NCBI GenBank assembly: GCA_900314525.1
Contig: OMVN01000012.1
Coordinates: forward strand, 1-58,372
DNA from: an uncultured Eubacteriales bacterium
Lineage (GTDB): Bacteria > Bacillota > Clostridia > Lachnospirales > Lachnospiraceae
Reading direction: 5' to 3'
DNA length: 58,372 nt
Positions 1 through 58,372 of the stretch are shown here, one piece after another (the stretch's first letter is position 1; each line of letters begins with the position of its first letter). The position numbers and the translations under genes are program-made. The notes beneath the pieces are model-generated. The model was not told where the DNA came from, searched no databases, and was given only the letters and a program-made list of their open reading frames with translations.

Positions 1-202
1 AAATGCCATTATGGACAGGGTTCTGCATCATGCACATGTAATACCAATATCAGGAAAGTCCTACAGACTGAAGGATCATTTAAAACAAACAGACTAATTA
101 TAAATTTTTATATAATATTTTTTGTACATTGGGTCTTGACATTTTATAGCACGCTACGGGGTGTAAACCCTGTAGCAATAAAAATTAGGTCAAAGTGTTA
201 CA
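1..202 (+). mobile_element. Right end of an IS21-family insertion sequence (partial)
   Basis: The left edge carries the last codons of an IstB-type helper ATPase, followed by about 100 bp of non-coding DNA. That DNA holds a hairpin (arms 153-162 and 167-176, one mismatch). Read inward on the minus strand from 202, the sequence begins TGTAACACTTTGACC, which fits the TGT start typical of IS21-family terminal repeats. A related TGTCAAGACCC stretch lies further in, as multiple terminal repeats would give. The boundary at 202 is an inference: the left end, the target duplication and istA are outside the window. Most likely a real IS remnant or the end of an intact copy. Confidence 0.6.
2..97 (+). 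CDS. istB: IstB-like IS21 transposition ATPase, C-terminal fragment
   Basis: Only the last 31 codons are present, running off the left edge. The visible residues (NAIMDRVLHHAHVIPISGKS, then YRLKDHLKQTD) match the conserved IstB tail, where a D-R-x-x-H motif is followed by a G-x-S-Y-R-L-K signature. In IS21 elements IstB is the AAA+ partner of the IstA transposase and controls target selection. No Walker motifs are inside the window, so function rests on the tail alone. It ends about 100 bp before the presumed element border. Confidence 0.75.
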   Translation, partial: NAIMDRVLHHAHVIPISGKSYRLKDHLKQTD

Positions 203-569
203 AAAATGCTTGACCACAACAAAGCAAGCTCCGAAATCTATGGTAGGATCGTGGAGGGGAAAAGACGCAGGTAAAGATTCTGATAAAAAGTATGATTGGC
301 TTTATATGGATGTGAAAAAAGATGGGTCATTTGAGATGATTGACGTGGAAGCTGCAAATCCAGTAGGCAAGGGATATTTTTACGGTGAAGTTGATGCTAA
401 AAAAGCTACAATTACAATTCATACCATTTACGATGAAGATTATACAGAAGGGGGATTAGCTGATTGGTGGAAGCTTGATAAGGTCGATAAGATTAATTTT
501 AATGTAAGGGGAGATATGCTGATTCTATCTCATAGGGGCAAGCAAATAAGATTTATAAGAAGTGAATAA
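195..569 (+). pseudogene. 5'-truncated lipocalin-like hypothetical protein
   Basis: This is an open frame of 124 codons with a GTG at its head and a stop just upstream. The GTG lies inside the presumed IS end and has no ribosome binding site; neither does the in-frame ATG at 240. The product has no signal peptide, but from residue 17 it reads GSWRGKD followed by alternating beta-strand-like segments, resembling small secreted lipocalin-like domains with a G-x-W start. The simplest reading is that an IS21 element removed the promoter and the signal or lipobox region, leaving the domain. It is followed by a clean terminator. Function unknown. Confidence 0.55.
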
Positions 570-576
570 AAAGATG

Positions 577-603
577 GAGAGGTATTTGCCTCTCTCTTTT
601 TTA
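577..603 (+). terminator. Intrinsic terminator after the truncated gene
   Basis: A six-base stem (GAGAGG/CCTCTC, loop TATTTG) is followed directly by a T-rich run. It closes the truncated upstream gene, supporting the view that this was once an expressed unit. Confidence 0.7.
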
Positions 604-635
604 TCTTGATTATAAGTGTTTGGTAAGGCAATATA

Positions 636-664
636 TTGGAAAATAGACAATAGTGTGTTACAAT
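636..664 (+). promoter_or_regulatory. Candidate promoter for the YczE-like gene
   Basis: TTGGAA and TACAAT are separated by 17 bp, and a TG one base before the -10 makes an extended -10. It lies 25 bp upstream of the start codon and just after a terminator, so a new transcript is expected here. Confidence 0.45.
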
Positions 665-689
665 ACCACATGGAAAAGAGGCAGAAAAA

Positions 690-1316
690 ATGCCAATAAA
701 AAGAATAATTGTATATATTGCTGGACTAATAATACTTGCATTGGGAATAGATCTCAATACAAAGACAATGCTTGGAATTTCACCAATCATATCGGTTCCG
801 TATAATATTTCTGTAATAAGCGGATGGCTATTAGGAGCGGTGATTTTCTCATATTATGTATTGCTTGTTATCTTACAATTATTAATACAAAAAAAGGATT
901 TTCCAGTATATCAGTTTTTACAGATACCATGTGCATTTGTAACAAGTGCTGCGGTTCAGATATTCGATAATGTAATTCCTGTACCAGGACATATTGCTTT
1001 AAAAATAATAGTACTGATACTAGCAATTGTTGTAACGGCAATAGGTGCATCCCTAGTTGTGGGAATGAAAATTGTGCCTAATCCCGCTGATGGACTAGCC
1101 AATATTATTGGTACAAAATTAGGCCATGGTTTTGGTTTTGGAAAAAATATAATTGATTTTATAAGTATTACAGTATCGATTATTATTGGACTTGTTGCAA
1201 AAGGAAGTATTATTGGAATCGGAATTGGAACAGTTATTACAATGATAATGACGGGAAGAGTAATTGCTTTATTACAGAATACAATAGATTCTATCTATGG
1301 ATGGGCAAGCAAATAG
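690..1316 (+). CDS. YczE/YitT-like integral membrane protein
   Basis: The 208-residue protein is almost entirely hydrophobic, with about five or six membrane segments. Glycine-rich motifs stand out (GIDLNTKTMLGISP near residue 19; NPADGLANIIGTKLGHGFG near 131). These are typical of the YczE/YyaS/YitT family of bacterial membrane proteins, probably the DUF6198 branch. The biochemical role of the family is not established; transport or a structural role has been suggested. A weak GAGG precedes the ATG. It lies immediately before the two-component operon, but that operon has its own operator-promoter starting five bases after this stop, so co-function is not implied. Confidence 0.7.
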   Translation: MPIKRIIVYIAGLIILALGIDLNTKTMLGISPIISVPYNISVISGWLLGAVIFSYYVLLVILQLLIQKKDFPVYQFLQIPCAFVTSAAVQIFDNVIPVPGHIALKIIVLILAIVVTAIGASLVVGMKIVPNPADGLANIIGTKLGHGFGFGKNIIDFISITVSIIIGLVAKGSIIGIGIGTVITMIMTGRVIALLQNTIDSIYGWASK

Positions 1317-1320
1317 CATC

Positions 1321-1373
1321 TTAAGAAATATTAAGTATTCTATAACGATATGTTAAGAACCTTATATTATAAT
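1321..1373 (+). promoter_or_regulatory. Response-regulator operator and activator-type promoter, two-component operon
   Basis: TTAAG repeats occur at 1321, 1331 and 1353, with a weaker ATAAC at 1342. This is direct-repeat spacing of 10-11 bp, the arrangement bound by OmpR/PhoB-class dimers. A TATAAT follows at 1368, but the matching -35 position has no consensus, as expected for an activator-dependent promoter. The same geometry recurs before the ligase gene (3421-3473), so the regulator encoded here probably controls both units. Binding is inferred. Confidence 0.65.
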
Positions 1374-1408
1374 TTAAAGAGTCAAAATTATTTTTGAGAG
1401 GAAAAGCT

Positions 1409-2119
1409 ATGGACGATGAAACACAGATTTTAATAATTGAAGATGATAAAGACCTGCGTGAAGGTGTTAAAATTCTCCTTGAGGGTGAAAACCACATTGT
1501 CATAGAGGCAGAAAATGGTATAGAAGGTCTCAGTAAATTGAATGAAGATACAGATCTTGTGATATTAGACATAATGATGCCGGGAATATCTGGAATAAAA
1601 ACATGCGAAAAAATAAGGGAGATTTCAAATGTACCTGTTTTATTTCTAACTGCAAAATCTCAGGAGTCTGACAAACTTATAGGTCTTATGGCTGGTGGCG
1701 ATGACTATCTCACAAAACCTTTCTCGTATACAGAACTTTTGGTAAGAGTGAGGGCATTACTCAGAAGATATAAGATATATCAGGGAAAAAAGAGTTCAAG
1801 GAATAATAACAGTATTATTGAACTGGCAGGTATTAAGTTAGATATGGAATATAATCATGTTATTGTCAAGGGGGAAGAGATAAATATGACTGATACTGAG
1901 TATCAGATTTTGAAACTTCTCATGAAACATCCAAATCAGATTTTTACAGCACAGAGTCTGTATGAGTCTGTGTGGAATGAGCCATTCTTCTATAATTGTA
2001 CCAATACACTTATGGTACATATCAGAAAAATACGAAAGAAAATAGAAGAAAATCCGCAGGATCCAAGTCTTATTATTACAGTGTGGGGAAAAGGATATAA
2101 ATTTAATGAAAAGCAGTAA
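1409..2119 (+). CDS. OmpR/PhoB-family response regulator (VanR-like)
   Basis: The 236-residue protein has an N-terminal receiver domain with the acidic pair E11-D12-D13, the phosphoacceptor D54 in VILDIMMPG, the switch Thr in FLTAK and the Lys in YLTKPF. The C-terminal half is a winged helix ending in the WGKGYKF signature. The start was placed at the ATG behind GAGAGG; an in-frame TTG 15 bases earlier has no binding site. The downstream kinase gene overlaps by 14 bases, so the pair is translationally coupled. The VanR-like sequence and the following envelope operon suggest control of cell-surface modification. The direct target is inferred from shared operators. Confidence 0.92.
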   Translation: MDDETQILIIEDDKDLREGVKILLEGENHIVIEAENGIEGLSKLNEDTDLVILDIMMPGISGIKTCEKIREISNVPVLFLTAKSQESDKLIGLMAGGDDYLTKPFSYTELLVRVRALLRRYKIYQGKKSSRNNNSIIELAGIKLDMEYNHVIVKGEEINMTDTEYQILKLLMKHPNQIFTAQSLYESVWNEPFFYNCTNTLMVHIRKIRKKIEENPQDPSLIITVWGKGYKFNEKQ

Positions 2120-3434
2120 AGTAAAAAGGATAATAAAAAGAAAATCCTTATATTTAAAGATGGGTGTTCTTGTTACTGTGGCATTATTTGTCGCAGTACT
2201 TAGTTTTCTCATATTGAATTATCTGTCCGAAATTTCTATAGAAAAGATATGGGACAGTGACAGGATAGAGAAGGAAAATCAGAAATACATCGACGAGTTC
2301 AAAAAATTTGTGTCTGACAACGAGTTAAAGAGCACAGACAAGAAAATCATAAGTAAATGGGTTAAGGAAAAAAAGATTATTTCCTTAAGCCTGTACAAGC
2401 ATAATCAGAGTAATGATATATCAGATTACACATATGAACCTCAGGACTGGTCATTCTTAGGAGATAAGACTGCAAATCAGGACGTTAAATATTATACGAT
2501 AAATTTTAAGGACAGAAATTTGCAGGCAGTAATTGTTGGTTCATATGATATAAGTATTTACCATTATTCAAATGTAATTTCTCTGGTAATCTCATTTATT
2601 ATAATGATGGCAATAGTGTTTGCAGGAATGAGAAGAGAGGTTAAATATATAAGGACCTTATATCTGGAAACACAGATATTAGAGGGAGGAAACCTGGAGT
2701 ATGAAATAACTGTAAGGGGAACAGACGAATTATCAGAACTTGCACATGAAATCAATTCGATGAGAATTTCGTTGAAAGATCAGTATGAAAGAGATATAGA
2801 ACTTACAGAGACTAATCAGAGAATGATAACTGAAATATCCCATGATTTAAGAACTCCACTGACTACAATACTTTTATACACAGAAATAATAAAAAAGCAT
2901 AAATACAGGGATCTTGATGAGGCCAACGAATATATAGAGAAAATCGAGAAAAAAGTATACCATATGAAGGGTTTATCAGAAAAGCTTTTAGAGTACTCTA
3001 TGCTGGCAGAAAAAGATTCTGCAATTGAACTACAGGAAGAAAATTTCAGGGATGTATTTTATGAATTACTCTCAGAGATGGTATCATACGAAGAGCAGCA
3101 GGGATTTAATGTTGTGTTTAATGGAGAATGGCCGGAGAATACAATTGAAGTATATGATGAATATATTATGAGAATAGTAAACAATATAACCTCTAATATA
3201 GAAAAATATGCAAATCCAAAAGAAACTGTAACAATTGATGTTGTATCCAAAGATGGCTATACAGGATTAAGATTTAAGAATTGTCTTAGAGTATCTGAAG
3301 ATAAGACAGATAGCAAGAGCAGGGGGATAGGAATAGTGAGTATAAAACATATGATGAAAAATATGAGAGGGCAGTGTGAAGTTAAAATGGAGAATAATAA
3401 ATTTAGTCTAACAATATATTTTAAGAATTATTAA
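2106..3434 (+). CDS. Membrane sensor histidine kinase (VanS-like)
   Basis: The 442-residue kinase has two membrane segments (about residues 18-40 and 157-177) around an extracytoplasmic domain of roughly 115 residues. A HAMP-like linker follows, then the dimerisation box SHDLRTPL with His246 as phosphoacceptor, then a HATPase domain with the N box (NNITSNIEKYA) and the G box (GIGIVSIKHMM). It should phosphorylate the overlapping upstream response regulator. The stimulus is unknown. The sensor loop is lysine-rich and mixed-charge, compatible with sensing surface charge, peptides or antibiotics, but no ligand motif is recognisable. Its last codons contain the operator of the next operon. Confidence 0.9.
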   Translation: MKSSKVKRIIKRKSLYLKMGVLVTVALFVAVLSFLILNYLSEISIEKIWDSDRIEKENQKYIDEFKKFVSDNELKSTDKKIISKWVKEKKIISLSLYKHNQSNDISDYTYEPQDWSFLGDKTANQDVKYYTINFKDRNLQAVIVGSYDISIYHYSNVISLVISFIIMMAIVFAGMRREVKYIRTLYLETQILEGGNLEYEITVRGTDELSELAHEINSMRISLKDQYERDIELTETNQRMITEISHDLRTPLTTILLYTEIIKKHKYRDLDEANEYIEKIEKKVYHMKGLSEKLLEYSMLAEKDSAIELQEENFRDVFYELLSEMVSYEEQQGFNVVFNGEWPENTIEVYDEYIMRIVNNITSNIEKYANPKETVTIDVVSKDGYTGLRFKNCLRVSEDKTDSKSRGIGIVSIKHMMKNMRGQCEVKMENNKFSLTIYFKNY

Positions 3435-3473
3435 GAAAATAATCATATGAAATTTATGATTTTTATATATAAT
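3421..3473 (+). promoter_or_regulatory. Response-regulator operator and promoter, ligase-decarboxylase operon
   Basis: TTAAG at 3421 and 3431 is separated by five bases, with weaker half-sites at the 3442 and 3453 register, and TATAAT lies at 3468. The distance from first half-site to -10 is 47 bp, identical to the two-component promoter at 1321. There is no recognisable -35. The first half-sites overlap the kinase stop codon. Transcription would start near 3480, leaving a leader of about 27 bases. Confidence 0.65.
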
Positions 3474-3506
3474 TTATAATTAAAATGTAAGAATGAGGTT
3501 AGGAAT

Positions 3507-4991
3507 ATGAAATGCGTATTAGAAATGCTTGAAAAAACGTGCAGACAGTATCCTGATAAGGAAGCTGTTGAAGATATACAGTCAGTAGTTACATTTAGCA
3601 GACTTGTTGAAATGTCAAAGAGAATAGGAAGTCTCTTAGCGGAACATATAAGTAAAAACGAGCCTGTAATAGTAATTATGGAGAAGAGTATATTAAGTCT
3701 TGCATCTGAGTTTGGGGTAGTTTATGCCGGAGGATTTTATATACCAGTAAGTATTGAGCAGCCGGTAGAGAGAGTTAATCAGATTATTTCAGTATTAAAT
3801 GCGAAAATAATAGTTACAGATAATACAGAGAAAATAAAAGAGTTTGGATTTGATGGAATTGTTATTAATGTTATGGATGGAATTAGCCATGATATTGATG
3901 AGGCAAAACTCGGGGAAATTAGAAAAGAAGCCAAGAGTGAAGATCCTTTATACGGAATATTTACTTCTGGTTCAACAGGCACACCTAAATGTGTAATTAT
4001 AAATAATGGTGCAGTTATTTCGTTTATTGGTCATTTTACAGAAACATTTGGAATTAATAAAGATGATGTAATTGCGAATCAGGCCCCATTTGATTTTGAC
4101 GTATCAGTAAAAGATATTTACTCAGGTTTATATACAGGAGCAAAGGTAGTACTGATTCCTAAAAAATATTTTTCAATGATTTCTAATCTTCTAGACTTTC
4201 TCATTGATAAACAGGCAACTGTAATTGTGTGGGCAGTATCTGCGATGTGTATGGTATCAGGTCTTAGAGGATTCAATTATAAAGTACCTGACAAGTTAAG
4301 ACTTGTAATGTTTTCTGGTGAAGTTATGCAGCCAAAACAGCTTAGAATATGGCAAGATGCACTTCCAGATGTAAAATTTGTAAATTTATACGGACCATCA
4401 GAAATAACATGTAATTGTACATATCATGTAGTAGAGAGAAAGCTTGAATTAGGAGATGTTCTTCCTATTGGAATACCATTTGACGGAAGAGAAGTTTTTA
4501 TTCTGGATGAAAATAATGAAATAATTAATAAGACAGATGAAGAAGGGGAAATCTGTGTTGCAGGTGAATCTATTTCAGATGGATACTATAACAACACGGT
4601 AGAGACAGAAAAACATTTTGTTACATACAATGGCAAATATGTATATAAGACGGGAGATATGGGGTATTTTGGAGAAAATGGAGAACTGTACTTCTGTGGA
4701 AGAAGAGATTTTCAGATAAAACATATGGGTCACAGAATAGAATTAGAGGAAGTTGACCATGCAATATCTCAGATCGATGGAGTTTCAATGGTATGCTGTA
4801 TTTATATTCCAGAGAGAAACAGAATAATTTCTTACTACTCAGGAGACATAGATAAAACTGAACTTCACAAGGAAGCAAAGAGTAAACTTCCTGGATATAT
4901 GCTTCCAAAGAAATTTATACAGGTGGACACAATGCCACTTAATAAAAATGGTAAAATTGACAGGAATGCACTTAGAACTATGGAGGGCTAG
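3507..4991 (+). CDS. DltA-like amino acid adenylating ligase
   Basis: This 494-residue ANL-family enzyme activates an amino acid with ATP and loads it on a carrier protein. Visible core motifs are TSGSTGTPK (from 153), the amine-binding Asp198 in FDFDVSVKD, the GPSE block, the TGD hinge region and the catalytic Lys483 in NGKIDR. Length and spacing match DltA (D-alanine ligase for teichoic acid). However, the position that is a Cys in Bacillus DltA (about 268/269, in the F-C-G-E-V motif) is Ser270 here, so the substrate may not be D-alanine. It is the first gene of a five-gene operon with a carrier and a membrane acyltransferase. An RBS (GAGGTTAGGA) supports the start. Confidence 0.85.
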   Translation: MKCVLEMLEKTCRQYPDKEAVEDIQSVVTFSRLVEMSKRIGSLLAEHISKNEPVIVIMEKSILSLASEFGVVYAGGFYIPVSIEQPVERVNQIISVLNAKIIVTDNTEKIKEFGFDGIVINVMDGISHDIDEAKLGEIRKEAKSEDPLYGIFTSGSTGTPKCVIINNGAVISFIGHFTETFGINKDDVIANQAPFDFDVSVKDIYSGLYTGAKVVLIPKKYFSMISNLLDFLIDKQATVIVWAVSAMCMVSGLRGFNYKVPDKLRLVMFSGEVMQPKQLRIWQDALPDVKFVNLYGPSEITCNCTYHVVERKLELGDVLPIGIPFDGREVFILDENNEIINKTDEEGEICVAGESISDGYYNNTVETEKHFVTYNGKYVYKTGDMGYFGENGELYFCGRRDFQIKHMGHRIELEEVDHAISQIDGVSMVCCIYIPERNRIISYYSGDIDKTELHKEAKSKLPGYMLPKKFIQVDTMPLNKNGKIDRNALRTMEG

Positions 4992-4993
4992 CA

Positions 4994-6157
4994 ATGGAAG
5001 AAAAATTGATTAAGGAAGCTTTGGGCAAATACAAAACCCCTTTTTATATGTTTTCTGTTGAAGATGCAGAGAAAACAATTAGTGGGCTTAGGAACAAAAT
5101 AAATGGTAGAGCAAATCTCTGTTATGCCATGAAGGCAAATCCGTTTATGGTAAGATATATAGAGCCTTATGTAGACAGAATTGAAGTGTGTTCTATGGGA
5201 GAATTCGAGATATGTAATGAATTGGGAATAAATCAGGAAAAAGTTCTTATCTCAGGTGTGTTAAAAGAGGAAGAAGATATTATAAGAATTATGGACACAT
5301 TTGAAAACAGATGCTGTTATACAATCGAATCACCAGAGCAGTACAGACTTATATCTGACTGGGCCAGTAATAATCAGAAGAAAATGAGTGTTTATTTCAG
5401 ACTAACTAGTGGAAATCAGTTTGGAATGGATGAGGAAACAATAGATGGGCTTTTAAAAGCAGCTGCTGATAATAACTTCATTGAAGTCAGAGGCATTCAT
5501 TTTTTCTCTGGAACACAGAAAAAAGTGAAGAGAATAAAAGACGAAACCCAGAGAATTAAGGACTATTTCATTAAAATGAAAGAGGCTGGTCATGAATTTG
5601 GAGAACTCGAATATGGACCAGGAATGGCGGTAAGTTACTTTGAAGGTCAGAAGGAACCAGAAGAATATTTTGATTATCTTGACGAATTTGGAGAAAATGT
5701 TAAAATAACCATTGAACTTGGAAGAAGAATAGCCGCAGAATGCGGAGTATATGTAACTACCATCAAGGATATCAAGACAACCTCAGATGTTAATTACTGC
5801 ATAGTCGATGGTGGTATTCATCAGATGAATTATGATGGACAGTTAAGAGGAATGTACAATCCTGACATAAGAGTAATCAGAAAAGATGGCATTGATTATG
5901 ATGATAATGCTGAAATGAAAAAATATGTAATAGCAGGTTCACTTTGTACAACAAATGATATATTAGTAAGCAGTAAAGAGTTTACAAATCCACAGATTAA
6001 TGATGTGTTGGCGTTTTATAAAACAGGTGCATATTCTGTAACAGAAGGAATGCTTATGTTTTTAAGTCACAGATTACCAGCAATTATTATAAATGAACTC
6101 AATGGAAATATGACTCTGTTGAGGGAAAATATTGAAACTTATAAATTTAACATGTAG
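4994..6157 (+). CDS. Type III-fold PLP amino acid decarboxylase
   Basis: The 387-residue protein has the alanine racemase/LysA fold: Lys47 in CYAMKANP forms the PLP aldimine, the HFF-S-G segment follows, and ELGRR binds phosphate. The C-terminal domain contributes Cys318 and Asp322 (LCTTND), the decarboxylase signature, plus Tyr in KTGAYS. The late FLSH motif resembles carrier- or siderophore-linked decarboxylases (BtrK, PvsE, SbnH types) more than LysA. It starts two bases after the ligase stop with its own binding site, so it is made with the carrier system. Canonical dlt operons have no such enzyme. It may act on free amino acid or on a carrier-bound substrate. Racemase activity is less likely given the Cys-Asp pair. 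Confidence 0.82.
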   Translation: MEEKLIKEALGKYKTPFYMFSVEDAEKTISGLRNKINGRANLCYAMKANPFMVRYIEPYVDRIEVCSMGEFEICNELGINQEKVLISGVLKEEEDIIRIMDTFENRCCYTIESPEQYRLISDWASNNQKKMSVYFRLTSGNQFGMDEETIDGLLKAAADNNFIEVRGIHFFSGTQKKVKRIKDETQRIKDYFIKMKEAGHEFGELEYGPGMAVSYFEGQKEPEEYFDYLDEFGENVKITIELGRRIAAECGVYVTTIKDIKTTSDVNYCIVDGGIHQMNYDGQLRGMYNPDIRVIRKDGIDYDDNAEMKKYVIAGSLCTTNDILVSSKEFTNPQINDVLAFYKTGAYSVTEGMLMFLSHRLPAIIINELNGNMTLLRENIETYKFNM

Positions 6158-6182
6158 TTATAAAATGAAAGGATGAATTATT

Positions 6183-6404
6183 ATGGAAAAACTTTTAGAA
6201 ATTTTAAATGACATTGATGACAGTATTGATTATGAAACAGAGACAGGTCTTATCGACAATCATATTTTTGATTCGTTTGATATTATTCAGTTAGTATCAG
6301 CAATTGATGATGAATTTGATGTGTCAGTGGATGCTTCATTACTTGTACCTGAAAATTTCAATTCTGCACAGGCTATTTATAATATGATTGAAAGCCTTAA
6401 ATAG
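6183..6404 (+). CDS. Small acyl/aminoacyl carrier protein
   Basis: This 73-residue acidic helical protein has the phosphopantetheine attachment motif D-S-F-D with Ser31, followed by IIQLVSAIDDEF, as in DltC-like and acyl carrier proteins. It should carry the amino acid activated by the ligase two genes upstream as a thioester and present it to the MBOAT protein encoded nine bases downstream. Its size (about 75 residues is normal for DltC) and acidity fit a free-standing carrier. A holo-carrier synthase is not in the window. No second carrier gene is present, so the ligase partner is unambiguous. Confidence 0.85.
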   Translation: MEKLLEILNDIDDSIDYETETGLIDNHIFDSFDIIQLVSAIDDEFDVSVDASLLVPENFNSAQAIYNMIESLK

Positions 6405-6412
6405 AAATTGTT

Positions 6413-7933
6413 ATGAATTATTTTGATACAATATATTTATTTATATTTTTGCCAGTTGCTATGCTTATATATCAGCTGACAAAGAGAAAATTCAGGTGGA
6501 TAACACTTCTTGTTTTGAGCTGTTTTGTATATTATACAATGAGTGAAAAACTTATAATTGTGTTTGCAGCAACTTCATTTTTTACATATTTGATTGCACG
6601 GATTATACAGAACAGAAATGATAATGGAAAAAAGAGCAAGGGATTTCTGATATTGGGTATTGTAGGTCTGTTCCTAACACTGATAATATTCAAATATACA
6701 GGATTTCTTGAACAGAACCTCAATGTGATTCTGGCAAAGCTGAAGGTTAAACAGCTGCCAGATGTAGGTAATATCATAATGCCTATGGGAATATCATTCT
6801 ACACATTAGAGGCAGTAGGATATATTACAGATGTGTACTGGAAGAAGATAAAGGCAGAAAAAAATCCCCTCAAGGTAATGCTTTTTCTGGGATTTTTTCC
6901 TCAGATTATGGAAGGACCGATTGCTCTATATTCTCAGACATCGTCAAAACTTTTTGAAGGAAATCCAATCACAGCAGATAACATTTCACAAGGCGGAATA
7001 AGAATTTTTATTGGTCTCTTTAAGAAAATAGTTATTGCAGACAGATTATCAATGATGGTTTCACGTCTTTATAAGAATCCGCTGCAGTATCATGGAGCTA
7101 TGATTGCAGGTGCAGCTATTGTATATACAATCCAGTTATACTTAGAGTTTTCGGGCACAATGGATGTTGTAAATGGTTCTGCTAAGCTATTTGGAATAAG
7201 TTTACCAGAGAACTTCAAACAGCCATTCTTTTCAAAGGATGCATCTGAATTCTGGAGAAGATGGCATATTTCTCTTGGAGTCTGGTTTAGAACTTATATC
7301 TTTTATCCAGTGTCCGTTTCTAAAATGGTTAGAAAATGGAATAAAAAAGCAAAGAAAAAATATGGAAAGTATGTCACAAAACTCGGGACTACAGCAATGT
7401 GTCTGCTTCCTGTATGGATAGGAAATGGAATCTGGCATGGTGCTCAGTGGAATTATATTTTTTATGGAGTATATTACTTTATAATATTATTTGTAGAGTC
7501 CGCACTGGAACCAGTAAGGAAAAAGGCAGAGAAAAAAATTAATACAGGTGTTTTTAATGTAGCAAGAACCCTGAAAACATGGTGCATTATCTTTATCGGA
7601 GAGATGCTATTTAGATCTGACGGTGTGATAATTTGGTTTAAAATGCTGGGAAGGATGTTTTATAAATTCAGAATCTCTGATTTTGCAGGTTTAATACATA
7701 TCAAAGGTGTAAACTTTATTCTCGGGGATTACTTAGTAATATTTGTGGGGATTATTCTAATAGCAATTTATGATATTTTGAAAGAGAAAAATATTTCTCT
7801 GTTTTCGAATCTTGGAAGATTTGAAATGCCAGTCAGATGCGTTGTATATTATGCACTTATATTGAGTATAGTTATTTTTGGTGCGTATGGAACAGGATAT
7901 GAGAAGGTAGATATGATATATGCAGGATTTTAA
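6413..7933 (+). CDS. MBOAT-family membrane acyltransferase (AlgI/DltB-like)
   Basis: The 506-residue polytopic protein has about ten to twelve membrane segments. MBOAT hallmarks are present: MPMGISFYTLEA, FFPQIMEGP, FWRRWHISLGVWFRTY and the catalytic His342 in GIWHGAQW. These motifs look closer to AlgI/PatA than to classical DltB. The family takes an activated acyl group from the cytoplasm and passes it outward to a polysaccharide or teichoic acid. Here the donor would be the carrier protein encoded just upstream. The gene overlaps the next gene by 14 bases, so it is translationally coupled to the SGNH partner, as in DltB-DltD and PatA-PatB pairs. Confidence 0.88.
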   Translation: MNYFDTIYLFIFLPVAMLIYQLTKRKFRWITLLVLSCFVYYTMSEKLIIVFAATSFFTYLIARIIQNRNDNGKKSKGFLILGIVGLFLTLIIFKYTGFLEQNLNVILAKLKVKQLPDVGNIIMPMGISFYTLEAVGYITDVYWKKIKAEKNPLKVMLFLGFFPQIMEGPIALYSQTSSKLFEGNPITADNISQGGIRIFIGLFKKIVIADRLSMMVSRLYKNPLQYHGAMIAGAAIVYTIQLYLEFSGTMDVVNGSAKLFGISLPENFKQPFFSKDASEFWRRWHISLGVWFRTYIFYPVSVSKMVRKWNKKAKKKYGKYVTKLGTTAMCLLPVWIGNGIWHGAQWNYIFYGVYYFIILFVESALEPVRKKAEKKINTGVFNVARTLKTWCIIFIGEMLFRSDGVIIWFKMLGRMFYKFRISDFAGLIHIKGVNFILGDYLVIFVGIILIAIYDILKEKNISLFSNLGRFEMPVRCVVYYALILSIVIFGAYGTGYEKVDMIYAGF

Positions 7934-8996
7934 GAAAAATAATAATAGCGAATTGGAAATTGAAAAAAATACTGAAAAATCAGAAAAGAAATCCAGAAAA
8001 AAGGCAGTGCAGGTAACTGCGTTTATTTTGGGACTTGTGCTTATTCTGATAACGTTGTCAGGAAGTTTTAATCCTATGAACTGGTATCATATAGGGAGAT
8101 TTGATGACAGAAATTCTGTATACACTGGGTTAGTCAGATCTAAAAAGAATACAATAGATTTACTGATAATAGGTGATAGCCTATGTTATTCTTCTATTTC
8201 TCCATGTCAGATTTACGATAAAACAGGAATCTCTGCATTTGTAGCGGGACAGCCTGGTCAGAAAATAGAGGAAACATATTCGGTATTAAAGACTGCACTG
8301 AGAACACAGAAACCAAAAGTGATTCTTTTGGAAACCCATAATTTGTTTTTATATGATGGCTATTTTGTAGAACTTGGAATGTCATTCCAGGAGAAAATAA
8401 ACAGAATGTTTCCTTTGTTCAGATTTCATAATGTATGGAAAAAAGATTTTTATGACAATAAATATTTAAGTACGGTAAACAGACGTCTTGAATATAATGG
8501 ATTTAAAATAAGAGATAAAATTGATTCTTATACAAAGGAAAGTGATTATATGTCAGAAAATCGCAAAAACATAAAAATAAGCACAGAAATCACACCATTT
8601 GTGGAGGATTATTTTAAAAATATAATAGATATGTGTAAGGAACAAGGAATTAAACTTGTACTTTATAGCGCACCATCTCCAAAATGTTATAATTATAAGA
8701 GACACAATGAACTGATAAAATTCACAGATAAATACAATATTGAATATTATGATTTAAACCATAAAATCAATGAGATTGGAATTGACTGGAAGTTAGACAG
8801 TCTTGACCAGGGCGATCACTTAAATATTTCGGGAGCTGAAAAGGTGACGGATTATTTGATAAAAGACGTATTGCCAGAATTTAACCTTACAGATCACCGC
8901 GGGGATGCACAATATTCTGGTTGGAGCAAGCCATTAAAGAAATATTATGCAGATGTTGACAGTGCCTATGAAAAAATGGGCTTTGTAAGGAATTAA
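7920..8996 (+). CDS. Membrane-anchored SGNH-type protein, MBOAT partner
   Basis: The 358-residue protein has a charged cytoplasmic N-terminus, one membrane segment (about residues 30-48) and an extracytoplasmic domain. That domain carries GDS at 85-87 and a C-terminal D-x-G-D-H-L-N block (Asp296, His300). These are the nucleophile and the Asp-His pair of the SGNH fold. Proteins of this kind (DltD, PatB, AlgJ-like) complete transfer of an acyl group delivered by an MBOAT partner. It is not close enough to DltD to use that name. It is the last gene of the operon, before a long perfect terminator. The acceptor polymer is unknown. Confidence 0.8.
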   Translation: MQDFKKNNNSELEIEKNTEKSEKKSRKKAVQVTAFILGLVLILITLSGSFNPMNWYHIGRFDDRNSVYTGLVRSKKNTIDLLIIGDSLCYSSISPCQIYDKTGISAFVAGQPGQKIEETYSVLKTALRTQKPKVILLETHNLFLYDGYFVELGMSFQEKINRMFPLFRFHNVWKKDFYDNKYLSTVNRRLEYNGFKIRDKIDSYTKESDYMSENRKNIKISTEITPFVEDYFKNIIDMCKEQGIKLVLYSAPSPKCYNYKRHNELIKFTDKYNIEYYDLNHKINEIGIDWKLDSLDQGDHLNISGAEKVTDYLIKDVLPEFNLTDHRGDAQYSGWSKPLKKYYADVDSAYEKMGFVRN

Positions 8997-9013
8997 CAGA
9001 AATTAATAAAATA

Positions 9014-9077
9014 AAAAGAGCAGAAAATTCGATAACTTTGAGGGTTACCTCAAAGTTATCGAATTTTCTGCTCTTTT
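9014..9077. terminator. Bidirectional terminator with a 30-bp perfect stem
   Basis: The arms 9014-9043 and 9048-9077 pair perfectly over 30 bp around a four-base GTTA loop. An A-run and a T-run at the ends let it work on both strands. It separates the envelope operon from the convergent argC gene. The stem is much longer than the 8-14 bp of other terminators in this window. Confidence 0.9.
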
Positions 9078-9089
9078 GTTTTATAAATT

Positions 9090-10022
9090 TTATAAACCAG
9101 TGCCTTCGTCAATTCCAAGCACAATATTCATATTCTGTACAGCTGCACCAGAAGCGCCTTTGCCAAGATTATCGAAAAGTGCAGTGATACTTGTCTGGTC
9201 CTCGTGACCACATACCACAAGTTCAAGTTTATTTGTTCCAGCATATTTATTGGCATATAATTTACTGTCATTATCACCAAATGGACATACAGTTACAAAC
9301 TTTTCATCTTTGTAGTAATTGGCAAGTTTTGCACATATCTCTTCTGCTGAGGGATTTCCATTTAACATACGATTGTGAAGCATTATAGTAGAGGCCATAC
9401 CCTTATAATAATCATCAACAACAGGCATAAATACTGGAGAGTATTTAAGACCAGTAACTTTCTGCATTTCAGGAATGTGTTTGTGTTTGAGATTTAACCC
9501 ATATATGCCAGGTGAAGATAGAAGTTCGCTTCGTCCATTGTCTTCGTAATCGGCAATCATTTTCTTTCCACCACCTGAATAGCCTGTCAGAGAGTAACAT
9601 GTAACAGGATAGTCCTCAGGGAGAATATTCATATTTATTAGAGGGGCTACACTAGAAATGAAGCCTGTGGCATGACATCCTGGATTAGCAATACGTTTGC
9701 TATTTTTGATAGCCTCACGCTGAGATTTAGACAATTCAGGAAAACCATAAGTCCAGTTATCATCTGTTCTGTGGGCTGTAGATGCATCTATTATGCATAC
9801 ATCAGGATTATCTACCAGAGATACAGCTTCTCTTGCTCCATCATCAGGCAGACATAAGAAAACAATATCTGCAGAATTTAAAAATTTTCTTCGCTCCTCT
9901 ATATCATGTCTTTTATCATCATCTATTCTAAGTAATTCTATGTCATCTCTTGCACCTATACGGTCATAAATCTGAAGACCAGTAGTGCCACTCTGTCCGT
10001 CAATGTAAACTTTTGTTTTCAT
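9090..10022 (-). CDS. argC: N-acetyl-gamma-glutamyl-phosphate reductase (short type)
   Basis: The 310-residue NADPH-dependent enzyme makes N-acetylglutamate semialdehyde in arginine synthesis. The Rossmann start reads DGQSGTTGLQIYDR, the catalytic Cys116 sits in NPGCHATGF, and SLTGYSGGG and the C-terminal GKGASGAAVQN are family blocks. Its length matches the short form (about 310) rather than the roughly 345-residue form. An AGAAGG binding site lies before the ATG. It stands alone, without other arg genes, and is divergent from a corrinoid reactivase. A promoter and a perfect palindrome lie in the shared upstream region. Confidence 0.93.
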   Translation of the reverse strand: MKTKVYIDGQSGTTGLQIYDRIGARDDIELLRIDDDKRHDIEERRKFLNSADIVFLCLPDDGAREAVSLVDNPDVCIIDASTAHRTDDNWTYGFPELSKSQREAIKNSKRIANPGCHATGFISSVAPLINMNILPEDYPVTCYSLTGYSGGGKKMIADYEDNGRSELLSSPGIYGLNLKHKHIPEMQKVTGLKYSPVFMPVVDDYYKGMASTIMLHNRMLNGNPSAEEICAKLANYYKDEKFVTVCPFGDNDSKLYANKYAGTNKLELVVCGHEDQTSITALFDNLGKGASGAAVQNMNIVLGIDEGTGL

Positions 10023-10120
10023 TTAAAACGCCTTCTTTCTTGAATGATTTTACTTTTTAAGATTAAAATCCAAGCATAACACGTCGATTTATAAATTAAT
10101 GCCCAGTTTTTAACAGTTAC

Positions 10121-10149
10121 AATATATCAAAAACATAAGTATGTTGCAA
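10121..10149 (-). promoter_or_regulatory. argC promoter
   Basis: On the minus strand, TTGCAA (10149-10144) and TATATT (10126-10121) are 17 bp apart. Transcription would begin near 10113, giving a leader of about 90 bases. The -35 abuts the palindrome at 10151. Confidence 0.5.
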
Positions 10150-10150
10150 T

Positions 10151-10175
10151 ATGTAAATAATCAAAATATTTACAT
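10151..10175. promoter_or_regulatory. Perfect 9-bp inverted repeat between divergent promoters
   Basis: ATGTAAATA and TATTTACAT flank a seven-base spacer. The site sits between the argC -35 and the -35 of the reactivase gene, so one bound dimer could affect both. It does not match the usual ArgR box closely (TGAATA-type half-sites). The regulator is unknown. Confidence 0.5.
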
Positions 10176-10188
10176 TCTATAACACGGC

Positions 10189-10217
10189 TTGACAGGGGAA
10201 AGCAGCTATACTAGTAT
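10189..10217 (+). promoter_or_regulatory. Promoter of the corrinoid reactivase gene
   Basis: A perfect TTGACA is followed after 17 bp by TAGTAT. The start codon chosen for the gene lies 28 bp beyond the -10, which argues against the earlier TTG that overlaps this -35. Confidence 0.6.
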
Positions 10218-10245
10218 TGAAATAATAATTAAGGCAGGTGAGCAG

Positions 10246-11769
10246 ATGAATCTCAAAAAACGAATAATTTGTCCAGCAAATATTAATATTTTAAAATATT
10301 TACAGTTACAGAAGATTATAATATCATCTCCATGCGGCGGAAATGGAACATGTGGAAAGTGCAAAATCAGACTTATAGCAGGAAATCTGATGCCAAGCGA
10401 AACAGATAGGAAGTTTTTTAAGGAAGAAGAACTAAAAAGTGGATACAGGCTTGCATGCACAGCGGTTCCAAGACAGAACGTACTCATCGAATACAAAATG
10501 CCGTCAGATGAAGCAGATGTTATTTCTATGGATATAACAGAGGAAGTACCTGATTTAACTCATAGATTTGGAATTGCAATAGACATAGGAACTACTACAA
10601 TTGCTGTGGCACTTGCAGATATTGATGATGAAAAAGTAATATACGCAGATGGTATTACTAATCATCAAAACATATATGGTGCAGATGTGGTGAGCAGAGT
10701 AGTGGCGGCAAACAGTGGACATCTAAAGGAACTTCAGGGGATAATCAAGAAGGATATACTGGAAATTGTGGAAAGAATATGTAAAAAGTATGGGGGAATC
10801 TCAGAAAAGATATGTGATATAGTAATTTCTGCCAATACAACAATGCAGCATTTCCTGCAGGGATATAGTTGTGAAGGACTTGGAAGTTTTCCGTTTAATC
10901 CTATATCACTTGGAGGAGAAACATACGAGTTTAACTTATTATTTGAAAACACAAAAGATATCCTGCCAAATGCCAAAGTGCGTATTCTAAAGGGAATAAG
11001 TACATATGTAGGTGCAGACATTACATCAGGAATTATGGCATATGATATTGTAAATAAAAATGAAACAGCACTGTTCATTGATCTTGGAACAAACGGCGAG
11101 ATGGCGGTAATTAATAATGGAAGGATTACTGTGGCATCTACTGCTGCTGGTCCTGCGCTGGAGGGAGGAAATCTTTCGTGTGGCGTGGGAAGTATAGGTG
11201 GGGCAATCTGTGGTGTAAAATATGACAATAATGAATTTATTTATCAGACAATAAATGATTTAGAACCTGCAGGCATATGCGGTACAGGTGTTATCGAACT
11301 TATTTCTGTACTGTTAGAAAATGGAATAATTAATAATACTGGTAATCTGAGCGAAGAGTATTTTGAGAGGGGATTTGAAATTAATACTCTAAAAGGCATA
11401 AAATTAGTGCTTACTATGGGAGATATCAGGGAGTTTCAGTTGGCGAAGGGGGCAATAAGGGCTGGAATTGATACACTGTTAAAAAGAGCAGGATTAAAAT
11501 ATTTGGATATAGATAAAGTGTATATTTCTGGAGGACTTGGTACTCGTTTAAAACCACAGGCAGCAGGAGCAGTAGGACTAATTCCAGGGGAACTTATAGA
11601 CAGTGCCATAAGCATTGGAAATTCATCTTTACAAGGGGCAGTACTATCATTATATAATCCACAGGAGTGTAATGATAAAATAGAACAGATTATAGGGATA
11701 TCTCAGGAGGATTTTCTGGGAAACGATGAAGAATTCAGAAATAATTTTATTGAAAGTATGAATTTTTAA
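10246..11769 (+). CDS. Ferredoxin-domain ASKHA ATPase, corrinoid-protein reactivator (RACo/RamA-like)
   Basis: The 507-residue protein starts at the ATG behind AGGTGAG; an upstream in-frame TTG lies inside the promoter. An N-terminal plant-type 2Fe-2S domain has Cys30, Cys36, Cys39 and Cys71. The remainder is an ASKHA nucleotide-binding fold with IDIGTTTIAVAL and LFIDLGTNGEMA phosphate loops and a C-terminal YISGGLGTRL block. Relatives reduce inactive Co(II) corrinoid proteins to Co(I) at the cost of ATP, for example for methyltransferases or B12-dependent methionine synthase. No corrinoid protein or methyltransferase is nearby, so the client is unknown. Confidence 0.85.
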   Translation: MNLKKRIICPANINILKYLQLQKIIISSPCGGNGTCGKCKIRLIAGNLMPSETDRKFFKEEELKSGYRLACTAVPRQNVLIEYKMPSDEADVISMDITEEVPDLTHRFGIAIDIGTTTIAVALADIDDEKVIYADGITNHQNIYGADVVSRVVAANSGHLKELQGIIKKDILEIVERICKKYGGISEKICDIVISANTTMQHFLQGYSCEGLGSFPFNPISLGGETYEFNLLFENTKDILPNAKVRILKGISTYVGADITSGIMAYDIVNKNETALFIDLGTNGEMAVINNGRITVASTAAGPALEGGNLSCGVGSIGGAICGVKYDNNEFIYQTINDLEPAGICGTGVIELISVLLENGIINNTGNLSEEYFERGFEINTLKGIKLVLTMGDIREFQLAKGAIRAGIDTLLKRAGLKYLDIDKVYISGGLGTRLKPQAAGAVGLIPGELIDSAISIGNSSLQGAVLSLYNPQECNDKIEQIIGISQEDFLGNDEEFRNNFIESMNF

Positions 11770-11803
11770 ACTATAGTATTATTTAACGTAGTATTTTATA
11801 CAT

Positions 11804-11832
11804 TTGTAAACGCAAGCAAATTGTGCTATTAT
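11804..11832 (+). promoter_or_regulatory. Promoter of the lipoprotein gene
   Basis: TTGTAA and TATTAT are separated by 17 bp, 44 bp before the start codon. Confidence 0.45.
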
Positions 11833-11876
11833 TTTTTTCGGAGCAGTTAATCTTATAGAAAAAGGAGAAAGTGAAA

Positions 11877-13121
11877 ATGAAAAAGAGAATTACATTACTT
11901 GCATTATGTGCTCTTATGGTTTTCGCACTTGTTTCATGCGGAAGCAAAATTTCTGAGAGCAAAATGAAAAAAGATCTTCAGAATTATTTGAAAAAATCTT
12001 TATATCAGGATGATGCAAAGGTTATAAAATTAAAACAGAAGAAATCAAAAGAGAATGGTAAAATAAGAAAGTTTTTGGTAGATTTCACAGTAGTTGAGGG
12101 TGTAAATAAAATAGAAGGCCAGTATACATTAGTTTATAACGAAAAAGGTGATGATTGGAAGCTCACAGATGTTAGGGCATACAAACAGGACAAATGGAAA
12201 GAAGGAACAACAACAACTCCTAAAGATTCCGAGGTAGAGGATTATATTAAAAATTATAGTTCAACACTTTATTATACGGAAGACGGTAATACAGTAACGC
12301 TGAATTATGAGAAAGATGATGTAAAGAACATAAAGATTAAAGACTCTGAATATGATAAATACAAAGGGTATATATATGATGTTTCGTTTAATGTAGAAAG
12401 CGAAATGACAAGCAAAAAATGCGAAGCAAAGATAACAATGGATGCAAATAAAAAGGGAGAATGGGACTGCAGCATTTATGAATTAACAAAACTTGAATCT
12501 GAATTTAAAGGTAAATATAAATTTGATAAATCGGATGATGATATTAAGAAAGATTTAGCAAAAGCAGTAGAATCACATTATAATATGGATGAAGGTACTT
12601 TTGATATTTCTACAGTAAAAGGGTATAAAGTGGGAGATGCTACTTTAAAGAGCGATGAAGATAAAACTCTGTTTGTTCCTATTAAATTTTCTGTAAATAA
12701 CAAAGTAGGCGATTTTGATAATGATGTAAAATTGGCATATGAATATAAAGACGGCTGGGAACTCGATACATATAACACTTCATATGAGAAAGAAATCAAG
12801 AAACTCAATTTAGAAGGAAAATGGGTTGGAGAATTTAAATCATATAATGGTGATTATCAGACAACAATTGATATTACAAGCGTATCTGATACAGAAAATG
12901 GAGATGTAACAGCTACAATATCTATGCAGGCTGCAGACGGAACAGTTACAACAGGTGACTTCAATGGAACAATAGATGATGGCTATCTTGATTTAGAAGG
13001 TAAAAATCTTGTATCTAATGGACAACCTAGCACAATGTCTGTATCTATAAGAACAAAAATAAGTGGAATTACAGGAGATATAGTAAGTCCATCAAATAAT
13101 TATAAGTTTTCAAAACAGTAA
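11877..13121 (+). CDS. Lipoprotein with three repeated alpha-beta domains and a lipocalin-like tail
   Basis: The 414-residue protein has a lipoprotein signal ending in the lipobox LVSC (Cys21). The ATG was preferred over the GTG two codons earlier because AAAGGAG lies nine bases from it. The mature part shows three loosely similar units of about 85-95 residues (near 25-105, 110-205 and 215-310). Each starts with a short helix (K-K-D-L-type) and ends with a W-x-L/W-E-L strand. The tail from about residue 313 begins LEGKWVGEF and looks lipocalin-like, recalling the truncated gene at 195. Probably displayed outside the membrane. The specific function is not recognisable. Confidence 0.75.
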   Translation: MKKRITLLALCALMVFALVSCGSKISESKMKKDLQNYLKKSLYQDDAKVIKLKQKKSKENGKIRKFLVDFTVVEGVNKIEGQYTLVYNEKGDDWKLTDVRAYKQDKWKEGTTTTPKDSEVEDYIKNYSSTLYYTEDGNTVTLNYEKDDVKNIKIKDSEYDKYKGYIYDVSFNVESEMTSKKCEAKITMDANKKGEWDCSIYELTKLESEFKGKYKFDKSDDDIKKDLAKAVESHYNMDEGTFDISTVKGYKVGDATLKSDEDKTLFVPIKFSVNNKVGDFDNDVKLAYEYKDGWELDTYNTSYEKEIKKLNLEGKWVGEFKSYNGDYQTTIDITSVSDTENGDVTATISMQAADGTVTTGDFNGTIDDGYLDLEGKNLVSNGQPSTMSVSIRTKISGITGDIVSPSNNYKFSKQ

Positions 13122-13167
13122 CAATATACAAAATTATTTTTCGGTGGAAGTATAATTTAGATAAATA

Positions 13168-13217
13168 AAATGCCATCGTATAATCCATTAACAGGATTGT
13201 ATGATGACATTTTTTGT
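13168..13217. terminator. Terminator between convergent genes
   Basis: A long imperfect stem (arms 13168-13186 and 13194-13212, two G-U pairs and one mismatch) has a T-run after the right arm and A-rich DNA before the left arm. It serves the lipoprotein gene and probably also the minus-strand gene that converges on it. Confidence 0.8.
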
Positions 13218-13218
13218 T

Positions 13219-13581
13219 TTACATTTTCATATGTTCTTTTAATAATTCAGAGTACAGTGCTTCGGGGGTCCAGTTGATATTGTACATAGTAATTACGGCC
13301 TTAAGATTAATTGGCGGAAGCATGGACTTTTTGTAAGATGCCAGAAATTCATCAATATCATCGCTTGTAAGTCCGGAGAAAACCAGCATTTCTGAAGGAA
13401 GTTCTGATCTTTTGTAATTAATATTATTTTTCTTAAAACCTGGGATGCTAGCCAGGTATCCTAATTTCTGACTATAATCCTTTCTAGAAATGGGAACTAT
13501 GCGTATTGATAATTCCTCACAGATTTTCTTCAATATATTAATTTTTCCTACATTTATGTTAAAAATTAGTATTTGTTTCAT
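13219..13581 (-). CDS. DUF3783-like small protein
   Basis: The 120-residue protein has an N-terminal ILIFNI strand and a later segment with SEMLVFSGLTSDDIDEFL. That segment is characteristic of the DUF3783 domain common in Clostridia, which has no assigned function. There is no signal or membrane segment. It is transcribed alone, divergently from the MoeB/ThiF-like gene, with a short shared upstream region. The start codon is preceded by an AGTGATT-like weak binding site. Confidence 0.65.
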   Translation of the reverse strand: MKQILIFNINVGKINILKKICEELSIRIVPISRKDYSQKLGYLASIPGFKKNNINYKRSELPSEMLVFSGLTSDDIDEFLASYKKSMLPPINLKAVITMYNINWTPEALYSELLKEHMKM

Positions 13582-13662
13582 TTAATCACTCCAAGATAAT
13601 ACAAAATTTATTTATAGAAAATTATAAATGATGCCACTTTTTAAGTCAAATTAAATATTTGA

Positions 13663-13671
13663 TGATATAAT
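13663..13671 (+). promoter_or_regulatory. Extended -10 promoter for the E1-like gene
   Basis: TGATATAAT is an extended -10 element with perfect TATAAT, 25 bp before the start. No good -35 is seen, which extended -10 promoters tolerate. Confidence 0.45.
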
Positions 13672-13696
13672 AGGCGAAAAAACATGGGAGAAAATT

Positions 13697-14461
13697 ATGG
13701 AATTGACAAGTGAACAAATTAATAGATATAAACGTCATATTTCACTGATGGGTTTTGGCGAAGAAGGACAAAAGAAATTATTAGAATCAAAAGTCTTAGT
13801 TGTTGGAGCAGGTGGGCTTGGTTCACCAGTACTTATGTACCTTGCAGCTGCCGGTGTTGGAACTATTGGTATAGTTGATGGAGATAATGTGGACATCACA
13901 AATTTGCAGAGACAGATAATACACGGAATTAATGACGTAGGTACTTCTAAGGCTGTGTCTGCAGAGGAGACAATAAATAATCTGAACACAGATGTAAATG
14001 TCATCCTTTATAAAGAATTTCTGAATTCAGATAATATCCTGGAAATTATTAAAGAATACGATTTTATAGTGGAATGTACTGATAATTTTGAGACAAAATT
14101 CCTTATAAATGATGCCTGTGTTAAGGCAATGAAACCTTTCTCACATGGAGGGGTTTTAGGCTTTAATGGACAGCTAATGACTTATGTACCAGGAAAGGGA
14201 CCATGTTACAGATGTATATTTGGCGATGTTCCGGCAGAGAATACAGTACCTACATGCAAGGAAGAAGGTGTAATGGGTTGTCTTCCTGGAGTTATAGGTT
14301 CGCTGCAGGCTATGGAGGCAATAAAATATCTTACAGGTACAGGGAAACTCCTGACTGGATATCTACTGACATATGATTCTCTAAATATGAATTTCAGAAA
14401 AGTAAAACTTCCTGAAAAAGTGTCGGAATGTATTGCGTGCGGTAATATAAAAAAGCATTAA
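13697..14461 (+). CDS. MoeB/ThiF/HesA-family E1-like adenylyltransferase
   Basis: The 254-residue protein has the GAGGLGSP nucleotide loop (38-45), a D-x-D-x-V-x-x-x-N-L-x-R-Q block, a central Cys in TVPTCKEEG and two CxxC pairs (CYRC and CIAC) that should bind zinc. The family adenylates the C-terminal Gly-Gly of a ubiquitin-like sulfur carrier (MoaD or ThiS). No MoaD, ThiS or other cofactor gene is adjacent, so MoeB and ThiF cannot be told apart. Transcription starts from its own extended -10 promoter. Confidence 0.82.
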   Translation: MELTSEQINRYKRHISLMGFGEEGQKKLLESKVLVVGAGGLGSPVLMYLAAAGVGTIGIVDGDNVDITNLQRQIIHGINDVGTSKAVSAEETINNLNTDVNVILYKEFLNSDNILEIIKEYDFIVECTDNFETKFLINDACVKAMKPFSHGGVLGFNGQLMTYVPGKGPCYRCIFGDVPAENTVPTCKEEGVMGCLPGVIGSLQAMEAIKYLTGTGKLLTGYLLTYDSLNMNFRKVKLPEKVSECIACGNIKKH

Positions 14462-14465
14462 ACAA

Positions 14466-14495
14466 TTGTTATAAATAACGATTATATGGTATTAT
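14466..14495 (+). promoter_or_regulatory. Candidate promoter for the 66-aa protein gene
   Basis: TTGTTA and TATTAT are 18 bp apart, with TG one base ahead of the -10. It lies within 35 bp of the small gene and just after the E1-like stop codon. Confidence 0.4.
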
Positions 14496-14524
14496 ATATA
14501 ATAAAAATTAAGGAGGAATTTGAA

Positions 14525-14725
14525 ATGGCAGATAAAAAAGGAAAGGGTGTAAACCTTAAAGTAGCGGGACAGAGTATTGATAATGTTGCATCAAAAATTG
14601 GAGATGCAGTGGATAAGGTTGCAGGAAAGAAAATAAAAGTAGATGCATCTGATATCGGAGAGAAGATTGACAAAGCAGCAAAGAATTTTGAAGTTGATCT
14701 TGATAAATTAATAAAAAAGAAATAA
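14525..14725 (+). CDS. Small lysine-rich amphipathic protein, unknown function
   Basis: The 66-residue product starts MADKKGKGVN and is predicted helical, with regular spacing of Ile/Val/Ala (KIGDAVDKVAG, IGEKIDKAAK) and many Lys/Asp residues. It has no Cys and no membrane segment. A strong AAGGAGG lies eight bases before the ATG, and the next gene follows eight bases after the stop. Strong translation signals make it very likely real. It resembles no named family I can identify; amphipathic helices suggest membrane or protein association. Confidence 0.65.
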   Translation: MADKKGKGVNLKVAGQSIDNVASKIGDAVDKVAGKKIKVDASDIGEKIDKAAKNFEVDLDKLIKKK

Positions 14726-14733
14726 GGTGCTAT

Positions 14734-15291
14734 ATGGAGTTTATAGGAATTGAGAAGAAACTGCAGGGTAAGTTTATTACCAGATATGATGTAACATACA
14801 AAACAACAGATGATAAAATCAAAGTCTATGAGATGATTAGCAGGAACAGTGACATAAAGTCGCTAAGGGATTTAAATGGAAAAATAGGTGATGCTGTTGT
14901 AATTATTGCTACTGATGAAGATGAGGAAAGAATTTTATTAAGCAGAGAATATCGTCTGGCTCCTGGGGATTATGTATATAATTTTCCAGCTGGATTAATT
15001 GATCCGGGGGAGACAGCAGATGAGGCAGCAGCAAGAGAACTCAGGGAAGAAACAGGACTGACATTATATGAAATCAATGATCACCTGCCAACTAGTTACA
15101 GTGCAGTGGGATTTTCCAATGAAACTAATATCACGGTAATAGGTAAGGCAAGAGGTGAATTTTGCGAAAGTACTTCTACATATGAAGAGATAGAAGCAAG
15201 ATGGTACACAAAAGAAGAAATAAAAGAGTTGTTAAAAACAGAAAAATTTGCTGCAAGAACACAGGCATATTGCTATATGTTTTGCAGATAA
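14734..15291 (+). CDS. NUDIX hydrolase, ADP-ribose pyrophosphatase-like
   Basis: The 185-residue protein contains a perfect Nudix box from Gly87 (G-x5-E-x7-R-E-L-x-E-E-x-G-L). An upstream AGLIDPGE segment and a downstream aromatic region after the box are typical of ADP-sugar pyrophosphatases. It would hydrolyse ADP-ribose or a related nucleoside diphosphate derivative to AMP and a phosphosugar. The exact substrate cannot be read from sequence. It is closely spaced with the small gene before it and the ABC genes after it (12 bp), suggesting one transcript. Confidence 0.85.
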   Translation: MEFIGIEKKLQGKFITRYDVTYKTTDDKIKVYEMISRNSDIKSLRDLNGKIGDAVVIIATDEDEERILLSREYRLAPGDYVYNFPAGLIDPGETADEAAARELREETGLTLYEINDHLPTSYSAVGFSNETNITVIGKARGEFCESTSTYEEIEARWYTKEEIKELLKTEKFAARTQAYCYMFCR

Positions 15292-15303
15292 AAGGGAGAA
15301 ATT

Positions 15304-16233
15304 ATGGCATTAGAAGTTAAGAATTTAGTTAAGACATATGGAGAGAAAACTGTAGTTAACGATATCAGCTTTTCGATGAAAACACCAGGGGTATATGCAC
15401 TTCTTGGAACTAACGGAGCTGGAAAGACTACTACTATCAGAATGATTCTCTCTATGCTTTCGAAAGATTCTGGAGAAGTACTCTGGAATGGTGAAGCATT
15501 AGATACAATGAAGACAAATGTTGGATACCTTGCAGAAGAGAGAGGATTATATCCTAAGTATTCTTTGATGGATCAGTTATTATATTTTGCAGGTCTTAAA
15601 AATATAAGCAAGGACGAGGCAAAAAAGAGGATAAAGTACTGGTCAGACAGATTAGAAGTAAATGAGTATGTTTACTCAAAGACCAAAAATAAGGTTAAAT
15701 CAATGAATGCAGATCAGCTCTCAAAGGGTAATCAACAGAAAATCCAGCTTATGATAGCACTTTTATCTGATCCAGAAATAATAATTTTGGATGAGCCACT
15801 TAGCGGTCTTGATCCTGTCAATGCAGATTTATTCAAATCTGTAATCAGAGAAGAAATCGAAAAAGAGAAATATATTATTATGTCTAGTCATCAGATGCCT
15901 ACAATTGAGGAATTTTGCAGTGACATTACTATTATGAACAGAGGAAACGCTGTGCTGCAGGGAGACTTAAATGAGATAAAGAAGCAGTATGGTCGAGTAA
16001 ATATGTATTTTAAATCTGATGAAGATGCAGAGGATATAATAAGCAGATTTGACTTTGCAGATGTAATTAAGAATGCAAATGAGTATGAAATCAAAGTAAA
16101 AGATGAAGGCCAGGCAAAAGATTTCTTAGGTGCTATAGTAAGTAAGGGAATTAATGTGGTTAAATTTGAACTCCGTGAACCTACCTTACATGAGATATTT
16201 GTGGAAAAAGTAGGTGAAAGTAATGATAAATAA
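15304..16233 (+). CDS. ABC-2 exporter ATP-binding subunit (NatA-like)
   Basis: The 309-residue ATPase has the Walker A GTNGAGKTT (35-43), the signature LSKGNQQ, the Walker B IIILDEPLSGLDP and a switch His in SSHQMP. The C-terminal domain of about 90 residues is as in NatA/CcmA exporters. It partners the two permeases encoded directly downstream, the first overlapping by 11 bases. NatAB-type systems export Na+ or hydrophobic or drug-like compounds; the substrate is not predictable here. Confidence 0.9.
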   Translation: MALEVKNLVKTYGEKTVVNDISFSMKTPGVYALLGTNGAGKTTTIRMILSMLSKDSGEVLWNGEALDTMKTNVGYLAEERGLYPKYSLMDQLLYFAGLKNISKDEAKKRIKYWSDRLEVNEYVYSKTKNKVKSMNADQLSKGNQQKIQLMIALLSDPEIIILDEPLSGLDPVNADLFKSVIREEIEKEKYIIMSSHQMPTIEEFCSDITIMNRGNAVLQGDLNEIKKQYGRVNMYFKSDEDAEDIISRFDFADVIKNANEYEIKVKDEGQAKDFLGAIVSKGINVVKFELREPTLHEIFVEKVGESNDK

Positions 16234-17596
16234 GTTAAAAGGCAGTAGGAAGATTTTTAAATTCACTCTGACTCAGGGTTTGAAGACAAAATCCATGAAA
16301 ATAACAACGGCTATACTTTGCTTGATTTTTCTAGTTTCAGTACCTGTTATTTCTATTTTTTCTAAAGATGATTCGGGAGAAAAAATACATATTAAAAAAG
16401 TATACGTTATTGATATGACTGGACTTAATATGACAGATAATCTTAGCAAGATAAAAGATAAATCAGGTAAGTTTGACAATATAGAATATTTAGAATCGAA
16501 AATTAATACAGAGGATATACAGAAAGCAAAAGATCCTGAAAAAGTATTTAAATTTGAAAAAAAATCTGAGTATATTTACCTTGTCGCTGCAAAATCAGAT
16601 AAAGAGTTTAATTTCCAGATTTTCTACGATAAAAAAACTAAAGTTGATAAAAATGATGTTCAGGGATATCAGGGATTTCTTGATGAGAATTTTAAGTCAG
16701 TGATAGCAGACGGAATGAAGCTTTCAGCTGATAAGCGAGATGTAATCTCGGCTGATGCAAAAATCCATATAAATGAGAAAAAAGATGCAAAGACTACAAA
16801 AAAAGATGTAAATGCAGAGGGAAAATATAATATTATTTATTTTTCACTAATGATATTTCTGTTTATTCTGGCTTATGGCGGAGAGAGAATTGCATCGGGA
16901 ATTATTGTTGAAAAATCATCAAAGATAATGGATATGCTCTTGGTTTCGGTAGAACCTATGGCAATTGTTACAGGTAAAGTTGTGGCAAATCTGCTTATTC
17001 TATTCATACAGGTATTAGGTATGGCATTGTCTTTTGGCGTATCCCTTGTTATTAATGGACTGATATTTAATGATGGAAATATATATATGCCAAAGCTACT
17101 AAAAAGCGTGTTTGATGCAGAGAATTTTAAGGGAGCTAATGCTTTAAATATAGTGGTTTCTTTACTTATATTTGTTGCTGGCTTTTTTGTTTATGGACTT
17201 ATTGCAGGAGTTGCCGGTGCATCAGTAAGCAAAATAGAGGATATGGCTGAGGGAGTCAAAGTATATAGTGTTCTTTTAGTTATATGCGCATATTTTGTTA
17301 TGTATATTGTTATTGGAAGAAACTATGTATCTGGAAATGTTGTTGCCATGGTTGCAGAAATTCTTCCTATTACAGCCTTGTTTATTACGCCCGCAGCTAT
17401 GATTACTGGATATGTAAGTCTTTCCACAGGTCTTATAAGTCTTGGAATACTCGTCGTAAGTATTTATATTCTTATGAATTTTGTTGCAAATATTTACGAG
17501 AGCATGGTGTATTACAATGGAAAACCTCTCAAAATAAAAGAGATTATAAATATTTCAAAAATGAAAAAATCTAATAAAAAGAGAGGTGAAAAGTAG
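16223..17596 (+). CDS. ABC-2 permease, first subunit (NatB-like)
   Basis: The 457-residue protein starts at the ATG behind AGGTG; a GTG three codons earlier is less likely. One N-terminal membrane segment (about 26-46) is followed by an extracytoplasmic domain of about 160 residues. About six membrane segments follow, including ASGIIVEKSSKIMDMLL, a typical ABC-2 motif. It is coupled to the ATPase gene and followed without a gap by a second permease of the same family. The two probably form a heterodimer. Confidence 0.88.
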   Translation: MINKLKGSRKIFKFTLTQGLKTKSMKITTAILCLIFLVSVPVISIFSKDDSGEKIHIKKVYVIDMTGLNMTDNLSKIKDKSGKFDNIEYLESKINTEDIQKAKDPEKVFKFEKKSEYIYLVAAKSDKEFNFQIFYDKKTKVDKNDVQGYQGFLDENFKSVIADGMKLSADKRDVISADAKIHINEKKDAKTTKKDVNAEGKYNIIYFSLMIFLFILAYGGERIASGIIVEKSSKIMDMLLVSVEPMAIVTGKVVANLLILFIQVLGMALSFGVSLVINGLIFNDGNIYMPKLLKSVFDAENFKGANALNIVVSLLIFVAGFFVYGLIAGVAGASVSKIEDMAEGVKVYSVLLVICAYFVMYIVIGRNYVSGNVVAMVAEILPITALFITPAAMITGYVSLSTGLISLGILVVSIYILMNFVANIYESMVYYNGKPLKIKEIINISKMKKSNKKRGEK

Positions 17597-18892
17597 ATGA
17601 ATAAAGGATTATTTGAAGGATGGGCTAAGGTATTTAAGTTTACATTTTCACAGAATACTAAGGGGAAATCCTATAAATTTACATTATTTGGAATAGGAAT
17701 ATTCCTATTTTTACTATTCTTTGCAATAAATATGTTGACTGGGTACTTTTCGGACAAGGATAAGGAAAAAAAGCCCCAAAAGATAGAAACTGTCGTAATA
17801 GAGAACTTATATTATTATTCTGATGAGAATATTTCACCTTATGATTACATAGATTCAATTAAAGACAATACTGTATTTAATAATGTTGTTGAAGCAAGGT
17901 CAAGTGAGGAAGTATATAATCAGGTAAAGTCAGACAGTAAAGATGGAAAGCTGTCTATGGGAATTGCAGTAGAGTATGACAAAGAAAAAAATTTATATGA
18001 CCTGCATCTAAATGGAACATCAAAAATGTCAAAAGACAAGTTAAGGGACATTGGGGAAGAATATAAAGATTATTACAAAGAAAAGAAACTTATAACTCTA
18101 GGTGAAGATGAGGAGAACATTTCTATAATAATGTCTGAGGGTCAGATTGAGACAAAAGATGTCAGTGAAAAAGACAAAAGCTTTGCAGTTGAGATGATGT
18201 GGGTATTTGTTCCAATGATTGTTATATTTGTACTATATATGATGATATTGATATATGGACAGAGTGTAGGAAAGATAATAATTTCTGAAAAGAGTTCAAA
18301 GCTTATGGAGACCATGTTAGTATCGGTTAAACCATATGGAATTATTTTAGGCAAGGTTCTTGCAGTTTATGTTGCTGCAATAATTCAGATTTTTGTGTGG
18401 ATTTTCTTTGGAGTTGCGGGATACCTTGTGGGAGATAAGGTTGCAGGTACGTTGTTCGATAATTATAATAATCAAATATTAGAAATAGTTAAATTGGTAA
18501 TTAAGAGTTCATCAGATGCATTTTCAGTTCCTGCACTAATATTGATGGCAATTTCGATTTTGTTGGGATTTATGATTTATATGCTTCTGGCTGCTATGCT
18601 TTCATCTATGATTACAAAAGCAGAGGAGTTGTCAAATATAAACTCGGTGTACCAAATAATAGTTGTCATTGGTTTTATTGCAAGTTATTTTATCTCATTA
18701 TTTGGAATAGATTCATGGATTTCAAAGGCTATTGATTATTTCCCTGTGACATCACCTTTTATACTTCCATCAGATATACTGTTGGGAAATATTGGGATAC
18801 TGAAGGGAATAGTATGTATTATGATCCTTGTTGTATGTTTTGTAATACTTGTATATGAAACGGGTAAGATATATAAAAAGAAGATATTTTAG
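17597..18892 (+). CDS. ABC-2 permease, second subunit (NatB-like)
   Basis: The 431-residue protein has the same layout as the preceding permease: an N-terminal membrane segment (about 28-48), an external domain, then several membrane segments with the matching SEKSSKLMETMLVSV motif. The start directly follows the previous stop and uses the AGAGGTG site inside the upstream gene. The clear paralogy points to a duplicated NatB and a heteromeric exporter. A terminator lies immediately after. Confidence 0.88.
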   Translation: MNKGLFEGWAKVFKFTFSQNTKGKSYKFTLFGIGIFLFLLFFAINMLTGYFSDKDKEKKPQKIETVVIENLYYYSDENISPYDYIDSIKDNTVFNNVVEARSSEEVYNQVKSDSKDGKLSMGIAVEYDKEKNLYDLHLNGTSKMSKDKLRDIGEEYKDYYKEKKLITLGEDEENISIIMSEGQIETKDVSEKDKSFAVEMMWVFVPMIVIFVLYMMILIYGQSVGKIIISEKSSKLMETMLVSVKPYGIILGKVLAVYVAAIIQIFVWIFFGVAGYLVGDKVAGTLFDNYNNQILEIVKLVIKSSSDAFSVPALILMAISILLGFMIYMLLAAMLSSMITKAEELSNINSVYQIIVVIGFIASYFISLFGIDSWISKAIDYFPVTSPFILPSDILLGNIGILKGIVCIMILVVCFVILVYETGKIYKKKIF

Positions 18893-18913
18893 AAATAGAT
18901 GTCAATAATATTT

Positions 18914-18957
18914 ACGAGCTTGATATAGAAAATCACTATATCAGGCTCGTGATTTTT
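18914..18957 (+). terminator. Terminator of the ABC exporter operon
   Basis: A 14-bp stem (18914-18927 with 18937-18950, one G-U pair) is followed by GATTTTTCT. Confidence 0.8.
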
Positions 18958-18983
18958 CTAATAACAATTATTTAAAATAACTG

Positions 18984-19012
18984 TTGACAAAACAATAAAT
19001 AGAACATATAAT
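18984..19012 (+). promoter_or_regulatory. cysK promoter, full consensus
   Basis: TTGACA and TATAAT are exactly 17 bp apart with no mismatch. Such a strong promoter needs a repressor to be tuned. A palindrome starting 13 bp after the -10 is the likely operator. Confidence 0.85.
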
Positions 19013-19024
19013 CAATTCATACAG

Positions 19025-19045
19025 TTCCTACTGAACTAATAGGAA
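19025..19045. promoter_or_regulatory. Rrf2-type operator candidate at cysK
   Basis: TTCCTA, nine bases, TAGGAA. The same palindrome with the same spacer occurs at the sulfhydrylase promoter (23540) and the iscR promoter (30030). It lies in the transcribed leader just after the start point, a repressor position. Confidence 0.65.
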
Positions 19046-19099
19046 ATAGAAACAGTAAACAAAGCAAAATAATAATATATATTTTAGGAGGATAAGAAT

Positions 19100-20026
19100 A
19101 TGAGCGATATCAAACAGAGTGCATTAGAATTAATAGGAAAGACACCATTACTTAAGTTAAACAGATATGGAAAGGGTAAGAATGCAGAAATTATTGCAAA
19201 ACTTGAATACCTTAATCCAGCTGGTTCAGTTAAGGACCGTGTAGCTCTAGCAATGATTGAAGATGCAGAAAAAAAGGGAATTTTAAAAGAAGGATCAACA
19301 ATTATTGAGCCTACATCAGGAAATACAGGAATTGGACTTGCAGCAGTTGCCACAGCTAAAGGATACAGAGCAATCCTTACACTTCCAGATACAATGAGTG
19401 TTGAGAGAAGAAATTTATTAAAGGCTTATGGAGCAGAAATAGTACTTACAGAAGGTGCAAAAGGAATGAAAGGTGCTATAGCTAAAGCGGAAGAGTTAAA
19501 TCAGTCAATTGAGAATTCAGTTATTCTTGGACAGTTCGATAATCCAGCCAATCCAGAGGCACACAGAAATACAACAGGTCCTGAAATCTGGGAGCAGACA
19601 GACGGAGATGTTGATATCTTTGTAGCAGGTATTGGTACTGGTGGTACAATCACAGGTGTTGGCGAATATTTAAAGAGCAAAAAAGCTGACGTCAAAGTTG
19701 TTGCAGTTGAGCCAGCTACAAGCCCAGTATTATCAAAGGGAACAGCAGGACCACACAAAATTCAGGGTATTGGAGCAGGATTTGTCCCTAAGGTTCTTGA
19801 TACAGAAGTTTATGATGAAATAATTACTATAGAGAATGAAGATGCATTTACAGAAGGAAGAAAATTCGCTCATACAGAGGGTGTACTTGTGGGAATATCT
19901 TCAGGTGCAGCTTTAAAGGCAGCTAAGATTCTTGCTGACAGACCAGAAAACGCAGGAAAGAAAATCGTTGTATTACTTCCTGATTCAGGAGACAGATATT
20001 TATCTACTGCATTATTTGCAGAATAA
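19100..20026 (+). CDS. cysK: Cysteine synthase A (O-acetylserine sulfhydrylase)
   Basis: The 308-residue PLP enzyme makes cysteine from O-acetylserine and sulfide. Lys45 in NPAGSVKDR binds [11 protein letters not shown] is the substrate loop, [10 protein letters not shown] binds the PLP phosphate, and the C-terminal PDSGDRYLS is conserved. AGGAGG precedes the ATG. It has its own strong promoter and operator. No serine acetyltransferase gene is adjacent. Cysteine made here is the sulfur source for the IscS and SufS desulfurases encoded downstream. Confidence 0.95.
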
Positions 20027-20069
20027 TAAAAAATTCAGATACATTCGTCCCAGATATATGAGACATGGC

Positions 20070-20101
20070 AGAATCGAGCAGGTTTACTCCTGCTCGATTC
20101 T
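20070..20101 (+). other. Strong 13-bp hairpin after cysK without U-tract
   Basis: A perfect 13-bp stem with a six-base loop (TTTACT) is followed by AAGTTAAAC, so the T-run of a standard terminator is missing. It may be an RNA-stabilising 3' end or a partial terminator that lets some transcription into the downstream genes. Confidence 0.55.
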
Positions 20102-20157
20102 AAGTTAAACAAAAAATTAACAAGTGGCCCTAAAAGACTGAAAGGAGGGAGCATAAG

Positions 20158-20781
20158 ATGAAAAATATACTTTGTTTTGGAGATTCTAACACATATGGAT
20201 ATATTCCAGGAGGTTATGGCAGATATGAATACGGTGTCAGATGGACTAGCATATTAGCTGAAAAACTGAGGAATGATGATTGCAGAATTTTAGAAGAAGG
20301 ATTATGCGGAAGAACTACTGTTTTTGAAGATAAGTCAAGATATAACAGGTGTGGGACATCTATGCTCCCTGCTATTATTGAAACACATAATCCTATAGAT
20401 GTTGTAGTTGTTATGCTGGGCACAAATGATTGTAAGGCGGAATTTTCACCATCGGTTGAGAAGATTGGCAATGGGATAAAGAAAATAATTTCTCAGGTTA
20501 AGGAAAATGAAAGAAATGCAAAAATACTCTTGATATCGCCTATACTTCTTGGTGAATCAGTGTGGATGGATGGATTTGATCCGGAATTTTCGAAAGAATC
20601 AGTTGAAATATCAAAGGGGCTTAAGATAAAATATAAGGAAATTGCAGATTCAGAAAATATACACTTTCTGGCAGCATCAGATTATGCAAATCCTAGTCCT
20701 GTGGATATGGAACATATGGATGAAGAGGGACATAGGATTTTTGCAGAAGAGGTATTTAAGAAACTGAAGCAGATTATTTAG
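20158..20781 (+). CDS. SGNH/GDSL-type esterase
   Basis: The 207-residue cytoplasmic hydrolase has the nucleophile block CFGDSNTYG (Ser10), a Gly in block II, Asn in LGTND (block III) and the D-x-x-H of block V near residue 183 (DMEH). The order and length match arylesterase/TesA-like acylhydrolases. There is no signal peptide, unlike the membrane-bound SGNH protein at 7920. A strong GGAGGGAG precedes the ATG. The natural ester is unknown. It starts a likely transcript with the LysR, Rrf2 and iscS genes. Confidence 0.85.
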   Translation: MKNILCFGDSNTYGYIPGGYGRYEYGVRWTSILAEKLRNDDCRILEEGLCGRTTVFEDKSRYNRCGTSMLPAIIETHNPIDVVVVMLGTNDCKAEFSPSVEKIGNGIKKIISQVKENERNAKILLISPILLGESVWMDGFDPEFSKESVEISKGLKIKYKEIADSENIHFLAASDYANPSPVDMEHMDEEGHRIFAEEVFKKLKQII

Positions 20782-20801
20782 TTAGAAATGAAGGTAGTAA
20801 T

Positions 20802-21713
20802 ATGACTTTAACACAACTAAGATATGCCATAACGGTGGCAGAATCAAAATCAATGAATGAAGCAGCGAAAAATTTATATATTTCACAGCCTAGCCTTTCA
20901 TCAGCAATTAAGGAATTGGAAAATGAGATTGGTGTTGAACTGTTTAGAAGAACGAACAGAGGAATTTTGATGACTGCTGAGGGCAAGGAATTCGTAGGGT
21001 ATGCAAGGCAGGTTGTTGAGCAGTATCAGCTTATCGAATCAAAATATATTCAGAAAGAAAACGTCAAACAGAAATTCAGTGTATCAATGCAGCATTATAC
21101 ATTTGCGGTTAATGCTTTTATAGAACTGGTGAAACAGTTCGGGATGGATGATTACGAATTTGCAGTTCATGAGAGCAAGACATATGAAGTTATTGAAGAT
21201 GTCAAGAACTTTAAAAGTGAGATTGGTGTTCTGTATGTAAATGATTTTAACAAAAAGGTATTATCGAAGCTTTTTAGTGAGTTTGACATTGAATTTCATG
21301 AAATTATGGATTGCCACATTTATGCATATTTGTGGAAAGGTCATCCACTTGCTGAAAAAAAAGAGATAACACTTGAGCAATTAGATGATTATCCCTGTCT
21401 GTCATTTGATCAGGGAGGAAACAATTCATTTTATTTTGCAGAGGAAGTTCTCAGTACTTATGAGTATAAGCGTTTAATAAAGGCGGATGACAGAGCAACA
21501 CTTCTTAATCTCATGGTAGGATTAAATGGATACACACTTTGCTCGGGAATAATATGTGAAGAGCTGAATGGCTCTGATTACTGTGCGGTAAAACTTAAAT
21601 CTGATGAAATAATGACAATAGGATATATTAAGAAAAAAGGTACTATTATCAGCGAACTTGGACAAAAATATATAGAAGAAATTTCAAAATATAAAGACCG
21701 CGTTTTAGACTAA
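20802..21713 (+). CDS. LysR-family transcriptional regulator
   Basis: The 303-residue protein has an N-terminal winged helix-turn-helix (MTLTQLRYAITVAESKSMNE, then SQPSLSSAIKELENEIGVELF) followed by a two-lobed effector domain. LysR proteins commonly sense a small metabolite, and sulfur-metabolism LysR regulators (CysB/CysL type) recognise O-acetylserine or similar. Its location between cysK and iscS makes a sulfur role plausible, but nothing in the effector domain proves it. It is not divergent from its neighbours, so no classic target promoter is obvious. Confidence 0.9.
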   Translation: MTLTQLRYAITVAESKSMNEAAKNLYISQPSLSSAIKELENEIGVELFRRTNRGILMTAEGKEFVGYARQVVEQYQLIESKYIQKENVKQKFSVSMQHYTFAVNAFIELVKQFGMDDYEFAVHESKTYEVIEDVKNFKSEIGVLYVNDFNKKVLSKLFSEFDIEFHEIMDCHIYAYLWKGHPLAEKKEITLEQLDDYPCLSFDQGGNNSFYFAEEVLSTYEYKRLIKADDRATLLNLMVGLNGYTLCSGIICEELNGSDYCAVKLKSDEIMTIGYIKKKGTIISELGQKYIEEISKYKDRVLD

Positions 21714-21738
21714 TAGAAGCTTAAAATGGAGGAATAAA

Positions 21739-22173
21739 ATGAAAATATCAACAAAAGGTAGATATGCCCTGAGACTTATGCTGGATCTTGCAACATATGA
21801 TAATGGAAAGCCAAGCAGTATTAAAGACATTGCAGGAAGACAGGAAATATCAGAAAAATATCTTGAACAAATTATATCTGTATTTAATAAGGCTGGATTT
21901 GTGAGATCAGTAAGGGGGCCACAGGGAGGGTATCTCTTAACAAGAAAACCAAAAGAATATACAGTAGGTATGATTTTGAGACTTACAGAGGGAGATTTGT
22001 CACCGGTTGCTTGTGTGGCAGATGATGGAGCTTATTGCGAGAGGAGAGTTTCATGTGTTACAATAAACGTATGGCAGAAACTTAATGATGCCATAAACAG
22101 TGTAGTTGACGGAATTACACTGGAAGATTTATTAGAATGGCAGGCAGATTTATCTGATCAGTACGTTATTTAG
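21739..22173 (+). CDS. Rrf2-family regulator, IscS-linked
   Basis: The 144-residue protein has a winged helix (STKGRYALRLMLDLA; SEKYLEQIISVFNKAGFV; RGPQGGYLL) and three cysteines, Cys92, Cys100 and Cys106. Their spacing (x7 then x5) differs from the x5-x5 spacing of IscR. It may bind an Fe-S cluster or act as a CymR-like sensor of cysteine status. The cysteine desulfurase starts nine bases after its stop, so the two are coupled. It is one of two Rrf2 paralogues here; the one at 30092 is the closer match to IscR. Confidence 0.85.
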   Translation: MKISTKGRYALRLMLDLATYDNGKPSSIKDIAGRQEISEKYLEQIISVFNKAGFVRSVRGPQGGYLLTRKPKEYTVGMILRLTEGDLSPVACVADDGAYCERRVSCVTINVWQKLNDAINSVVDGITLEDLLEWQADLSDQYVI

Positions 22174-22181
22174 GAGAGAAC

Positions 22182-23345
22182 ATGAACAAAGTAATATATT
22201 TAGACAATGCAGCGACAACCAGAGTTTCAGAAGAAGTGGTAAATGCAATGATTCCATACTACACAGAGTGTTATGGAAATCCATCTGCAGTCTATACCTT
22301 CGCTGGAGAGGCCAAGAAGGCAGTAACAATTGCAAGAGAAAGTATAGCAAAAGTAATTAATGCCAGACCTGATGAAATATATTTTACAGGTGGCGGAAGT
22401 GAGTCAGATAACTGGGTTTTAAAAGCAGTAATTGATAAATATGGAGACGCAAAAGGAAAGCATATAATTACAACATCCATTGAGCATCATGCAATTTTAC
22501 ATACATGTGAATATCTGGAAAAAAAAGGATGTTCTGTGACATATGTAGATGTAGATGAGGATGGGGTTGTGAAACTTGACGAACTTAAGGCTGCAATAAG
22601 ACCTGAAACTGTTCTTATTTCTGTTATGACTGCAAATAATGAAGTTGGTACAATACAACCAATTGAGGAAATTGGAAAAATTGCGAAGGAAAATAATATT
22701 CTATTTCATACAGACGCTGTTCAGGCGTTTGGACATATAGATATAGATGTAAAAAAGCTGAATATAGATTTTTTAAGTGCCAGTGCACATAAAATAAATG
22801 GACCTAAGGGAATTGGATTTATGTATATAGAGAGATCTATAAAAATAGGGTCATTTATTCACGGCGGAGCCCAGGAGAGACAGAGAAGAGCGGGTACATT
22901 AAATGTTCCTGCAATTGTTGGATTTGGCAAGGCTGCAGAACTTGCTATGGCAAATATGGAAAAAAATGCAAAGTATGAGACAGAGCTTAGAAACCATTTG
23001 GTAGAAAGAATATTAAATGAAATTCCATACTCTAAATTCAACGGATCCACAAAAAACAGGCTGCCAAACAATGCTAACTTCAGTTTTAAATATGTGGAGG
23101 GGGAGTCAATGCTCATACTCTTGGATCAGAAAGGGATTTGTTCATCCAGCGGTTCTGCATGTACCTCGGGCTCAATTGACCCTTCCCACGTTCTGACAGC
23201 AATGGGAATACCTGATGAGCTAGCCCATGGTTCAATTAGACTTACACTTTCATATTTGAATACTTTAGAAGAAATAGATTATACAGTTGATGAATTAAAG
23301 AAAATAATTGAGAGACTTAGGGAAATGTCACCACTTTATAAATAA
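22182..23345 (+). CDS. iscS: Cysteine desulfurase, IscS/NifS class
   Basis: The 387-residue PLP enzyme removes sulfur from cysteine as an enzyme persulfide. YLDNAATT starts the protein, Lys204 in SAHKINGPKG binds PLP, and Cys326 in SSGSACTSGS is the persulfide residue on a flexible loop, which marks class I. The Rrf2 gene is directly upstream. No iscU/nifU or mnmA follows, although this pairing is common in Clostridia; a terminator comes instead. It may supply tRNA thiolation, for example the rhodanese-TtcA protein at 26885, rather than cluster assembly. Confidence 0.92.
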   Translation: MNKVIYLDNAATTRVSEEVVNAMIPYYTECYGNPSAVYTFAGEAKKAVTIARESIAKVINARPDEIYFTGGGSESDNWVLKAVIDKYGDAKGKHIITTSIEHHAILHTCEYLEKKGCSVTYVDVDEDGVVKLDELKAAIRPETVLISVMTANNEVGTIQPIEEIGKIAKENNILFHTDAVQAFGHIDIDVKKLNIDFLSASAHKINGPKGIGFMYIERSIKIGSFIHGGAQERQRRAGTLNVPAIVGFGKAAELAMANMEKNAKYETELRNHLVERILNEIPYSKFNGSTKNRLPNNANFSFKYVEGESMLILLDQKGICSSSGSACTSGSIDPSHVLTAMGIPDELAHGSIRLTLSYLNTLEEIDYTVDELKKIIERLREMSPLYK

Positions 23346-23348
23346 AAT

Positions 23349-23402
23349 AAAACGTCTAATTTTTACTACCAATTACTGGAAGGTCGAAAAATTAGACGTT
23401 TT
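23349..23402 (+). terminator. Terminator after iscS, 16-bp perfect stem
   Basis: Arms 23349-23364 and 23387-23402 pair perfectly around a 22-base loop that can form a small CCA/TGG stem. The right arm ends in TTTT. Confidence 0.7.
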
Positions 23403-23465
23403 ATATTTAACAGATATAGACTGGAAAGTCATAAAAAATCATACATGGAATTTTTTTATGAACAC

Positions 23466-23507
23466 ATTAGTTATAGACAACAACTATAACTAATATATTT
23501 TTTTTTC
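23466..23507 (+). terminator. Second terminator-like hairpin before the sulfhydrylase gene
   Basis: An 11-bp perfect stem (23466-23476 with 23484-23494) is followed by ATATTTTTTTTTT. It insulates the strong downstream promoter from iscS read-through. Confidence 0.75.
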
Positions 23508-23510
23508 TAT

Positions 23511-23539
23511 TAGACAGATAAGTAAATAAATGTTATTAT
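23511..23539 (+). promoter_or_regulatory. Promoter of the O-acetylhomoserine sulfhydrylase gene
   Basis: TAGACA and TATTAT are 17 bp apart. The operator palindrome starts at the next base, so a bound repressor would cover the transcription start. Confidence 0.65.
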
Positions 23540-23560
23540 ATCCTTGTAAACAGATAGGAA
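23540..23560. promoter_or_regulatory. Rrf2-type operator candidate at the sulfhydrylase gene
   Basis: ATCCTT, nine bases, TAGGAA. The right half is identical to the cysK site; the left half keeps the TCCT core. Same N9 spacer as the sites at 19025 and 30030. Confidence 0.55.
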
Positions 23561-23602
23561 TTAAGTAAATCCAAAATAAATAAAAAAAGAGAGGTAGATA
23601 TT

Positions 23603-24910
23603 ATGAGTAAAAAGACATATGCAGAGAGAAATTTAAAATTTGAAACTTTACAGTTACACGTAGGACAGGAACAGCCAGATCCAGTAACAGATGCAAGAGC
23701 AGTTCCAATTTACCAGACATCATCTTATGTATTCAGAAATAGTGATCATGCAGCAGCAAGATTTGGTCTTCAGGATCCAGGTAATATCTACGGAAGATTA
23801 ACAAACCCAACAGAGGATGTATTCGAGAAAAGAATCGCAGCTTTAGAGGGTGGTGTGGCAGCACTTGCAGTTGCTTCAGGAGCTGCAGCAATTGCTTACA
23901 CAATTGAGAATCTTGCACACAACGGTGATCACATTGTAGCAGCAAATAACATTTATGGTGGAACATTCAACTTACTTGAGCATACATTAACAGATTATGG
24001 TATTACAACAACATTTGTAGATCCTGCAAACTTTGATGAAATTGATGCTGCAATTAAAGATAATACAAAAGCAGTATTCATCGAGACTCTTGGTAATCCA
24101 AACTCAGATGTAGTAGATATTGATGCAGTAGCAGAAGTTGCTCACAAACATAAAATCCCATTGGTAGTTGATAATACATTTGCAACTCCTTATCTTGTTC
24201 GTCCAATCGAGCATGGAGCAGATATCGTTGTTCATTCAGCAACAAAATTCATCGGTGGACATGGAACAACAATCGGTGGTGTTATCGTAGATAGTGGTAA
24301 ATTTGACTGGGAAGCAAGCGGAAAATTCGCTTCACTTACAGATCCAAACCCAAGTTATCATGGTGTAAGCTTTACAAAGGCAGTAGGACCAGCAGCTTTC
24401 GTTACAAAAATCAGAGCAATCCTTCTTCGTGACCTCGGTGCTACACTTTCACCATTCCATGCATTTATCTTCTTACAGGGACTCGAGACATTATCATTAA
24501 GAGTTGAAAGACATGTTGAGAATGCGTTAAAAGTAGTTGATTTCTTAAAGAATCATCCACAGGTTGAGGCTGTTCATCATCCATCAATATCAGAGGATCC
24601 AAAACAGCAGGAACTTTACAAGAAATACTTCCCTAACGGTGGTGGATCAATCTTTACATTTGAAATCAAGGGAGATGACAGAAAGGCAAAAGATTTCATC
24701 GATCAGCTTGAATTATTCTCATTACTTGCAAATGTAGCAGATGTAAAATCATTAGTAATCCACCCAGCTTCAACAACTCATTCACAGATGACAGAAGAAG
24801 AATTATTGGGTTCAGGAATCAAACCAAATACAATAAGATTATCAATCGGTACAGAAAATATCGACGATATTATCGAAGATCTTTCAGAAGCTTTTGAAGC
24901 AGTAAAATAA
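23603..24910 (+). CDS. metY: O-acetylhomoserine sulfhydrylase (Met17/MetY type)
   Basis: The 435-residue Cys/Met-metabolism PLP enzyme makes homocysteine from O-acetylhomoserine and sulfide. Family blocks include VPIYQTSSYVF, GRLTNPT, VDNTFATPYL, Lys215 in HSATKFIGGHGT and the C-terminal RLSIGTENIDDI. The length and the long GGHG region fit MetY rather than the shorter cystathionine enzymes (about 380). The coding region uses frequent, uniform codons, as highly expressed genes do, consistent with its strong promoter. It has its own operator-promoter and terminator. Confidence 0.94.
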   Translation: MSKKTYAERNLKFETLQLHVGQEQPDPVTDARAVPIYQTSSYVFRNSDHAAARFGLQDPGNIYGRLTNPTEDVFEKRIAALEGGVAALAVASGAAAIAYTIENLAHNGDHIVAANNIYGGTFNLLEHTLTDYGITTTFVDPANFDEIDAAIKDNTKAVFIETLGNPNSDVVDIDAVAEVAHKHKIPLVVDNTFATPYLVRPIEHGADIVVHSATKFIGGHGTTIGGVIVDSGKFDWEASGKFASLTDPNPSYHGVSFTKAVGPAAFVTKIRAILLRDLGATLSPFHAFIFLQGLETLSLRVERHVENALKVVDFLKNHPQVEAVHHPSISEDPKQQELYKKYFPNGGGSIFTFEIKGDDRKAKDFIDQLELFSLLANVADVKSLVIHPASTTHSQMTEEELLGSGIKPNTIRLSIGTENIDDIIEDLSEAFEAVK

Positions 24911-24960
24911 TAAAAATAACCATTTTTTAATTTAGTAAATCCTTTTATAAATATTACAGT

Positions 24961-24989
24961 TTGACTTATAAATAATTTCAAGTTAAAAT
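24961..24989 (+). promoter_or_regulatory. Candidate promoter of the nadA operon
   Basis: TTGACT and TAAAAT are 17 bp apart. The hairpin at 24991 would then lie at the very 5' end of the transcript. Alternatively that hairpin is simply the upstream gene's terminator and the true nadA promoter is later. Confidence 0.3.
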
Positions 24990-24990
24990 A

Positions 24991-25029
24991 CAGGAAAACC
25001 TTTCGTGCCATAGGGGGTTTTCCTGTTTT
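24991..25029 (+). terminator. Terminator after the sulfhydrylase gene
   Basis: A 10-bp perfect stem (CAGGAAAACC with GGTTTTCCTG) surrounds a 15-base loop and is followed by TTTTG. It lies 80 bp beyond the stop codon. Confidence 0.65.
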
Positions 25030-25178
25030 GCTTGTTAAAAAGGAAACATCCATTTACAGTGGTAGAAAGTTTGGCAATGTAAAATATGAAAATGAGGAAT
25101 TAATAGTAACTATTAAGAGTCAGTAACCAAAAGGCTTCGAACAGTTACATGTGTGAAAAGAAAGGAACAATAGAAACA

Positions 25179-26093
25179 ATGGAAGAGACAATCAGAGAAA
25201 AGATTGAGAGATTAAAAAAAGAAAAAGATGTAGTTATATTAGCTCATTATTACGTGGACGGTGAGGTTCAGGCTCTTGCAGATTACGTAGGAGATTCTTT
25301 TTACTTAAGTAAAGTTGCAACACAGGTAACACAGCAGAATATTTTATTCTGCGGAGTACAGTTCATGGGTGAAAGTGCCAAGATTTTAAACCCTGGAAAA
25401 AATGTTGTTATGGCAGATGATTTTGCTGACTGTCCAATGGCGCATATGGTTACAAAAGAGAAGATTGCTGAAGTAAGAGCACAGTATGATGATCTTGCAG
25501 TTGTATGTTATGTGAATTCAACAGCAGAGATTAAGACAGTGTCAGATGTATGTGTAACATCATCAAATGCAGTTAAGGTTGTGAAAAATATTGAAGCAAA
25601 GAATATTTTCTTTGTCCCAGATAATAACCTTGGAAGATATGTATCAAAAATGGTTCCAGAAAAGAATTTCATTTTTCATGATGGATTCTGTCATGTTCAC
25701 AAGAGCATTCTTGCTGAAAATGTAAAGGCTGCAAAAGAGGCTCATCCAGAAGCTCTGATTCTCACACATCCAGAGTGTACAGAAGATGTTGTTGAAATGT
25801 CAGATTTTGTTGGTAGTACATCCGAGATTATCGATTATGCGACAAACAGTGATCAGAAGGTATTCTTAATCTGTACAGAGATGGGTGTATTCTACGAACT
25901 TCAGCAGAAGAATCCAGATAAGAAATTCTTCTCAGTAGGACACAGACAGTTCTGTCCAAATATGAAGAAAGTAACAATTGATAAAGTAGAATCAGCAATT
26001 GAGAGTATGGATTCTTTCGTAGAACTCTCAGAAGAAACAATAAAAAAAGCAGCAGTTCCACTTAAGAGAATGTTAGAACTTGCAACTAAATAG
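25179..26093 (+). CDS. nadA: Quinolinate synthase A
   Basis: The 304-residue 4Fe-4S enzyme condenses iminoaspartate with dihydroxyacetone phosphate in NAD synthesis. The three cluster cysteines are in ADCPMA (Cys85), SDVCVTSSN (Cys125) and FCPNMKK near the C-terminus. LAHYYVDGEVQ and FCGVQFMGESAKIL are family blocks. The start is the ATG 12 bases after AAAGGA; an ATG 30 bases earlier lacks a binding site. No nadB or nadC is adjacent. It sits among sulfur and Fe-S genes and needs their cluster supply. Confidence 0.93.
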   Translation: MEETIREKIERLKKEKDVVILAHYYVDGEVQALADYVGDSFYLSKVATQVTQQNILFCGVQFMGESAKILNPGKNVVMADDFADCPMAHMVTKEKIAEVRAQYDDLAVVCYVNSTAEIKTVSDVCVTSSNAVKVVKNIEAKNIFFVPDNNLGRYVSKMVPEKNFIFHDGFCHVHKSILAENVKAAKEAHPEALILTHPECTEDVVEMSDFVGSTSEIIDYATNSDQKVFLICTEMGVFYELQQKNPDKKFFSVGHRQFCPNMKKVTIDKVESAIESMDSFVELSEETIKKAAVPLKRMLELATK

Positions 26094-26124
26094 TTAGTAG
26101 AACAGAAATAATGGAGAAATAAAA

Positions 26125-26883
26125 ATGCTAAATCAGTTTTCAAGAACAGAATTATTACTTGGAAAAGAAGCAATGGAAAAATTGCAGAACTCAAGAGTTG
26201 CGGTCTTTGGAGTCGGCGGAGTAGGCGGATTCACAGTAGAGGCTCTTGTACGAAGTGGGGTTGGAGCAATCGACTTAATTGATGATGATAAGGTTTGTCT
26301 CACAAATTTAAACAGACAGCTGATTGCTACAAGAAGTACAGTCGGAAAGTATAAAGTTGATGTTATGGCTGACAGAATCAAGGATATAAATCCAAACTGT
26401 CAGGTAAATACTTATAAATGTTTCTATCTTCCAGAAAACAAGGATGATTTTGATTTTTCGCAGTATGACTATATTGTGGATGCGGTTGATACAGTGACTG
26501 CAAAAATTCAGCTTGTCATGGAGGCGAAGGAGAAGAATGTACCGATTATCAGCAGTATGGGTGCAGGAAACAAGTTAAATCCAGCTATGTTTGAAGTGGC
26601 AGATATTTATAAGACATCTGTGTGTCCACTTGCAAAGGTTATGAGAAGAGAGCTGAAGAAGCGTGGCGTTAAGAAATTAAAAGTTGTTTATTCAAAGGAA
26701 AAACCAATCAGACCAATCGAAGATATGTCTATCAGTTGCAGAACTCATTGTATCTGTCCGCCGGGAGCTGCTCATAAATGTACTGAGAGAAGATATATTC
26801 CAGGTTCCACAGCATTTGTGCCATCTGTAGTTGGATTGATTATTGGCTCAGAGATTATCAAAGATATTGCAGGGGTAAAGTAG
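26125..26883 (+). CDS. tcdA: tRNA threonylcarbamoyladenosine dehydratase (TcdA/CsdL-like)
   Basis: The 252-residue E1-like ATP-binding protein cyclises t6A at position 37 of ANN-decoding tRNAs. The start FSRTELLLGKEA, the loop VFGVGGVGGFTVEAL, the DDDKVCLTNLNRQ block and SMGAGNKLNP are typical of TcdA. The C-terminal Cys-rich SCRTHCICPPGAAHKC is a likely metal site. It starts 31 bp after nadA and is followed after one base by the rhodanese-TtcA gene, so two tRNA modification genes are paired. In Proteobacteria TcdA (CsdL) works with the CsdA/CsdE sulfur system, which parallels this neighbourhood. Confidence 0.92.
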   Translation: MLNQFSRTELLLGKEAMEKLQNSRVAVFGVGGVGGFTVEALVRSGVGAIDLIDDDKVCLTNLNRQLIATRSTVGKYKVDVMADRIKDINPNCQVNTYKCFYLPENKDDFDFSQYDYIVDAVDTVTAKIQLVMEAKEKNVPIISSMGAGNKLNPAMFEVADIYKTSVCPLAKVMRRELKKRGVKKLKVVYSKEKPIRPIEDMSISCRTHCICPPGAAHKCTERRYIPGSTAFVPSVVGLIIGSEIIKDIAGVK

Positions 26884-26884
26884 G

Positions 26885-28057
26885 ATGTATATCAGAACGA
26901 TAGAAGAATTAAAAAATGATGACAGAGAAAAATTAGTAATTGACGTTAGAGATAAAGAAGAATATGAGAAAGAGACATGTGAAGGTGCTACTAATATTTT
27001 CTGGGAAGATATAAGAAATGACATAGATAATGGCACGGACACGTTTTTAAAACTCATTCCTAGAGATAAGCCTGTATATCTATTGTGTTACACGGGTCAA
27101 AAAAGTGAAGAAATAGCTGCTGATTTATCAGATAATGGATACGAAATCTACAGTATTGAAGGTGGATTTAATTCATATTTAAGGGATAAACTGAACAATT
27201 TTCTAAAGGATGAGGAGAAAGTTACAGACAAAGCTGCAGATGTTGAACACAGTATAGTAAAGCGTTTCAGAAAAGAAATATGGAGAAAATTTACAAAGGC
27301 AATTAATGAATATGAGCTTATTCAGGATGGTGACAAGATTGCTGTCTGTATATCAGGTGGTAAAGACTCTATGCTTATGGCAAAGCTTTTCCAGGAGCTC
27401 TACCGACATGGCAAAAAGAATTTCGAAGTTGTTTTTCTTGTAATGAATCCAGGTTATAATGATATCAATTATGAGACTATCAAAAATAATGCAAAAATGC
27501 TGAATGTTCCAATAACAGTATTTGAATCTGAAATTTTTGATATTGTTGCAGCCGAGGACACTTCTCCATGCTATCTCTGTGCAAGAATGAGAAGAGGACA
27601 TTTGTATAGCAAGGCAAAAGAATTAGGATGCAACAAGATTGCTCTTGGACATCATTTTGATGATGTTATAGAGACTATACTTATGGGAATGCTTTATGGT
27701 GCTCAGGTACAGACTATGATGCCAAAGCTTCATAGTACAAATTTTCCTGGAATGGAACTTATCAGACCTCTCTATCTTATAAGAGAAAAAGATATTATAC
27801 ACTGGAGAGAATATAATAAACTGCATTTCATCAACTGTGCATGCAGACTCACAGAAAGCTGTGCATCATGCGGAGGGACAGAGAAAGGTTCAAAGCGTGC
27901 AGAGATTAAAGAATTAATCAAACAGCTTGCAAAGAAAGATGAAGTAATTGAGAAAAATATTTTCAGAAGTGTTGAAAATGTAAATTTAAATACAGTAATT
28001 GCCTATAAGGAAAATGGAGTTAAACATCATTTTCTGGATGGCTACGATGAAAAATAG
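26885..28057 (+). CDS. Rhodanese domain fused to a TtcA-like tRNA thiolase
   Basis: The 390-residue two-domain protein has an N-terminal rhodanese module (about 1-100) with the persulfide loop LLCYTGQKS and Cys68. The C-terminal PP-loop ATPase (about 125-390) has SGGKDS at 157-162, the SPCYLC pair (Cys229, Cys232) and a later Cys-rich CACRLTESCASC. The second part resembles TtcA, which makes 2-thiocytidine at tRNA position 32 with a 4Fe-4S cluster. The fused rhodanese could deliver sulfur directly. It starts one base after tcdA. The stop codon lies within the terminator stem. Confidence 0.87.
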   Translation: MYIRTIEELKNDDREKLVIDVRDKEEYEKETCEGATNIFWEDIRNDIDNGTDTFLKLIPRDKPVYLLCYTGQKSEEIAADLSDNGYEIYSIEGGFNSYLRDKLNNFLKDEEKVTDKAADVEHSIVKRFRKEIWRKFTKAINEYELIQDGDKIAVCISGGKDSMLMAKLFQELYRHGKKNFEVVFLVMNPGYNDINYETIKNNAKMLNVPITVFESEIFDIVAAEDTSPCYLCARMRRGHLYSKAKELGCNKIALGHHFDDVIETILMGMLYGAQVQTMMPKLHSTNFPGMELIRPLYLIREKDIIHWREYNKLHFINCACRLTESCASCGGTEKGSKRAEIKELIKQLAKKDEVIEKNIFRSVENVNLNTVIAYKENGVKHHFLDGYDEK

Positions 28058-28077
28058 CCCCAAGGGCTATTTTTTAT
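28051..28077 (+). terminator. Terminator of the nadA-tcdA-ttcA unit
   Basis: AATAGCCC and GGGCTATT flank a three-base loop, then a TTTTTATT run. The stop codon of the upstream gene is part of the left arm. Confidence 0.9.
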
Positions 28078-28143
28078 TGTATACAATGATCTAAGGTTAA
28101 ATTATAATCTAGGTGATTTACAAATGCCTCAGAATAATACCAC

Positions 28144-28172
28144 TTGAAAAAAGATATAAAATGGAATAGAAT
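28144..28172 (+). promoter_or_regulatory. serS promoter
   Basis: TTGAAA and TAGAAT are 17 bp apart. The leader of about 55 bases holds a small GGGG/CCCC hairpin (28202-28214) but is too short for a T-box. Confidence 0.55.
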
Positions 28173-28230
28173 AGTGAAAGAATACTGCGCAATATGCGAT
28201 AGGGGCAAGACCCCATAGAATGGAGGAAAT

Positions 28231-29511
28231 ATGTTAGATTTAAAATTTGTCAGAGAGAATCCTGATATAGTTAAACAGAACATTAAGAATAAATTTCAGG
28301 ATAAGAAACTTCCACTTGTAGATGAAGTTATCAAATTAGACGAGGAAGCTCGTGCAACAAAGCAGGAAGCTGATAACTTAAGAGCAGAGAAGAATAAGAT
28401 TTCTAAGCAGATTGGCGGACTTATGGCTCAGGGCAAGAAAGAAGAGGCAGAGGAAGTTAAGAAACAGGTAACTGAGAAATCTGCATATCTTGCTGAACTA
28501 GAGCAAAAAGAAGCAACATTAAATGAAGAAGTTAAGAAGAGAATGATGGCAATTCCTAACATCATTGATCCTAGCGTTCCAATTGGAAAAAATGATACAG
28601 AAAATGTAGAAATAGAGAAATTTGGTGAGCCATTTGTTCCTGAATTTGAGATTCCATATCACACAGATATTATGGAAAAATTCAATGGTATCGATTTAGA
28701 TAGCGCAAGAAAAGTAGCAGGTAATGGATTCTACTATCTTATGGGAGATATTGCAAGACTTCACTCAGCAGTAATTGCATACGCAAGGGACTTTATGATT
28801 GACAGAGGATTTACATACTGTGTACCTCCATTCATGATTAGAAGTGATGTTGTTACAGGCGTTATGAGTTTCGAAGAGATGGATGCCATGATGTACAAGA
28901 TTGAGGGAGAAGATTTATACTTAATCGGTACAAGTGAGCATTCAATGATTGGTAAATTCATTGACACAATTACACCAGAGAGCGAACTTCCTAAGACTCT
29001 TACAAGTTATTCACCATGTTTCAGAAAAGAAAAAGGTGCTCATGGTATTGAAGAACGTGGAGTATACAGAATTCATCAGTTCGAGAAACAGGAAATGATT
29101 GTTGTCTGTAAACCAGAAGAGAGCAAAATGTGGTTTGATAAATTATGGCAGAATACAGTAGATTTATTCAGAAGCATGGATATACCTGTAAGAACATTAG
29201 AGTGCTGTTCGGGAGATCTTGCAGACTTAAAGGTTAAGTCAATTGATGTTGAGGCATGGTCACCAAGACAGAAGAAATATTTCGAGGTAGGAAGTTGTTC
29301 TAACCTTTCAGATGCTCAGGCTAGAAGACTTAAGATAAGAGTAAAAGATGAGGATGGAAACAAGTATTTTGCTCACACTCTTAACAATACAGTTGTAGCT
29401 CCACCAAGAATGTTAATTGCATTCTTAGAGAATAACTTAAACGAGGATGGGACAATCAGAATTCCAAAAGCATTAAGACCATATATGGGTGGAAAAGAAA
29501 TTATTAAGTAA
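28231..29511 (+). CDS. serS: Seryl-tRNA synthetase
   Basis: The 426-residue class II synthetase has an N-terminal coiled-coil arm (about 30-110, rich in Lys/Glu, including EADNLRAEKNKISKQIGG) that contacts the tRNA. The catalytic domain has motif 2 (SPCFRKEKGAHG) and motif 3 (NTVVAPPRMLIAFLEN). Length is normal. AGGAGG-like GGAGGAA precedes the ATG. Its promoter is separate from the upstream tRNA modification genes. A small Clostridia-type protein gene follows after 14 bp, ahead of the terminator. Confidence 0.96.
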   Translation: MLDLKFVRENPDIVKQNIKNKFQDKKLPLVDEVIKLDEEARATKQEADNLRAEKNKISKQIGGLMAQGKKEEAEEVKKQVTEKSAYLAELEQKEATLNEEVKKRMMAIPNIIDPSVPIGKNDTENVEIEKFGEPFVPEFEIPYHTDIMEKFNGIDLDSARKVAGNGFYYLMGDIARLHSAVIAYARDFMIDRGFTYCVPPFMIRSDVVTGVMSFEEMDAMMYKIEGEDLYLIGTSEHSMIGKFIDTITPESELPKTLTSYSPCFRKEKGAHGIEERGVYRIHQFEKQEMIVVCKPEESKMWFDKLWQNTVDLFRSMDIPVRTLECCSGDLADLKVKSIDVEAWSPRQKKYFEVGSCSNLSDAQARRLKIRVKDEDGNKYFAHTLNNTVVAPPRMLIAFLENNLNEDGTIRIPKALRPYMGGKEIIK

Positions 29512-29525
29512 TAAAGGAGAATGGT

Positions 29526-29912
29526 ATGGTTTCTGAGGAGAACGCAAAACAGTTACTTCATGAACTTGTAAAGTCAATTTCGACATTGATTTTCGGTTCC
29601 TTCGAGGAAGTCGGAGAGGTAACATTTGAGGATAAAGAGACAGAAGAGAAATATAACAGATATATTGCTCTTGCAGATGAAGGCAAAATCAATGATGCTG
29701 AAAATGCTCTGTATGGGGACAGAGATTTAGAAAATCAGGAAGATTTAAGAACTGCTCTAAGATTTTACGATTACATCAACCAGTACACAAATGAATATTT
29801 AGAAAAATGCGATTATTCAAGAGTTGAAATTAAGGACGGAATGGATTCTGTATTGCAGGAATTTGGCTATAATGGATTTGATGGAATTGACGCTCTTAAT
29901 GAATATTTCTAA
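29526..29912 (+). CDS. DUF6483-like hypothetical protein
   Basis: The 128-residue, strongly acidic, mostly helical protein has the middle segment ALADEGKINDAENALYGDRD and the later LRTALRFYDYINQYTNEYLE. This pattern resembles the DUF6483 proteins of Lachnospiraceae, though the match is from memory and tentative. No Cys cluster, signal or membrane segment is seen. It is co-transcribed with serS (14-bp gap) and ends before a terminator. Function unknown. Confidence 0.6.
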   Translation: MVSEENAKQLLHELVKSISTLIFGSFEEVGEVTFEDKETEEKYNRYIALADEGKINDAENALYGDRDLENQEDLRTALRFYDYINQYTNEYLEKCDYSRVEIKDGMDSVLQEFGYNGFDGIDALNEYF

Positions 29913-29945
29913 ATCATTCATAGAATGTCATAAAAATAAAAAATT

Positions 29946-29989
29946 AAAGGCTCTAAAAGTCGGCAAAATGTCGATTTTTGGAGCCTTTT
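29946..29989 (+). terminator. Terminator after the serS unit
   Basis: A stem of about 17 bp (29946-29962 with 29972-29989, G-U pairs included, GGCTC/GAGCC core) ends in TTTT. Confidence 0.85.
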
Positions 29990-30001
29990 CGTATACTACT
30001 A

Positions 30002-30050
30002 TTGACAGAGTAGGAGTTAACTTGTATAATTCCTATAGCATGAATAGGAG
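30002..30050 (+). promoter_or_regulatory. iscR-suf promoter with overlapping operator
   Basis: TTGACA and TATAAT are exactly 17 bp apart (30002-30007, 30025-30030). The palindrome TTCCTA, nine bases, TAGGAG runs from the last base of the -10 (30030) to 30050. The regulator gene begins 42 bp later, so autorepression is likely. The same operator type occurs at cysK and the sulfhydrylase gene. Confidence 0.75.
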
Positions 30051-30091
30051 TTGAAAAAACACTCCATACTAAAGGATAGGAGGCAATACAT

Positions 30092-30529
30092 ATGATCGTA
30101 TCCACAAAAGGAAGATATGCAGTTCGCGTGATGATTGATATGGCAGAACACAACAGTGGCGAGTACATTCCTTTGAGAGAAATTGCCCAGAGACAGGATA
30201 TTTCAAGAAAGTATCTTGAAACAATTATGACTACATTGTCAAAAGCAGAGCTGGTAGAAAGTACCATGGGAAAAGAAGGCGGATATCGTCTTGTGAAAGA
30301 TCCTGCGGATTATAAGATTGGTGATATTTTGCGAGTGACAGAGAAAAATCTTGCACCAGTTGCCTGCCTTTGTGATGATTTGAAAAAATGTGAGAAGACA
30401 GAAGGCTGCTACACACTTCCATTCTGGAAGGGATTAGAAGACCAGATTAATTCTTATATTGATGGGCATACATTAAAGGATTTATTAGAAATGAAAGATG
30501 AAAACAAAAAAGCAGAGACATGTGCTTAA
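30092..30529 (+). CDS. IscR-like Rrf2 Fe-S regulator of the suf operon
   Basis: The 145-residue winged-helix protein (STKGRYAVRVMIDMA; SRKYLETIMTTLSKAELV; GKEGGYRL) has Cys94, Cys100 and Cys106 with exact x5-x5 spacing as in IscR, plus Cys92. These should ligate a 2Fe-2S cluster. With cluster bound it would report Fe-S sufficiency and repress the operon. Directly downstream are sufC, sufB, sufD, sufS and sufU. The promoter is consensus-strong and overlapped by a palindrome, as expected for an autoregulated repressor. The closest analogy is IscR or SufR; it could equally answer cysteine like CymR. Confidence 0.9.
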   Translation: MIVSTKGRYAVRVMIDMAEHNSGEYIPLREIAQRQDISRKYLETIMTTLSKAELVESTMGKEGGYRLVKDPADYKIGDILRVTEKNLAPVACLCDDLKKCEKTEGCYTLPFWKGLEDQINSYIDGHTLKDLLEMKDENKKAETCA

Positions 30530-30553
30530 TAGATATAGAGGAAGGATTTAGCA

Positions 30554-31300
30554 ATGAGTAATATTTTAGAGATAAAAGATTTATATGTGGATTCAGCAGA
30601 TGGAGAAAAAGAAATTTTAAAAGGTGTAAACCTTTTGGTTGGTGAAGATGAGACACACGTTCTTATGGGACCAAACGGAACAGGTAAGTCTACACTTGGA
30701 TACGCAATTACAGGAAATCCTGGCTACGAAGTAAAAGCTGGAAAGATTATTTTTGACGGTGAGGATATCACAGAACTTCCAGTTAATGAGAGAGCAAAGA
30801 AAGGTATTTTCTTATCATTCCAGAATCCGCTTGAGGTTCCTGGTATCACACTCAGTGCATTTATCAGAAGTGCATTAGAGCAGAAGACTGGTGAGAGAGT
30901 AAAATTGTGGGATTTCAAAAAGAAATTAAGTGAGACAATGAAGCTCTTATCTATGGATGAGTCATATGCAAACAGAGATTTAAATGTTGGTTTCTCTGGT
31001 GGTGAAAAGAAGAAAGCTGAAATTTTACAGATGCTCATGTTAGAGCCAAAACTTGCAATCCTTGATGAGACAGATTCAGGTCTTGATGTAGATGCTGTTC
31101 GTACGGTATCAAAAGGTATTAGTATTTACAAAGAGAGATGCAAAGGTTCTCTTCTTATTATCACACATAGCACAAGAATTTTAGAGTCCCTTGACGTAGA
31201 TGTAACACATGTTATGGAGAAGGGTGTGATTGTGAAGAATGGTGACGCCAGTCTCGTAGATGAAATTAATGAAAATGGATTCGCAGATATCAACGAGTAG
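30554..31300 (+). CDS. sufC: Fe-S assembly ATPase SufC
   Basis: The 248-residue ABC-type soluble ATPase has Walker A GPNGTGKST, the Q-loop SFQNPLEVPGI (typical of SufC), the signature NVGFSGGEKKKAE and Walker B LAILDETDSGLD. It binds SufB-SufD and powers cluster assembly on the scaffold. It is first in the structural suf genes, 24 bp after the regulator. Confidence 0.96.
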   Translation: MSNILEIKDLYVDSADGEKEILKGVNLLVGEDETHVLMGPNGTGKSTLGYAITGNPGYEVKAGKIIFDGEDITELPVNERAKKGIFLSFQNPLEVPGITLSAFIRSALEQKTGERVKLWDFKKKLSETMKLLSMDESYANRDLNVGFSGGEKKKAEILQMLMLEPKLAILDETDSGLDVDAVRTVSKGISIYKERCKGSLLIITHSTRILESLDVDVTHVMEKGVIVKNGDASLVDEINENGFADINE

Positions 31301-31312
31301 GAGGAGACACGG

Positions 31313-32722
31313 ATGAGAGAAGAAAAGACTCAGGTAGACGACATCGACAGAAGTGTTTACGACGTTATTGATGAAGAAAAAGATGCATATAGAATAGAGG
31401 AAGGTCTGACAAAAGAGATTATTGACAAACTTTCAAAAGAAAAAAATGATCCAGAATGGATGCATGAATTCAGATTGAAATCATTAGAGGCATACAATGA
31501 GATGAAGATTCCAGACTGGGGTCCATCTATTGAAGGTCTGGATATTGATCACATTGTTACTTATGTAAGACCAAATACAAATATGAAAAATGACTGGGAA
31601 GATGTTCCTCAGGATATCAAAGAAACATTTGACAGACTTGGAATTCCACAGGCAGAGAGAAAGTCTCTTGCAGGTGTAGGCGCACAGTACGATTCGGAAC
31701 TCGTATACCACAATGTAAAAGATGAGGTGGCTGAGCAGGGTGTTATCTATACAGATATGGAGAGTGCATTACATGGCGAATATGCTGATATGGTAAAGGA
31801 ATACTTTATGAAACTTGTTACTCCAAGAGATCACAAGTTTGCAGCGCTTCACGGTGCTGTATGGTCAGGTGGATCTTTTGTATATGTTCCAAAAGGAGTA
31901 CATTTATCAATTCCGCTTCAGTCATACTTTAGACTTAACGCAAAGGGTGCTGGTCAGTTCGAACACACACTCATTATTGTAGATGAGGGTGCAAGCCTTC
32001 ATTTTATTGAGGGATGTTCTGCTCCAAAATATAATGTTGCAAACCTCCATGCAGGATGTGTTGAGCTATTTGTAAAGAAGAATGCAAAACTCCGTTACTC
32101 AACTATTGAGAACTGGTCAAAAAATATGTACAACTTAAATACAAAAAGAGCTATTGTTGAAGAAGGCGGTACCGTTGAATGGGTATCTGGTTCCTTTGGT
32201 TCTCATGTTGGCTATCTTTATCCAATGAGTATTCTCAAAGGAAAAGGTGCAAAGATGGAATTTACAGGTGTAACATTTGCCGGTAACGGACAGAATCTTG
32301 ATACAGGTGCAAAGGTTGTGCATGCAGCTCCTGATACAAGTTCGTTTATGAATACAAGATCCATCAGCAAGAGCGGTGGTATCAGTACATTTAGAAGCAG
32401 TGTTGTTATAAATAAAAATGCTAAGAACTCAAAATCTGCAGTTTCCTGTCAATCCTTAATGCTTGATTCGATTTCGAGATCAGACACAATTCCAGCTATG
32501 GATATTCGCACAAAGGACGCAGCAGTAGGTCACGAGGCAAAGATTGGAAGTATCAGTGATGATGCAGTATTTTATCTAATGTCACGTGGTATGAGTGAGG
32601 AGGATGCAAAAGCACTTATTGTCAGTGGATTTGCAGACAATGTATCAAAAGAACTTCCTCTGGAATATGCAGTTGAGATGAATAATCTGATTAGACTTGA
32701 AATGAAAGGAAGTATTGGATAA
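31313..32722 (+). CDS. sufB: Fe-S scaffold protein SufB
   Basis: The 469-residue scaffold has a helical N-terminus and a large beta-helix core. Family markers include GSFVYVPKGVHLSIPLQSYF, CSAPKYNVANLHAG and the C-terminal EEDAKALIVSGFADNV that contacts SufC. It assembles the nascent cluster with SufC and SufD. A GGAGGAG site precedes the ATG. The sufD start overlaps its stop by one base (TAATG). Confidence 0.96.
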   Translation: MREEKTQVDDIDRSVYDVIDEEKDAYRIEEGLTKEIIDKLSKEKNDPEWMHEFRLKSLEAYNEMKIPDWGPSIEGLDIDHIVTYVRPNTNMKNDWEDVPQDIKETFDRLGIPQAERKSLAGVGAQYDSELVYHNVKDEVAEQGVIYTDMESALHGEYADMVKEYFMKLVTPRDHKFAALHGAVWSGGSFVYVPKGVHLSIPLQSYFRLNAKGAGQFEHTLIIVDEGASLHFIEGCSAPKYNVANLHAGCVELFVKKNAKLRYSTIENWSKNMYNLNTKRAIVEEGGTVEWVSGSFGSHVGYLYPMSILKGKGAKMEFTGVTFAGNGQNLDTGAKVVHAAPDTSSFMNTRSISKSGGISTFRSSVVINKNAKNSKSAVSCQSLMLDSISRSDTIPAMDIRTKDAAVGHEAKIGSISDDAVFYLMSRGMSEEDAKALIVSGFADNVSKELPLEYAVEMNNLIRLEMKGSIG

Positions 32723-33645
32723 TGGTAGAAAATATAAAAGTAAATAAACTTCCTTCAAAGACTTGGTACTGGTTAGGGGTAAATGATTCAAGTCTTGCAT
32801 GGGATAAAGAGAATACAGTAAATTTAAATGAAGAAAATATTGTTTCTGTAGAGAATTCAACAGATAATATCATAAAGGCAGAGGTAATCGGAGAGGCTCA
32901 GTACAGTGCAAAATCGTTTAAGATTACAGCTCATGCAGGAAGTGATGTAACGGTATTTGAGACATATAGAACAGACAAAAATTTATTGGTTGATACAAAA
33001 ATTAATATCGAAAAGGGAGCCAGAGTTAAATTAGTGCAGTTAAATCTCACAGGAAAAGGCAGTACTGTTTATTCAAAAGTAGATGCTGATATTAACGAAG
33101 ATGGAAAATTTGAATTTGTTCAGTTGTTCTTAGGACAAGGTGACCAGTATCTTGACTGTAAGGCTGATTTAAACGGTGACAGAAGTTTTGTTAAGGCAGA
33201 TATGGCTTACATCGGACAAGATTCACAGAGGATTGATGTAAACTTCGTTGCTAACCAGTTTGGCAAAAATACAGAGAGTGAAATTAATACAGATGGAGCG
33301 CTCAAAGATGCAGCAACAAAGATTTTTCGAGGAACAATTGATTTTAAACAGGGATCATCAGATTCGGTTGGAAATGAGATGGAGAAAGTTCTTTTACTTG
33401 GAGATGATGTGGTAAATAAGACAATTCCAATCATTCTTTGTGCAGAGGAAAATGTAGTTGGTAATCACGGCGCAACAATTGGTGACCTCGATGCAGATAC
33501 ACTTTTCTACTTTGAGAGCAGAGGTATTAATAGAGAAGAAGCACAAAACATTATGTTAAGAGCAAATGTAGAACATGTAGCTTCATTAGTAAATGATGAT
33601 GAGTTTGAGAGTATCGTCAAAGAAAGACTTGAGGAGGTTCTTTAA
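32722..33645 (+). CDS. sufD: Fe-S assembly protein SufD
   Basis: The 307-residue paralogue of SufB is shorter than Proteobacterial SufD (about 420), with the beta-helix core and the C-terminal ESRGINREEAQNIMLRANVE segment for SufC binding. The N-terminal WYWLGVND segment is short and divergent. The conserved His in NHGATIGDLDADTLFY is kept. It forms the SufBC2D complex. Confidence 0.93.
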   Translation: MVENIKVNKLPSKTWYWLGVNDSSLAWDKENTVNLNEENIVSVENSTDNIIKAEVIGEAQYSAKSFKITAHAGSDVTVFETYRTDKNLLVDTKINIEKGARVKLVQLNLTGKGSTVYSKVDADINEDGKFEFVQLFLGQGDQYLDCKADLNGDRSFVKADMAYIGQDSQRIDVNFVANQFGKNTESEINTDGALKDAATKIFRGTIDFKQGSSDSVGNEMEKVLLLGDDVVNKTIPIILCAEENVVGNHGATIGDLDADTLFYFESRGINREEAQNIMLRANVEHVASLVNDDEFESIVKERLEEVL

Positions 33646-33646
33646 G

Positions 33647-34861
33647 ATGGCAAACAAATATATTGAAGATTTTCCATTATTAAAGCAGAATAGAACAGTA
33701 TATCTTGATAATGCGGCAACATCTCAGAGACCACAGTGCGTAATTGATGCAGAAAATGATTTCTATATAAATCACAATGCAAATCCTCTTAGAGGTGCAT
33801 ACGACTTAAGTTTAGAAGCCACAGATATTTATGAAGGCGCACGTAAGAAAGTAGCTAAGTTTATAGGAGCAAAAGAGTCAGCTGAAATTATCTTTACAAG
33901 AAATACATCGGAGAGCATGAATCTTGTGGCATATAGCTATGGTCTCACGAACATAAAAGCAGGAGATGAGATTGTGGTTTCTATTATGGAACATCACAGC
34001 AATCTTCTTCCTTGGCAGATGGTTTCAAGGGCAACTGGTGCAGAACTGAAATTCGTCGAGTGTGAAAAAGATGCCAGCCTTGACTTAAATAAAGTTGAAG
34101 AAATAATTACAGACAAGACAAAAATTGTTGCGATTACTCAGGTTTCTAATGTACTTGGATATGAAAATCCTATTGAAGAGGTTGCAAAGATTGCTCACAG
34201 ACATGGTGCAGTGATTATTGTTGATGGTGCACAGTCGACACCTCATATGAGAGTGGATGTTCAGAAATTAGATGTTGATTTCTTTGCATTTTCCGGACAC
34301 AAATTATACGGACCAATGGGAATCGGTGTACTATATGGAAAGAGAACTTTACTTGAAGCAATGCCACCATTTATGTATGGAGGAGAGATGATTGAGTCTG
34401 TATCGAGATATGATGCAAAATACGCAGAACTTCCACATAAATTTGAGGCAGGTACAGTAAATGGTGCTGGTGCAGCAGGACTTGCAGCGGCAATTGACTA
34501 TGTGGAATCTGTTGGATATGAATATATGCAGGAGAGAGAGCTTGCACTCACAAAAAGAGCGTTAGAGGGAATGAGAAAGATTCCTCATGTAAATATTCTT
34601 GGCTCTGATAAGCCGGAAGAACACACAGGAATTATTGCATTTACAATCGATAATGTTCATCCTCATGATGTCAGCGAGGTAATGACTGCAGATGGCATCT
34701 GTGTTCGTGCAGGACATCACTGTGCACAACCCCTTCTTCAGTATTTTGGAGTTGGTTCAACAACAAGAGTAAGTTTTATGTTTTATAATACAGAAGAGGA
34801 AGTTGATAAATTTCTTGAAAGTCTTAAGAGTGTAAGGGAGAGAATGGGATATGCAGAATAG
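33647..34861 (+). CDS. sufS: Cysteine desulfurase SufS
   Basis: The 404-residue class II cysteine desulfurase has PLP Lys in FSGHKLYGPMG and catalytic Cys in VRAGHHCAQPLL. The start is the ATG after GAGGAGG, two bases beyond the sufD stop; an earlier in-frame start inside sufD is unlikely. It passes persulfide to SufU, whose gene overlaps its 3' end by 11 bases. It is the second cysteine desulfurase in the window, distinct in class from IscS at 22182. Confidence 0.95.
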   Translation: MANKYIEDFPLLKQNRTVYLDNAATSQRPQCVIDAENDFYINHNANPLRGAYDLSLEATDIYEGARKKVAKFIGAKESAEIIFTRNTSESMNLVAYSYGLTNIKAGDEIVVSIMEHHSNLLPWQMVSRATGAELKFVECEKDASLDLNKVEEIITDKTKIVAITQVSNVLGYENPIEEVAKIAHRHGAVIIVDGAQSTPHMRVDVQKLDVDFFAFSGHKLYGPMGIGVLYGKRTLLEAMPPFMYGGEMIESVSRYDAKYAELPHKFEAGTVNGAGAAGLAAAIDYVESVGYEYMQERELALTKRALEGMRKIPHVNILGSDKPEEHTGIIAFTIDNVHPHDVSEVMTADGICVRAGHHCAQPLLQYFGVGSTTRVSFMFYNTEEEVDKFLESLKSVRERMGYAE

Positions 34862-35276
34862 AAGTTTTTATAATGAAATTTTAACAGAGCATAATATCAG
34901 ACCAGAATTTAAGCATGATTTAGAAAATCCAGATATCGTACTTGAGGGTGTAAATCCAAGCTGCGGAGATGATGTTTGGTTGAAGTTGAAACTCGATGGT
35001 GATACAATAGTAGATGGAGCATTTGTTGGAGATGGATGTGCAATTTCACAGGCATCAGCAGACATTATGCTTGGAATGATTGTAGGAAAATCAAAGGATG
35101 AAGCGTTAAGACTTGGAGAAATCTTTATGAAGATGATTCAGGGAGAAGCCACAGACGAAGAGATTGACAGCTTAGAGGAGGCTTCGGCCCTTAAGGATAT
35201 TGCTCATATGCCAGCAAGAGTTAAGTGTGCAGTCCTTGGATGGAGAACACTTAAAGAAGCAATAGGCGATAAATAA
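34851..35276 (+). CDS. sufU: Zinc-dependent sulfurtransferase SufU
   Basis: The 141-residue IscU-like protein has three ligand cysteines in PSCGDD, GDGCAIS and RVKCAVLGW, and the SufU insertion GEATDEEIDSLEEASALKDI before the third Cys. In Firmicutes SufU accepts persulfide from SufS, and zinc is bound by these cysteines and an Asp. Translational coupling with sufS supports this. It ends the suf operon; no other NifU-type scaffold is in the window. Confidence 0.94.
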   Translation: MQNRSFYNEILTEHNIRPEFKHDLENPDIVLEGVNPSCGDDVWLKLKLDGDTIVDGAFVGDGCAISQASADIMLGMIVGKSKDEALRLGEIFMKMIQGEATDEEIDSLEEASALKDIAHMPARVKCAVLGWRTLKEAIGDK

Positions 35277-35300
35277 TTTCTAGTGGGAGGATATGAGACT

Positions 35301-35954
35301 ATGGGAAAGTCGGATCTTGAATTATTAATTGGAGACAATGAAAGTATAGTATGGAGAGGAAAACCTGATTTTAAATGTTTTGTTTTAGAAAGTATTTTTA
35401 ATCCAATGTTGTTCTTTGCTTTAATTTGGGGTGGGGTTGATTTCACGATTTTGGGACTTGCCCTAAAAGCACCTATGGAGTCAAATGATGGTAGCCCATT
35501 TAGCGTTGCAGCGTTTCTGTTGGTATTTTTTGCATTACATCTTATGCCTGTATGGATGTATTTGGGCGGCGTAATTTTTTCAGTACTTGAGTACAAACAT
35601 ACAGAATATATAATTACAGACAAGGCAATATATGTATCAAGTGGAAAATTTACAATAAATACAGAAATGAAACCTTTTACCGATTTATCTCATATTAATA
35701 TCCACAGAGGTGTATTTGATCAGATGATAGGTGTTGGGGATGTAATCACTGAATGTAACCACACTTCATATAGTGGGAATAGTCATTCTTCATCTCATAG
35801 ACATGGAATTTCGTTGTGCGATTTGAGGGATTATGCACACGTGTTTGAAATAGTTAAGAAACTTCAGACAGATATATATTCAGATACAATGTTTCCTAAT
35901 GATATGAGACCACAGGAAAATCACGGATACAATACTACATATAAGGGATTTTAA
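35301..35954 (+). CDS. Membrane protein with bacterial PH-like domain
   Basis: The 217-residue protein starts at the ATG ten bases after GGGAGG; a GTG 18 bases earlier overlaps the binding site. Two membrane segments (about 30-55 and 70-95) are followed by a bacterial PH-2-like domain (EYIITDKAIYVSSGKF, MKPFTDLSHINIHRGVFDQM, GVGDV). A His/Ser-rich stretch SYSGNSHSSSHRHG lies near residue 160. Such proteins occur widely with unknown roles, possibly in envelope stress. It starts 24 bp after sufU and could be read from the suf transcript. Confidence 0.72.
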   Translation: MGKSDLELLIGDNESIVWRGKPDFKCFVLESIFNPMLFFALIWGGVDFTILGLALKAPMESNDGSPFSVAAFLLVFFALHLMPVWMYLGGVIFSVLEYKHTEYIITDKAIYVSSGKFTINTEMKPFTDLSHINIHRGVFDQMIGVGDVITECNHTSYSGNSHSSSHRHGISLCDLRDYAHVFEIVKKLQTDIYSDTMFPNDMRPQENHGYNTTYKGF

Positions 35955-35974
35955 CTAAGCCTGAACAATATATA

Positions 35975-36015
35975 AAACCTGGCAAAATGAAATACATTCT
36001 GCCAGGTTTATTTAT
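35975..36015. terminator. Bidirectional terminator between convergent genes
   Basis: A 15-bp stem with one mismatch (35975-35989 with 35995-36009) is flanked by AAAA and TTTATTTATT. It ends the suf/PH transcript and, on the other strand, the methyltransferase. Confidence 0.8.
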
Positions 36016-36030
36016 TGAATATGGTAAGAA

Positions 36031-36900
36031 TTAAATCTTATCAGAAACCCATCTTCCACTTGCACCACAGGGGAGAACAAGTCCGTTTGAGGATACGGGA
36101 AGCCCGATTTCTTCAGATTCAGTATGACCGCCGAATTTAGAAGTTACCTCTGTCTCTATCATATAGGTAAGAACTGAAGGTGCAAGACCGGTAGTATATG
36201 AATTAATTAGGAAAAATAATGGATTATCGCTGAGAATCTGAGTACACAGCTGAACAAATGGATATATAGAATCTTCAATCTTCCATATTTCACCCTTAGG
36301 GCCACGTCCATATGATGGAGGATCCATAATGATTCCGTCATATTTATTTCCTCTTCTGATTTCTCTTTCAACGAATTTGACGCAGTCATCAACCAGCCAT
36401 CTGATAGGGGCATCTTTTAATCCTGATGAAACTGCATTTTCCTTTGCCCAGTTAACCATTCCTTTTGATGCATCTACGTGAGTTACGTTTGCACCAGCTT
36501 TTGCTGCAGCTAAAGTAGCACCACCTGTATATGCGAAAAGGTTTAAAACCTTAACGGGTTTGTCTGCCTTCTTTATTATAGAAGAAAACCAGTCCCAGTT
36601 AGTTGCTTGCTCTGGAAAAAGACCAGTATGTTTAAAACTGAAAGGCTTTAAATTAAAGGTAAGTTCTTTATAATTAATTGTCCACTGCTGTGGCAAATCA
36701 AAGAATTCCCATTCTCCACCGCCTTTTGAACTTCTGTGATAGTGGCCGTTCATCTTTTTCCAACCTTTATTAGCTTTCTTTGTGTTCCAGATGACCTGAG
36801 GATCCGGTCTTACAAGAATATAATCTCCCCATCTCTCAAGTTTTTCGCCTTGACTGCAATCTATAACTTCGTAATCTTTCCAATTATTAGCTATCCACAT
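36031..36900 (-). CDS. Class I SAM-dependent methyltransferase (RlmI/RlmK-like, lacking PUA)
   Basis: The 289-residue protein has motif I in LNLFAYTGGATLAAAKAGA, the acidic ribose contact VTHVDASKG, a DD pair after WLVDDCVKF and the catalytic-region MDPPSYGRGPKGE. This resembles the catalytic half of RlmI/RlmK-type 23S rRNA methyltransferases (COG1092), but the N-terminal PUA domain is absent. The target nucleotide is therefore uncertain. It is monocistronic on the minus strand, facing away from the ribosomal cluster. An AGGA-like site precedes the ATG. Confidence 0.8.
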   Translation of the reverse strand: MWIANNWKDYEVIDCSQGEKLERWGDYILVRPDPQVIWNTKKANKGWKKMNGHYHRSSKGGGEWEFFDLPQQWTINYKELTFNLKPFSFKHTGLFPEQATNWDWFSSIIKKADKPVKVLNLFAYTGGATLAAAKAGANVTHVDASKGMVNWAKENAVSSGLKDAPIRWLVDDCVKFVEREIRRGNKYDGIIMDPPSYGRGPKGEIWKIEDSIYPFVQLCTQILSDNPLFFLINSYTTGLAPSVLTYMIETEVTSKFGGHTESEEIGLPVSSNGLVLPCGASGRWVSDKI

Positions 36901-37053
36901 ATATTATCCTCCAAGATTGACTTTTGTAACTAAATAATAATATAATTGTTTTACATATAAATGTAAAGAAGAAATGCATATATATAGAAGAAAGTAGTTA
37001 TATAATTAAAATTGTACTAAATTAAATACAATTTAAATTTTTTGAAAAAATAC

Positions 37054-37082
37054 TTGATTTTTAGGATTTCTTCGTTTATATT
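37054..37082 (+). promoter_or_regulatory. Promoter of the S10 ribosomal operon
   Basis: TTGATT and TATATT are 17 bp apart. The start of transcription would be near 37089, leaving a leader of about 230 bases. The remaining 36901-37053 is very AT-rich and shows only the divergent upstream region of the methyltransferase. Confidence 0.5.
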
Positions 37083-37088
37083 TATAGT

Positions 37089-37321
37089 TGCTGTGACATT
37101 GATAGCAATGAAACGTGAGGTTGCTGCATAATATGCAGGTTTTCCGCGGAGCGAATGTCAAGTTAGGAAACTGACGACAAGTCACTGTACAATAATAATC
37201 GTCCATTTGAATATGGAAACAACGTGTTGATGGAGTAAAATTTTTACGACACACACGGAAGAGTGTACAGTCACCGCTTGTCGTACTGATTTCAAAGTAC
37301 GAAAAGGAGGCGACTTTTTTT
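37089..37321 (+). promoter_or_regulatory. Structured leader of the S10 operon
   Basis: Visible helices: CTGCAT/ATGCAG at 37124-37138; a long-range stem of two 8-bp segments pairing 37074-series bases ACGACAAG (37174-37181) and ACTGTACA (37184-37191) with TGTACAGT (37264-37271) and CTTGTCGT (37277-37284); small hairpins inside at 37202-37217 and near 37230-37255; and CGTACT/AGTACG at 37282-37301 just before the AAGGAGG. The last two helices share 37282-37284 and cannot both form. That is the layout of an autogenous control leader. It is not a family I can name. Confidence 0.6.
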
Positions 37322-37639
37322 ATGGCAAGTCAAGTAATGAGAATCACATTGAAAGCTTATGATCACAAATTAATCGATCAGTCAGCCGGAAAAATCATCG
37401 AAACTGTTAAGAAGACTGGAGACCAGGTCAGCGGTCCAGTACCTCTTCCTACTAAGAAGGAAGTAGTTACAATTCTTAGAGCAGTACACAAGTACAAAGA
37501 CTCTAGAGAGCAGTTCGAACAGAGAACTCATAAGAGACTTATCGATATCATCTCACCATCACCTAAGACTGTTGATGCGTTAACAAGATTAGAGATGCCA
37601 GCAGGTGTTTATATCGATGTTAAGATGAAAACAAAATAA
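37322..37639 (+). CDS. rpsJ: Ribosomal protein S10 (NusE)
   Basis: The 105-residue 30S head protein also acts in antitermination with NusB. The start [20 protein letters not shown] and [13 protein letters not shown] are family blocks. AAGGAGG is ten bases upstream of the ATG. It leads the S10 cluster and, unusually, is separated from rplC by 147 structured bases. Confidence 0.97.
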
Positions 37640-37786
37640 TTTCATCGCAAATTAATTAGTAGTAATCCTGAAGGGTTTAGATATAGAAGCAACACTCCTA
37701 CAATATAGTGTTCCACGTATATTAGGCTGTTCTAGGATGTTTTCGGAAATCGAAAACCGCTGTAGATTAAACCAGGAGGTAAAAAA
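37640..37786 (+). promoter_or_regulatory. Structured rpsJ-rplC spacer
   Basis: Two clear hairpins: AACACT/AGTGTT (37691-37712) and GTTTTCG/CGAAAAC (37739-37757, GAAAT loop). CTACA (37698-37702) can also pair with TGTAG near 37761. No coding potential. There is no U-tract after the second stem, so it is not a simple terminator. A candidate second control leader within the operon. Confidence 0.5.
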
Positions 37787-38422
37787 ATGAAGAAGGCTAT
37801 TTTAGCAACTAAAGTCGGAATGACTCAAATCTTCAACGAAGATGGTGTTTTAACACCAGTTACTGTACTCCAGGCTGGACCATGTGTAGTTACACAGGTA
37901 AAGACAGCAGACAAAGATGGATACAGTGCAGTACAGGTTGGTTTTGCTGACAAGAGAGAAAAGTTAGTAAACAAACCATTAAAGGGAATGTTTGATAAAG
38001 CAGGTGTATCTTATAAGAGATATATCAGAGAATTCAGATTCGAAAATGCTGAAGAATATTCTGTAAAAGACGAAATTAAAGCTGATGTATTCACAGCAGG
38101 AGATAAGGTTGATGCAACTGCAATCTCTAAAGGTAAGGGATTCCAGGGCGCAATCAAGAGACATGGTCAGTCAAGAGGACCTATGGCTCATGGTTCTAAA
38201 TACCACAGACATGCTGGTTCGAACGGTGCTTGTTCAGATCCAAGTAAGGTATTCAAAGGAAAGAGAATGCCAGGACATATGGGATCAAAACAGATTACAA
38301 TTCAGAATCTTGAAATTGTAAGAGTTGACGCTGAGAACAATTTACTTTTAGTAAAAGGATCAGTACCAGGACCAAAGAAAGCATTAATAACAATTAAAGA
38401 GACAGTTAAATCTGCTAAATAG
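37787..38422 (+). CDS. rplC: Ribosomal protein L3
   Basis: The 211-residue early-assembly protein of the 50S subunit starts [16 protein letters not shown]. The central [19 protein letters not shown] loop reaches toward the peptidyl transferase centre and carries the Gln that is methylated in some bacteria. AGGAGGT precedes the ATG. It follows a long structured spacer after rpsJ, so it may have its own translational control. Confidence 0.97.
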
Positions 38423-38448
38423 GTTTTGTAGAAAGGAGGAACACACAG

Positions 38449-39069
38449 ATGGCAAAAGTATCTGTTTACAATATGGAAGGCAATGAAGTTGGAGATATCG
38501 AACTTAACGATGCTGTATTTAATGTAGAAGTTAACGAACATTTAGTACACATGGCAGTTGTTAGCCAGCTTGCAAATAATCGTCAGGGTACTCAGAGCAC
38601 AAAAACTCGTTCTGAAGTAAGTGGCGGTGGAAAGAAACCATGGAGACAGAAAGGAACAGGTCACGCAAGACAGGGTTCTACAAGATCTCCACAGTGGACA
38701 GGCGGTGGCGTAGTATTCGCTCCAAAGCCAAGAGATTATTCATTTAAGTTAAATAAGAAAGAGAAGAAGTTAGCTCTTAAATCTGCATTAACATCAAGAG
38801 TACAGGGCAACAAATTCATCGTTGTTGATGATCTTAAATTAGATGAGATTAAGACAAAAGCTTTAGCTTCTACATTAAACAACTTAAAAGTTAATAAAGC
38901 ATTAGTAGTAATCGCTGATGACAATGCAAACGTTGCATTATCTGCAAGAAACATCGAAGATGTTAAAACAGCTTACACAAATACAATTAATGTTTACGAT
39001 ATATTAAAATATGACACAGTAGTAATCGATAAAGCTACTGTAGCAAAACTCGAGGAGGTGTACGCATAA
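38449..39069 (+). CDS. rplD: Ribosomal protein L4
   Basis: The 206-residue protein has a globular domain and a long loop lining the exit tunnel, visible as [19 protein letters not shown] (about 64-82). In Enterobacteria L4 represses its own S10 operon; whether it does so in Clostridia is not known. Its stop overlaps the rplW start by one base. Confidence 0.97.
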
Positions 39070-39368
39070 TGGCAAATGTACAGTACTATGATGTAATCCT
39101 CAAACCTGTTATTTCGGAAAAGAGTATGAATGGAATGGCAGACAAGAAATACACTTTCTTAGTTCATGTTGATGCAAACAAGACAATGATCAAAGAAGCA
39201 GTTGAGAAAATGTTTGAAGGAACTAAGGTAAAATCAGTTAACACAATGAACTTAGACGGTAAGAAACGCAGAAGAGGCGCTACTGTTGGAAAGACAGCTA
39301 AGACAAAGAAAGCTATCGTTCAGTTAACAGAAGACAGCAAAGATATTGAAATCTTTGAAGGATTATAA
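39069..39368 (+). CDS. rplW: Ribosomal protein L23
   Basis: The 99-residue tunnel-exit protein docks trigger factor and [14 protein letters not shown] starts the fold, with a basic [18 protein letters not shown] loop. GAGGAGG lies at the 3' end of rplD, making translation coupled. It is followed by a 148-base structured spacer rather than directly by rplB. Confidence 0.96.
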
Positions 39369-39516
39369 GATATAACGAATCATAATCATAGATTAAGGAT
39401 TCTCGCGCATTAAAGATTTTGCTTCGCAAAAGGCGCTCGAAGTAGATCGTTAATCATAGATTAACGATATTATACACAGTAAAGTGTGACAATAAACATC
39501 TGAAAGGAGATCTAAA
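39369..39516 (+). promoter_or_regulatory. Structured rplW-rplB spacer with a 13-base direct repeat
   Basis: AATCATAGATTAA occurs at 39384-39396 and 39452-39464. The second copy lies inside a perfect CGTTAATC/GATTAACG hairpin. A TTTTGC/GCAAAA hairpin lies between them (39417-39431), and CAC/GTG pairing follows near 39476. No coding potential. Candidate regulatory or processing element. Confidence 0.5.
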
Positions 39517-40359
39517 ATGGGAATTAAAACATTTAACCCATATACACCTTCTAGAAGAAACATGACAACTCTTGACAATGCAGAACTTACAAAATCTGCA
39601 CCAGAGAAATCATTATTAGTTTCATTAAAGAAAACAGCAGGCCGTAACAATCAGGGTAAAATCACTGTAAGACATCACGGTGGCGGTTCTAGAAGAAAAT
39701 ATAGAATTATTGATTTTAAGAGAAATAAAGAAGGAGTTCCAGCAAAGGTTGTTTCAATCGAATACGATCCAAACAGAACAGCAAACATAGCTCTTGTAGT
39801 TTATGCTGATGGTGAAAAGGCTTATATCCTTGCACCAAACGGGTTAAAAGTAGGAATGACAGTAGAAAACGGAGCAAATGCAGAAGTTTCAGTTGGTAAC
39901 TGCTTACCTCTTTCAGCTATTCCAGTAGGTACAGAAGTACACAATATAGAGTTATACAGAGGCAAAGGTGGACAGCTTGTTCGTGCAGCAGGTAATGCAG
40001 CACAGCTTATGGCTAAAGAAGGAAAATATGCAACACTCAGATTACCATCAGGTGAAATGAGAATGGTTCCAATCGAATGCAGAGCAACAATCGGTGTTGT
40101 TGGAAACATTGAGCATGACCTTGTTAAACTTGGTAAAGCAGGCCGTAAGAGAAACATGGGTATCAGACCTACAGTTCGTGGTTCTGTCATGAACCCTAAT
40201 GACCATCCACACGGTGGTGGTGAAGGTAAGACAGGAATTGGTCGTCCAGGTCCAAGCACACCTTGGGGTAAACCAGCTCTTGGCTTAAAGACAAGAAAGA
40301 AGAACAAAGCTTCTAACAAGATGATTGTAAGAAGAAGAGACGGTAAAAACATTAAATAA
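39517..40359 (+). CDS. rplB: Ribosomal protein L2
   Basis: The 280-residue protein is needed for subunit joining and peptidyl transfer. The conserved [17 protein letters not shown] block contains the His required for activity. The basic C-terminal [17 protein letters not shown] tail binds 23S rRNA. AAAGGAGAT precedes the ATG. Confidence 0.97.
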
Positions 40360-40376
40360 AAGGAGGTAGTTACCCT

Positions 40377-40652
40377 ATGGCTCGTTCATTAAAAAAAGGA
40401 CCATTTGCAGATGAGAGTTTACTTAAAGCTATAGATAAGATGAATGCTTCTGGAGACAAGTCAGTAGTTAAGACTTGGTCAAGACGTTCTACAATCTTCC
40501 CACAAATGGTTGGACATACAATAGCAGTTCATGACGGTAGAAAACATGTCCCTGTATATGTTACAGAGGATATGGTAGGTCACAAACTTGGAGAGTTTGT
40601 AGCTACAAGAACTTACAGAGGTCATGGAAAAGACGAGAAGAAATCTCGTTAG
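40377..40652 (+). CDS. rpsS: Ribosomal protein S19
   Basis: The 91-residue 30S head protein has [13 protein letters not shown] at the start and a basic C-terminus ([13 protein letters not shown]). It pairs with S13 near the A-site finger. AAAGGAGGT precedes the start, 17 bp after rplB. Confidence 0.97.
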
Positions 40653-40683
40653 TTTATAGATTGATTGAAAGGAGGTCACATCA

Positions 40684-41073
40684 ATGGCTAAAGGACATAG
40701 ATCCCAGATAAAGAGAGCAAGAAATGCAGAAAAAGATACAAGACCATCAGCTAAATTATCTTATGCAAGAGTATCTGTTCAGAAAGCATGTTATGTATTA
40801 GATGCTATTAGAGGAAAAGATGTTACATCAGCACTTGGAATTTTAACATACAATCCAAGATATGCATCATCAATTATAGAGAAATTATTAAAATCAGCAA
40901 TTGCAAATGCTGAAAACAATAACGGTATGAGTGCAGAAAACCTTTACATTGAAGAGTGCTATGCAAATAAAGGACCTACAATGAAGAGAATACACCCAAG
41001 AGCACAGGGAAGAGCTTACAGAATTGAGAAGAGAATGAGTCACATCACAATCGTTCTTAATGAAAGAGCTTAG
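40684..41073 (+). CDS. rplV: Ribosomal protein L22
   Basis: The 129-residue protein has its extended hairpin in the exit tunnel ([20 protein letters not shown], about 88-107). Mutations there confer macrolide resistance in other bacteria; the sequence here looks wild-type. AAAGGAGGT precedes the ATG. Confidence 0.97.
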
Positions 41074-41108
41074 TAGTATCGTATATTGAATCAGAAAGGA
41101 GATATAAC

Positions 41109-41768
41109 ATGGGACAGAAAGTTAATCCTCATGGCTTAAGAGTCGGTGTTATCAAAGACTGGGACTCTAAATGGTATGCAGAGAAAGATTTTGCTGACAA
41201 CTTAGTTGAAGATAACAAGATCAGAACATACCTTAAAGATAAGTTATACAACTCAGGTGTTTCTAAGATTGAAATCGAAAGAGCATCAGATAGATTAAAA
41301 GTTATAGTTCATACAGCAAAACCTGGTATCGTTATCGGTAAAGGCGGAGCAGAAATCGAAAAACTTAAAGCTGAAGTTTCAAAATTAACAAATAAAAAAT
41401 TAATTATCGACATTAAAGAGGTTAAGAGACCAGACAGAGATGCACAGCTTGTTGCTGAGAACATTGCAAATCAGCTTGAAAACCGTGTATCTTTCAGAAG
41501 AGCTATGAAATCTACAATGTCAAGAGCTATGAAGACAGGCACAAAGGGTATCAAAACATCCGTTTCAGGACGTCTTGGTGGTGCTGATATGGCTCGTACA
41601 GAGTTCTATAGTGAAGGAACAATTCCTCTTCAGACATTACGTGCTGACATCGACTATGGATTTGCAGAAGCAGATACACAGTACGGAAAAGTTGGTGTAA
41701 AAGTTTGGATATACAAAGGTGAAGTTCTTCCAGTTAAAGAAGTTGTTAAGGAAGGGAGCGATAAATAA
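41109..41768 (+). CDS. rpsC: Ribosomal protein S3
   Basis: The 219-residue protein at the mRNA entry site has a KH domain ([17 protein letters not shown], about 73-89) and a C-terminal domain with [13 protein letters not shown]. The start codon follows AAAGGAGAT. The stop overlaps the rplP start by one base. Confidence 0.97.
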
Positions 41769-42205
41769 TGTTAATGCCAAAGAGAGTAAAGCGTCGTAAA
41801 CAGTTCCGTGGATCTATGAGAGGTAAAGCCCTTAGAGGTAATACAGTATCAAACGGTGAATTCGGACTTGTCGCTTTAGAACCAGCATGGATAAGATCAA
41901 ATCAGATTGAAGCTGCCCGTATTGCTATGACTCGTTATGTAAAACGTGGTGGTAAAGTTTGGATAAAGATATTCCCTGATAAACCAGTAACAGCAAAACC
42001 TGCAGAAACTCGTATGGGTTCTGGAAAAGGTTCATTAGAGTATTGGGTAGCAGTAGTTAAACCTGGACGTGTAATGTTTGAAATAGCTGGAGTACCAGAA
42101 GAAACAGCTAGAGAAGCTTTACGTCTTGCAATGCACAAATTACCAGTAAAATGCAAGATCGTTCAACGCGCAGATTTAGAAGGCGGTGATAACAGTGAAA
42201 ATTAA
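41768..42205 (+). CDS. rplP: Ribosomal protein L16
   Basis: The 145-residue protein near the A-site tRNA elbow starts [20 protein letters not shown], the usual form for this family, so the first of two close ATGs is used. [20 protein letters not shown] is conserved. The gene overlaps rpsC by one base and rpmC by 11 bases. Confidence 0.97.
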
Positions 42206-42395
42206 TAAATATGTAGAAGATTTAAAGACAAAATCAGCTGCAGAATTAAATGATGAATTAGTAGCTGCTAAAAAGGAACTTTTTAATTTAAGATTCCAGA
42301 ACGCAACAAACCAGTTAGAGAACACAAGCAGAATTAAAGAAGTTAGAAGAAATATTGCAAGAATTCAGACTGTAATAGCTACAAAAGCTAACTAA
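42195..42395 (+). CDS. rpmC: Ribosomal protein L29
   Basis: The 66-residue helical protein sits at the tunnel exit. The GTG at [10 protein letters not shown] was preferred over a GTG nine bases earlier because L29 proteins begin at this point and GGCGGTGAT is spaced well from it. [20 protein letters not shown] is the family block. It overlaps rplP. Confidence 0.93.
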
Positions 42396-42437
42396 GTTGT
42401 GTTATTCATATTGATTCTATGAAAGGAGGAATTTGTT

Positions 42438-42698
42438 GTGGCAGAAGAAAGAAACTTGAGAAAGACAAGAGTTGGAAAAGTCGTAAGTGATAAAATGGAT
42501 AAAACAATCGTTGTCGCTGTAGAAGATCATGTAAAACATCCTTTATATAAGAAAATCGTTAAGAGAACTTACAAATTAAAGGCACATGACGAGAACAACG
42601 AATGTGGTATTGGAGATACAGTTAAAGTAATGGAAACAAGACCATTATCAAAGGATAAGAGATGGAGACTTGTTGAAATCATCGAGAAAGCAAGATAG
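42438..42698 (+). CDS. rpsQ: Ribosomal protein S17
   Basis: The 86-residue OB-fold protein binds the 16S 5' domain. The start [20 protein letters not shown] is typical. It uses a GTG start behind AAAGGAGGA. It precedes the spc section of the cluster (rplN onward) with an 17-bp gap and no promoter visible. Confidence 0.96.
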
Positions 42699-42715
42699 TA
42701 GAAAGGAGTATTATT

Positions 42716-43084
42716 ATGATCCAACAGGAAAGTAGACTTAAAGTTGCTGACAATACAGGCGCTAAGGAATTACTTACTATCAGAGTAATGGGAGGTTCTA
42801 CTAGAAGATATGCTAACATCGGCGATGTTATTGTTGCTACTGTCAAAGATGCAACACCAGGCGGTGTTGTAAAAAAAGGTGATGTAGTAAAAGCTGTAGT
42901 AGTTCGTTCAGTAAAAGGCGCACGTCGTAAAGACGGATCTTATATAAAATTTGACGAGAATGCTGCTGTTATCATCAAGGATGATAAGACACCAAGAGGA
43001 ACACGTATATTTGGACCAGTTGCCAGAGAGTTAAGAGAAAAACAGTTTATGAAGATTGTTTCTTTGGCACCAGAAGTATTATAG
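42716..43084 (+). CDS. rplN: Ribosomal protein L14
   Basis: The 122-residue protein at the subunit interface starts [33 protein letters not shown] is conserved. GAAAGGAG precedes the ATG. It contributes to inter-subunit bridges and binds the silencing factor RsfS in other species. Confidence 0.97.
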
Positions 43085-43095
43085 GAGGTGTAGAA

Positions 43096-43407
43096 ATGGC
43101 AACATCAAAAATTAAAAAAGGCGATACTGTTAGAGTTATCGCTGGTAAAGACAAAGACAAAGAAGGAAAAGTTCTTTCAGTTGATGTTAAAAATGGAAAA
43201 GTAGTTGTTGAAGGAATCAACATGCTTACAAAACATACAAAACCAAGTGCTGCAAATCAGCAGGGCGGAATTGTAAACCAGGAAGGTGCTATTGACATTT
43301 CCAATGTAATGTATGTTGTTAACGGTAAAGTTACAAGAGTCGGATTTACAGAAAAAGATGGTAAAAAAGTTCGTGTAGCAAAAGCAACTAACGAAGTTAT
43401 AGATTAA
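43096..43407 (+). CDS. rplX: Ribosomal protein L24
   Basis: The 103-residue assembly-initiator protein has a KOW motif (IKKGDTVRVIAGKDKDKEGK) and the GGIVNQEGAIDISNVM block. It follows rplN by 11 bp with GGAGGTG at the preceding stop. Confidence 0.97.
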   Translation: MATSKIKKGDTVRVIAGKDKDKEGKVLSVDVKNGKVVVEGINMLTKHTKPSAANQQGGIVNQEGAIDISNVMYVVNGKVTRVGFTEKDGKKVRVAKATNEVID

Positions 43408-43429
43408 TTGGGAAAGGAGGTACTAGGAG

Positions 43430-43969
43430 TTGAGTAGACTTAAAGAGACATACAACAATGAAATTGTTGATGCAATGACAAAGAAATTCGGATATAAAAA
43501 TATCATGGAAGTACCTAAGCTTGATAAGGTTGTTATTAATATGGGTGTTGGCGAAGCAAAAGACAACGCTAAAATATTAGACTCAGCTGTTAAAGATCTT
43601 GAGACAATCGCAGGTCAGAAGGCAGTACTTACAAGAGCTAAGAATTCAGTAGCTAACTTCAAAATTAGAGAAGGTCAGGCTATAGGATGTAAAGTTACAT
43701 TAAGAGGCGAGAAGATGTATGAGTTTGTTGACCGTTTAATCAATCTTGCATTACCTCGTGTACGTGACTTTAGAGGAGTTAATCCTAACGCATTTGATGG
43801 CAGAGGTAATTATGCACTTGGTATCAAGGAACAGTTAATCTTCCCTGAAATCGAATATGATAAAGTTGATAAAGTCAGAGGTATGGATGTAATCTTCGTT
43901 ACAACAGCCAAGACAGATGAAGAAGCACGCGAATTATTGACATTATTTAATATGCCATTTCAAAAATAG
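43430..43969 (+). CDS. rplE: Ribosomal protein L5
   Basis: The 179-residue central protuberance protein contacts 5S rRNA and the P-site tRNA. Conserved blocks include [12 protein letters not shown] and [20 protein letters not shown]. Translation starts at a TTG behind AAAGGAGGT; no ATG fits. Confidence 0.95.
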
Positions 43970-43984
43970 TTAGGAGGTAATCCC

Positions 43985-44170
43985 ATGGCTAAAACTGCTA
44001 TGAAAGTTAAACAACAGCGTAAAGCAAGATTCTCAACACAGGAATATTCACGTTGCAGAATTTGTGGACGTCCACATGCTTACTTAAGAAAATACGGAAT
44101 CTGCAGAATTTGCTTCCGTGAGTTAGCATACAAAGGACAGATACCTGGTGTTAAGAAATCAAGCTGGTAG
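43985..44170 (+). CDS. rpsZ: Ribosomal protein S14, zinc-binding type Z
   Basis: The short, 61-residue zinc form of S14 has two CxxC pairs (CRICGRPH and CRICFREL). This C+ form is typical of Firmicutes. It follows rplE by 15 bp with TAGGAGGT. A zinc-independent copy, if present, is elsewhere. Confidence 0.97.
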
Positions 44171-44197
44171 GATATATTGGAAAGGAGGCAATTTTAA

Positions 44198-44599
44198 ATG
44201 ACAACAAATGATCCAATCGCAGATATGCTTACAAGAATCCGTAATGCAAATACTGCTAAACATGATACAGTTGACGTACCATCATCAAAAATGAAATTAG
44301 CTATCGCTGATATTCTTTTAAATGAAGGTTATATCAAAAAGTATGAAGTTGTAGAAGATGGAAAATTTAATACAATTCGTATTTCATTAAAATACGGTGC
44401 AGATAAAAATGAAAAAATCATATCAGGACTTAAGAGAATCTCTAAACCTGGACTTCGTGTATACGCAGGTAAAGAGGAACTCCCTAGAGTACTTGGTGGT
44501 TTAGGAATCGCTATTATTTCAACAAATAATGGTGTTATAACAGATAAACAGGCTAGAAAACTCGGCGTAGGTGGAGAAGTTTTAGCATTTGTATGGTAA
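44198..44599 (+). CDS. rpsH: Ribosomal protein S8
   Basis: The 133-residue 16S-binding protein has the start [15 protein letters not shown] and the C-terminal GISTNN-like [18 protein letters not shown] block. In E. coli it is the repressor of the spc operon; control here is not known. AAAGGAGGC precedes the ATG. Confidence 0.97.
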
Positions 44600-44637
44600 T
44601 AAATAAAATAAAATACTCAATATAGGAGGTAGACGGC

Positions 44638-45177
44638 ATGTCACGTATAGGAAGAATGCCTATCGCAATTCCAGCAGGTGTTACTGTAGAATTAGCAGAA
44701 AATAATAAAGTGACTGTAAAGGGTCCTAAGGGTGAACTCTCAAGAGTACTCCCAGCAGAGATGGAAATCAAAGTTGAAGGTGAAGAAGTAGTAGTTTCAA
44801 GACCTAATGACTTAAAGAAAATGAAATCTCTCCATGGTCTTACAAGAACACTTATTGCTAACATGGTAAAAGGTGTTACAGACGGATATGAGAAAGTTCT
44901 TGAAATCAACGGTGTTGGTTACAGAGCTCAGAAGAAAGGTACTACATTAGTACTTTCACTTGGATATTCTCATCCAGTAGAGATGGAAGATCCAGAAGGA
45001 TTAACAACAGAAGTTAAAGAAAATACAATTACTGTAAAAGGTATTGATAAAGAAAAAGTTGGCCAGTTCGCTGCTGAAATCAGAGCTAAGAGAAGTCCTG
45101 AACCTTATAAAGGAAAAGGTATTAAGTATGCTGATGAAGTTATCAGACGTAAAGTTGGTAAGACTGGTAAGAAATAA
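44638..45177 (+). CDS. rplF: Ribosomal protein L6
   Basis: The 179-residue protein has two related domains near the GTPase centre. [15 protein letters not shown] starts it; [10 protein letters not shown] and [19 protein letters not shown] are conserved. AGGAGGT precedes the ATG. Confidence 0.97.
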
Positions 45178-45195
45178 TTAAAGGAGTGAATAACA

Positions 45196-45564
45196 ATGAT
45201 TAGTAAAAAATCAAGAACAGAAGTTCGCGTTAAAAAACATAGAAGATTACGTAATCACTTGGCTGGAACTGCCGAGACACCACGTTTAGCTGTGTTTAGA
45301 AGTAATAATCATATGTATGCTCAAATTATTGACGATACAGTTGGAAACACTTTAGTTTCAGCTTCAACACTTGAAAAGAGTGTTAAATCTGAACTTGAGA
45401 AGACTAATAACGTTGATGCTGCAGCATACTTAGGAACAGTAATCGCTAAAAAGGCATTAGAAAAAGGTATTAAAAACGTCGTATTTGATAGAGGCGGATT
45501 TATATATCAGGGTAAAGTTGCCGCTTTAGCAGATGCAGCTAGAGAAGCAGGATTAGAATTCTAG
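45196..45564 (+). CDS. rplR: Ribosomal protein L18
   Basis: The 122-residue 5S rRNA-binding protein has a basic N-terminus ([20 protein letters not shown]) and [13 protein letters not shown] as hallmark. AAAGGAGTG precedes the ATG. Confidence 0.96.
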
Positions 45565-45603
45565 TTTAAATCATATATCGATTCCAAATAAGGAGGAAAA
45601 CAC

Positions 45604-46113
45604 ATGAAACGTACAATCGTTGATGCTAGTCAGTTAGAATTGGAAGAAAAAGTAGTATCAATCAAACGTGTTACAAAGGTTGTAAAAGGTGGACGTAACA
45701 TGAGATTTGCAGCACTCGTTGTTGTCGGTGATGGTCATGGACATGTAGGTGCTGGTATCGGAAAAGCAACAGAAATTCCTGAAGCAATCCGTAAAGGTAA
45801 AGAAGCTGCCACAAAGAGTCTTGTAACAGTAGCAATTGATGAGAACTTAAGTATTCCTCATGATACAATCGGAAAGTTCGGCAGTGCTTCAGTATTACTT
45901 AAGAAAGCTCCAGAAGGTACTGGTGTTATCGCTGGAGGTCCAGCACGTATAGTACTCGAACTCGCAGGTATTGATAACATTCGTACAAAGTCATTAGGTT
46001 CAAATAACAAGCAGAACGTTGTTCTTGCAACAATCGCTGGTTTATCTGAAATAAAGACTCCAGAAGAAGTAGCCAGACTTCGTGGTAAATCTGTTGAAGA
46101 AATCTTAGGCTAA
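45604..46113 (+). CDS. rpsE: Ribosomal protein S5
   Basis: The 169-residue decoding-site protein has a double-stranded RNA-binding-like N-terminal domain with [20 protein letters not shown] and a C-terminal GSNNKQNVV segment. It affects translational accuracy. Spectinomycin-contact residues lie in the [14 protein letters not shown] loop, which looks normal. GGAGGAA precedes the ATG. Confidence 0.97.
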
Positions 46114-46128
46114 TAGGAGGATAGAAAA

Positions 46129-46311
46129 ATGGCAGATAAGTTAAAAATTACACTTGTAAAATCTACAATTGGTGCTATTCCAAAGCATAAGAAAACAGTA
46201 GCTGCATTAGGCTTAAAGAAAGTCAACAAAACTGTTGAAATGCCTGATAATGCTGCAGTTAGAGGTATGGTAGATCAAGTTAAACATTTAGTTAAAGTTG
46301 AAGAAATATAA
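46129..46311 (+). CDS. rpmD: Ribosomal protein L30
   Basis: The 60-residue protein has [20 protein letters not shown] and [15 protein letters not shown], the full family length. It sits 15 bp after rpsE behind AGGAGGA. Confidence 0.96.
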
Positions 46312-46332
46312 TCAGAGTAAGGAGGTGCAATA

Positions 46333-46773
46333 ATGGAATTATCTAATTTAAGACCTGCAGAAGGTTCAAAACATAGTGATAATTTTAGAAGAGGTCGTGG
46401 CCACGGATCAGGAAACGGAAAGACAGCTGGTAAGGGACACAAAGGACAGAAAGCTCGTTCAGGAGCTCCAAGACCTGGCTTCGAAGGTGGTCAGATGCCT
46501 TTATACAGAAGACTTCCTAAGAGAGGTTTCACAAATAGAAATACTAAAGAAATCGTTGGAATTAATGTAAGTGCTCTTGAAAGATTTGATAATGGAGCTG
46601 AAGTTAGTGTAGAAACATTAATCGAGAGTGGAATAATTAAGAATCCAAGAGATGGAGTTAAAATTCTTGGAAATGGAGAAATTACTAAGAAACTCAATGT
46701 AAAAGCTAATGCATTCTCAGAAGGTGCTAAGCAGAAGATTGAAGCTCTTGGTGGAACCTGTGAGGTGGTTTAA
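46333..46773 (+). CDS. rplO: Ribosomal protein L15
   Basis: The 146-residue late-assembly protein has a glycine-rich, basic N-terminal region ([20 protein letters not shown]) followed by a globular domain with [17 protein letters not shown]. Its stop overlaps the secY start by one base, coupling translation. Confidence 0.97.
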
Positions 46774-48113
46774 TGTTTAAGACAGTTAGAGACGCATTTA
46801 AAGTCAAAGAAATTAGAAAAAGACTTTGGTATACGTTTTTAATGCTTATAATAGTCAGGATAGGCTGTCAGTTGCCTATGCCTGGCACTACAAATGAAAC
46901 AATAAAGAACATGACTGGTGACTTAAGCATTTTAAAGAATCTGGGATTCTTTAATGCTTTAACTGGTGGTTCATTTGAATCATTCTCAATCTTTGCACTT
47001 AATATTACACCTTATATCACATCTTCTATTATTATTCAGCTTTTAACTATTGCTATTCCTTCATTAGAAGAAATGCAGAAAGATGGAGAAGAAGGACGTA
47101 AGAAGATTCAGTCTATTACAAGATATGTGACAGTAATATTAGCATTGATTCAGTCGGTTGCTACAGTTATCAGTTTTGGTAACAGAGGCTTATTTGGAGA
47201 CATTAATACTTTCTCTAAGGGACAGTATGCGTTTAAGGTAGTTATTGCAGTAGCAGCTCTTACAGCAGGTTCAGCTTATCTTATGTGGATGGGTGAGAAC
47301 ATTACTGAAAAGGGAGTTGGTAACGGTATATCAATTATCCTTCTAATTAACATTGTTTCCAGAATGCCAAGTGATTTCACAACATTATTTAACCAGTTCG
47401 TTAAGAACAGAAGCTCAATTGGTGGAAAATTACTTGCTGTATTCGTAATTATAGCAATTGTTGTTGTTATAGTTGCATTCGTAGTAATTTTACAGGATGC
47501 TGAGAGAAGAATTCCTGTTCAGTATTCAAAGAAAGTTCAGGGAAGGAAATTAGTTGGGGGACAGTCATCACATATTCCTTTAAAGGTTAATACTGCTGGT
47601 GTTATCCCAATTATCTTTGCTCAGTCATTACTTATGTTCCCAGTTGTAATTTGTCAGTTTATTTACAGCAATTCTAAAATGCCTGGATGGACAAAGTACT
47701 TACAGCAGGGTAACTGGTTAAAATTTTCATCTAGCAATATCAAGTATTCATTAGGTTTTATAGTATATGTTGTTTTAGTAGTAGCATTTGCTTACTTCTA
47801 TACATCAATAACATTTAATCCTATTGAAGTTGCAGATAATATGAAGAAATCCGGTGGATTTATACCAGGTATCAGACCAGGAAAACCTACACAGGAATAT
47901 TTGAATGGTCTTCTTAATTACATCGTATTAATCGGTGCAATAGGCTTACTTATTGTGGCAGTCATTCCAATCGCTGCAGAAGGTATCTCAGGAGCTCAGC
48001 TTTCAACAGGTGGTACATCACTGATCATCGTTGTAGGTGTTGTACTTGAGACTATCAAGAATGTAGAATCAAAGATGGTTGTCAGAAGCTATAAAGGATT
48101 TCTTATAGATTAA
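46773..48113 (+). CDS. secY: Preprotein translocase channel subunit SecY
   Basis: The 446-residue protein has ten membrane segments and forms the SecYEG channel. The plug and cytoplasmic loops show FGNRGLFGD, RRIPVQYSKKVQGRK and the C-terminal SYKGFLID end. It lies between rplO and adk, the usual order. A hairpin and a possible promoter follow before adk. Confidence 0.97.
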   Translation: MFKTVRDAFKVKEIRKRLWYTFLMLIIVRIGCQLPMPGTTNETIKNMTGDLSILKNLGFFNALTGGSFESFSIFALNITPYITSSIIIQLLTIAIPSLEEMQKDGEEGRKKIQSITRYVTVILALIQSVATVISFGNRGLFGDINTFSKGQYAFKVVIAVAALTAGSAYLMWMGENITEKGVGNGISIILLINIVSRMPSDFTTLFNQFVKNRSSIGGKLLAVFVIIAIVVVIVAFVVILQDAERRIPVQYSKKVQGRKLVGGQSSHIPLKVNTAGVIPIIFAQSLLMFPVVICQFIYSNSKMPGWTKYLQQGNWLKFSSSNIKYSLGFIVYVVLVVAFAYFYTSITFNPIEVADNMKKSGGFIPGIRPGKPTQEYLNGLLNYIVLIGAIGLLIVAVIPIAAEGISGAQLSTGGTSLIIVVGVVLETIKNVESKMVVRSYKGFLID

Positions 48114-48126
48114 TAAAACTAATTTA

Positions 48127-48153
48127 ATGGGACGCTGCATTGTAGCGTTCCAT
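48127..48153 (+). other. 10-bp hairpin in the secY-adk gap
   Basis: ATGGGACGCT pairs with AGCGTTCCAT (one G-U pair) around a seven-base loop. No U-tract follows, so it may attenuate or protect rather than terminate. Confidence 0.5.
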
Positions 48154-48155
48154 TG

Positions 48156-48183
48156 TTGAACTAATAAAAGATAATATTATAAG
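48156..48183 (+). promoter_or_regulatory. Candidate internal promoter before adk
   Basis: TTGAAC and TATAAG are 16 bp apart, 29 bp before the start codon of adk. Confidence 0.35.
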
Positions 48184-48212
48184 CATTTTTATTTTTAGAG
48201 AGGTAAAAATAT

Positions 48213-48857
48213 ATGAAGATTATTATGTTAGGCGCACCTGGAGCAGGAAAAGGAACTCAGGCAAAAAGAATTGCTGACAAATATGAAATCCCTCACATCT
48301 CAACAGGTGATATTTTCAGAGCAAATATCAAAAACGGAACTGAATTAGGAAAGAAAGCTAAAGAGTATATGGATCAGGGACTTTTAGTTCCAGATGAATT
48401 AACAGTAAATCTTGTTATTGACAGAGTATCAAACGATGACTGCAAGAACGGATATGTACTTGATGGCTTCCCAAGAACAATTCCTCAGGCAGAAGCACTT
48501 GATAATGCTTTAACTGCTCGTGGAGAAAAGATTGACTTCGCAGTTAATGTAGAAGTTCCAGATGAAAACATCATAAACAGAATGTCAGGAAGAAGAGCAT
48601 GTCTTACATGTGGAGCAACATATCATACAGAATTTATCAAACCTAGGGTTGAAGGAATTTGTGATAATTGTGGTTCAACACTTGTACTTAGAGATGATGA
48701 TAAACCAGAGACAGTAAAGAAACGTTTAGATGTATATCATGATCAGACACAGCCACTTATCGACTACTATTCAGGAAAGAATGTTTTAGCTGAAGTAGAT
48801 GGTACAAAGATTATGGATGATGTATTTGCAGACATAGTTAAGGTGTTAGGAGCCTAA
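48213..48857 (+). CDS. adk: Adenylate kinase, zinc-type lid
   Basis: The 214-residue enzyme converts AMP and ATP to two ADP. The P-loop is GAPGAGKGTQ, GFPRTIPQAE is the AMP site, and the lid holds a four-Cys zinc site (CLTCG and CDNCG), common in Firmicutes. GAGAGGT precedes the ATG. Its position after secY is standard. Confidence 0.97.
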   Translation: MKIIMLGAPGAGKGTQAKRIADKYEIPHISTGDIFRANIKNGTELGKKAKEYMDQGLLVPDELTVNLVIDRVSNDDCKNGYVLDGFPRTIPQAEALDNALTARGEKIDFAVNVEVPDENIINRMSGRRACLTCGATYHTEFIKPRVEGICDNCGSTLVLRDDDKPETVKKRLDVYHDQTQPLIDYYSGKNVLAEVDGTKIMDDVFADIVKVLGA

Positions 48858-48861
48858 TTAA

Positions 48862-49617
48862 ATGGCAGTAACTATTAAATCACATAGTGAAATTGAATTA
48901 ATGCGTAAATCATGTAAATTACTTGCAATAGTACATGAAGAAATGAAAAATGCATTAAGACCGGGAATGACAACATATGATATAAATATGGTTGGTGAAG
49001 AAACAATCAAGAAGTTAGGATGTAAGCCAAACTTCAAAAATTATAATGGATTTCCCTCAGCAGTATGTGTATCAGTAAATGATGAAGTGGTTCATGGAAT
49101 TCCAAGTAAAAAACATATAATTAATGATGGTGATATTGTTAGTCTGGATGCGGGACTTATCTATAAAGGATATCATTCAGATGCTGCAAGAACATATGCA
49201 GTAGGAAACGCTAGCGATGAAGCAAAGAAGTTGATTGAAATAACAAGACAATGTTTTTTTGAAGGAATTAAATATGCAAAAGCAGGATGCCATTTAAATG
49301 ATATTTCAACTGCAATAGGCGAATATGCAAACAGTTTTTCATATGGAGTAGTTGAGGAGTTATGTGGACATGGAATTGGAACTAGTCTGCATGAAGATCC
49401 GGAAATTCCAAACTTTGCACAAAAAAAGAAAGGTATCAGGTTAGAACCTGGTATGACACTTGCAATTGAACCTATGATAAATGCAGGATCAAAGGAAATA
49501 ATCTGGTCAGATGATGGCTGGACGGTTACTACAAAGGATGGGTCGTTATCTGCACATTATGAGAACACAGTTCTTATTACAGATGGAGAACCAGAAATAT
49601 TAACAATTGATAACTAG
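48862..49617 (+). CDS. map: Methionine aminopeptidase, type I
   Basis: The 251-residue metalloprotease removes the initiator Met. Metal ligands are in SLDAGLIYKGYHSDAAR, the GHGIG His, and IEPMINAG with the later Glu near ENTVLITD. It starts four bases after adk with AGGAG inside the adk end. No N-terminal SecA-like zinc motif is present, unlike the longer forms in some Clostridia. Confidence 0.96.
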   Translation: MAVTIKSHSEIELMRKSCKLLAIVHEEMKNALRPGMTTYDINMVGEETIKKLGCKPNFKNYNGFPSAVCVSVNDEVVHGIPSKKHIINDGDIVSLDAGLIYKGYHSDAARTYAVGNASDEAKKLIEITRQCFFEGIKYAKAGCHLNDISTAIGEYANSFSYGVVEELCGHGIGTSLHEDPEIPNFAQKKKGIRLEPGMTLAIEPMINAGSKEIIWSDDGWTVTTKDGSLSAHYENTVLITDGEPEILTIDN

Positions 49618-49646
49618 AGCATATAGTAATTGGAGGCAGGTTTTAT

Positions 49647-49919
49647 ATGGCAGCATGTAGAATTGGAGAATTTGCTAAATCAAAAGCAGGACATGATAAA
49701 GAACAGGTTTTTGTAATAATTAATATAGAAAATGAATATGTATATTTAGTCGATGGTAAGTCGAGAAAACTTGAATCACCAAAAAAGAAAAAATTAAAAC
49801 ATATTCAGGTTATTAATAAAATTGATGATAATCTGCTTAATAAAATTCAGTCTGGCAATAATATAACAAACGAGGAAGTAAAAAGAGCCATAAAGCTATA
49901 TGTTAAAAATGGTATTTAA
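49647..49919 (+). CDS. KOW-domain RNA-binding protein (L14e-like)
   Basis: The 90-residue basic protein has a KOW-like N-terminus (GEFAKSKAGHDKEQVFVIIN) and a Lys-rich LESPKKKKLKHIQVINK segment. In Clostridia such a gene sits regularly between map and infA, as here. It is thought to bind RNA, perhaps at the ribosome; no experimental role is known to me. GGAGGCAGG precedes the ATG. Confidence 0.8.
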   Translation: MAACRIGEFAKSKAGHDKEQVFVIINIENEYVYLVDGKSRKLESPKKKKLKHIQVINKIDDNLLNKIQSGNNITNEEVKRAIKLYVKNGI

Positions 49920-49949
49920 ATTTGAATCATTGAATCAGGAGGATTAGAA

Positions 49950-50168
49950 ATGTCAAAATCTGATGTTATTGAAATAGAAGGAACAGTGCTTGAAAAATTA
50001 CCAAATGCAATGTTTCAGGTAGAACTTGAAAATGGACATAAGGTATTAGCACATATAAGCGGAAAATTAAGAATGAATTTCATTCGTATTCTTCCAGGAG
50101 ATAAAGTAACAATAGAATTATCACCATATGATCTTTCAAAAGGAAGAATAGTATGGAGAGATAAATAA
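49950..50168 (+). CDS. infA: Translation initiation factor IF-1
   Basis: The 72-residue OB-fold factor binds the A site during initiation. [20 protein letters not shown] and [13 protein letters not shown] are the family start and end. AGGAGGA precedes the ATG. Normal length and place. Confidence 0.97.
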
Positions 50169-50249
50169 GTAAATAGAAAAATTTACTTGATAAATAAAAA
50201 AAGTTATGATATAGTAATAGTCGGACTTTTTTTGAAAGGAGGATTTACT

Positions 50250-50363
50250 GTGAAGGTAAGATCATCAGTTAAGCCAATTTGCGAAAAATGCAAAGTAATT
50301 AAAAGAAAAGGAAGCATCAGAGTAATCTGTGAGAATCCAAAACACAAACAGAGACAGGGCTAA
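50250..50363 (+). CDS. rpmJ: Ribosomal protein L36, zinc-binding
   Basis: The 37-residue protein uses a GTG start behind AAAGGAGGA. It reads [20 protein letters not shown] and ends HKQRQG. The CxxC pair, a later Cys and a His make the zinc site of the C+ form. It lies between infA and rpsM as usual, followed by a long structured spacer. Confidence 0.96.
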
Positions 50364-50564
50364 TTTTGTCTGGTTTGTAAAAAAAGCTAGTTATGCGGCT
50401 GCAGTAATGAAACACTAGGATTAGTTGTTCGTTACTTAATAATAAAACATAATAACAAAATCTGAGAGGGACAACTGTGTACACATTTCAGACGTTATAC
50501 ATAACGGGCTACGCAGGAGTTTTAATATCAGAAAAAAATTAATTGATGGAGGTGTAATACACAC
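50364..50564 (+). promoter_or_regulatory. Structured rpmJ-rpsM spacer
   Basis: A 14-bp stem with two mismatches and a GGAT loop spans 50404-50435. CGTTA/TAACG pairing occurs at 50493-50506, and the palindrome TGTGTACACA lies at 50476-50485. There is no open frame and no terminator U-tract. Candidate control element for the alpha section (S13, S11, S4, RpoA, L17). Confidence 0.5.
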
Positions 50565-50933
50565 ATGGCTCGTATTTCAGGTGTTGATTTACCAAGAGAA
50601 AAACGTGTTGAGATAGGTTTAACTTATATCTATGGAATAGGTAGAGTTAGCGCTACTCGTATACTTGCAGAAGCTAATGTTAACCCAGATACTCGTGTTA
50701 GAGATTTAACAGATGATGAGGTTAAGAGAATTAGTGAAGTTATCGATAACAGTCAGGTAGTTGAAGGTGATTTAAGAAGAGAAATCGCAATGAACATCAA
50801 GAGATTACAGGAAATTGGCTGCTACAGAGGAAAACGTCATAGACAGGGACTTCCAGTTCGTGGTCAGAAGACAAAGACAAATGCAAGAACACGTAAGGGT
50901 CCAAAGCGTACAGTAGCTAATAAGAAGAAATAA
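50565..50933 (+). CDS. rpsM: Ribosomal protein S13
   Basis: The 122-residue 30S head protein contacts the P-site t[23 protein letters not shown] starts it and [19 protein letters not shown] forms the basic tail. GGAGGTG precedes the ATG. It opens the alpha section. Confidence 0.97.
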
Positions 50934-51054
50934 TTATTAGAGTATGTTAAGGAATATACTGTTCTTAAATAACAGTGACATAATTTAGGATTGGGAATTA
51001 GATTATAATCCGAAAAATATTATAGAAAGAACCCATAAGGGAGGTTAGTTTAAA
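50934..51054 (+). promoter_or_regulatory. rpsM-rpsK spacer with hairpin
   Basis: ACTGTT/AACAGT pairs around a seven-base loop at 50958-50976. The remaining sequence is AT-rich with no recognisable promoter. Spacers of this size are unusual here, as S13 and S11 genes usually lie closely together. Confidence 0.4.
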
Positions 51055-51447
51055 ATGGCTAAAGTTACAAAAAAAGTGACAAAAAAGCGTGTAAAGAAAA
51101 ACGTTGAACGCGGACAAGCACATATTCAGTCTTCTTTTAATAATACAATCGTAACATTAACAGATAACGAAGGAAATGCTCTTTCTTGGGCAAGTGCAGG
51201 TGGTCTGGGATTTAAAGGTTCAAGGAAATCTACTCCTTATGCAGCTCAGATGGCAGCGGAAACTGCTACTAAGGCAGCTCTTATACACGGCTTGAAATCA
51301 GTAGATGTTATGGTAAAAGGTCCAGGTTCAGGACGTGAAGCAGCAATCCGTGCTCTTCAGGCATGTGGACTTGAAGTTACAAGTATTAAGGACGTTACAC
51401 CAGTTCCACATAATGGATGTCGTCCACCAAAACGTAGAAGAGTCTAG
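51055..51447 (+). CDS. rpsK: Ribosomal protein S11
   Basis: The 130-residue platform protein has [35 protein letters not shown] and the basic end [20 protein letters not shown] precedes the ATG. Confidence 0.97.
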
Positions 51448-51463
51448 TAGGAGGTGCAAATAG

Positions 51464-52057
51464 ATGGCAGTAAATAGAGTTCCTGTTCTTAAGAGATGTA
51501 GATCGCTCGGTTTAGACCCAGCATATTTAGGAATAGATAAGAAATCAAACAGACAGTTAAATAGAGCAAATAAAAAGGTTAGTGAATATGGTCTTCAGTT
51601 AAGAGAAAAACAGAAGGCAAAATTCATCTATGGTGTATTAGAGAAACCTTTCAGAAATTATTATGCAAAAGCTCAGAGAATGAACGGTATGACAGGTGAA
51701 AATCTTATGATTTTACTTGAACTTAGACTTGACAATGTGTTATTCCGTTTAGGACTTGCTAGAACAAGAATGGAAGCAAGACAGATTGTTGACCATAAAC
51801 ATGTATTAGTTAATGGAAAATCTGTAAACATTCCTTCTTACTTAGTTAAAGCAGGCGATGTAATCGAAATCAAAGAGAAGCACAAAGATGCTCAGAGATA
51901 TAAGAATATACTTGAAGTAACAGGTGGAAGATTAGTTCCAGAATGGTTAGAAGCTGATCAGGAAAACCTTAAGGGAACAGTTAAAGAGATTCCTACAAGA
52001 GAAATCATAGATGTACCAGTTGACGAAATGCTTATCGTCGAATTATATTCGAAATAG
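51464..52057 (+). CDS. rpsD: Ribosomal protein S4
   Basis: The 197-residue primary 16S-binding protein has an S4 RNA-binding domain (RLDNVLFRLGLARTRMEARQ, about 88-107). The N-terminal region has a single Cys, so it is the zinc-free form. In other bacteria S4 controls the alpha operon by binding its leader; here the rpmJ-rpsM spacer is a possible site, untested. Confidence 0.96.
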   Translation: MAVNRVPVLKRCRSLGLDPAYLGIDKKSNRQLNRANKKVSEYGLQLREKQKAKFIYGVLEKPFRNYYAKAQRMNGMTGENLMILLELRLDNVLFRLGLARTRMEARQIVDHKHVLVNGKSVNIPSYLVKAGDVIEIKEKHKDAQRYKNILEVTGGRLVPEWLEADQENLKGTVKEIPTREIIDVPVDEMLIVELYSK

Positions 52058-52098
52058 GCTTAGGCAATTCCTAAAATGGAAAAAGGAGGGGCTTTTTA

Positions 52099-53055
52099 GT
52101 GTTCGATTTTCAAGTACCAAATATTGAGATTGAAGAAATCTCAGAAGATAATAAATACGGCAGATTCGTTGTAGAACCTCTTGAAAGAGGTTATGGAACA
52201 ACTCTTGGTAACTCACTTAGAAGAATTATGCTTTCTTCATTACCAGGTGCTGCTGTTAGTCAGGTTAAATTTGACGGTGTTTTACATGAGTTCAGTTCAA
52301 TCCCAGGTGTAAAAGAGGATGTAACTGAGATAATTATGAACATCAAGAGCCTTGCAATAAAGAATGACAGTGAGTCAGATGCTCCTGTTATTGGTTATAT
52401 TGAAAAGGTTGGAGATGGAATAGTTACAGGCGCAGACATCAAAGTGAATTCAAGTGTTGAGATTATCAACAAGGATCAGGTCATTGCAACACTTTCAGGT
52501 GACAAGGATAGCAGATTCTACGCAGAATTAACTATTACAAAAGGCAGAGGATATGTAAGCTCAGATAAGAACAAGAGCGATGATTTACCAATCGGTGTAA
52601 TTACTGTTGATTCAATCTATACTCCAGTTGAGAGAGTAAATATGCATATTCAGAATACTCGTGTAGGTCAGATAACAGATTTCGATAAACTTACATTAGA
52701 TGTATATACAAACGGAACACTTAAGCCAGACGAAGCAGTTAGTTTGGCAGCTAAAGTTTTAAGTGAACATTTAAGCTATTTCATTAACCTTACAGAAAAG
52801 GCTCAGAGCGTAGATATCATGGCTCAGCCAGTTGTTAATGAAAAAGTAAAAGTGTTAGAGATGAATATTGATGAATTAGAGTTATCAGTTCGTTCATACA
52901 ATTGTTTGAAGAGAGCTGGTATCAATACAGTACAAGAGTTAACTGACAAGACTGCAGACGATATGATGAAAGTCAGAAACCTTGGACGTAAGTCACTTGA
53001 AGAAGTGTATGCGAAACTCAAAGAGTTAGGATTACACTTAAGAGATAGTGAATAA
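52099..53055 (+). CDS. rpoA: RNA polymerase alpha subunit
   Basis: The 318-residue subunit has an N-terminal dimerisation domain ([20 protein letters not shown]), a flexible linker near 230-245 and a C-terminal DNA-binding domain ([20 protein letters not shown], then [14 protein letters not shown]). It uses a GTG start behind GGAGGGG. Confidence 0.97.
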
Positions 53056-53087
53056 AATGTTCGAAAGTAAAGGAGGTAAGATTAGAA

Positions 53088-53624
53088 ATGGCAAAATATA
53101 GAAAGCTTAGCAGAACTTCAGATCAGAGAAAAGCAATGTTACGTGGTCTTGTTACAGCATTAATCGAAAATGGTAAAATTGAGACAACAGAGAGCAGAGC
53201 TAAAGAAGTTCGTAAAATAGCAGAAAGCCTTATTGCTTTAGCAGTTAAAGAAAAAGATAACAGTGAAGAAGTTACTGTTCAGGCTAAAGTATATGTTAAA
53301 GATAAAGATGGTAAGAGAGTTAAGGAAGTTGTAGATGGTAAGAAGGTTGACAAGGTTGAATTTGTTGACAAGACTATCAAGAAGGATTTACCTTCAAAAC
53401 TTCATGCTAGAAAACAGATGAACAAAGTTCTTTACACAGTAACTGTTGTTCCAACAGAAGCAGCTGGAAAGAAGAAAGCTACAAAGAAAGTTGACTTAGC
53501 TCAGAAGTTATTTGATGAAATAGCACCAAAATACGAAGGAAGAAATGGTGGTTACACAAGAATCATCAAAATCGGACAGCGTAAAGGTGATGCAGCAATG
53601 CAGGTTGTACTTGAATTAGTATAA
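53088..53624 (+). CDS. rplQ: Ribosomal protein L17 with an internal insertion
   Basis: The 178-residue protein is clearly L17 (start [20 protein letters not shown], end [20 protein letters not shown]), but L17 is normally about 115-130 residues. The extra 50-60 residues (about 62-120) are Lys/Glu/Asp-rich and interrupt the fold between the helix with ESLIALA and the [12 protein letters not shown] block. Extended L17 proteins occur in Lachnospiraceae. A strong terminator follows. Confidence 0.94.
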
Positions 53625-53645
53625 TATTGGCTAGTTGATAACATA

Positions 53646-53685
53646 TTAGAGGAAGAAAAGTGATTTTCTTCCTCTAAATTTTTAT
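53646..53685 (+). terminator. Terminator of the S10-spc-alpha cluster
   Basis: A perfect 14-bp stem (53646-53659 with 53664-53677, GTGA loop) is followed by ATTTTTAT. Confidence 0.92.
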
Positions 53686-53716
53686 ATAAAATACAATAGT
53701 AATGAGAGAGTAATAT

Positions 53717-55483
53717 ATGTCTATAATTTCAGCAAAAAATCTTATATACAAAATAGTTAAACGAAATGAAAATAACGAGATTACAGGCTCAGAGACTATA
53801 CTTGATGGTATAAATACAGAGATTGAGCAGGGTGAATTTGTTGTTATTGCAGGTAGAAATGGTTCTGGAAAATCTACATTTGCAAGACAACTGAATGCTC
53901 TTCTTATACCAACAGAGGGACAGGTAATCATAGACGGAAATAACACAGCGGATATAAAAAAACTGTGGGAAATACGGAAAACATGTGGAATGGTATTTCA
54001 AAATCCAGATAATCAGATAGTTGGAGTAACACTTGAAGAAGATGTGGCATTTGGACTGGAAAATCTCAGGGTAGATAGTAAAAAGATTGAAGAATCTGTA
54101 ACTAATAGTCTTAAAAAAGTAGGAATGTCAAAATATAGGTACAGATCAACGAATGAGTTATCTGGCGGTCAGAAACAGAGACTTTCTATATCTTCAGTTC
54201 TCGCAATGAAACCAAAATGTATTGTTTTTGACGAAGTTACATCTATGCTTGATCCAAAAGGAAGAAAAGATGTATTAGAAATTATTAACGAGCTGAATAA
54301 AAAAGACAAGATTACAATAATCTACATTACTCATGATATGAATGAAGTTATTAATGCGGACAGGATTTACTTAATAGATCATGGAAAGTGTAAATTCAGT
54401 GGAAGTCCAAAGGAACTGTTTAAACAACCACATTTATTAAATGATTGTGGTGTAGGAATGCCAACTGTTACTTCACTGGCAGCAAAACTTTGTAAGAAAA
54501 AAATTTTGAGCAGATCTGATATTACAGAAGTAAATGAACTTAGTGATTTATTTTTTAGAGAAAATAAATTTAAGGATTACAGTAAAGCTATTGAAACTCA
54601 GATAGCAACAAATGATTTAGAAAACAAGGATGATATATTAACTGTAGAAAATATATCGTTTTCATATACAGATAATAAGACAGAAAATGACACAGAAATT
54701 AAAAATGTATCTGTCAAATTTAAGAAGGGCGAGTTTGTAGGAATAATTGGACACACTGGCTCCGGAAAATCCACACTTGTACAACTAATAGATGGATTAT
54801 ATAAACCCTCTTTGGGAGTTATACGTTATGGAAATTCTGATATAAACAAAAAAGACTTTGATAAAAAAACATATCACCAAAATGTTGGTCTTGTATTTCA
54901 ATATCCAGAGAGTCAACTTTTTGATTATACAGTATTAGATGATGTTATGTTTGGACCCAAAAATATGGGTATGACGAAGGACAAGGCTAAAGAGCAGGCA
55001 TTAAAAGCTTTGGAACTTATGAATATTCAGGAAAAATATTATAAAAAACCTCCATTTAGTCTATCTGGAGGAGAAAAAAGAAGAGTGGCAATTGCAGGTG
55101 TCCTTGCAATGAACCCTGAAATTCTGATACTTGACGAACCAACAGCTGGACTTGATGTTATTTCAAAGCAGAGATTATATGAAACTCTAAAAAGACTTCA
55201 GACAAATGAGGGTAAAACTATAATTGTAGTGTCACATAATATGGAAGACATTGCCATGTATGCTTCGAGAATTATTGTGATGGATGACGGAGAAAAAATT
55301 CTTGATGGAAACCCAGGAGAAGTATTCTCTAATAGAGACATACTAAAAAAATCAGGTCTCGATGTTCCCGAAATAACCAGTATAATGGATGTATTAATAG
55401 AAAAAGGAAATGGTGCAAGGAAAGAGATATTGACAATGGATGATGCAGTTGATTATCTTTCTAAGGCAACACAGGAAATTTAA
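53717..55483 (+). CDS. Fused ECF transporter ATPase (EcfA1-EcfA2 in one chain)
   Basis: The 588-residue protein contains two complete ABC ATPase domains. Domain 1 (about 1-250) has GRNGSGKST, NELSGGQKQRLSI and IVFDEVTSMLDP. Domain 2 (about 300-560) has GHTGSGKST, FSLSGGEKRRVAI and LILDEPTAGLD. They match EcfA1 and EcfA2 (CbiO-type), which are usually separate genes. The joining linker (about 250-300) is charged, with no frameshift or internal start needed. It powers uptake of vitamins via EcfT and unlinked S components. Its stop overlaps the ecfT start by one base. Confidence 0.92.
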   Translation: MSIISAKNLIYKIVKRNENNEITGSETILDGINTEIEQGEFVVIAGRNGSGKSTFARQLNALLIPTEGQVIIDGNNTADIKKLWEIRKTCGMVFQNPDNQIVGVTLEEDVAFGLENLRVDSKKIEESVTNSLKKVGMSKYRYRSTNELSGGQKQRLSISSVLAMKPKCIVFDEVTSMLDPKGRKDVLEIINELNKKDKITIIYITHDMNEVINADRIYLIDHGKCKFSGSPKELFKQPHLLNDCGVGMPTVTSLAAKLCKKKILSRSDITEVNELSDLFFRENKFKDYSKAIETQIATNDLENKDDILTVENISFSYTDNKTENDTEIKNVSVKFKKGEFVGIIGHTGSGKSTLVQLIDGLYKPSLGVIRYGNSDINKKDFDKKTYHQNVGLVFQYPESQLFDYTVLDDVMFGPKNMGMTKDKAKEQALKALELMNIQEKYYKKPPFSLSGGEKRRVAIAGVLAMNPEILILDEPTAGLDVISKQRLYETLKRLQTNEGKTIIVVSHNMEDIAMYASRIIVMDDGEKILDGNPGEVFSNRDILKKSGLDVPEITSIMDVLIEKGNGARKEILTMDDAVDYLSKATQEI

Positions 55484-56298
55484 TGTTAAGAGATATAACT
55501 ATAGGACAATACTATAATGCAGAATCAGTTATACATAGATTAGACCCAAGAGTAAAAATGTTCTGGGTGTTTCTACAAATCGTATTTCTATTTGTATTTG
55601 ACAATATAATATCCCTGATAATATCAGGAATTGTAACATGCATAATTATAAAACTGTCAGATATTCCCGTGAAATATATTATTAGGGGGATAAAATCAAT
55701 AATATTTATATTACTGATAACATCTGCAATAAACATATTTTTCACACCAGGACAGGTTTTATTCAGGCTTTATTTTTTGCGAATTACAAGACAAGGTATT
55801 ATTAAATCAGTTATCATATTTTTCAGGATTAGTATGATAGTGCTGATTTCCTCAATGCTTACATTTACAACAACTCCGACCAATATTACAGATGGACTAG
55901 AAAAGGCATTTTCTCCACTTAGAAAAATCAGAGTTCCGGTTAATGATATTGCAATGATGATGTCAATAGCACTTAGATTTATTCCAGTATTGCAAACTGA
56001 AACTGACAAAATTATAAAGGCTCAGACTGCAAGAGGAGCGGATTTTGAAAACGGAAATTTTGTTGTAAGGATAAAAAAAATGATTCCAATTATTATTCCA
56101 TTATTTGTATCCTCTATAAAAAGGGCAACGGAACTGGCAACGGCAATGGATGCAAGATGTTATGGAATATACGAGGATAGAACAAAACTTCACCCGCTGC
56201 ATTATAAAAGAAATGATTATGTAGCGATGATTATACTTTTATTATTTACTCTTGTAATGGTAACAATAAAGGCATTATATGTGATAAAAATATTATAG
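55483..56298 (+). CDS. ecfT: ECF transporter transmembrane subunit EcfT
   Basis: The 271-residue protein has about five or six membrane segments and two coupling motifs that contact the ATPases, AQTARGAD (near 180) and AMDARCYG (near 220). The start is coupled to the fused ATPase gene. It forms the shared module of a group II ECF transporter; no S component is in the window. Confidence 0.94.
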   Translation: MLRDITIGQYYNAESVIHRLDPRVKMFWVFLQIVFLFVFDNIISLIISGIVTCIIIKLSDIPVKYIIRGIKSIIFILLITSAINIFFTPGQVLFRLYFLRITRQGIIKSVIIFFRISMIVLISSMLTFTTTPTNITDGLEKAFSPLRKIRVPVNDIAMMMSIALRFIPVLQTETDKIIKAQTARGADFENGNFVVRIKKMIPIIIPLFVSSIKRATELATAMDARCYGIYEDRTKLHPLHYKRNDYVAMIILLLFTLVMVTIKALYVIKIL

Positions 56299-56366
56299 AT
56301 TTAAATTTTGATATATGGAAATTTATCTAATAGGAAAAAGGTTTAATAGAGACTAGGAGGAAATAT

Positions 56367-56543
56367 ATGGCCGTAGATTGTAATAGCTGTAGCTTCTACG
56401 TATATGATGAAGACTACGAGGAATATGACTGCCAGGTAAATATGGATGAGGACGATTATGCAAGAATAATGACAAATCATAGGTTTGAATGTCCATATTA
56501 CCAGTATGATGACGAATATAAAATAGTTAGAAAGCAGAACTAA
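56367..56543 (+). CDS. Small CxxC acidic protein (DUF6472-like)
   Basis: The 58-residue protein starts MAVDCNSCSFYVYDEDYEEY and ends YKIVRKQN. Four cysteines (Cys5, Cys8, Cys22 and Cys46) could bind zinc; the rest is rich in Asp, Glu and Tyr. A strong TAGGAGGA precedes the ATG, and truA begins one base after the stop. Proteins of this appearance are found at this place in Lachnospiraceae, probably DUF6472 (from memory). Function unknown. Confidence 0.78.
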   Translation: MAVDCNSCSFYVYDEDYEEYDCQVNMDEDDYARIMTNHRFECPYYQYDDEYKIVRKQN

Positions 56544-56544
56544 T

Positions 56545-57315
56545 ATGTGTGAAGAGAGAATAAAGAAAAGAATAAAATTAATAATTGCCTATGATGGTAC
56601 AAATTATTGTGGATGGCAGATACAGATAAATGGTATAACTGTTGAAGAAGTTATTAACAGAGAATTATCAAGACTATTAAATGAAGAAATAGCAGTAATC
56701 GGAGCCAGTCGAACAGATTCCGGAGTACATTCACTTGGAAATGTGGCAGTGTTTGATACATATTCAAGAATACCACCTGAAAAGATGTGTTTTGCACTTA
56801 ATCAGAGATTACCTGAGGATATAAGAATAGAGGATTCATGTGAAGTCGCTCCAGACTTCCACCCAAGATACTGCAATAGCACAAAAACATATGAGTACAA
56901 GATTCTGAACAGAAGATTTGACATTCCCACAATGAGATTATATACACATTTTGTTTATATGCCATTGGATGTAAATAAAATGCAACAGGCAGCAAAATAT
57001 ATTGTCGGGGAGCATGATTTTAAAAGTTTCTGTTCAGCAAGAACACAGGTACTCACAACAGTAAGAACCATATATTCTCTTGAAGTGAAAAAATCAGATG
57101 ATATTATTAGCATAAGAATAAGTGGAAATGGATTTTTATACAATATGGTCAGGATAATAGTTGGAACATTGATCAAAGTAGGTCTGAATGTCTACCCTCC
57201 AGAACATGTAAAAGAAATTCTAGAAGCCAGGGACAGAAATGTTGCAGGTCCAAAGGCTCCCGCTAAAGGTCTTACACTTATTGGTATTAAGTACGAAGAA
57301 AACAGTGGACAGTAA
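56545..57315 (+). CDS. truA: tRNA pseudouridine synthase A
   Basis: The 256-residue enzyme isomerises uridines 38-40 in tRNA anticodon arms. IAYDGTNYCGWQIQ begins the fold and the catalytic Asp is in GASRTDSGVHSLGN. FCSARTQVLTTVR and NGFLYNMVRIIVGTL are conserved. It lies between the CxxC mini-gene and the rplM promoter. Confidence 0.96.
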   Translation: MCEERIKKRIKLIIAYDGTNYCGWQIQINGITVEEVINRELSRLLNEEIAVIGASRTDSGVHSLGNVAVFDTYSRIPPEKMCFALNQRLPEDIRIEDSCEVAPDFHPRYCNSTKTYEYKILNRRFDIPTMRLYTHFVYMPLDVNKMQQAAKYIVGEHDFKSFCSARTQVLTTVRTIYSLEVKKSDDIISIRISGNGFLYNMVRIIVGTLIKVGLNVYPPEHVKEILEARDRNVAGPKAPAKGLTLIGIKYEENSGQ

Positions 57316-57371
57316 TACTAAAATTAAATACTTATGTGGATAACATATAAAAATAAAGTGAAATTTTGCAT

Positions 57372-57400
57372 TGACAGAATTTTAGAATAGTAATATAATA
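57372..57400 (+). promoter_or_regulatory. rplM-rpsI promoter, full consensus
   Basis: TTGACA and TATAAT are exactly 17 bp apart with no mismatch. Confidence 0.85.
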
Positions 57401-57406
57401 TTTAAC

Positions 57407-57522
57407 TGTGACAGTGCTATAGTTATGCACTAAAATAATAAAGCATTTTGAATGTTCAAGCCAAAGCCCCGGTATAGAGCATTTAAATATAATAATTTAA
57501 ATTATTTACAGGAGGTAAACCA
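57407..57522 (+). promoter_or_regulatory. Structured leader of rplM (candidate L13 leader)
   Basis: About 115 bases between the start point and the ATG hold GTGC/GCAC pairing (57415-57431) and an AATGTTC/GAGCATT stem (57451-57483) enclosing a C/G-rich loop. Firmicutes rplM genes often carry an L13-binding leader; position and size fit, but I cannot confirm the consensus by eye. Confidence 0.45.
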
Positions 57523-57951
57523 ATGAAGAGTTACATGGCTAGTCCAGCAACAATTGAAAGAAAATGGTACGTAGTTGACGCTACAGGATATACATTAGGT
57601 CGCTTATCATCAGAAATAGCAAAAGTTTTAAGAGGTAAGAACAAACCTACATTTACACCACACATCGATACAGGTGATTATGTAATCGTTGTTAATGCAG
57701 AGAAAGTTAAAGTTACAGGAAAGAAATTAGATCAGAAAATCTACTACAATCACTCAGAGTATGTAGGTGGAATGAAAGAAACAACACTTAAAGAAATGAT
57801 GGCTAAGAAACCTGAAAGAGTTATCGAGTTAGCAGTTAAAGGTATGCTTCCAAAAGGACCTTTAGGAAGAGAAATGATAACAAAACTTCATGTTTATGCA
57901 GGACCTGATCACAATCATGCTGCACAGAAACCTGAAGTATTAACATTTTAG
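57523..57951 (+). CDS. rplM: Ribosomal protein L13
   Basis: The 142-residue early-assembly protein starts [40 protein letters not shown] and [12 protein letters not shown] are conserved. CAGGAGGT precedes the ATG. It is co-transcribed with rpsI (26-bp gap) from a consensus promoter. Confidence 0.97.
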
Positions 57952-57977
57952 TTAGAGTCTGAAAGGAGGAAATTACA

Positions 57978-58372
57978 TTGGCAAAATCAGATAAATTTTA
58001 TGGAACAGGTAGAAGAAAAAAGAGTGTCGCTAGAGTATATTTAGTACCAGGAAAAGGCGATATCAAAATAAATAAGAGAACAATCGATGAGTATTTCGGT
58101 CTTGAAACATTAAAGGTTATCGTTAGACAGCCATTAGTTGCAACAGAGACAGAAGGAAAATACGATGTAATCGTTAACGTTCGTGGTGGTGGATACACAG
58201 GACAGGCTGGAGCAATCAGACATGGTGTTGCTAGAGCATTACTTAAGGTAGACGCTGAATTCAGACCAACACTTAAGAAAGCTGGATTCTTAACAAGAGA
58301 CCCAAGAATGAAAGAAAGAAAGAAACCAGGTCTCAAATCTGCACGTCGTGCACCACAGTTTTCAAAGAGATA
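57978..58372 (+). CDS. rpsI: Ribosomal protein S9 (stop codon cut by the window edge)
   Basis: All 131 residues are visible, ending in the conserved APQFSKR whose tail contacts P-site tRNA; only the last base of the stop is missing. It starts at a TTG behind AAAGGAGGA, reading [39 protein letters not shown] is the family block. Confidence 0.95.

Follow-up and report, generated by a model that had tools for sequence, protein, structure and literature searches.

The window, the whole stretch of 58,372 nucleotides that was analysed, carries five genes in series on the plus strand, encoding a DltA-like ligase (LIG), a PLP decarboxylase (DEC), a carrier protein (CAR), an MBOAT protein and an SGNH protein (Table 1). 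Their reading frames are separated by gaps of 2, 25 and 8 nt and, at the last junction, overlap by 14 nt; the five genes form one operon ended by a strong terminator-like stem. The five coupled genes of the preliminary description are confirmed, and the core residues that it had named in each product are all in place. Regulator/kinase-like pairs, such as the one directly upstream of the module, accompany it in 8 of the 80 named loci among the matches listed. An Rfam scan of positions 1-14000 gave zero matches, including no lysine riboswitch, and riboswitch control of the module was set aside on this result.

Table 1. Features of the five-gene module and its surroundings (positions in the window).
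Feature	Position	Strand	Characteristics
Response regulator (1394-2119) and sensor kinase (2106-3434)	1394..3434	+	directly upstream of the module; candidate regulators
LIG, DltA-like amino acid-carrier ligase	3507..4991	+	494 aa; catalytic Lys483; Pfam AMP-binding
DEC, fold-type III PLP decarboxylase, BtrK-like type	4994..6157	+	387 aa; Lys47, Cys318-Thr319, Gln142, Thr174
CAR, DltC-like carrier protein	6183..6404	+	73 aa; Ser31 phosphopantetheine site
MBOAT, DltB-like membrane acyltransferase	6413..7933	+	506 aa; His342
Acyl-shuttle-like motif MIYAGF (Tyr503), MBOAT C-terminus	7913..7930	+	cf. FXYXXF, accessible part of PMC12148441
SGNH, membrane-anchored SGNH-fold putative acyltransferase	7920..8996	+	358 aa; Ser87, His300
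Terminator-like stem-loop, operon end	9022..9069	+	20-pair stem and T-rich tail; also faces a convergent argC-like gene

The AMP-binding domain of the ligase (E 6.7e-58), both PLP-decarboxylase domains of DEC and the MBOAT domain score above the curated Pfam cut-offs, while the carrier reaches 19.2 bits with the PP-binding model, just below its cut-off of 20.8. The Ser31 position of the carrier is a serine in 23/23 aligned rows, and His342 of the MBOAT is conserved in 20/20. DltB is the sole solved structure in the PDB matched by the MBOAT, which scores 166.7 bits with the DltB model TIGR04091, under the cut-off of 375. Its C-terminal MIYAGF, absent from the preliminary description, resembles FXYXXF, a Tyr hexapeptide described in the accessible part of PMC12148441 as an acyl shuttle on MBOATs that have an SGNH partner, though the first position is Met and not Phe. 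A shuttle-like motif, defined by a pattern slightly looser than FXYXXF, is present in 87 of the 91 MBOATs among the matches listed, and no ORF of at least 60 aa fitting a separate DltX lies between the five genes. Unlike the other four products, the SGNH protein has no Pfam match; 18 of its 40 orthologues match the GDSL lipase model, and its AlphaFold model (mean pLDDT 90.6) resembles SGNH hydrolases in a Foldseek search (E 2.8e-6; target-normalised TM-score 0.72).

Since related modules occur in 22 relatives and at least 80 named loci, the module is more than a chance occurrence, and the five-gene set is common to many gut and rumen clostridia. Carriers of the module include the gut commensals Extibacter muris (locus L104) and Sporofaciens musculi (locus L072). 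DEC adjoins the ligase in 76 of the 80 named loci among the matches listed and in 20 of the 22 relatives (carrier, 22 of 22), which upholds the earlier proposal that a decarboxylase is built into a Dlt-like operon. Genomes in which this gene is not conserved within the operon, which the preliminary description had named as contrary evidence, do exist but form a minority: draft genomes that share the ligase pocket yet show no decarboxylase of this kind account for 3/80 named loci (among the matches listed) and 2/30 loci of the TIGR01734 set, five in all. LIG, DEC and CAR also occur without an MBOAT in the stretch fetched, in 3 of the 22 relatives and in several named loci; one of all these cases lies beside thioesterase- and asparagine-synthase-like genes. 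Among 145 genomes of the family to which the window belongs, one yielded a canonical DltA above the cut-off, and Dlt-like ligases with different pockets are frequent. The operon is not described in the open-access literature searched, a search that lay largely outside subscription journals.

The ligase pocket and its association with the decarboxylase

The ligase scores 302 bits with the DltA model, under the curated cut-off of 559.85. At positions corresponding to GrsA 235/236/239/278/299/301/322/330/331, its pocket is composed of D198, V199, K202, V241, M268, S270, L294, C302 and N303. The residues of the D-Ala pocket (Leu198, Met at 239, Cys269) are replaced by Val199, Lys202 and Ser270, whereas the ligases of loci L160 and L161 have Leu, Met and Cys there; altogether, the pocket differs from that of DltA at four positions contacting or next to D-Ala.

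The pocket type is closely associated with the decarboxylase. Among the matches listed, DEC is present with 94/100 ligases carrying Val236/Lys239/Ser301 (GrsA numbering, used hereafter) but with only 3/31 Dlt-like ligases carrying other pockets, and removal of near-copies leaves 89/95 versus 3/31. Lys239 by itself is not special to systems with DEC: it is found in 95/97 ligases with DEC but also in 22/34 without it, again among the matches listed. In the ligase tree, the ligases linked to DEC fall mostly into one clade, far from canonical DltA, so the association rests on few independent events.

Some features of the pocket recall enzymes that load beta-amino acids. According to the accessible part of PMC11253843, VinN and an engineered beta-Phe domain differ from alpha-amino-acid domains in having a larger residue at 236 and a Ser at 301; the beta-amino group is bound there by Asp235. 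The module ligase has Asp235 (D198), a bulky 236 (V199) and Ser301 (S270). The same source, as far as accessible, assigns VinN a loop one residue shorter, Lys330/Arg331 and Phe at position 236, none of which occurs in the module: Cys302/Asn303 stand in place of Lys330/Arg331, and the loop that follows YGPTE has the same length as in sister ligases. Lys239 (K202) could hold a carboxylate.

Retention of Asp235, as in alpha-amino acid domains, the unshortened loop and the occurrence of Lys239 in sister Dlt-like ligases without a decarboxylase would also suit loading of Asp or Glu through the alpha-carboxyl, as Lys-pocket amino acid ligases may do, with DEC acting elsewhere or in a side reaction. 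We give this a low probability, since it leaves DEC unexplained as a near-constant neighbour of one pocket type, and a PLP alpha-decarboxylase would have nothing to act on if the carrier held an alpha-thioester.

The decarboxylase as a predicted carrier-protein enzyme

Among solved structures, the best match of DEC is the L-glutamyl-[BtrI carrier] decarboxylase, BtrK, both with the single sequence (93 bits versus 89 for the first diaminopimelate decarboxylase) and with a profile (207 versus 183 and 177 bits). The best NCBIfam model is TIGR03099, at 153.5 bits under a cut-off of 478.45, and the lysA model TIGR01048 gives 148.6 bits, far under 297.9. The catalytic Lys47 and Cys318 of fold-type III are kept in 94/94 DECs. 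The comparison with 11 LysA-like rows, which include L030 and L119, not typical LysA, but leave out the genome's own LysA, revealed several discriminating positions. Gln142 is present in 93/94 DECs and in BtrK, against Lys in 10/11 LysA-like rows; position 174 is Thr or Ser in 94/94 DECs, 92 of which have Thr, and Thr in BtrK, against Ser in 11/11; the residue after the catalytic Cys is Thr or Ser in 94/94 DECs and Thr in BtrK, against Glu in 9/11. The Q-F-G, G-T-Q and C-T residues are common to DEC and BtrK, and the RPxxY stretch of the LysA-like rows is absent from the DEC rows printed. By its residues, DEC is predicted to be a carrier-protein decarboxylase of the BtrK type. Weaker relatives elsewhere in the class carry CTP[TI]D in 6/6 cases, with a weak carrier match nearby in 4/6. 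A tblastn search of a plasmid collection with DEC gave no match at 1e-30, and plasmid spread was set aside on this empty result.

In the decarboxylase tree, DEC forms one clade apart from LysA (support 100/99, 26/26 rows); BtrK lies outside it, branching basally on the LysA side with low support (84/76). Annotation by similarity would name DEC lysA or diaminopimelate decarboxylase, and it could be regarded as a housekeeping LysA lying by chance in a D-alanylation operon. This is extremely improbable: it is contradicted by a true LysA with CESGD encoded elsewhere in the same genome, and both the separate DEC clade and the four pocket differences from DltA speak against it. The decarboxylase is a conserved part of the operon.

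The preliminary description had offered three substrates, of which aspartate and glutamate remain; conversion of diaminopimelate to lysyl is disfavoured, as DEC lacks the residues characteristic of diaminopimelate decarboxylases. In that scheme, meso-diaminopimelate would be loaded by one alpha-carboxyl and a LysA-like enzyme would decarboxylate the second centre, with lysyl-carrier and lysyl esters as products. The overall kinship of DEC with LysA, visible in its TIGR01048 score, and the ligase pocket, in which Asp235 would suit the alpha-amine and Lys239 the distal carboxylate, would agree with it. On the other hand, Glu after the catalytic Cys and RPxxY are missing, Gln replaces Lys at 142, that same score is far under the lysA cut-off, and Rfam found neither a lysine riboswitch nor anything else at 1-14000; we consider it quite improbable.

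The BtrK-type signature and the published precedents of BtrK and VinO agree with the proposed decarboxylation on the carrier. DEC could instead make the free substrate, turning Asp, Glu or diaminopimelate into beta-alanine, 4-aminobutyrate or lysine for the ligase to load. Indeed, IdnL3 is described in the accessible part of PMC11284099 as decarboxylating free beta-glutamate before loading, and the five pocket-bearing genomes without DEC could draw the same amino acid from another source. Such a route appears unlikely, since the closest characterised relative of DEC acts on a carrier, VinN, as far as the accessible text indicates, accepts 3-methylaspartate and not its decarboxylated product, and the pocket lysine (K202) would suit a carboxylate better than an amine.

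Proposed scheme and comparison with known systems

We favour, with a probability of roughly 0.55, a dedicated cell-surface aminoacylation system in which decarboxylation takes place on the carrier before an MBOAT/SGNH transfer to an envelope polymer. The ligase would activate aspartate or glutamate, the likeliest acidic amino acids, via the side-chain carboxyl and load it onto the phosphopantetheine of the carrier. By analogy with BtrK and VinO, DEC would then take off the free alpha-carboxyl, leaving the carrier with a bound beta-alanyl or 4-aminobutyryl group that has an unblocked amine and is positively charged overall. As 4-aminobutyryl thioesters can cyclise to the lactam, aspartate would be favoured over glutamate. 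On the pattern of PatA and Dlt, the DltB-like MBOAT may export this acyl group through the membrane, attaching it to the Tyr in the motif at its own C-terminus. The SGNH protein would then accept the group on Ser87 and esterify with it a hydroxyl on an envelope polymer, which may resemble lipoteichoic acid.

Counted against this reading were Lys239 in ligases without DEC, the two missing VinN features, the five draft genomes lacking DEC and the position of BtrK outside the DEC clade, and also the mostly single ligase clade and the LIG-DEC-CAR loci without MBOAT.

More broadly, and with slightly less than even confidence, gut and rumen clostridia could carry diversified envelope-decorating assembly lines, all built on a shared chassis of DltA-like ligase, carrier, SGNH protein and a DltB-like MBOAT that includes the Tyr shuttle. 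Ligase pockets would be exchangeable, and a tailoring enzyme could be added to act on the carrier after loading and before export; here, a decarboxylase would place beta-alanyl or 4-aminobutyryl esters, a cationic modification, on the surface. How well bacteria resist cationic peptides is governed by the positive charge of their surface polymers, for which D-alanine is the textbook source. Decoration of teichoic or other envelope polymers with beta-alanyl or 4-aminobutyryl esters was not found in the open-access literature searched. If the proposal is true, these gut bacteria add an undescribed group to their surface by decarboxylation on a carrier before export, a chemistry so far known from antibiotic pathways, and five small genes suffice for a test of it. 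Where 'btrK' is listed in tables of gut metagenomes, as in the accessible part of PMC10182090, the entries may partly count this surface system.

Like the Dlt system (DltA, DltB, DltC, DltD, DltX; D-alanylation of teichoic acids), the module comprises a ligase, a carrier and a DltB-like MBOAT with a catalytic His and an SGNH partner, and its ligase, MBOAT and carrier score best against the DltA, DltB and DltC models. It differs in falling under every Dlt cut-off, in including a decarboxylase, in its pocket (D-V-K..S versus D-L-M..C) and in having the shuttle motif on the MBOAT itself, whereas Dlt uses DltX. With PatA/PatB and AlgI-family MBOAT-SGNH acylation it shares the MBOAT C-terminal Tyr hexapeptide and the SGNH partner; those systems are said, in the accessible part of PMC12148441, to use acyl-CoA and no carrier protein, whereas the module adds ligase, carrier and decarboxylase. 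Since it combines the MBOAT shuttle and SGNH protein with these three, the module is a hybrid of the Dlt and PatA/PatB types.

The exosortase-A associated ligase/decarboxylase (TIGR03098, TIGR03099) is the same enzyme pair by name, but the module scores far under the cut-offs (592.35 bits for TIGR03098 and 478.45 for TIGR03099) and its ligase scores higher against DltA; this identity was set aside on those scores. With butirosin BtrI/BtrJ/BtrK the module shares a PLP decarboxylase and, by prediction, an acidic amino acid on a carrier. Unlike the module, that system belongs to antibiotic biosynthesis and has no MBOAT/SGNH, BtrK lies outside the DEC clade, and the loading enzyme BtrJ is of another type. 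BtrK converts carrier-bound Glu to 4-aminobutyryl, as stated in the accessible part of PMC7857480. In vicenistatin VinN/VinL/VinO and fluvirucin FlvN, following the accessible part of PMC11284099, the ligase attaches an acidic amino acid in beta-amino acid form to a free-standing carrier, on which a PLP decarboxylase then acts. The proposed scheme resembles these systems in its adenylating ligase, stand-alone carrier and on-carrier PLP decarboxylase, although they feed a polyketide synthase, whereas the module would deliver its product to the cell surface.

The five-gene operon and its distribution

The ligase (LIG), decarboxylase (DEC), carrier (CAR), MBOAT and SGNH genes of the module lie in close succession (see table). 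Pfam and NCBIfam place LIG among the AMP-binding ligases, closest to DltA, DEC among the fold-type III PLP decarboxylases, CAR with DltC-like carriers and MBOAT with DltB-like proteins, every NCBIfam score for the module proteins being below the curated cut-off. The fifth protein itself has no Pfam or NCBIfam match; 18 of 40 SGNH orthologues match the GDSL lipase model, and the structure that AlphaFold predicts for the fifth protein (mean pLDDT 90.6) is similar to SGNH hydrolases, with E. coli thioesterase I ranking first and DltD absent among the 50 structures listed as matches. The active-site residues named in the preliminary description were all present when the translated ORFs were checked. 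The two-component pair upstream is a candidate for conserved control of the operon; a similar regulator (>200 bits) occurs near the module, mostly downstream, in 8 of the 80 loci kept as the best of at least 585 (see below).

Coordinates of the module and of related arrangements
Feature	Sequence	Position	Strand	Remarks
Five module ORFs in series	window	3507-8996	+	gaps of 2, 25 and 8 nt, then 14-nt overlap
Terminator-like stem	window	9022-9069		20 pairs, 3' of module
Response regulator and sensor kinase	window	1394-3434		immediately upstream of module
Second MBOAT-SGNH pair	own genome, contig 48 (L176)	955-3545		41% and 36% identical to module's
Carrier, thioesterase-like, split ligase, DEC and asparagine-synthase-like genes	L046	476-6356		grouped without MBOAT
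DEC fusion protein	L050	4713-8057		1114 aa
GNAT-type gene between ligase and carrier	L120	6008-6859		DEC slot in window
GNAT-type gene between ligase and carrier	L158	7195-7989		DEC slot in window
GNAT-type gene between ligase and carrier	L172	2700-3170		DEC slot in window

Among 145 genomes, own included and mostly of the same genus and family, DEC was matched at 1e-10 in 41. Of these matches, 23, the own among them, are strong, with E-values no worse than 1e-37; the other 18 are weak and of the LysA kind. LIG adjoins DEC in 20 of the 22 strong relatives, the exceptions being G010, which stops at a contig end, and G080, which has its ligase elsewhere. A carrier is near DEC in all 22, and MBOAT is within the fetched stretch in 19 (in G070 on the other of two contigs). 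The module is patchy, being present in 2 of 9 same-genus relatives.

A collection scan with the ligase alignment gave at least 595 pattern matches, at least 585 of them relatives, the best 80 of which were kept; DEC is next to the ligase in 76 of these. The gene order is LIG-DEC-CAR-MBOAT-SGNH in 46 of these best 80 (four with a second SGNH gene) and MBOAT-SGNH-LIG-DEC-CAR in 12, the remainder being partial or cut by contig ends. By record title, the 80 belong to Lachnospiraceae (58), Oscillospiraceae (6), Erysipelotrichaceae (3), Eubacteriaceae (2), Streptococcaceae (1) and no family (10). One record (L136), whose title, Streptococcus suis strain SSHP-D, would put it outside the clostridia, also has all five genes of the module, preceded by a two-component system. 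In wider draws, with 1e-60 as the threshold for the DEC profile, matches came from 24 of the 391 class genomes (14 better than 1e-120, own included, and 10 between 1e-61 and 1e-70) and from 5 of the 398 phylum genomes; the five-gene set surrounds DEC in all six strong matches fetched. Judging from the L046 group, a small-molecule pathway may be another use of the loading cassette.

A decarboxylase of the probable carrier type

Judged by its sequence, DEC is not LysA but probably a carrier-type decarboxylase. Its best solved-structure match is BtrK, both by sequence (93.2 bits, the first DAP decarboxylase reaching 89.0) and by profile (207 bits). The profile runners-up score 183 bits, a chain called probable DAP decarboxylase that we take to be SbnH, and 177 bits, a DAP decarboxylase. 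Of 94 module enzymes, 93 have Gln142, and all have Thr/Ser174 and, after the catalytic Cys, Thr/Ser319; BtrK has Gln, Thr and Thr. Eleven LysA-like rows, of which L030 and L119 are not typical LysA, have Lys (10) or Arg at 142, Ser (11) at 174 and Glu (9), Met or Thr at 319. The genome also holds a separate LysA (C45, 431 aa, with CESGD, SKFG and GSQ) away from the module. The housekeeping LysA role, which the preliminary description had named as contrary to its proposal, is therefore extremely improbable for DEC.

In a 41-row tree, all 26 module enzymes form a single clade (support 100/99), and BtrK falls outside it, branching basally on the LysA side with weak support (84/76). It is thus scores and residues, rather than the tree, that speak for kinship between DEC and BtrK. 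The available text of PMC7857480 places BtrK, whose substrate is glutamyl-BtrI, in a clade of specialised decarboxylases. Six weak DEC relatives from the class and phylum draws carry CTP[TI]D (6/6) and Q-F-G (5/6), and a weak carrier-protein match (18 to 35 bits) lies in the fetched stretch of four of them, the exceptions being L179 and L183, in line with a general association between such enzymes and carriers. The L050 protein combines a DEC domain, an extended linker, a probable membrane helix, and Ig-like and transglutaminase domains; the ligase next to it has a pocket of a different class (DAKCAVLGV).

The ligase pocket and the proposed route

Pocket positions carry GrsA names. Canonical DltA references came from relatives: L160, above the cut-off, and L161, below it (513 bits). 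Their Met at position 239 aligns with LIG Lys202, and the DltA pocket residues Asp197, Leu198, Cys269 and Val301, as numbered in the available text of PMC11253843, align with Asp198, Val199, Ser270 and Cys302.

We compared 131 ligases: the window's, 20 from relatives, the best 80 of at least 585 and 30 hand-picked from DltA-family search matches. Val/Ile236-Lys239-Ser301 occurs in 100 of them, with DEC alongside in 94, against 3 of the 31 with other pockets (89 of 95 against 3 of 31 once five near-copies are removed). The Fisher p of 1.8e-19, from the uncorrected table, is not to be taken at face value, since the rows are related and DEC-bearing ligases supplied the patterns that retrieved the first set. 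In a tree built from 82 of the 131 ligases, the DEC label requires 7 changes, against a mean of 25.5 when shuffled; DEC-bearing ligases form mostly one clade, with DEC-less ones scattered inside. Ser301 is found in 96 of 97 ligases with DEC and 7 of 34 without, and Val236 in 93 and 8, respectively. Lys239 occurs in 95 and 22, so that alone it does not mark decarboxylase systems.

According to the available text of PMC11253843, VinN has Phe236 and Ser301, and an engineered beta-Phe domain has Val236, its beta-amino group being held by Asp235. LIG resembles them in Val199 (236) and Ser270 (301), with Asp235 kept; VinN's shorter loop and Lys330/Arg331 were not found in LIG when aligned with relatives' ligases.

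Our main reading, to which we give a probability of about 0.55, is that LIG would load an acidic amino acid through its side-chain carboxyl, DEC would remove a carboxyl while the amino acid sits on the carrier, and the acyl group would pass to MBOAT Tyr503, to SGNH Ser87 and then to a polymer. We make no choice between two substrates: Asp, giving beta-alanyl, is favoured by the 236/301 pair reminiscent of beta-amino-acid ligases, and Glu, giving 4-aminobutyryl, by Lys239 at the pocket floor and the likeness to BtrK, although a 4-aminobutyryl group may be lost to lactam closure, which speaks against it. That DEC instead makes a free substrate that is then loaded seems unlikely; loading of DAP with conversion to lysyl is more doubtful still, as is alpha-loading of the amino acid.

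The preliminary description had made its proposal depend on conservation of DEC within the operon. This stands for most loci (76 of the best 80 of at least 585; 20 of 22 relatives) and not for five same-pocket draft genomes: in L105, L120 and L134 whole-draft searches gave LysA-strength matches or none, and the genomes of L147 (G011) and L153 (G066) have no DEC match at 1e-10. These show that DEC is not indispensable or that the drafts are incomplete. A further same-pocket ligase without adjoining DEC, L087, lies at a contig end, with DEC on another contig. The GNAT-like gene found in the DEC slot of L120, and of L158 and L172, which have other pockets, perhaps encodes another tailoring enzyme.

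In ligases L044, L052 and L170, position 235 is Ile and position 239 is Arg (code IAR..), with no Asp for the amine. DEC is beside the first two, where the substrate must thus be held differently; in the genome of the third it lies elsewhere, with carrier, MBOAT and SGNH (L055). Dlt-like ligase-carrier-MBOAT-SGNH loci have radiated among relatives (L143-L172), with other pockets (e.g. DAKCAGLGM, DAKDMLLGD, SMTYLALDI) and no DEC; two have Ser for Asp235.

The predicted export half compared with Dlt and PatA

Of four sulfatase-fold proteins encoded in the genome, two weakly match the LTA synthase model, at 63 and 66 bits against a cut-off of 970; an LTA-like polymer is therefore a possible acceptor. 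The second MBOAT-SGNH pair is paralogous to the module's and has the same C-terminal motif (MYAQF). No ligase was found near it within the 3.7 kb fetched, and the own genome has no DltA above the cut-off; the pair might share the module's charged carrier. Dlt-like systems in this family, with several ligase pockets and the same export half, may prove the larger finding.

The module's combination of parts was not found described in the open-access literature searched, most subscription journals lying outside it; the individual parts are already known. DltB is the only solved-structure match of MBOAT (88 bits). The last six residues of MBOAT, MIYAGF, correspond to the acyl-shuttle hexapeptide FXYXXF but for Met in first place. 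In 87 of 91 MBOATs the C-terminus fits a looser pattern; of the remaining four, L088 and L102 are truncated at contig ends, L123 (FQYMQF) keeps the Tyr and L098 ends otherwise. In the available text of PMC12148441, the acyl-shuttle Tyr is on DltX in Dlt and on the MBOAT in PatA, and PatA-type systems are said to be without a carrier. The module would thus differ from Dlt in having the shuttle Tyr built into its MBOAT, and would share this placement with PatA while additionally having a carrier.
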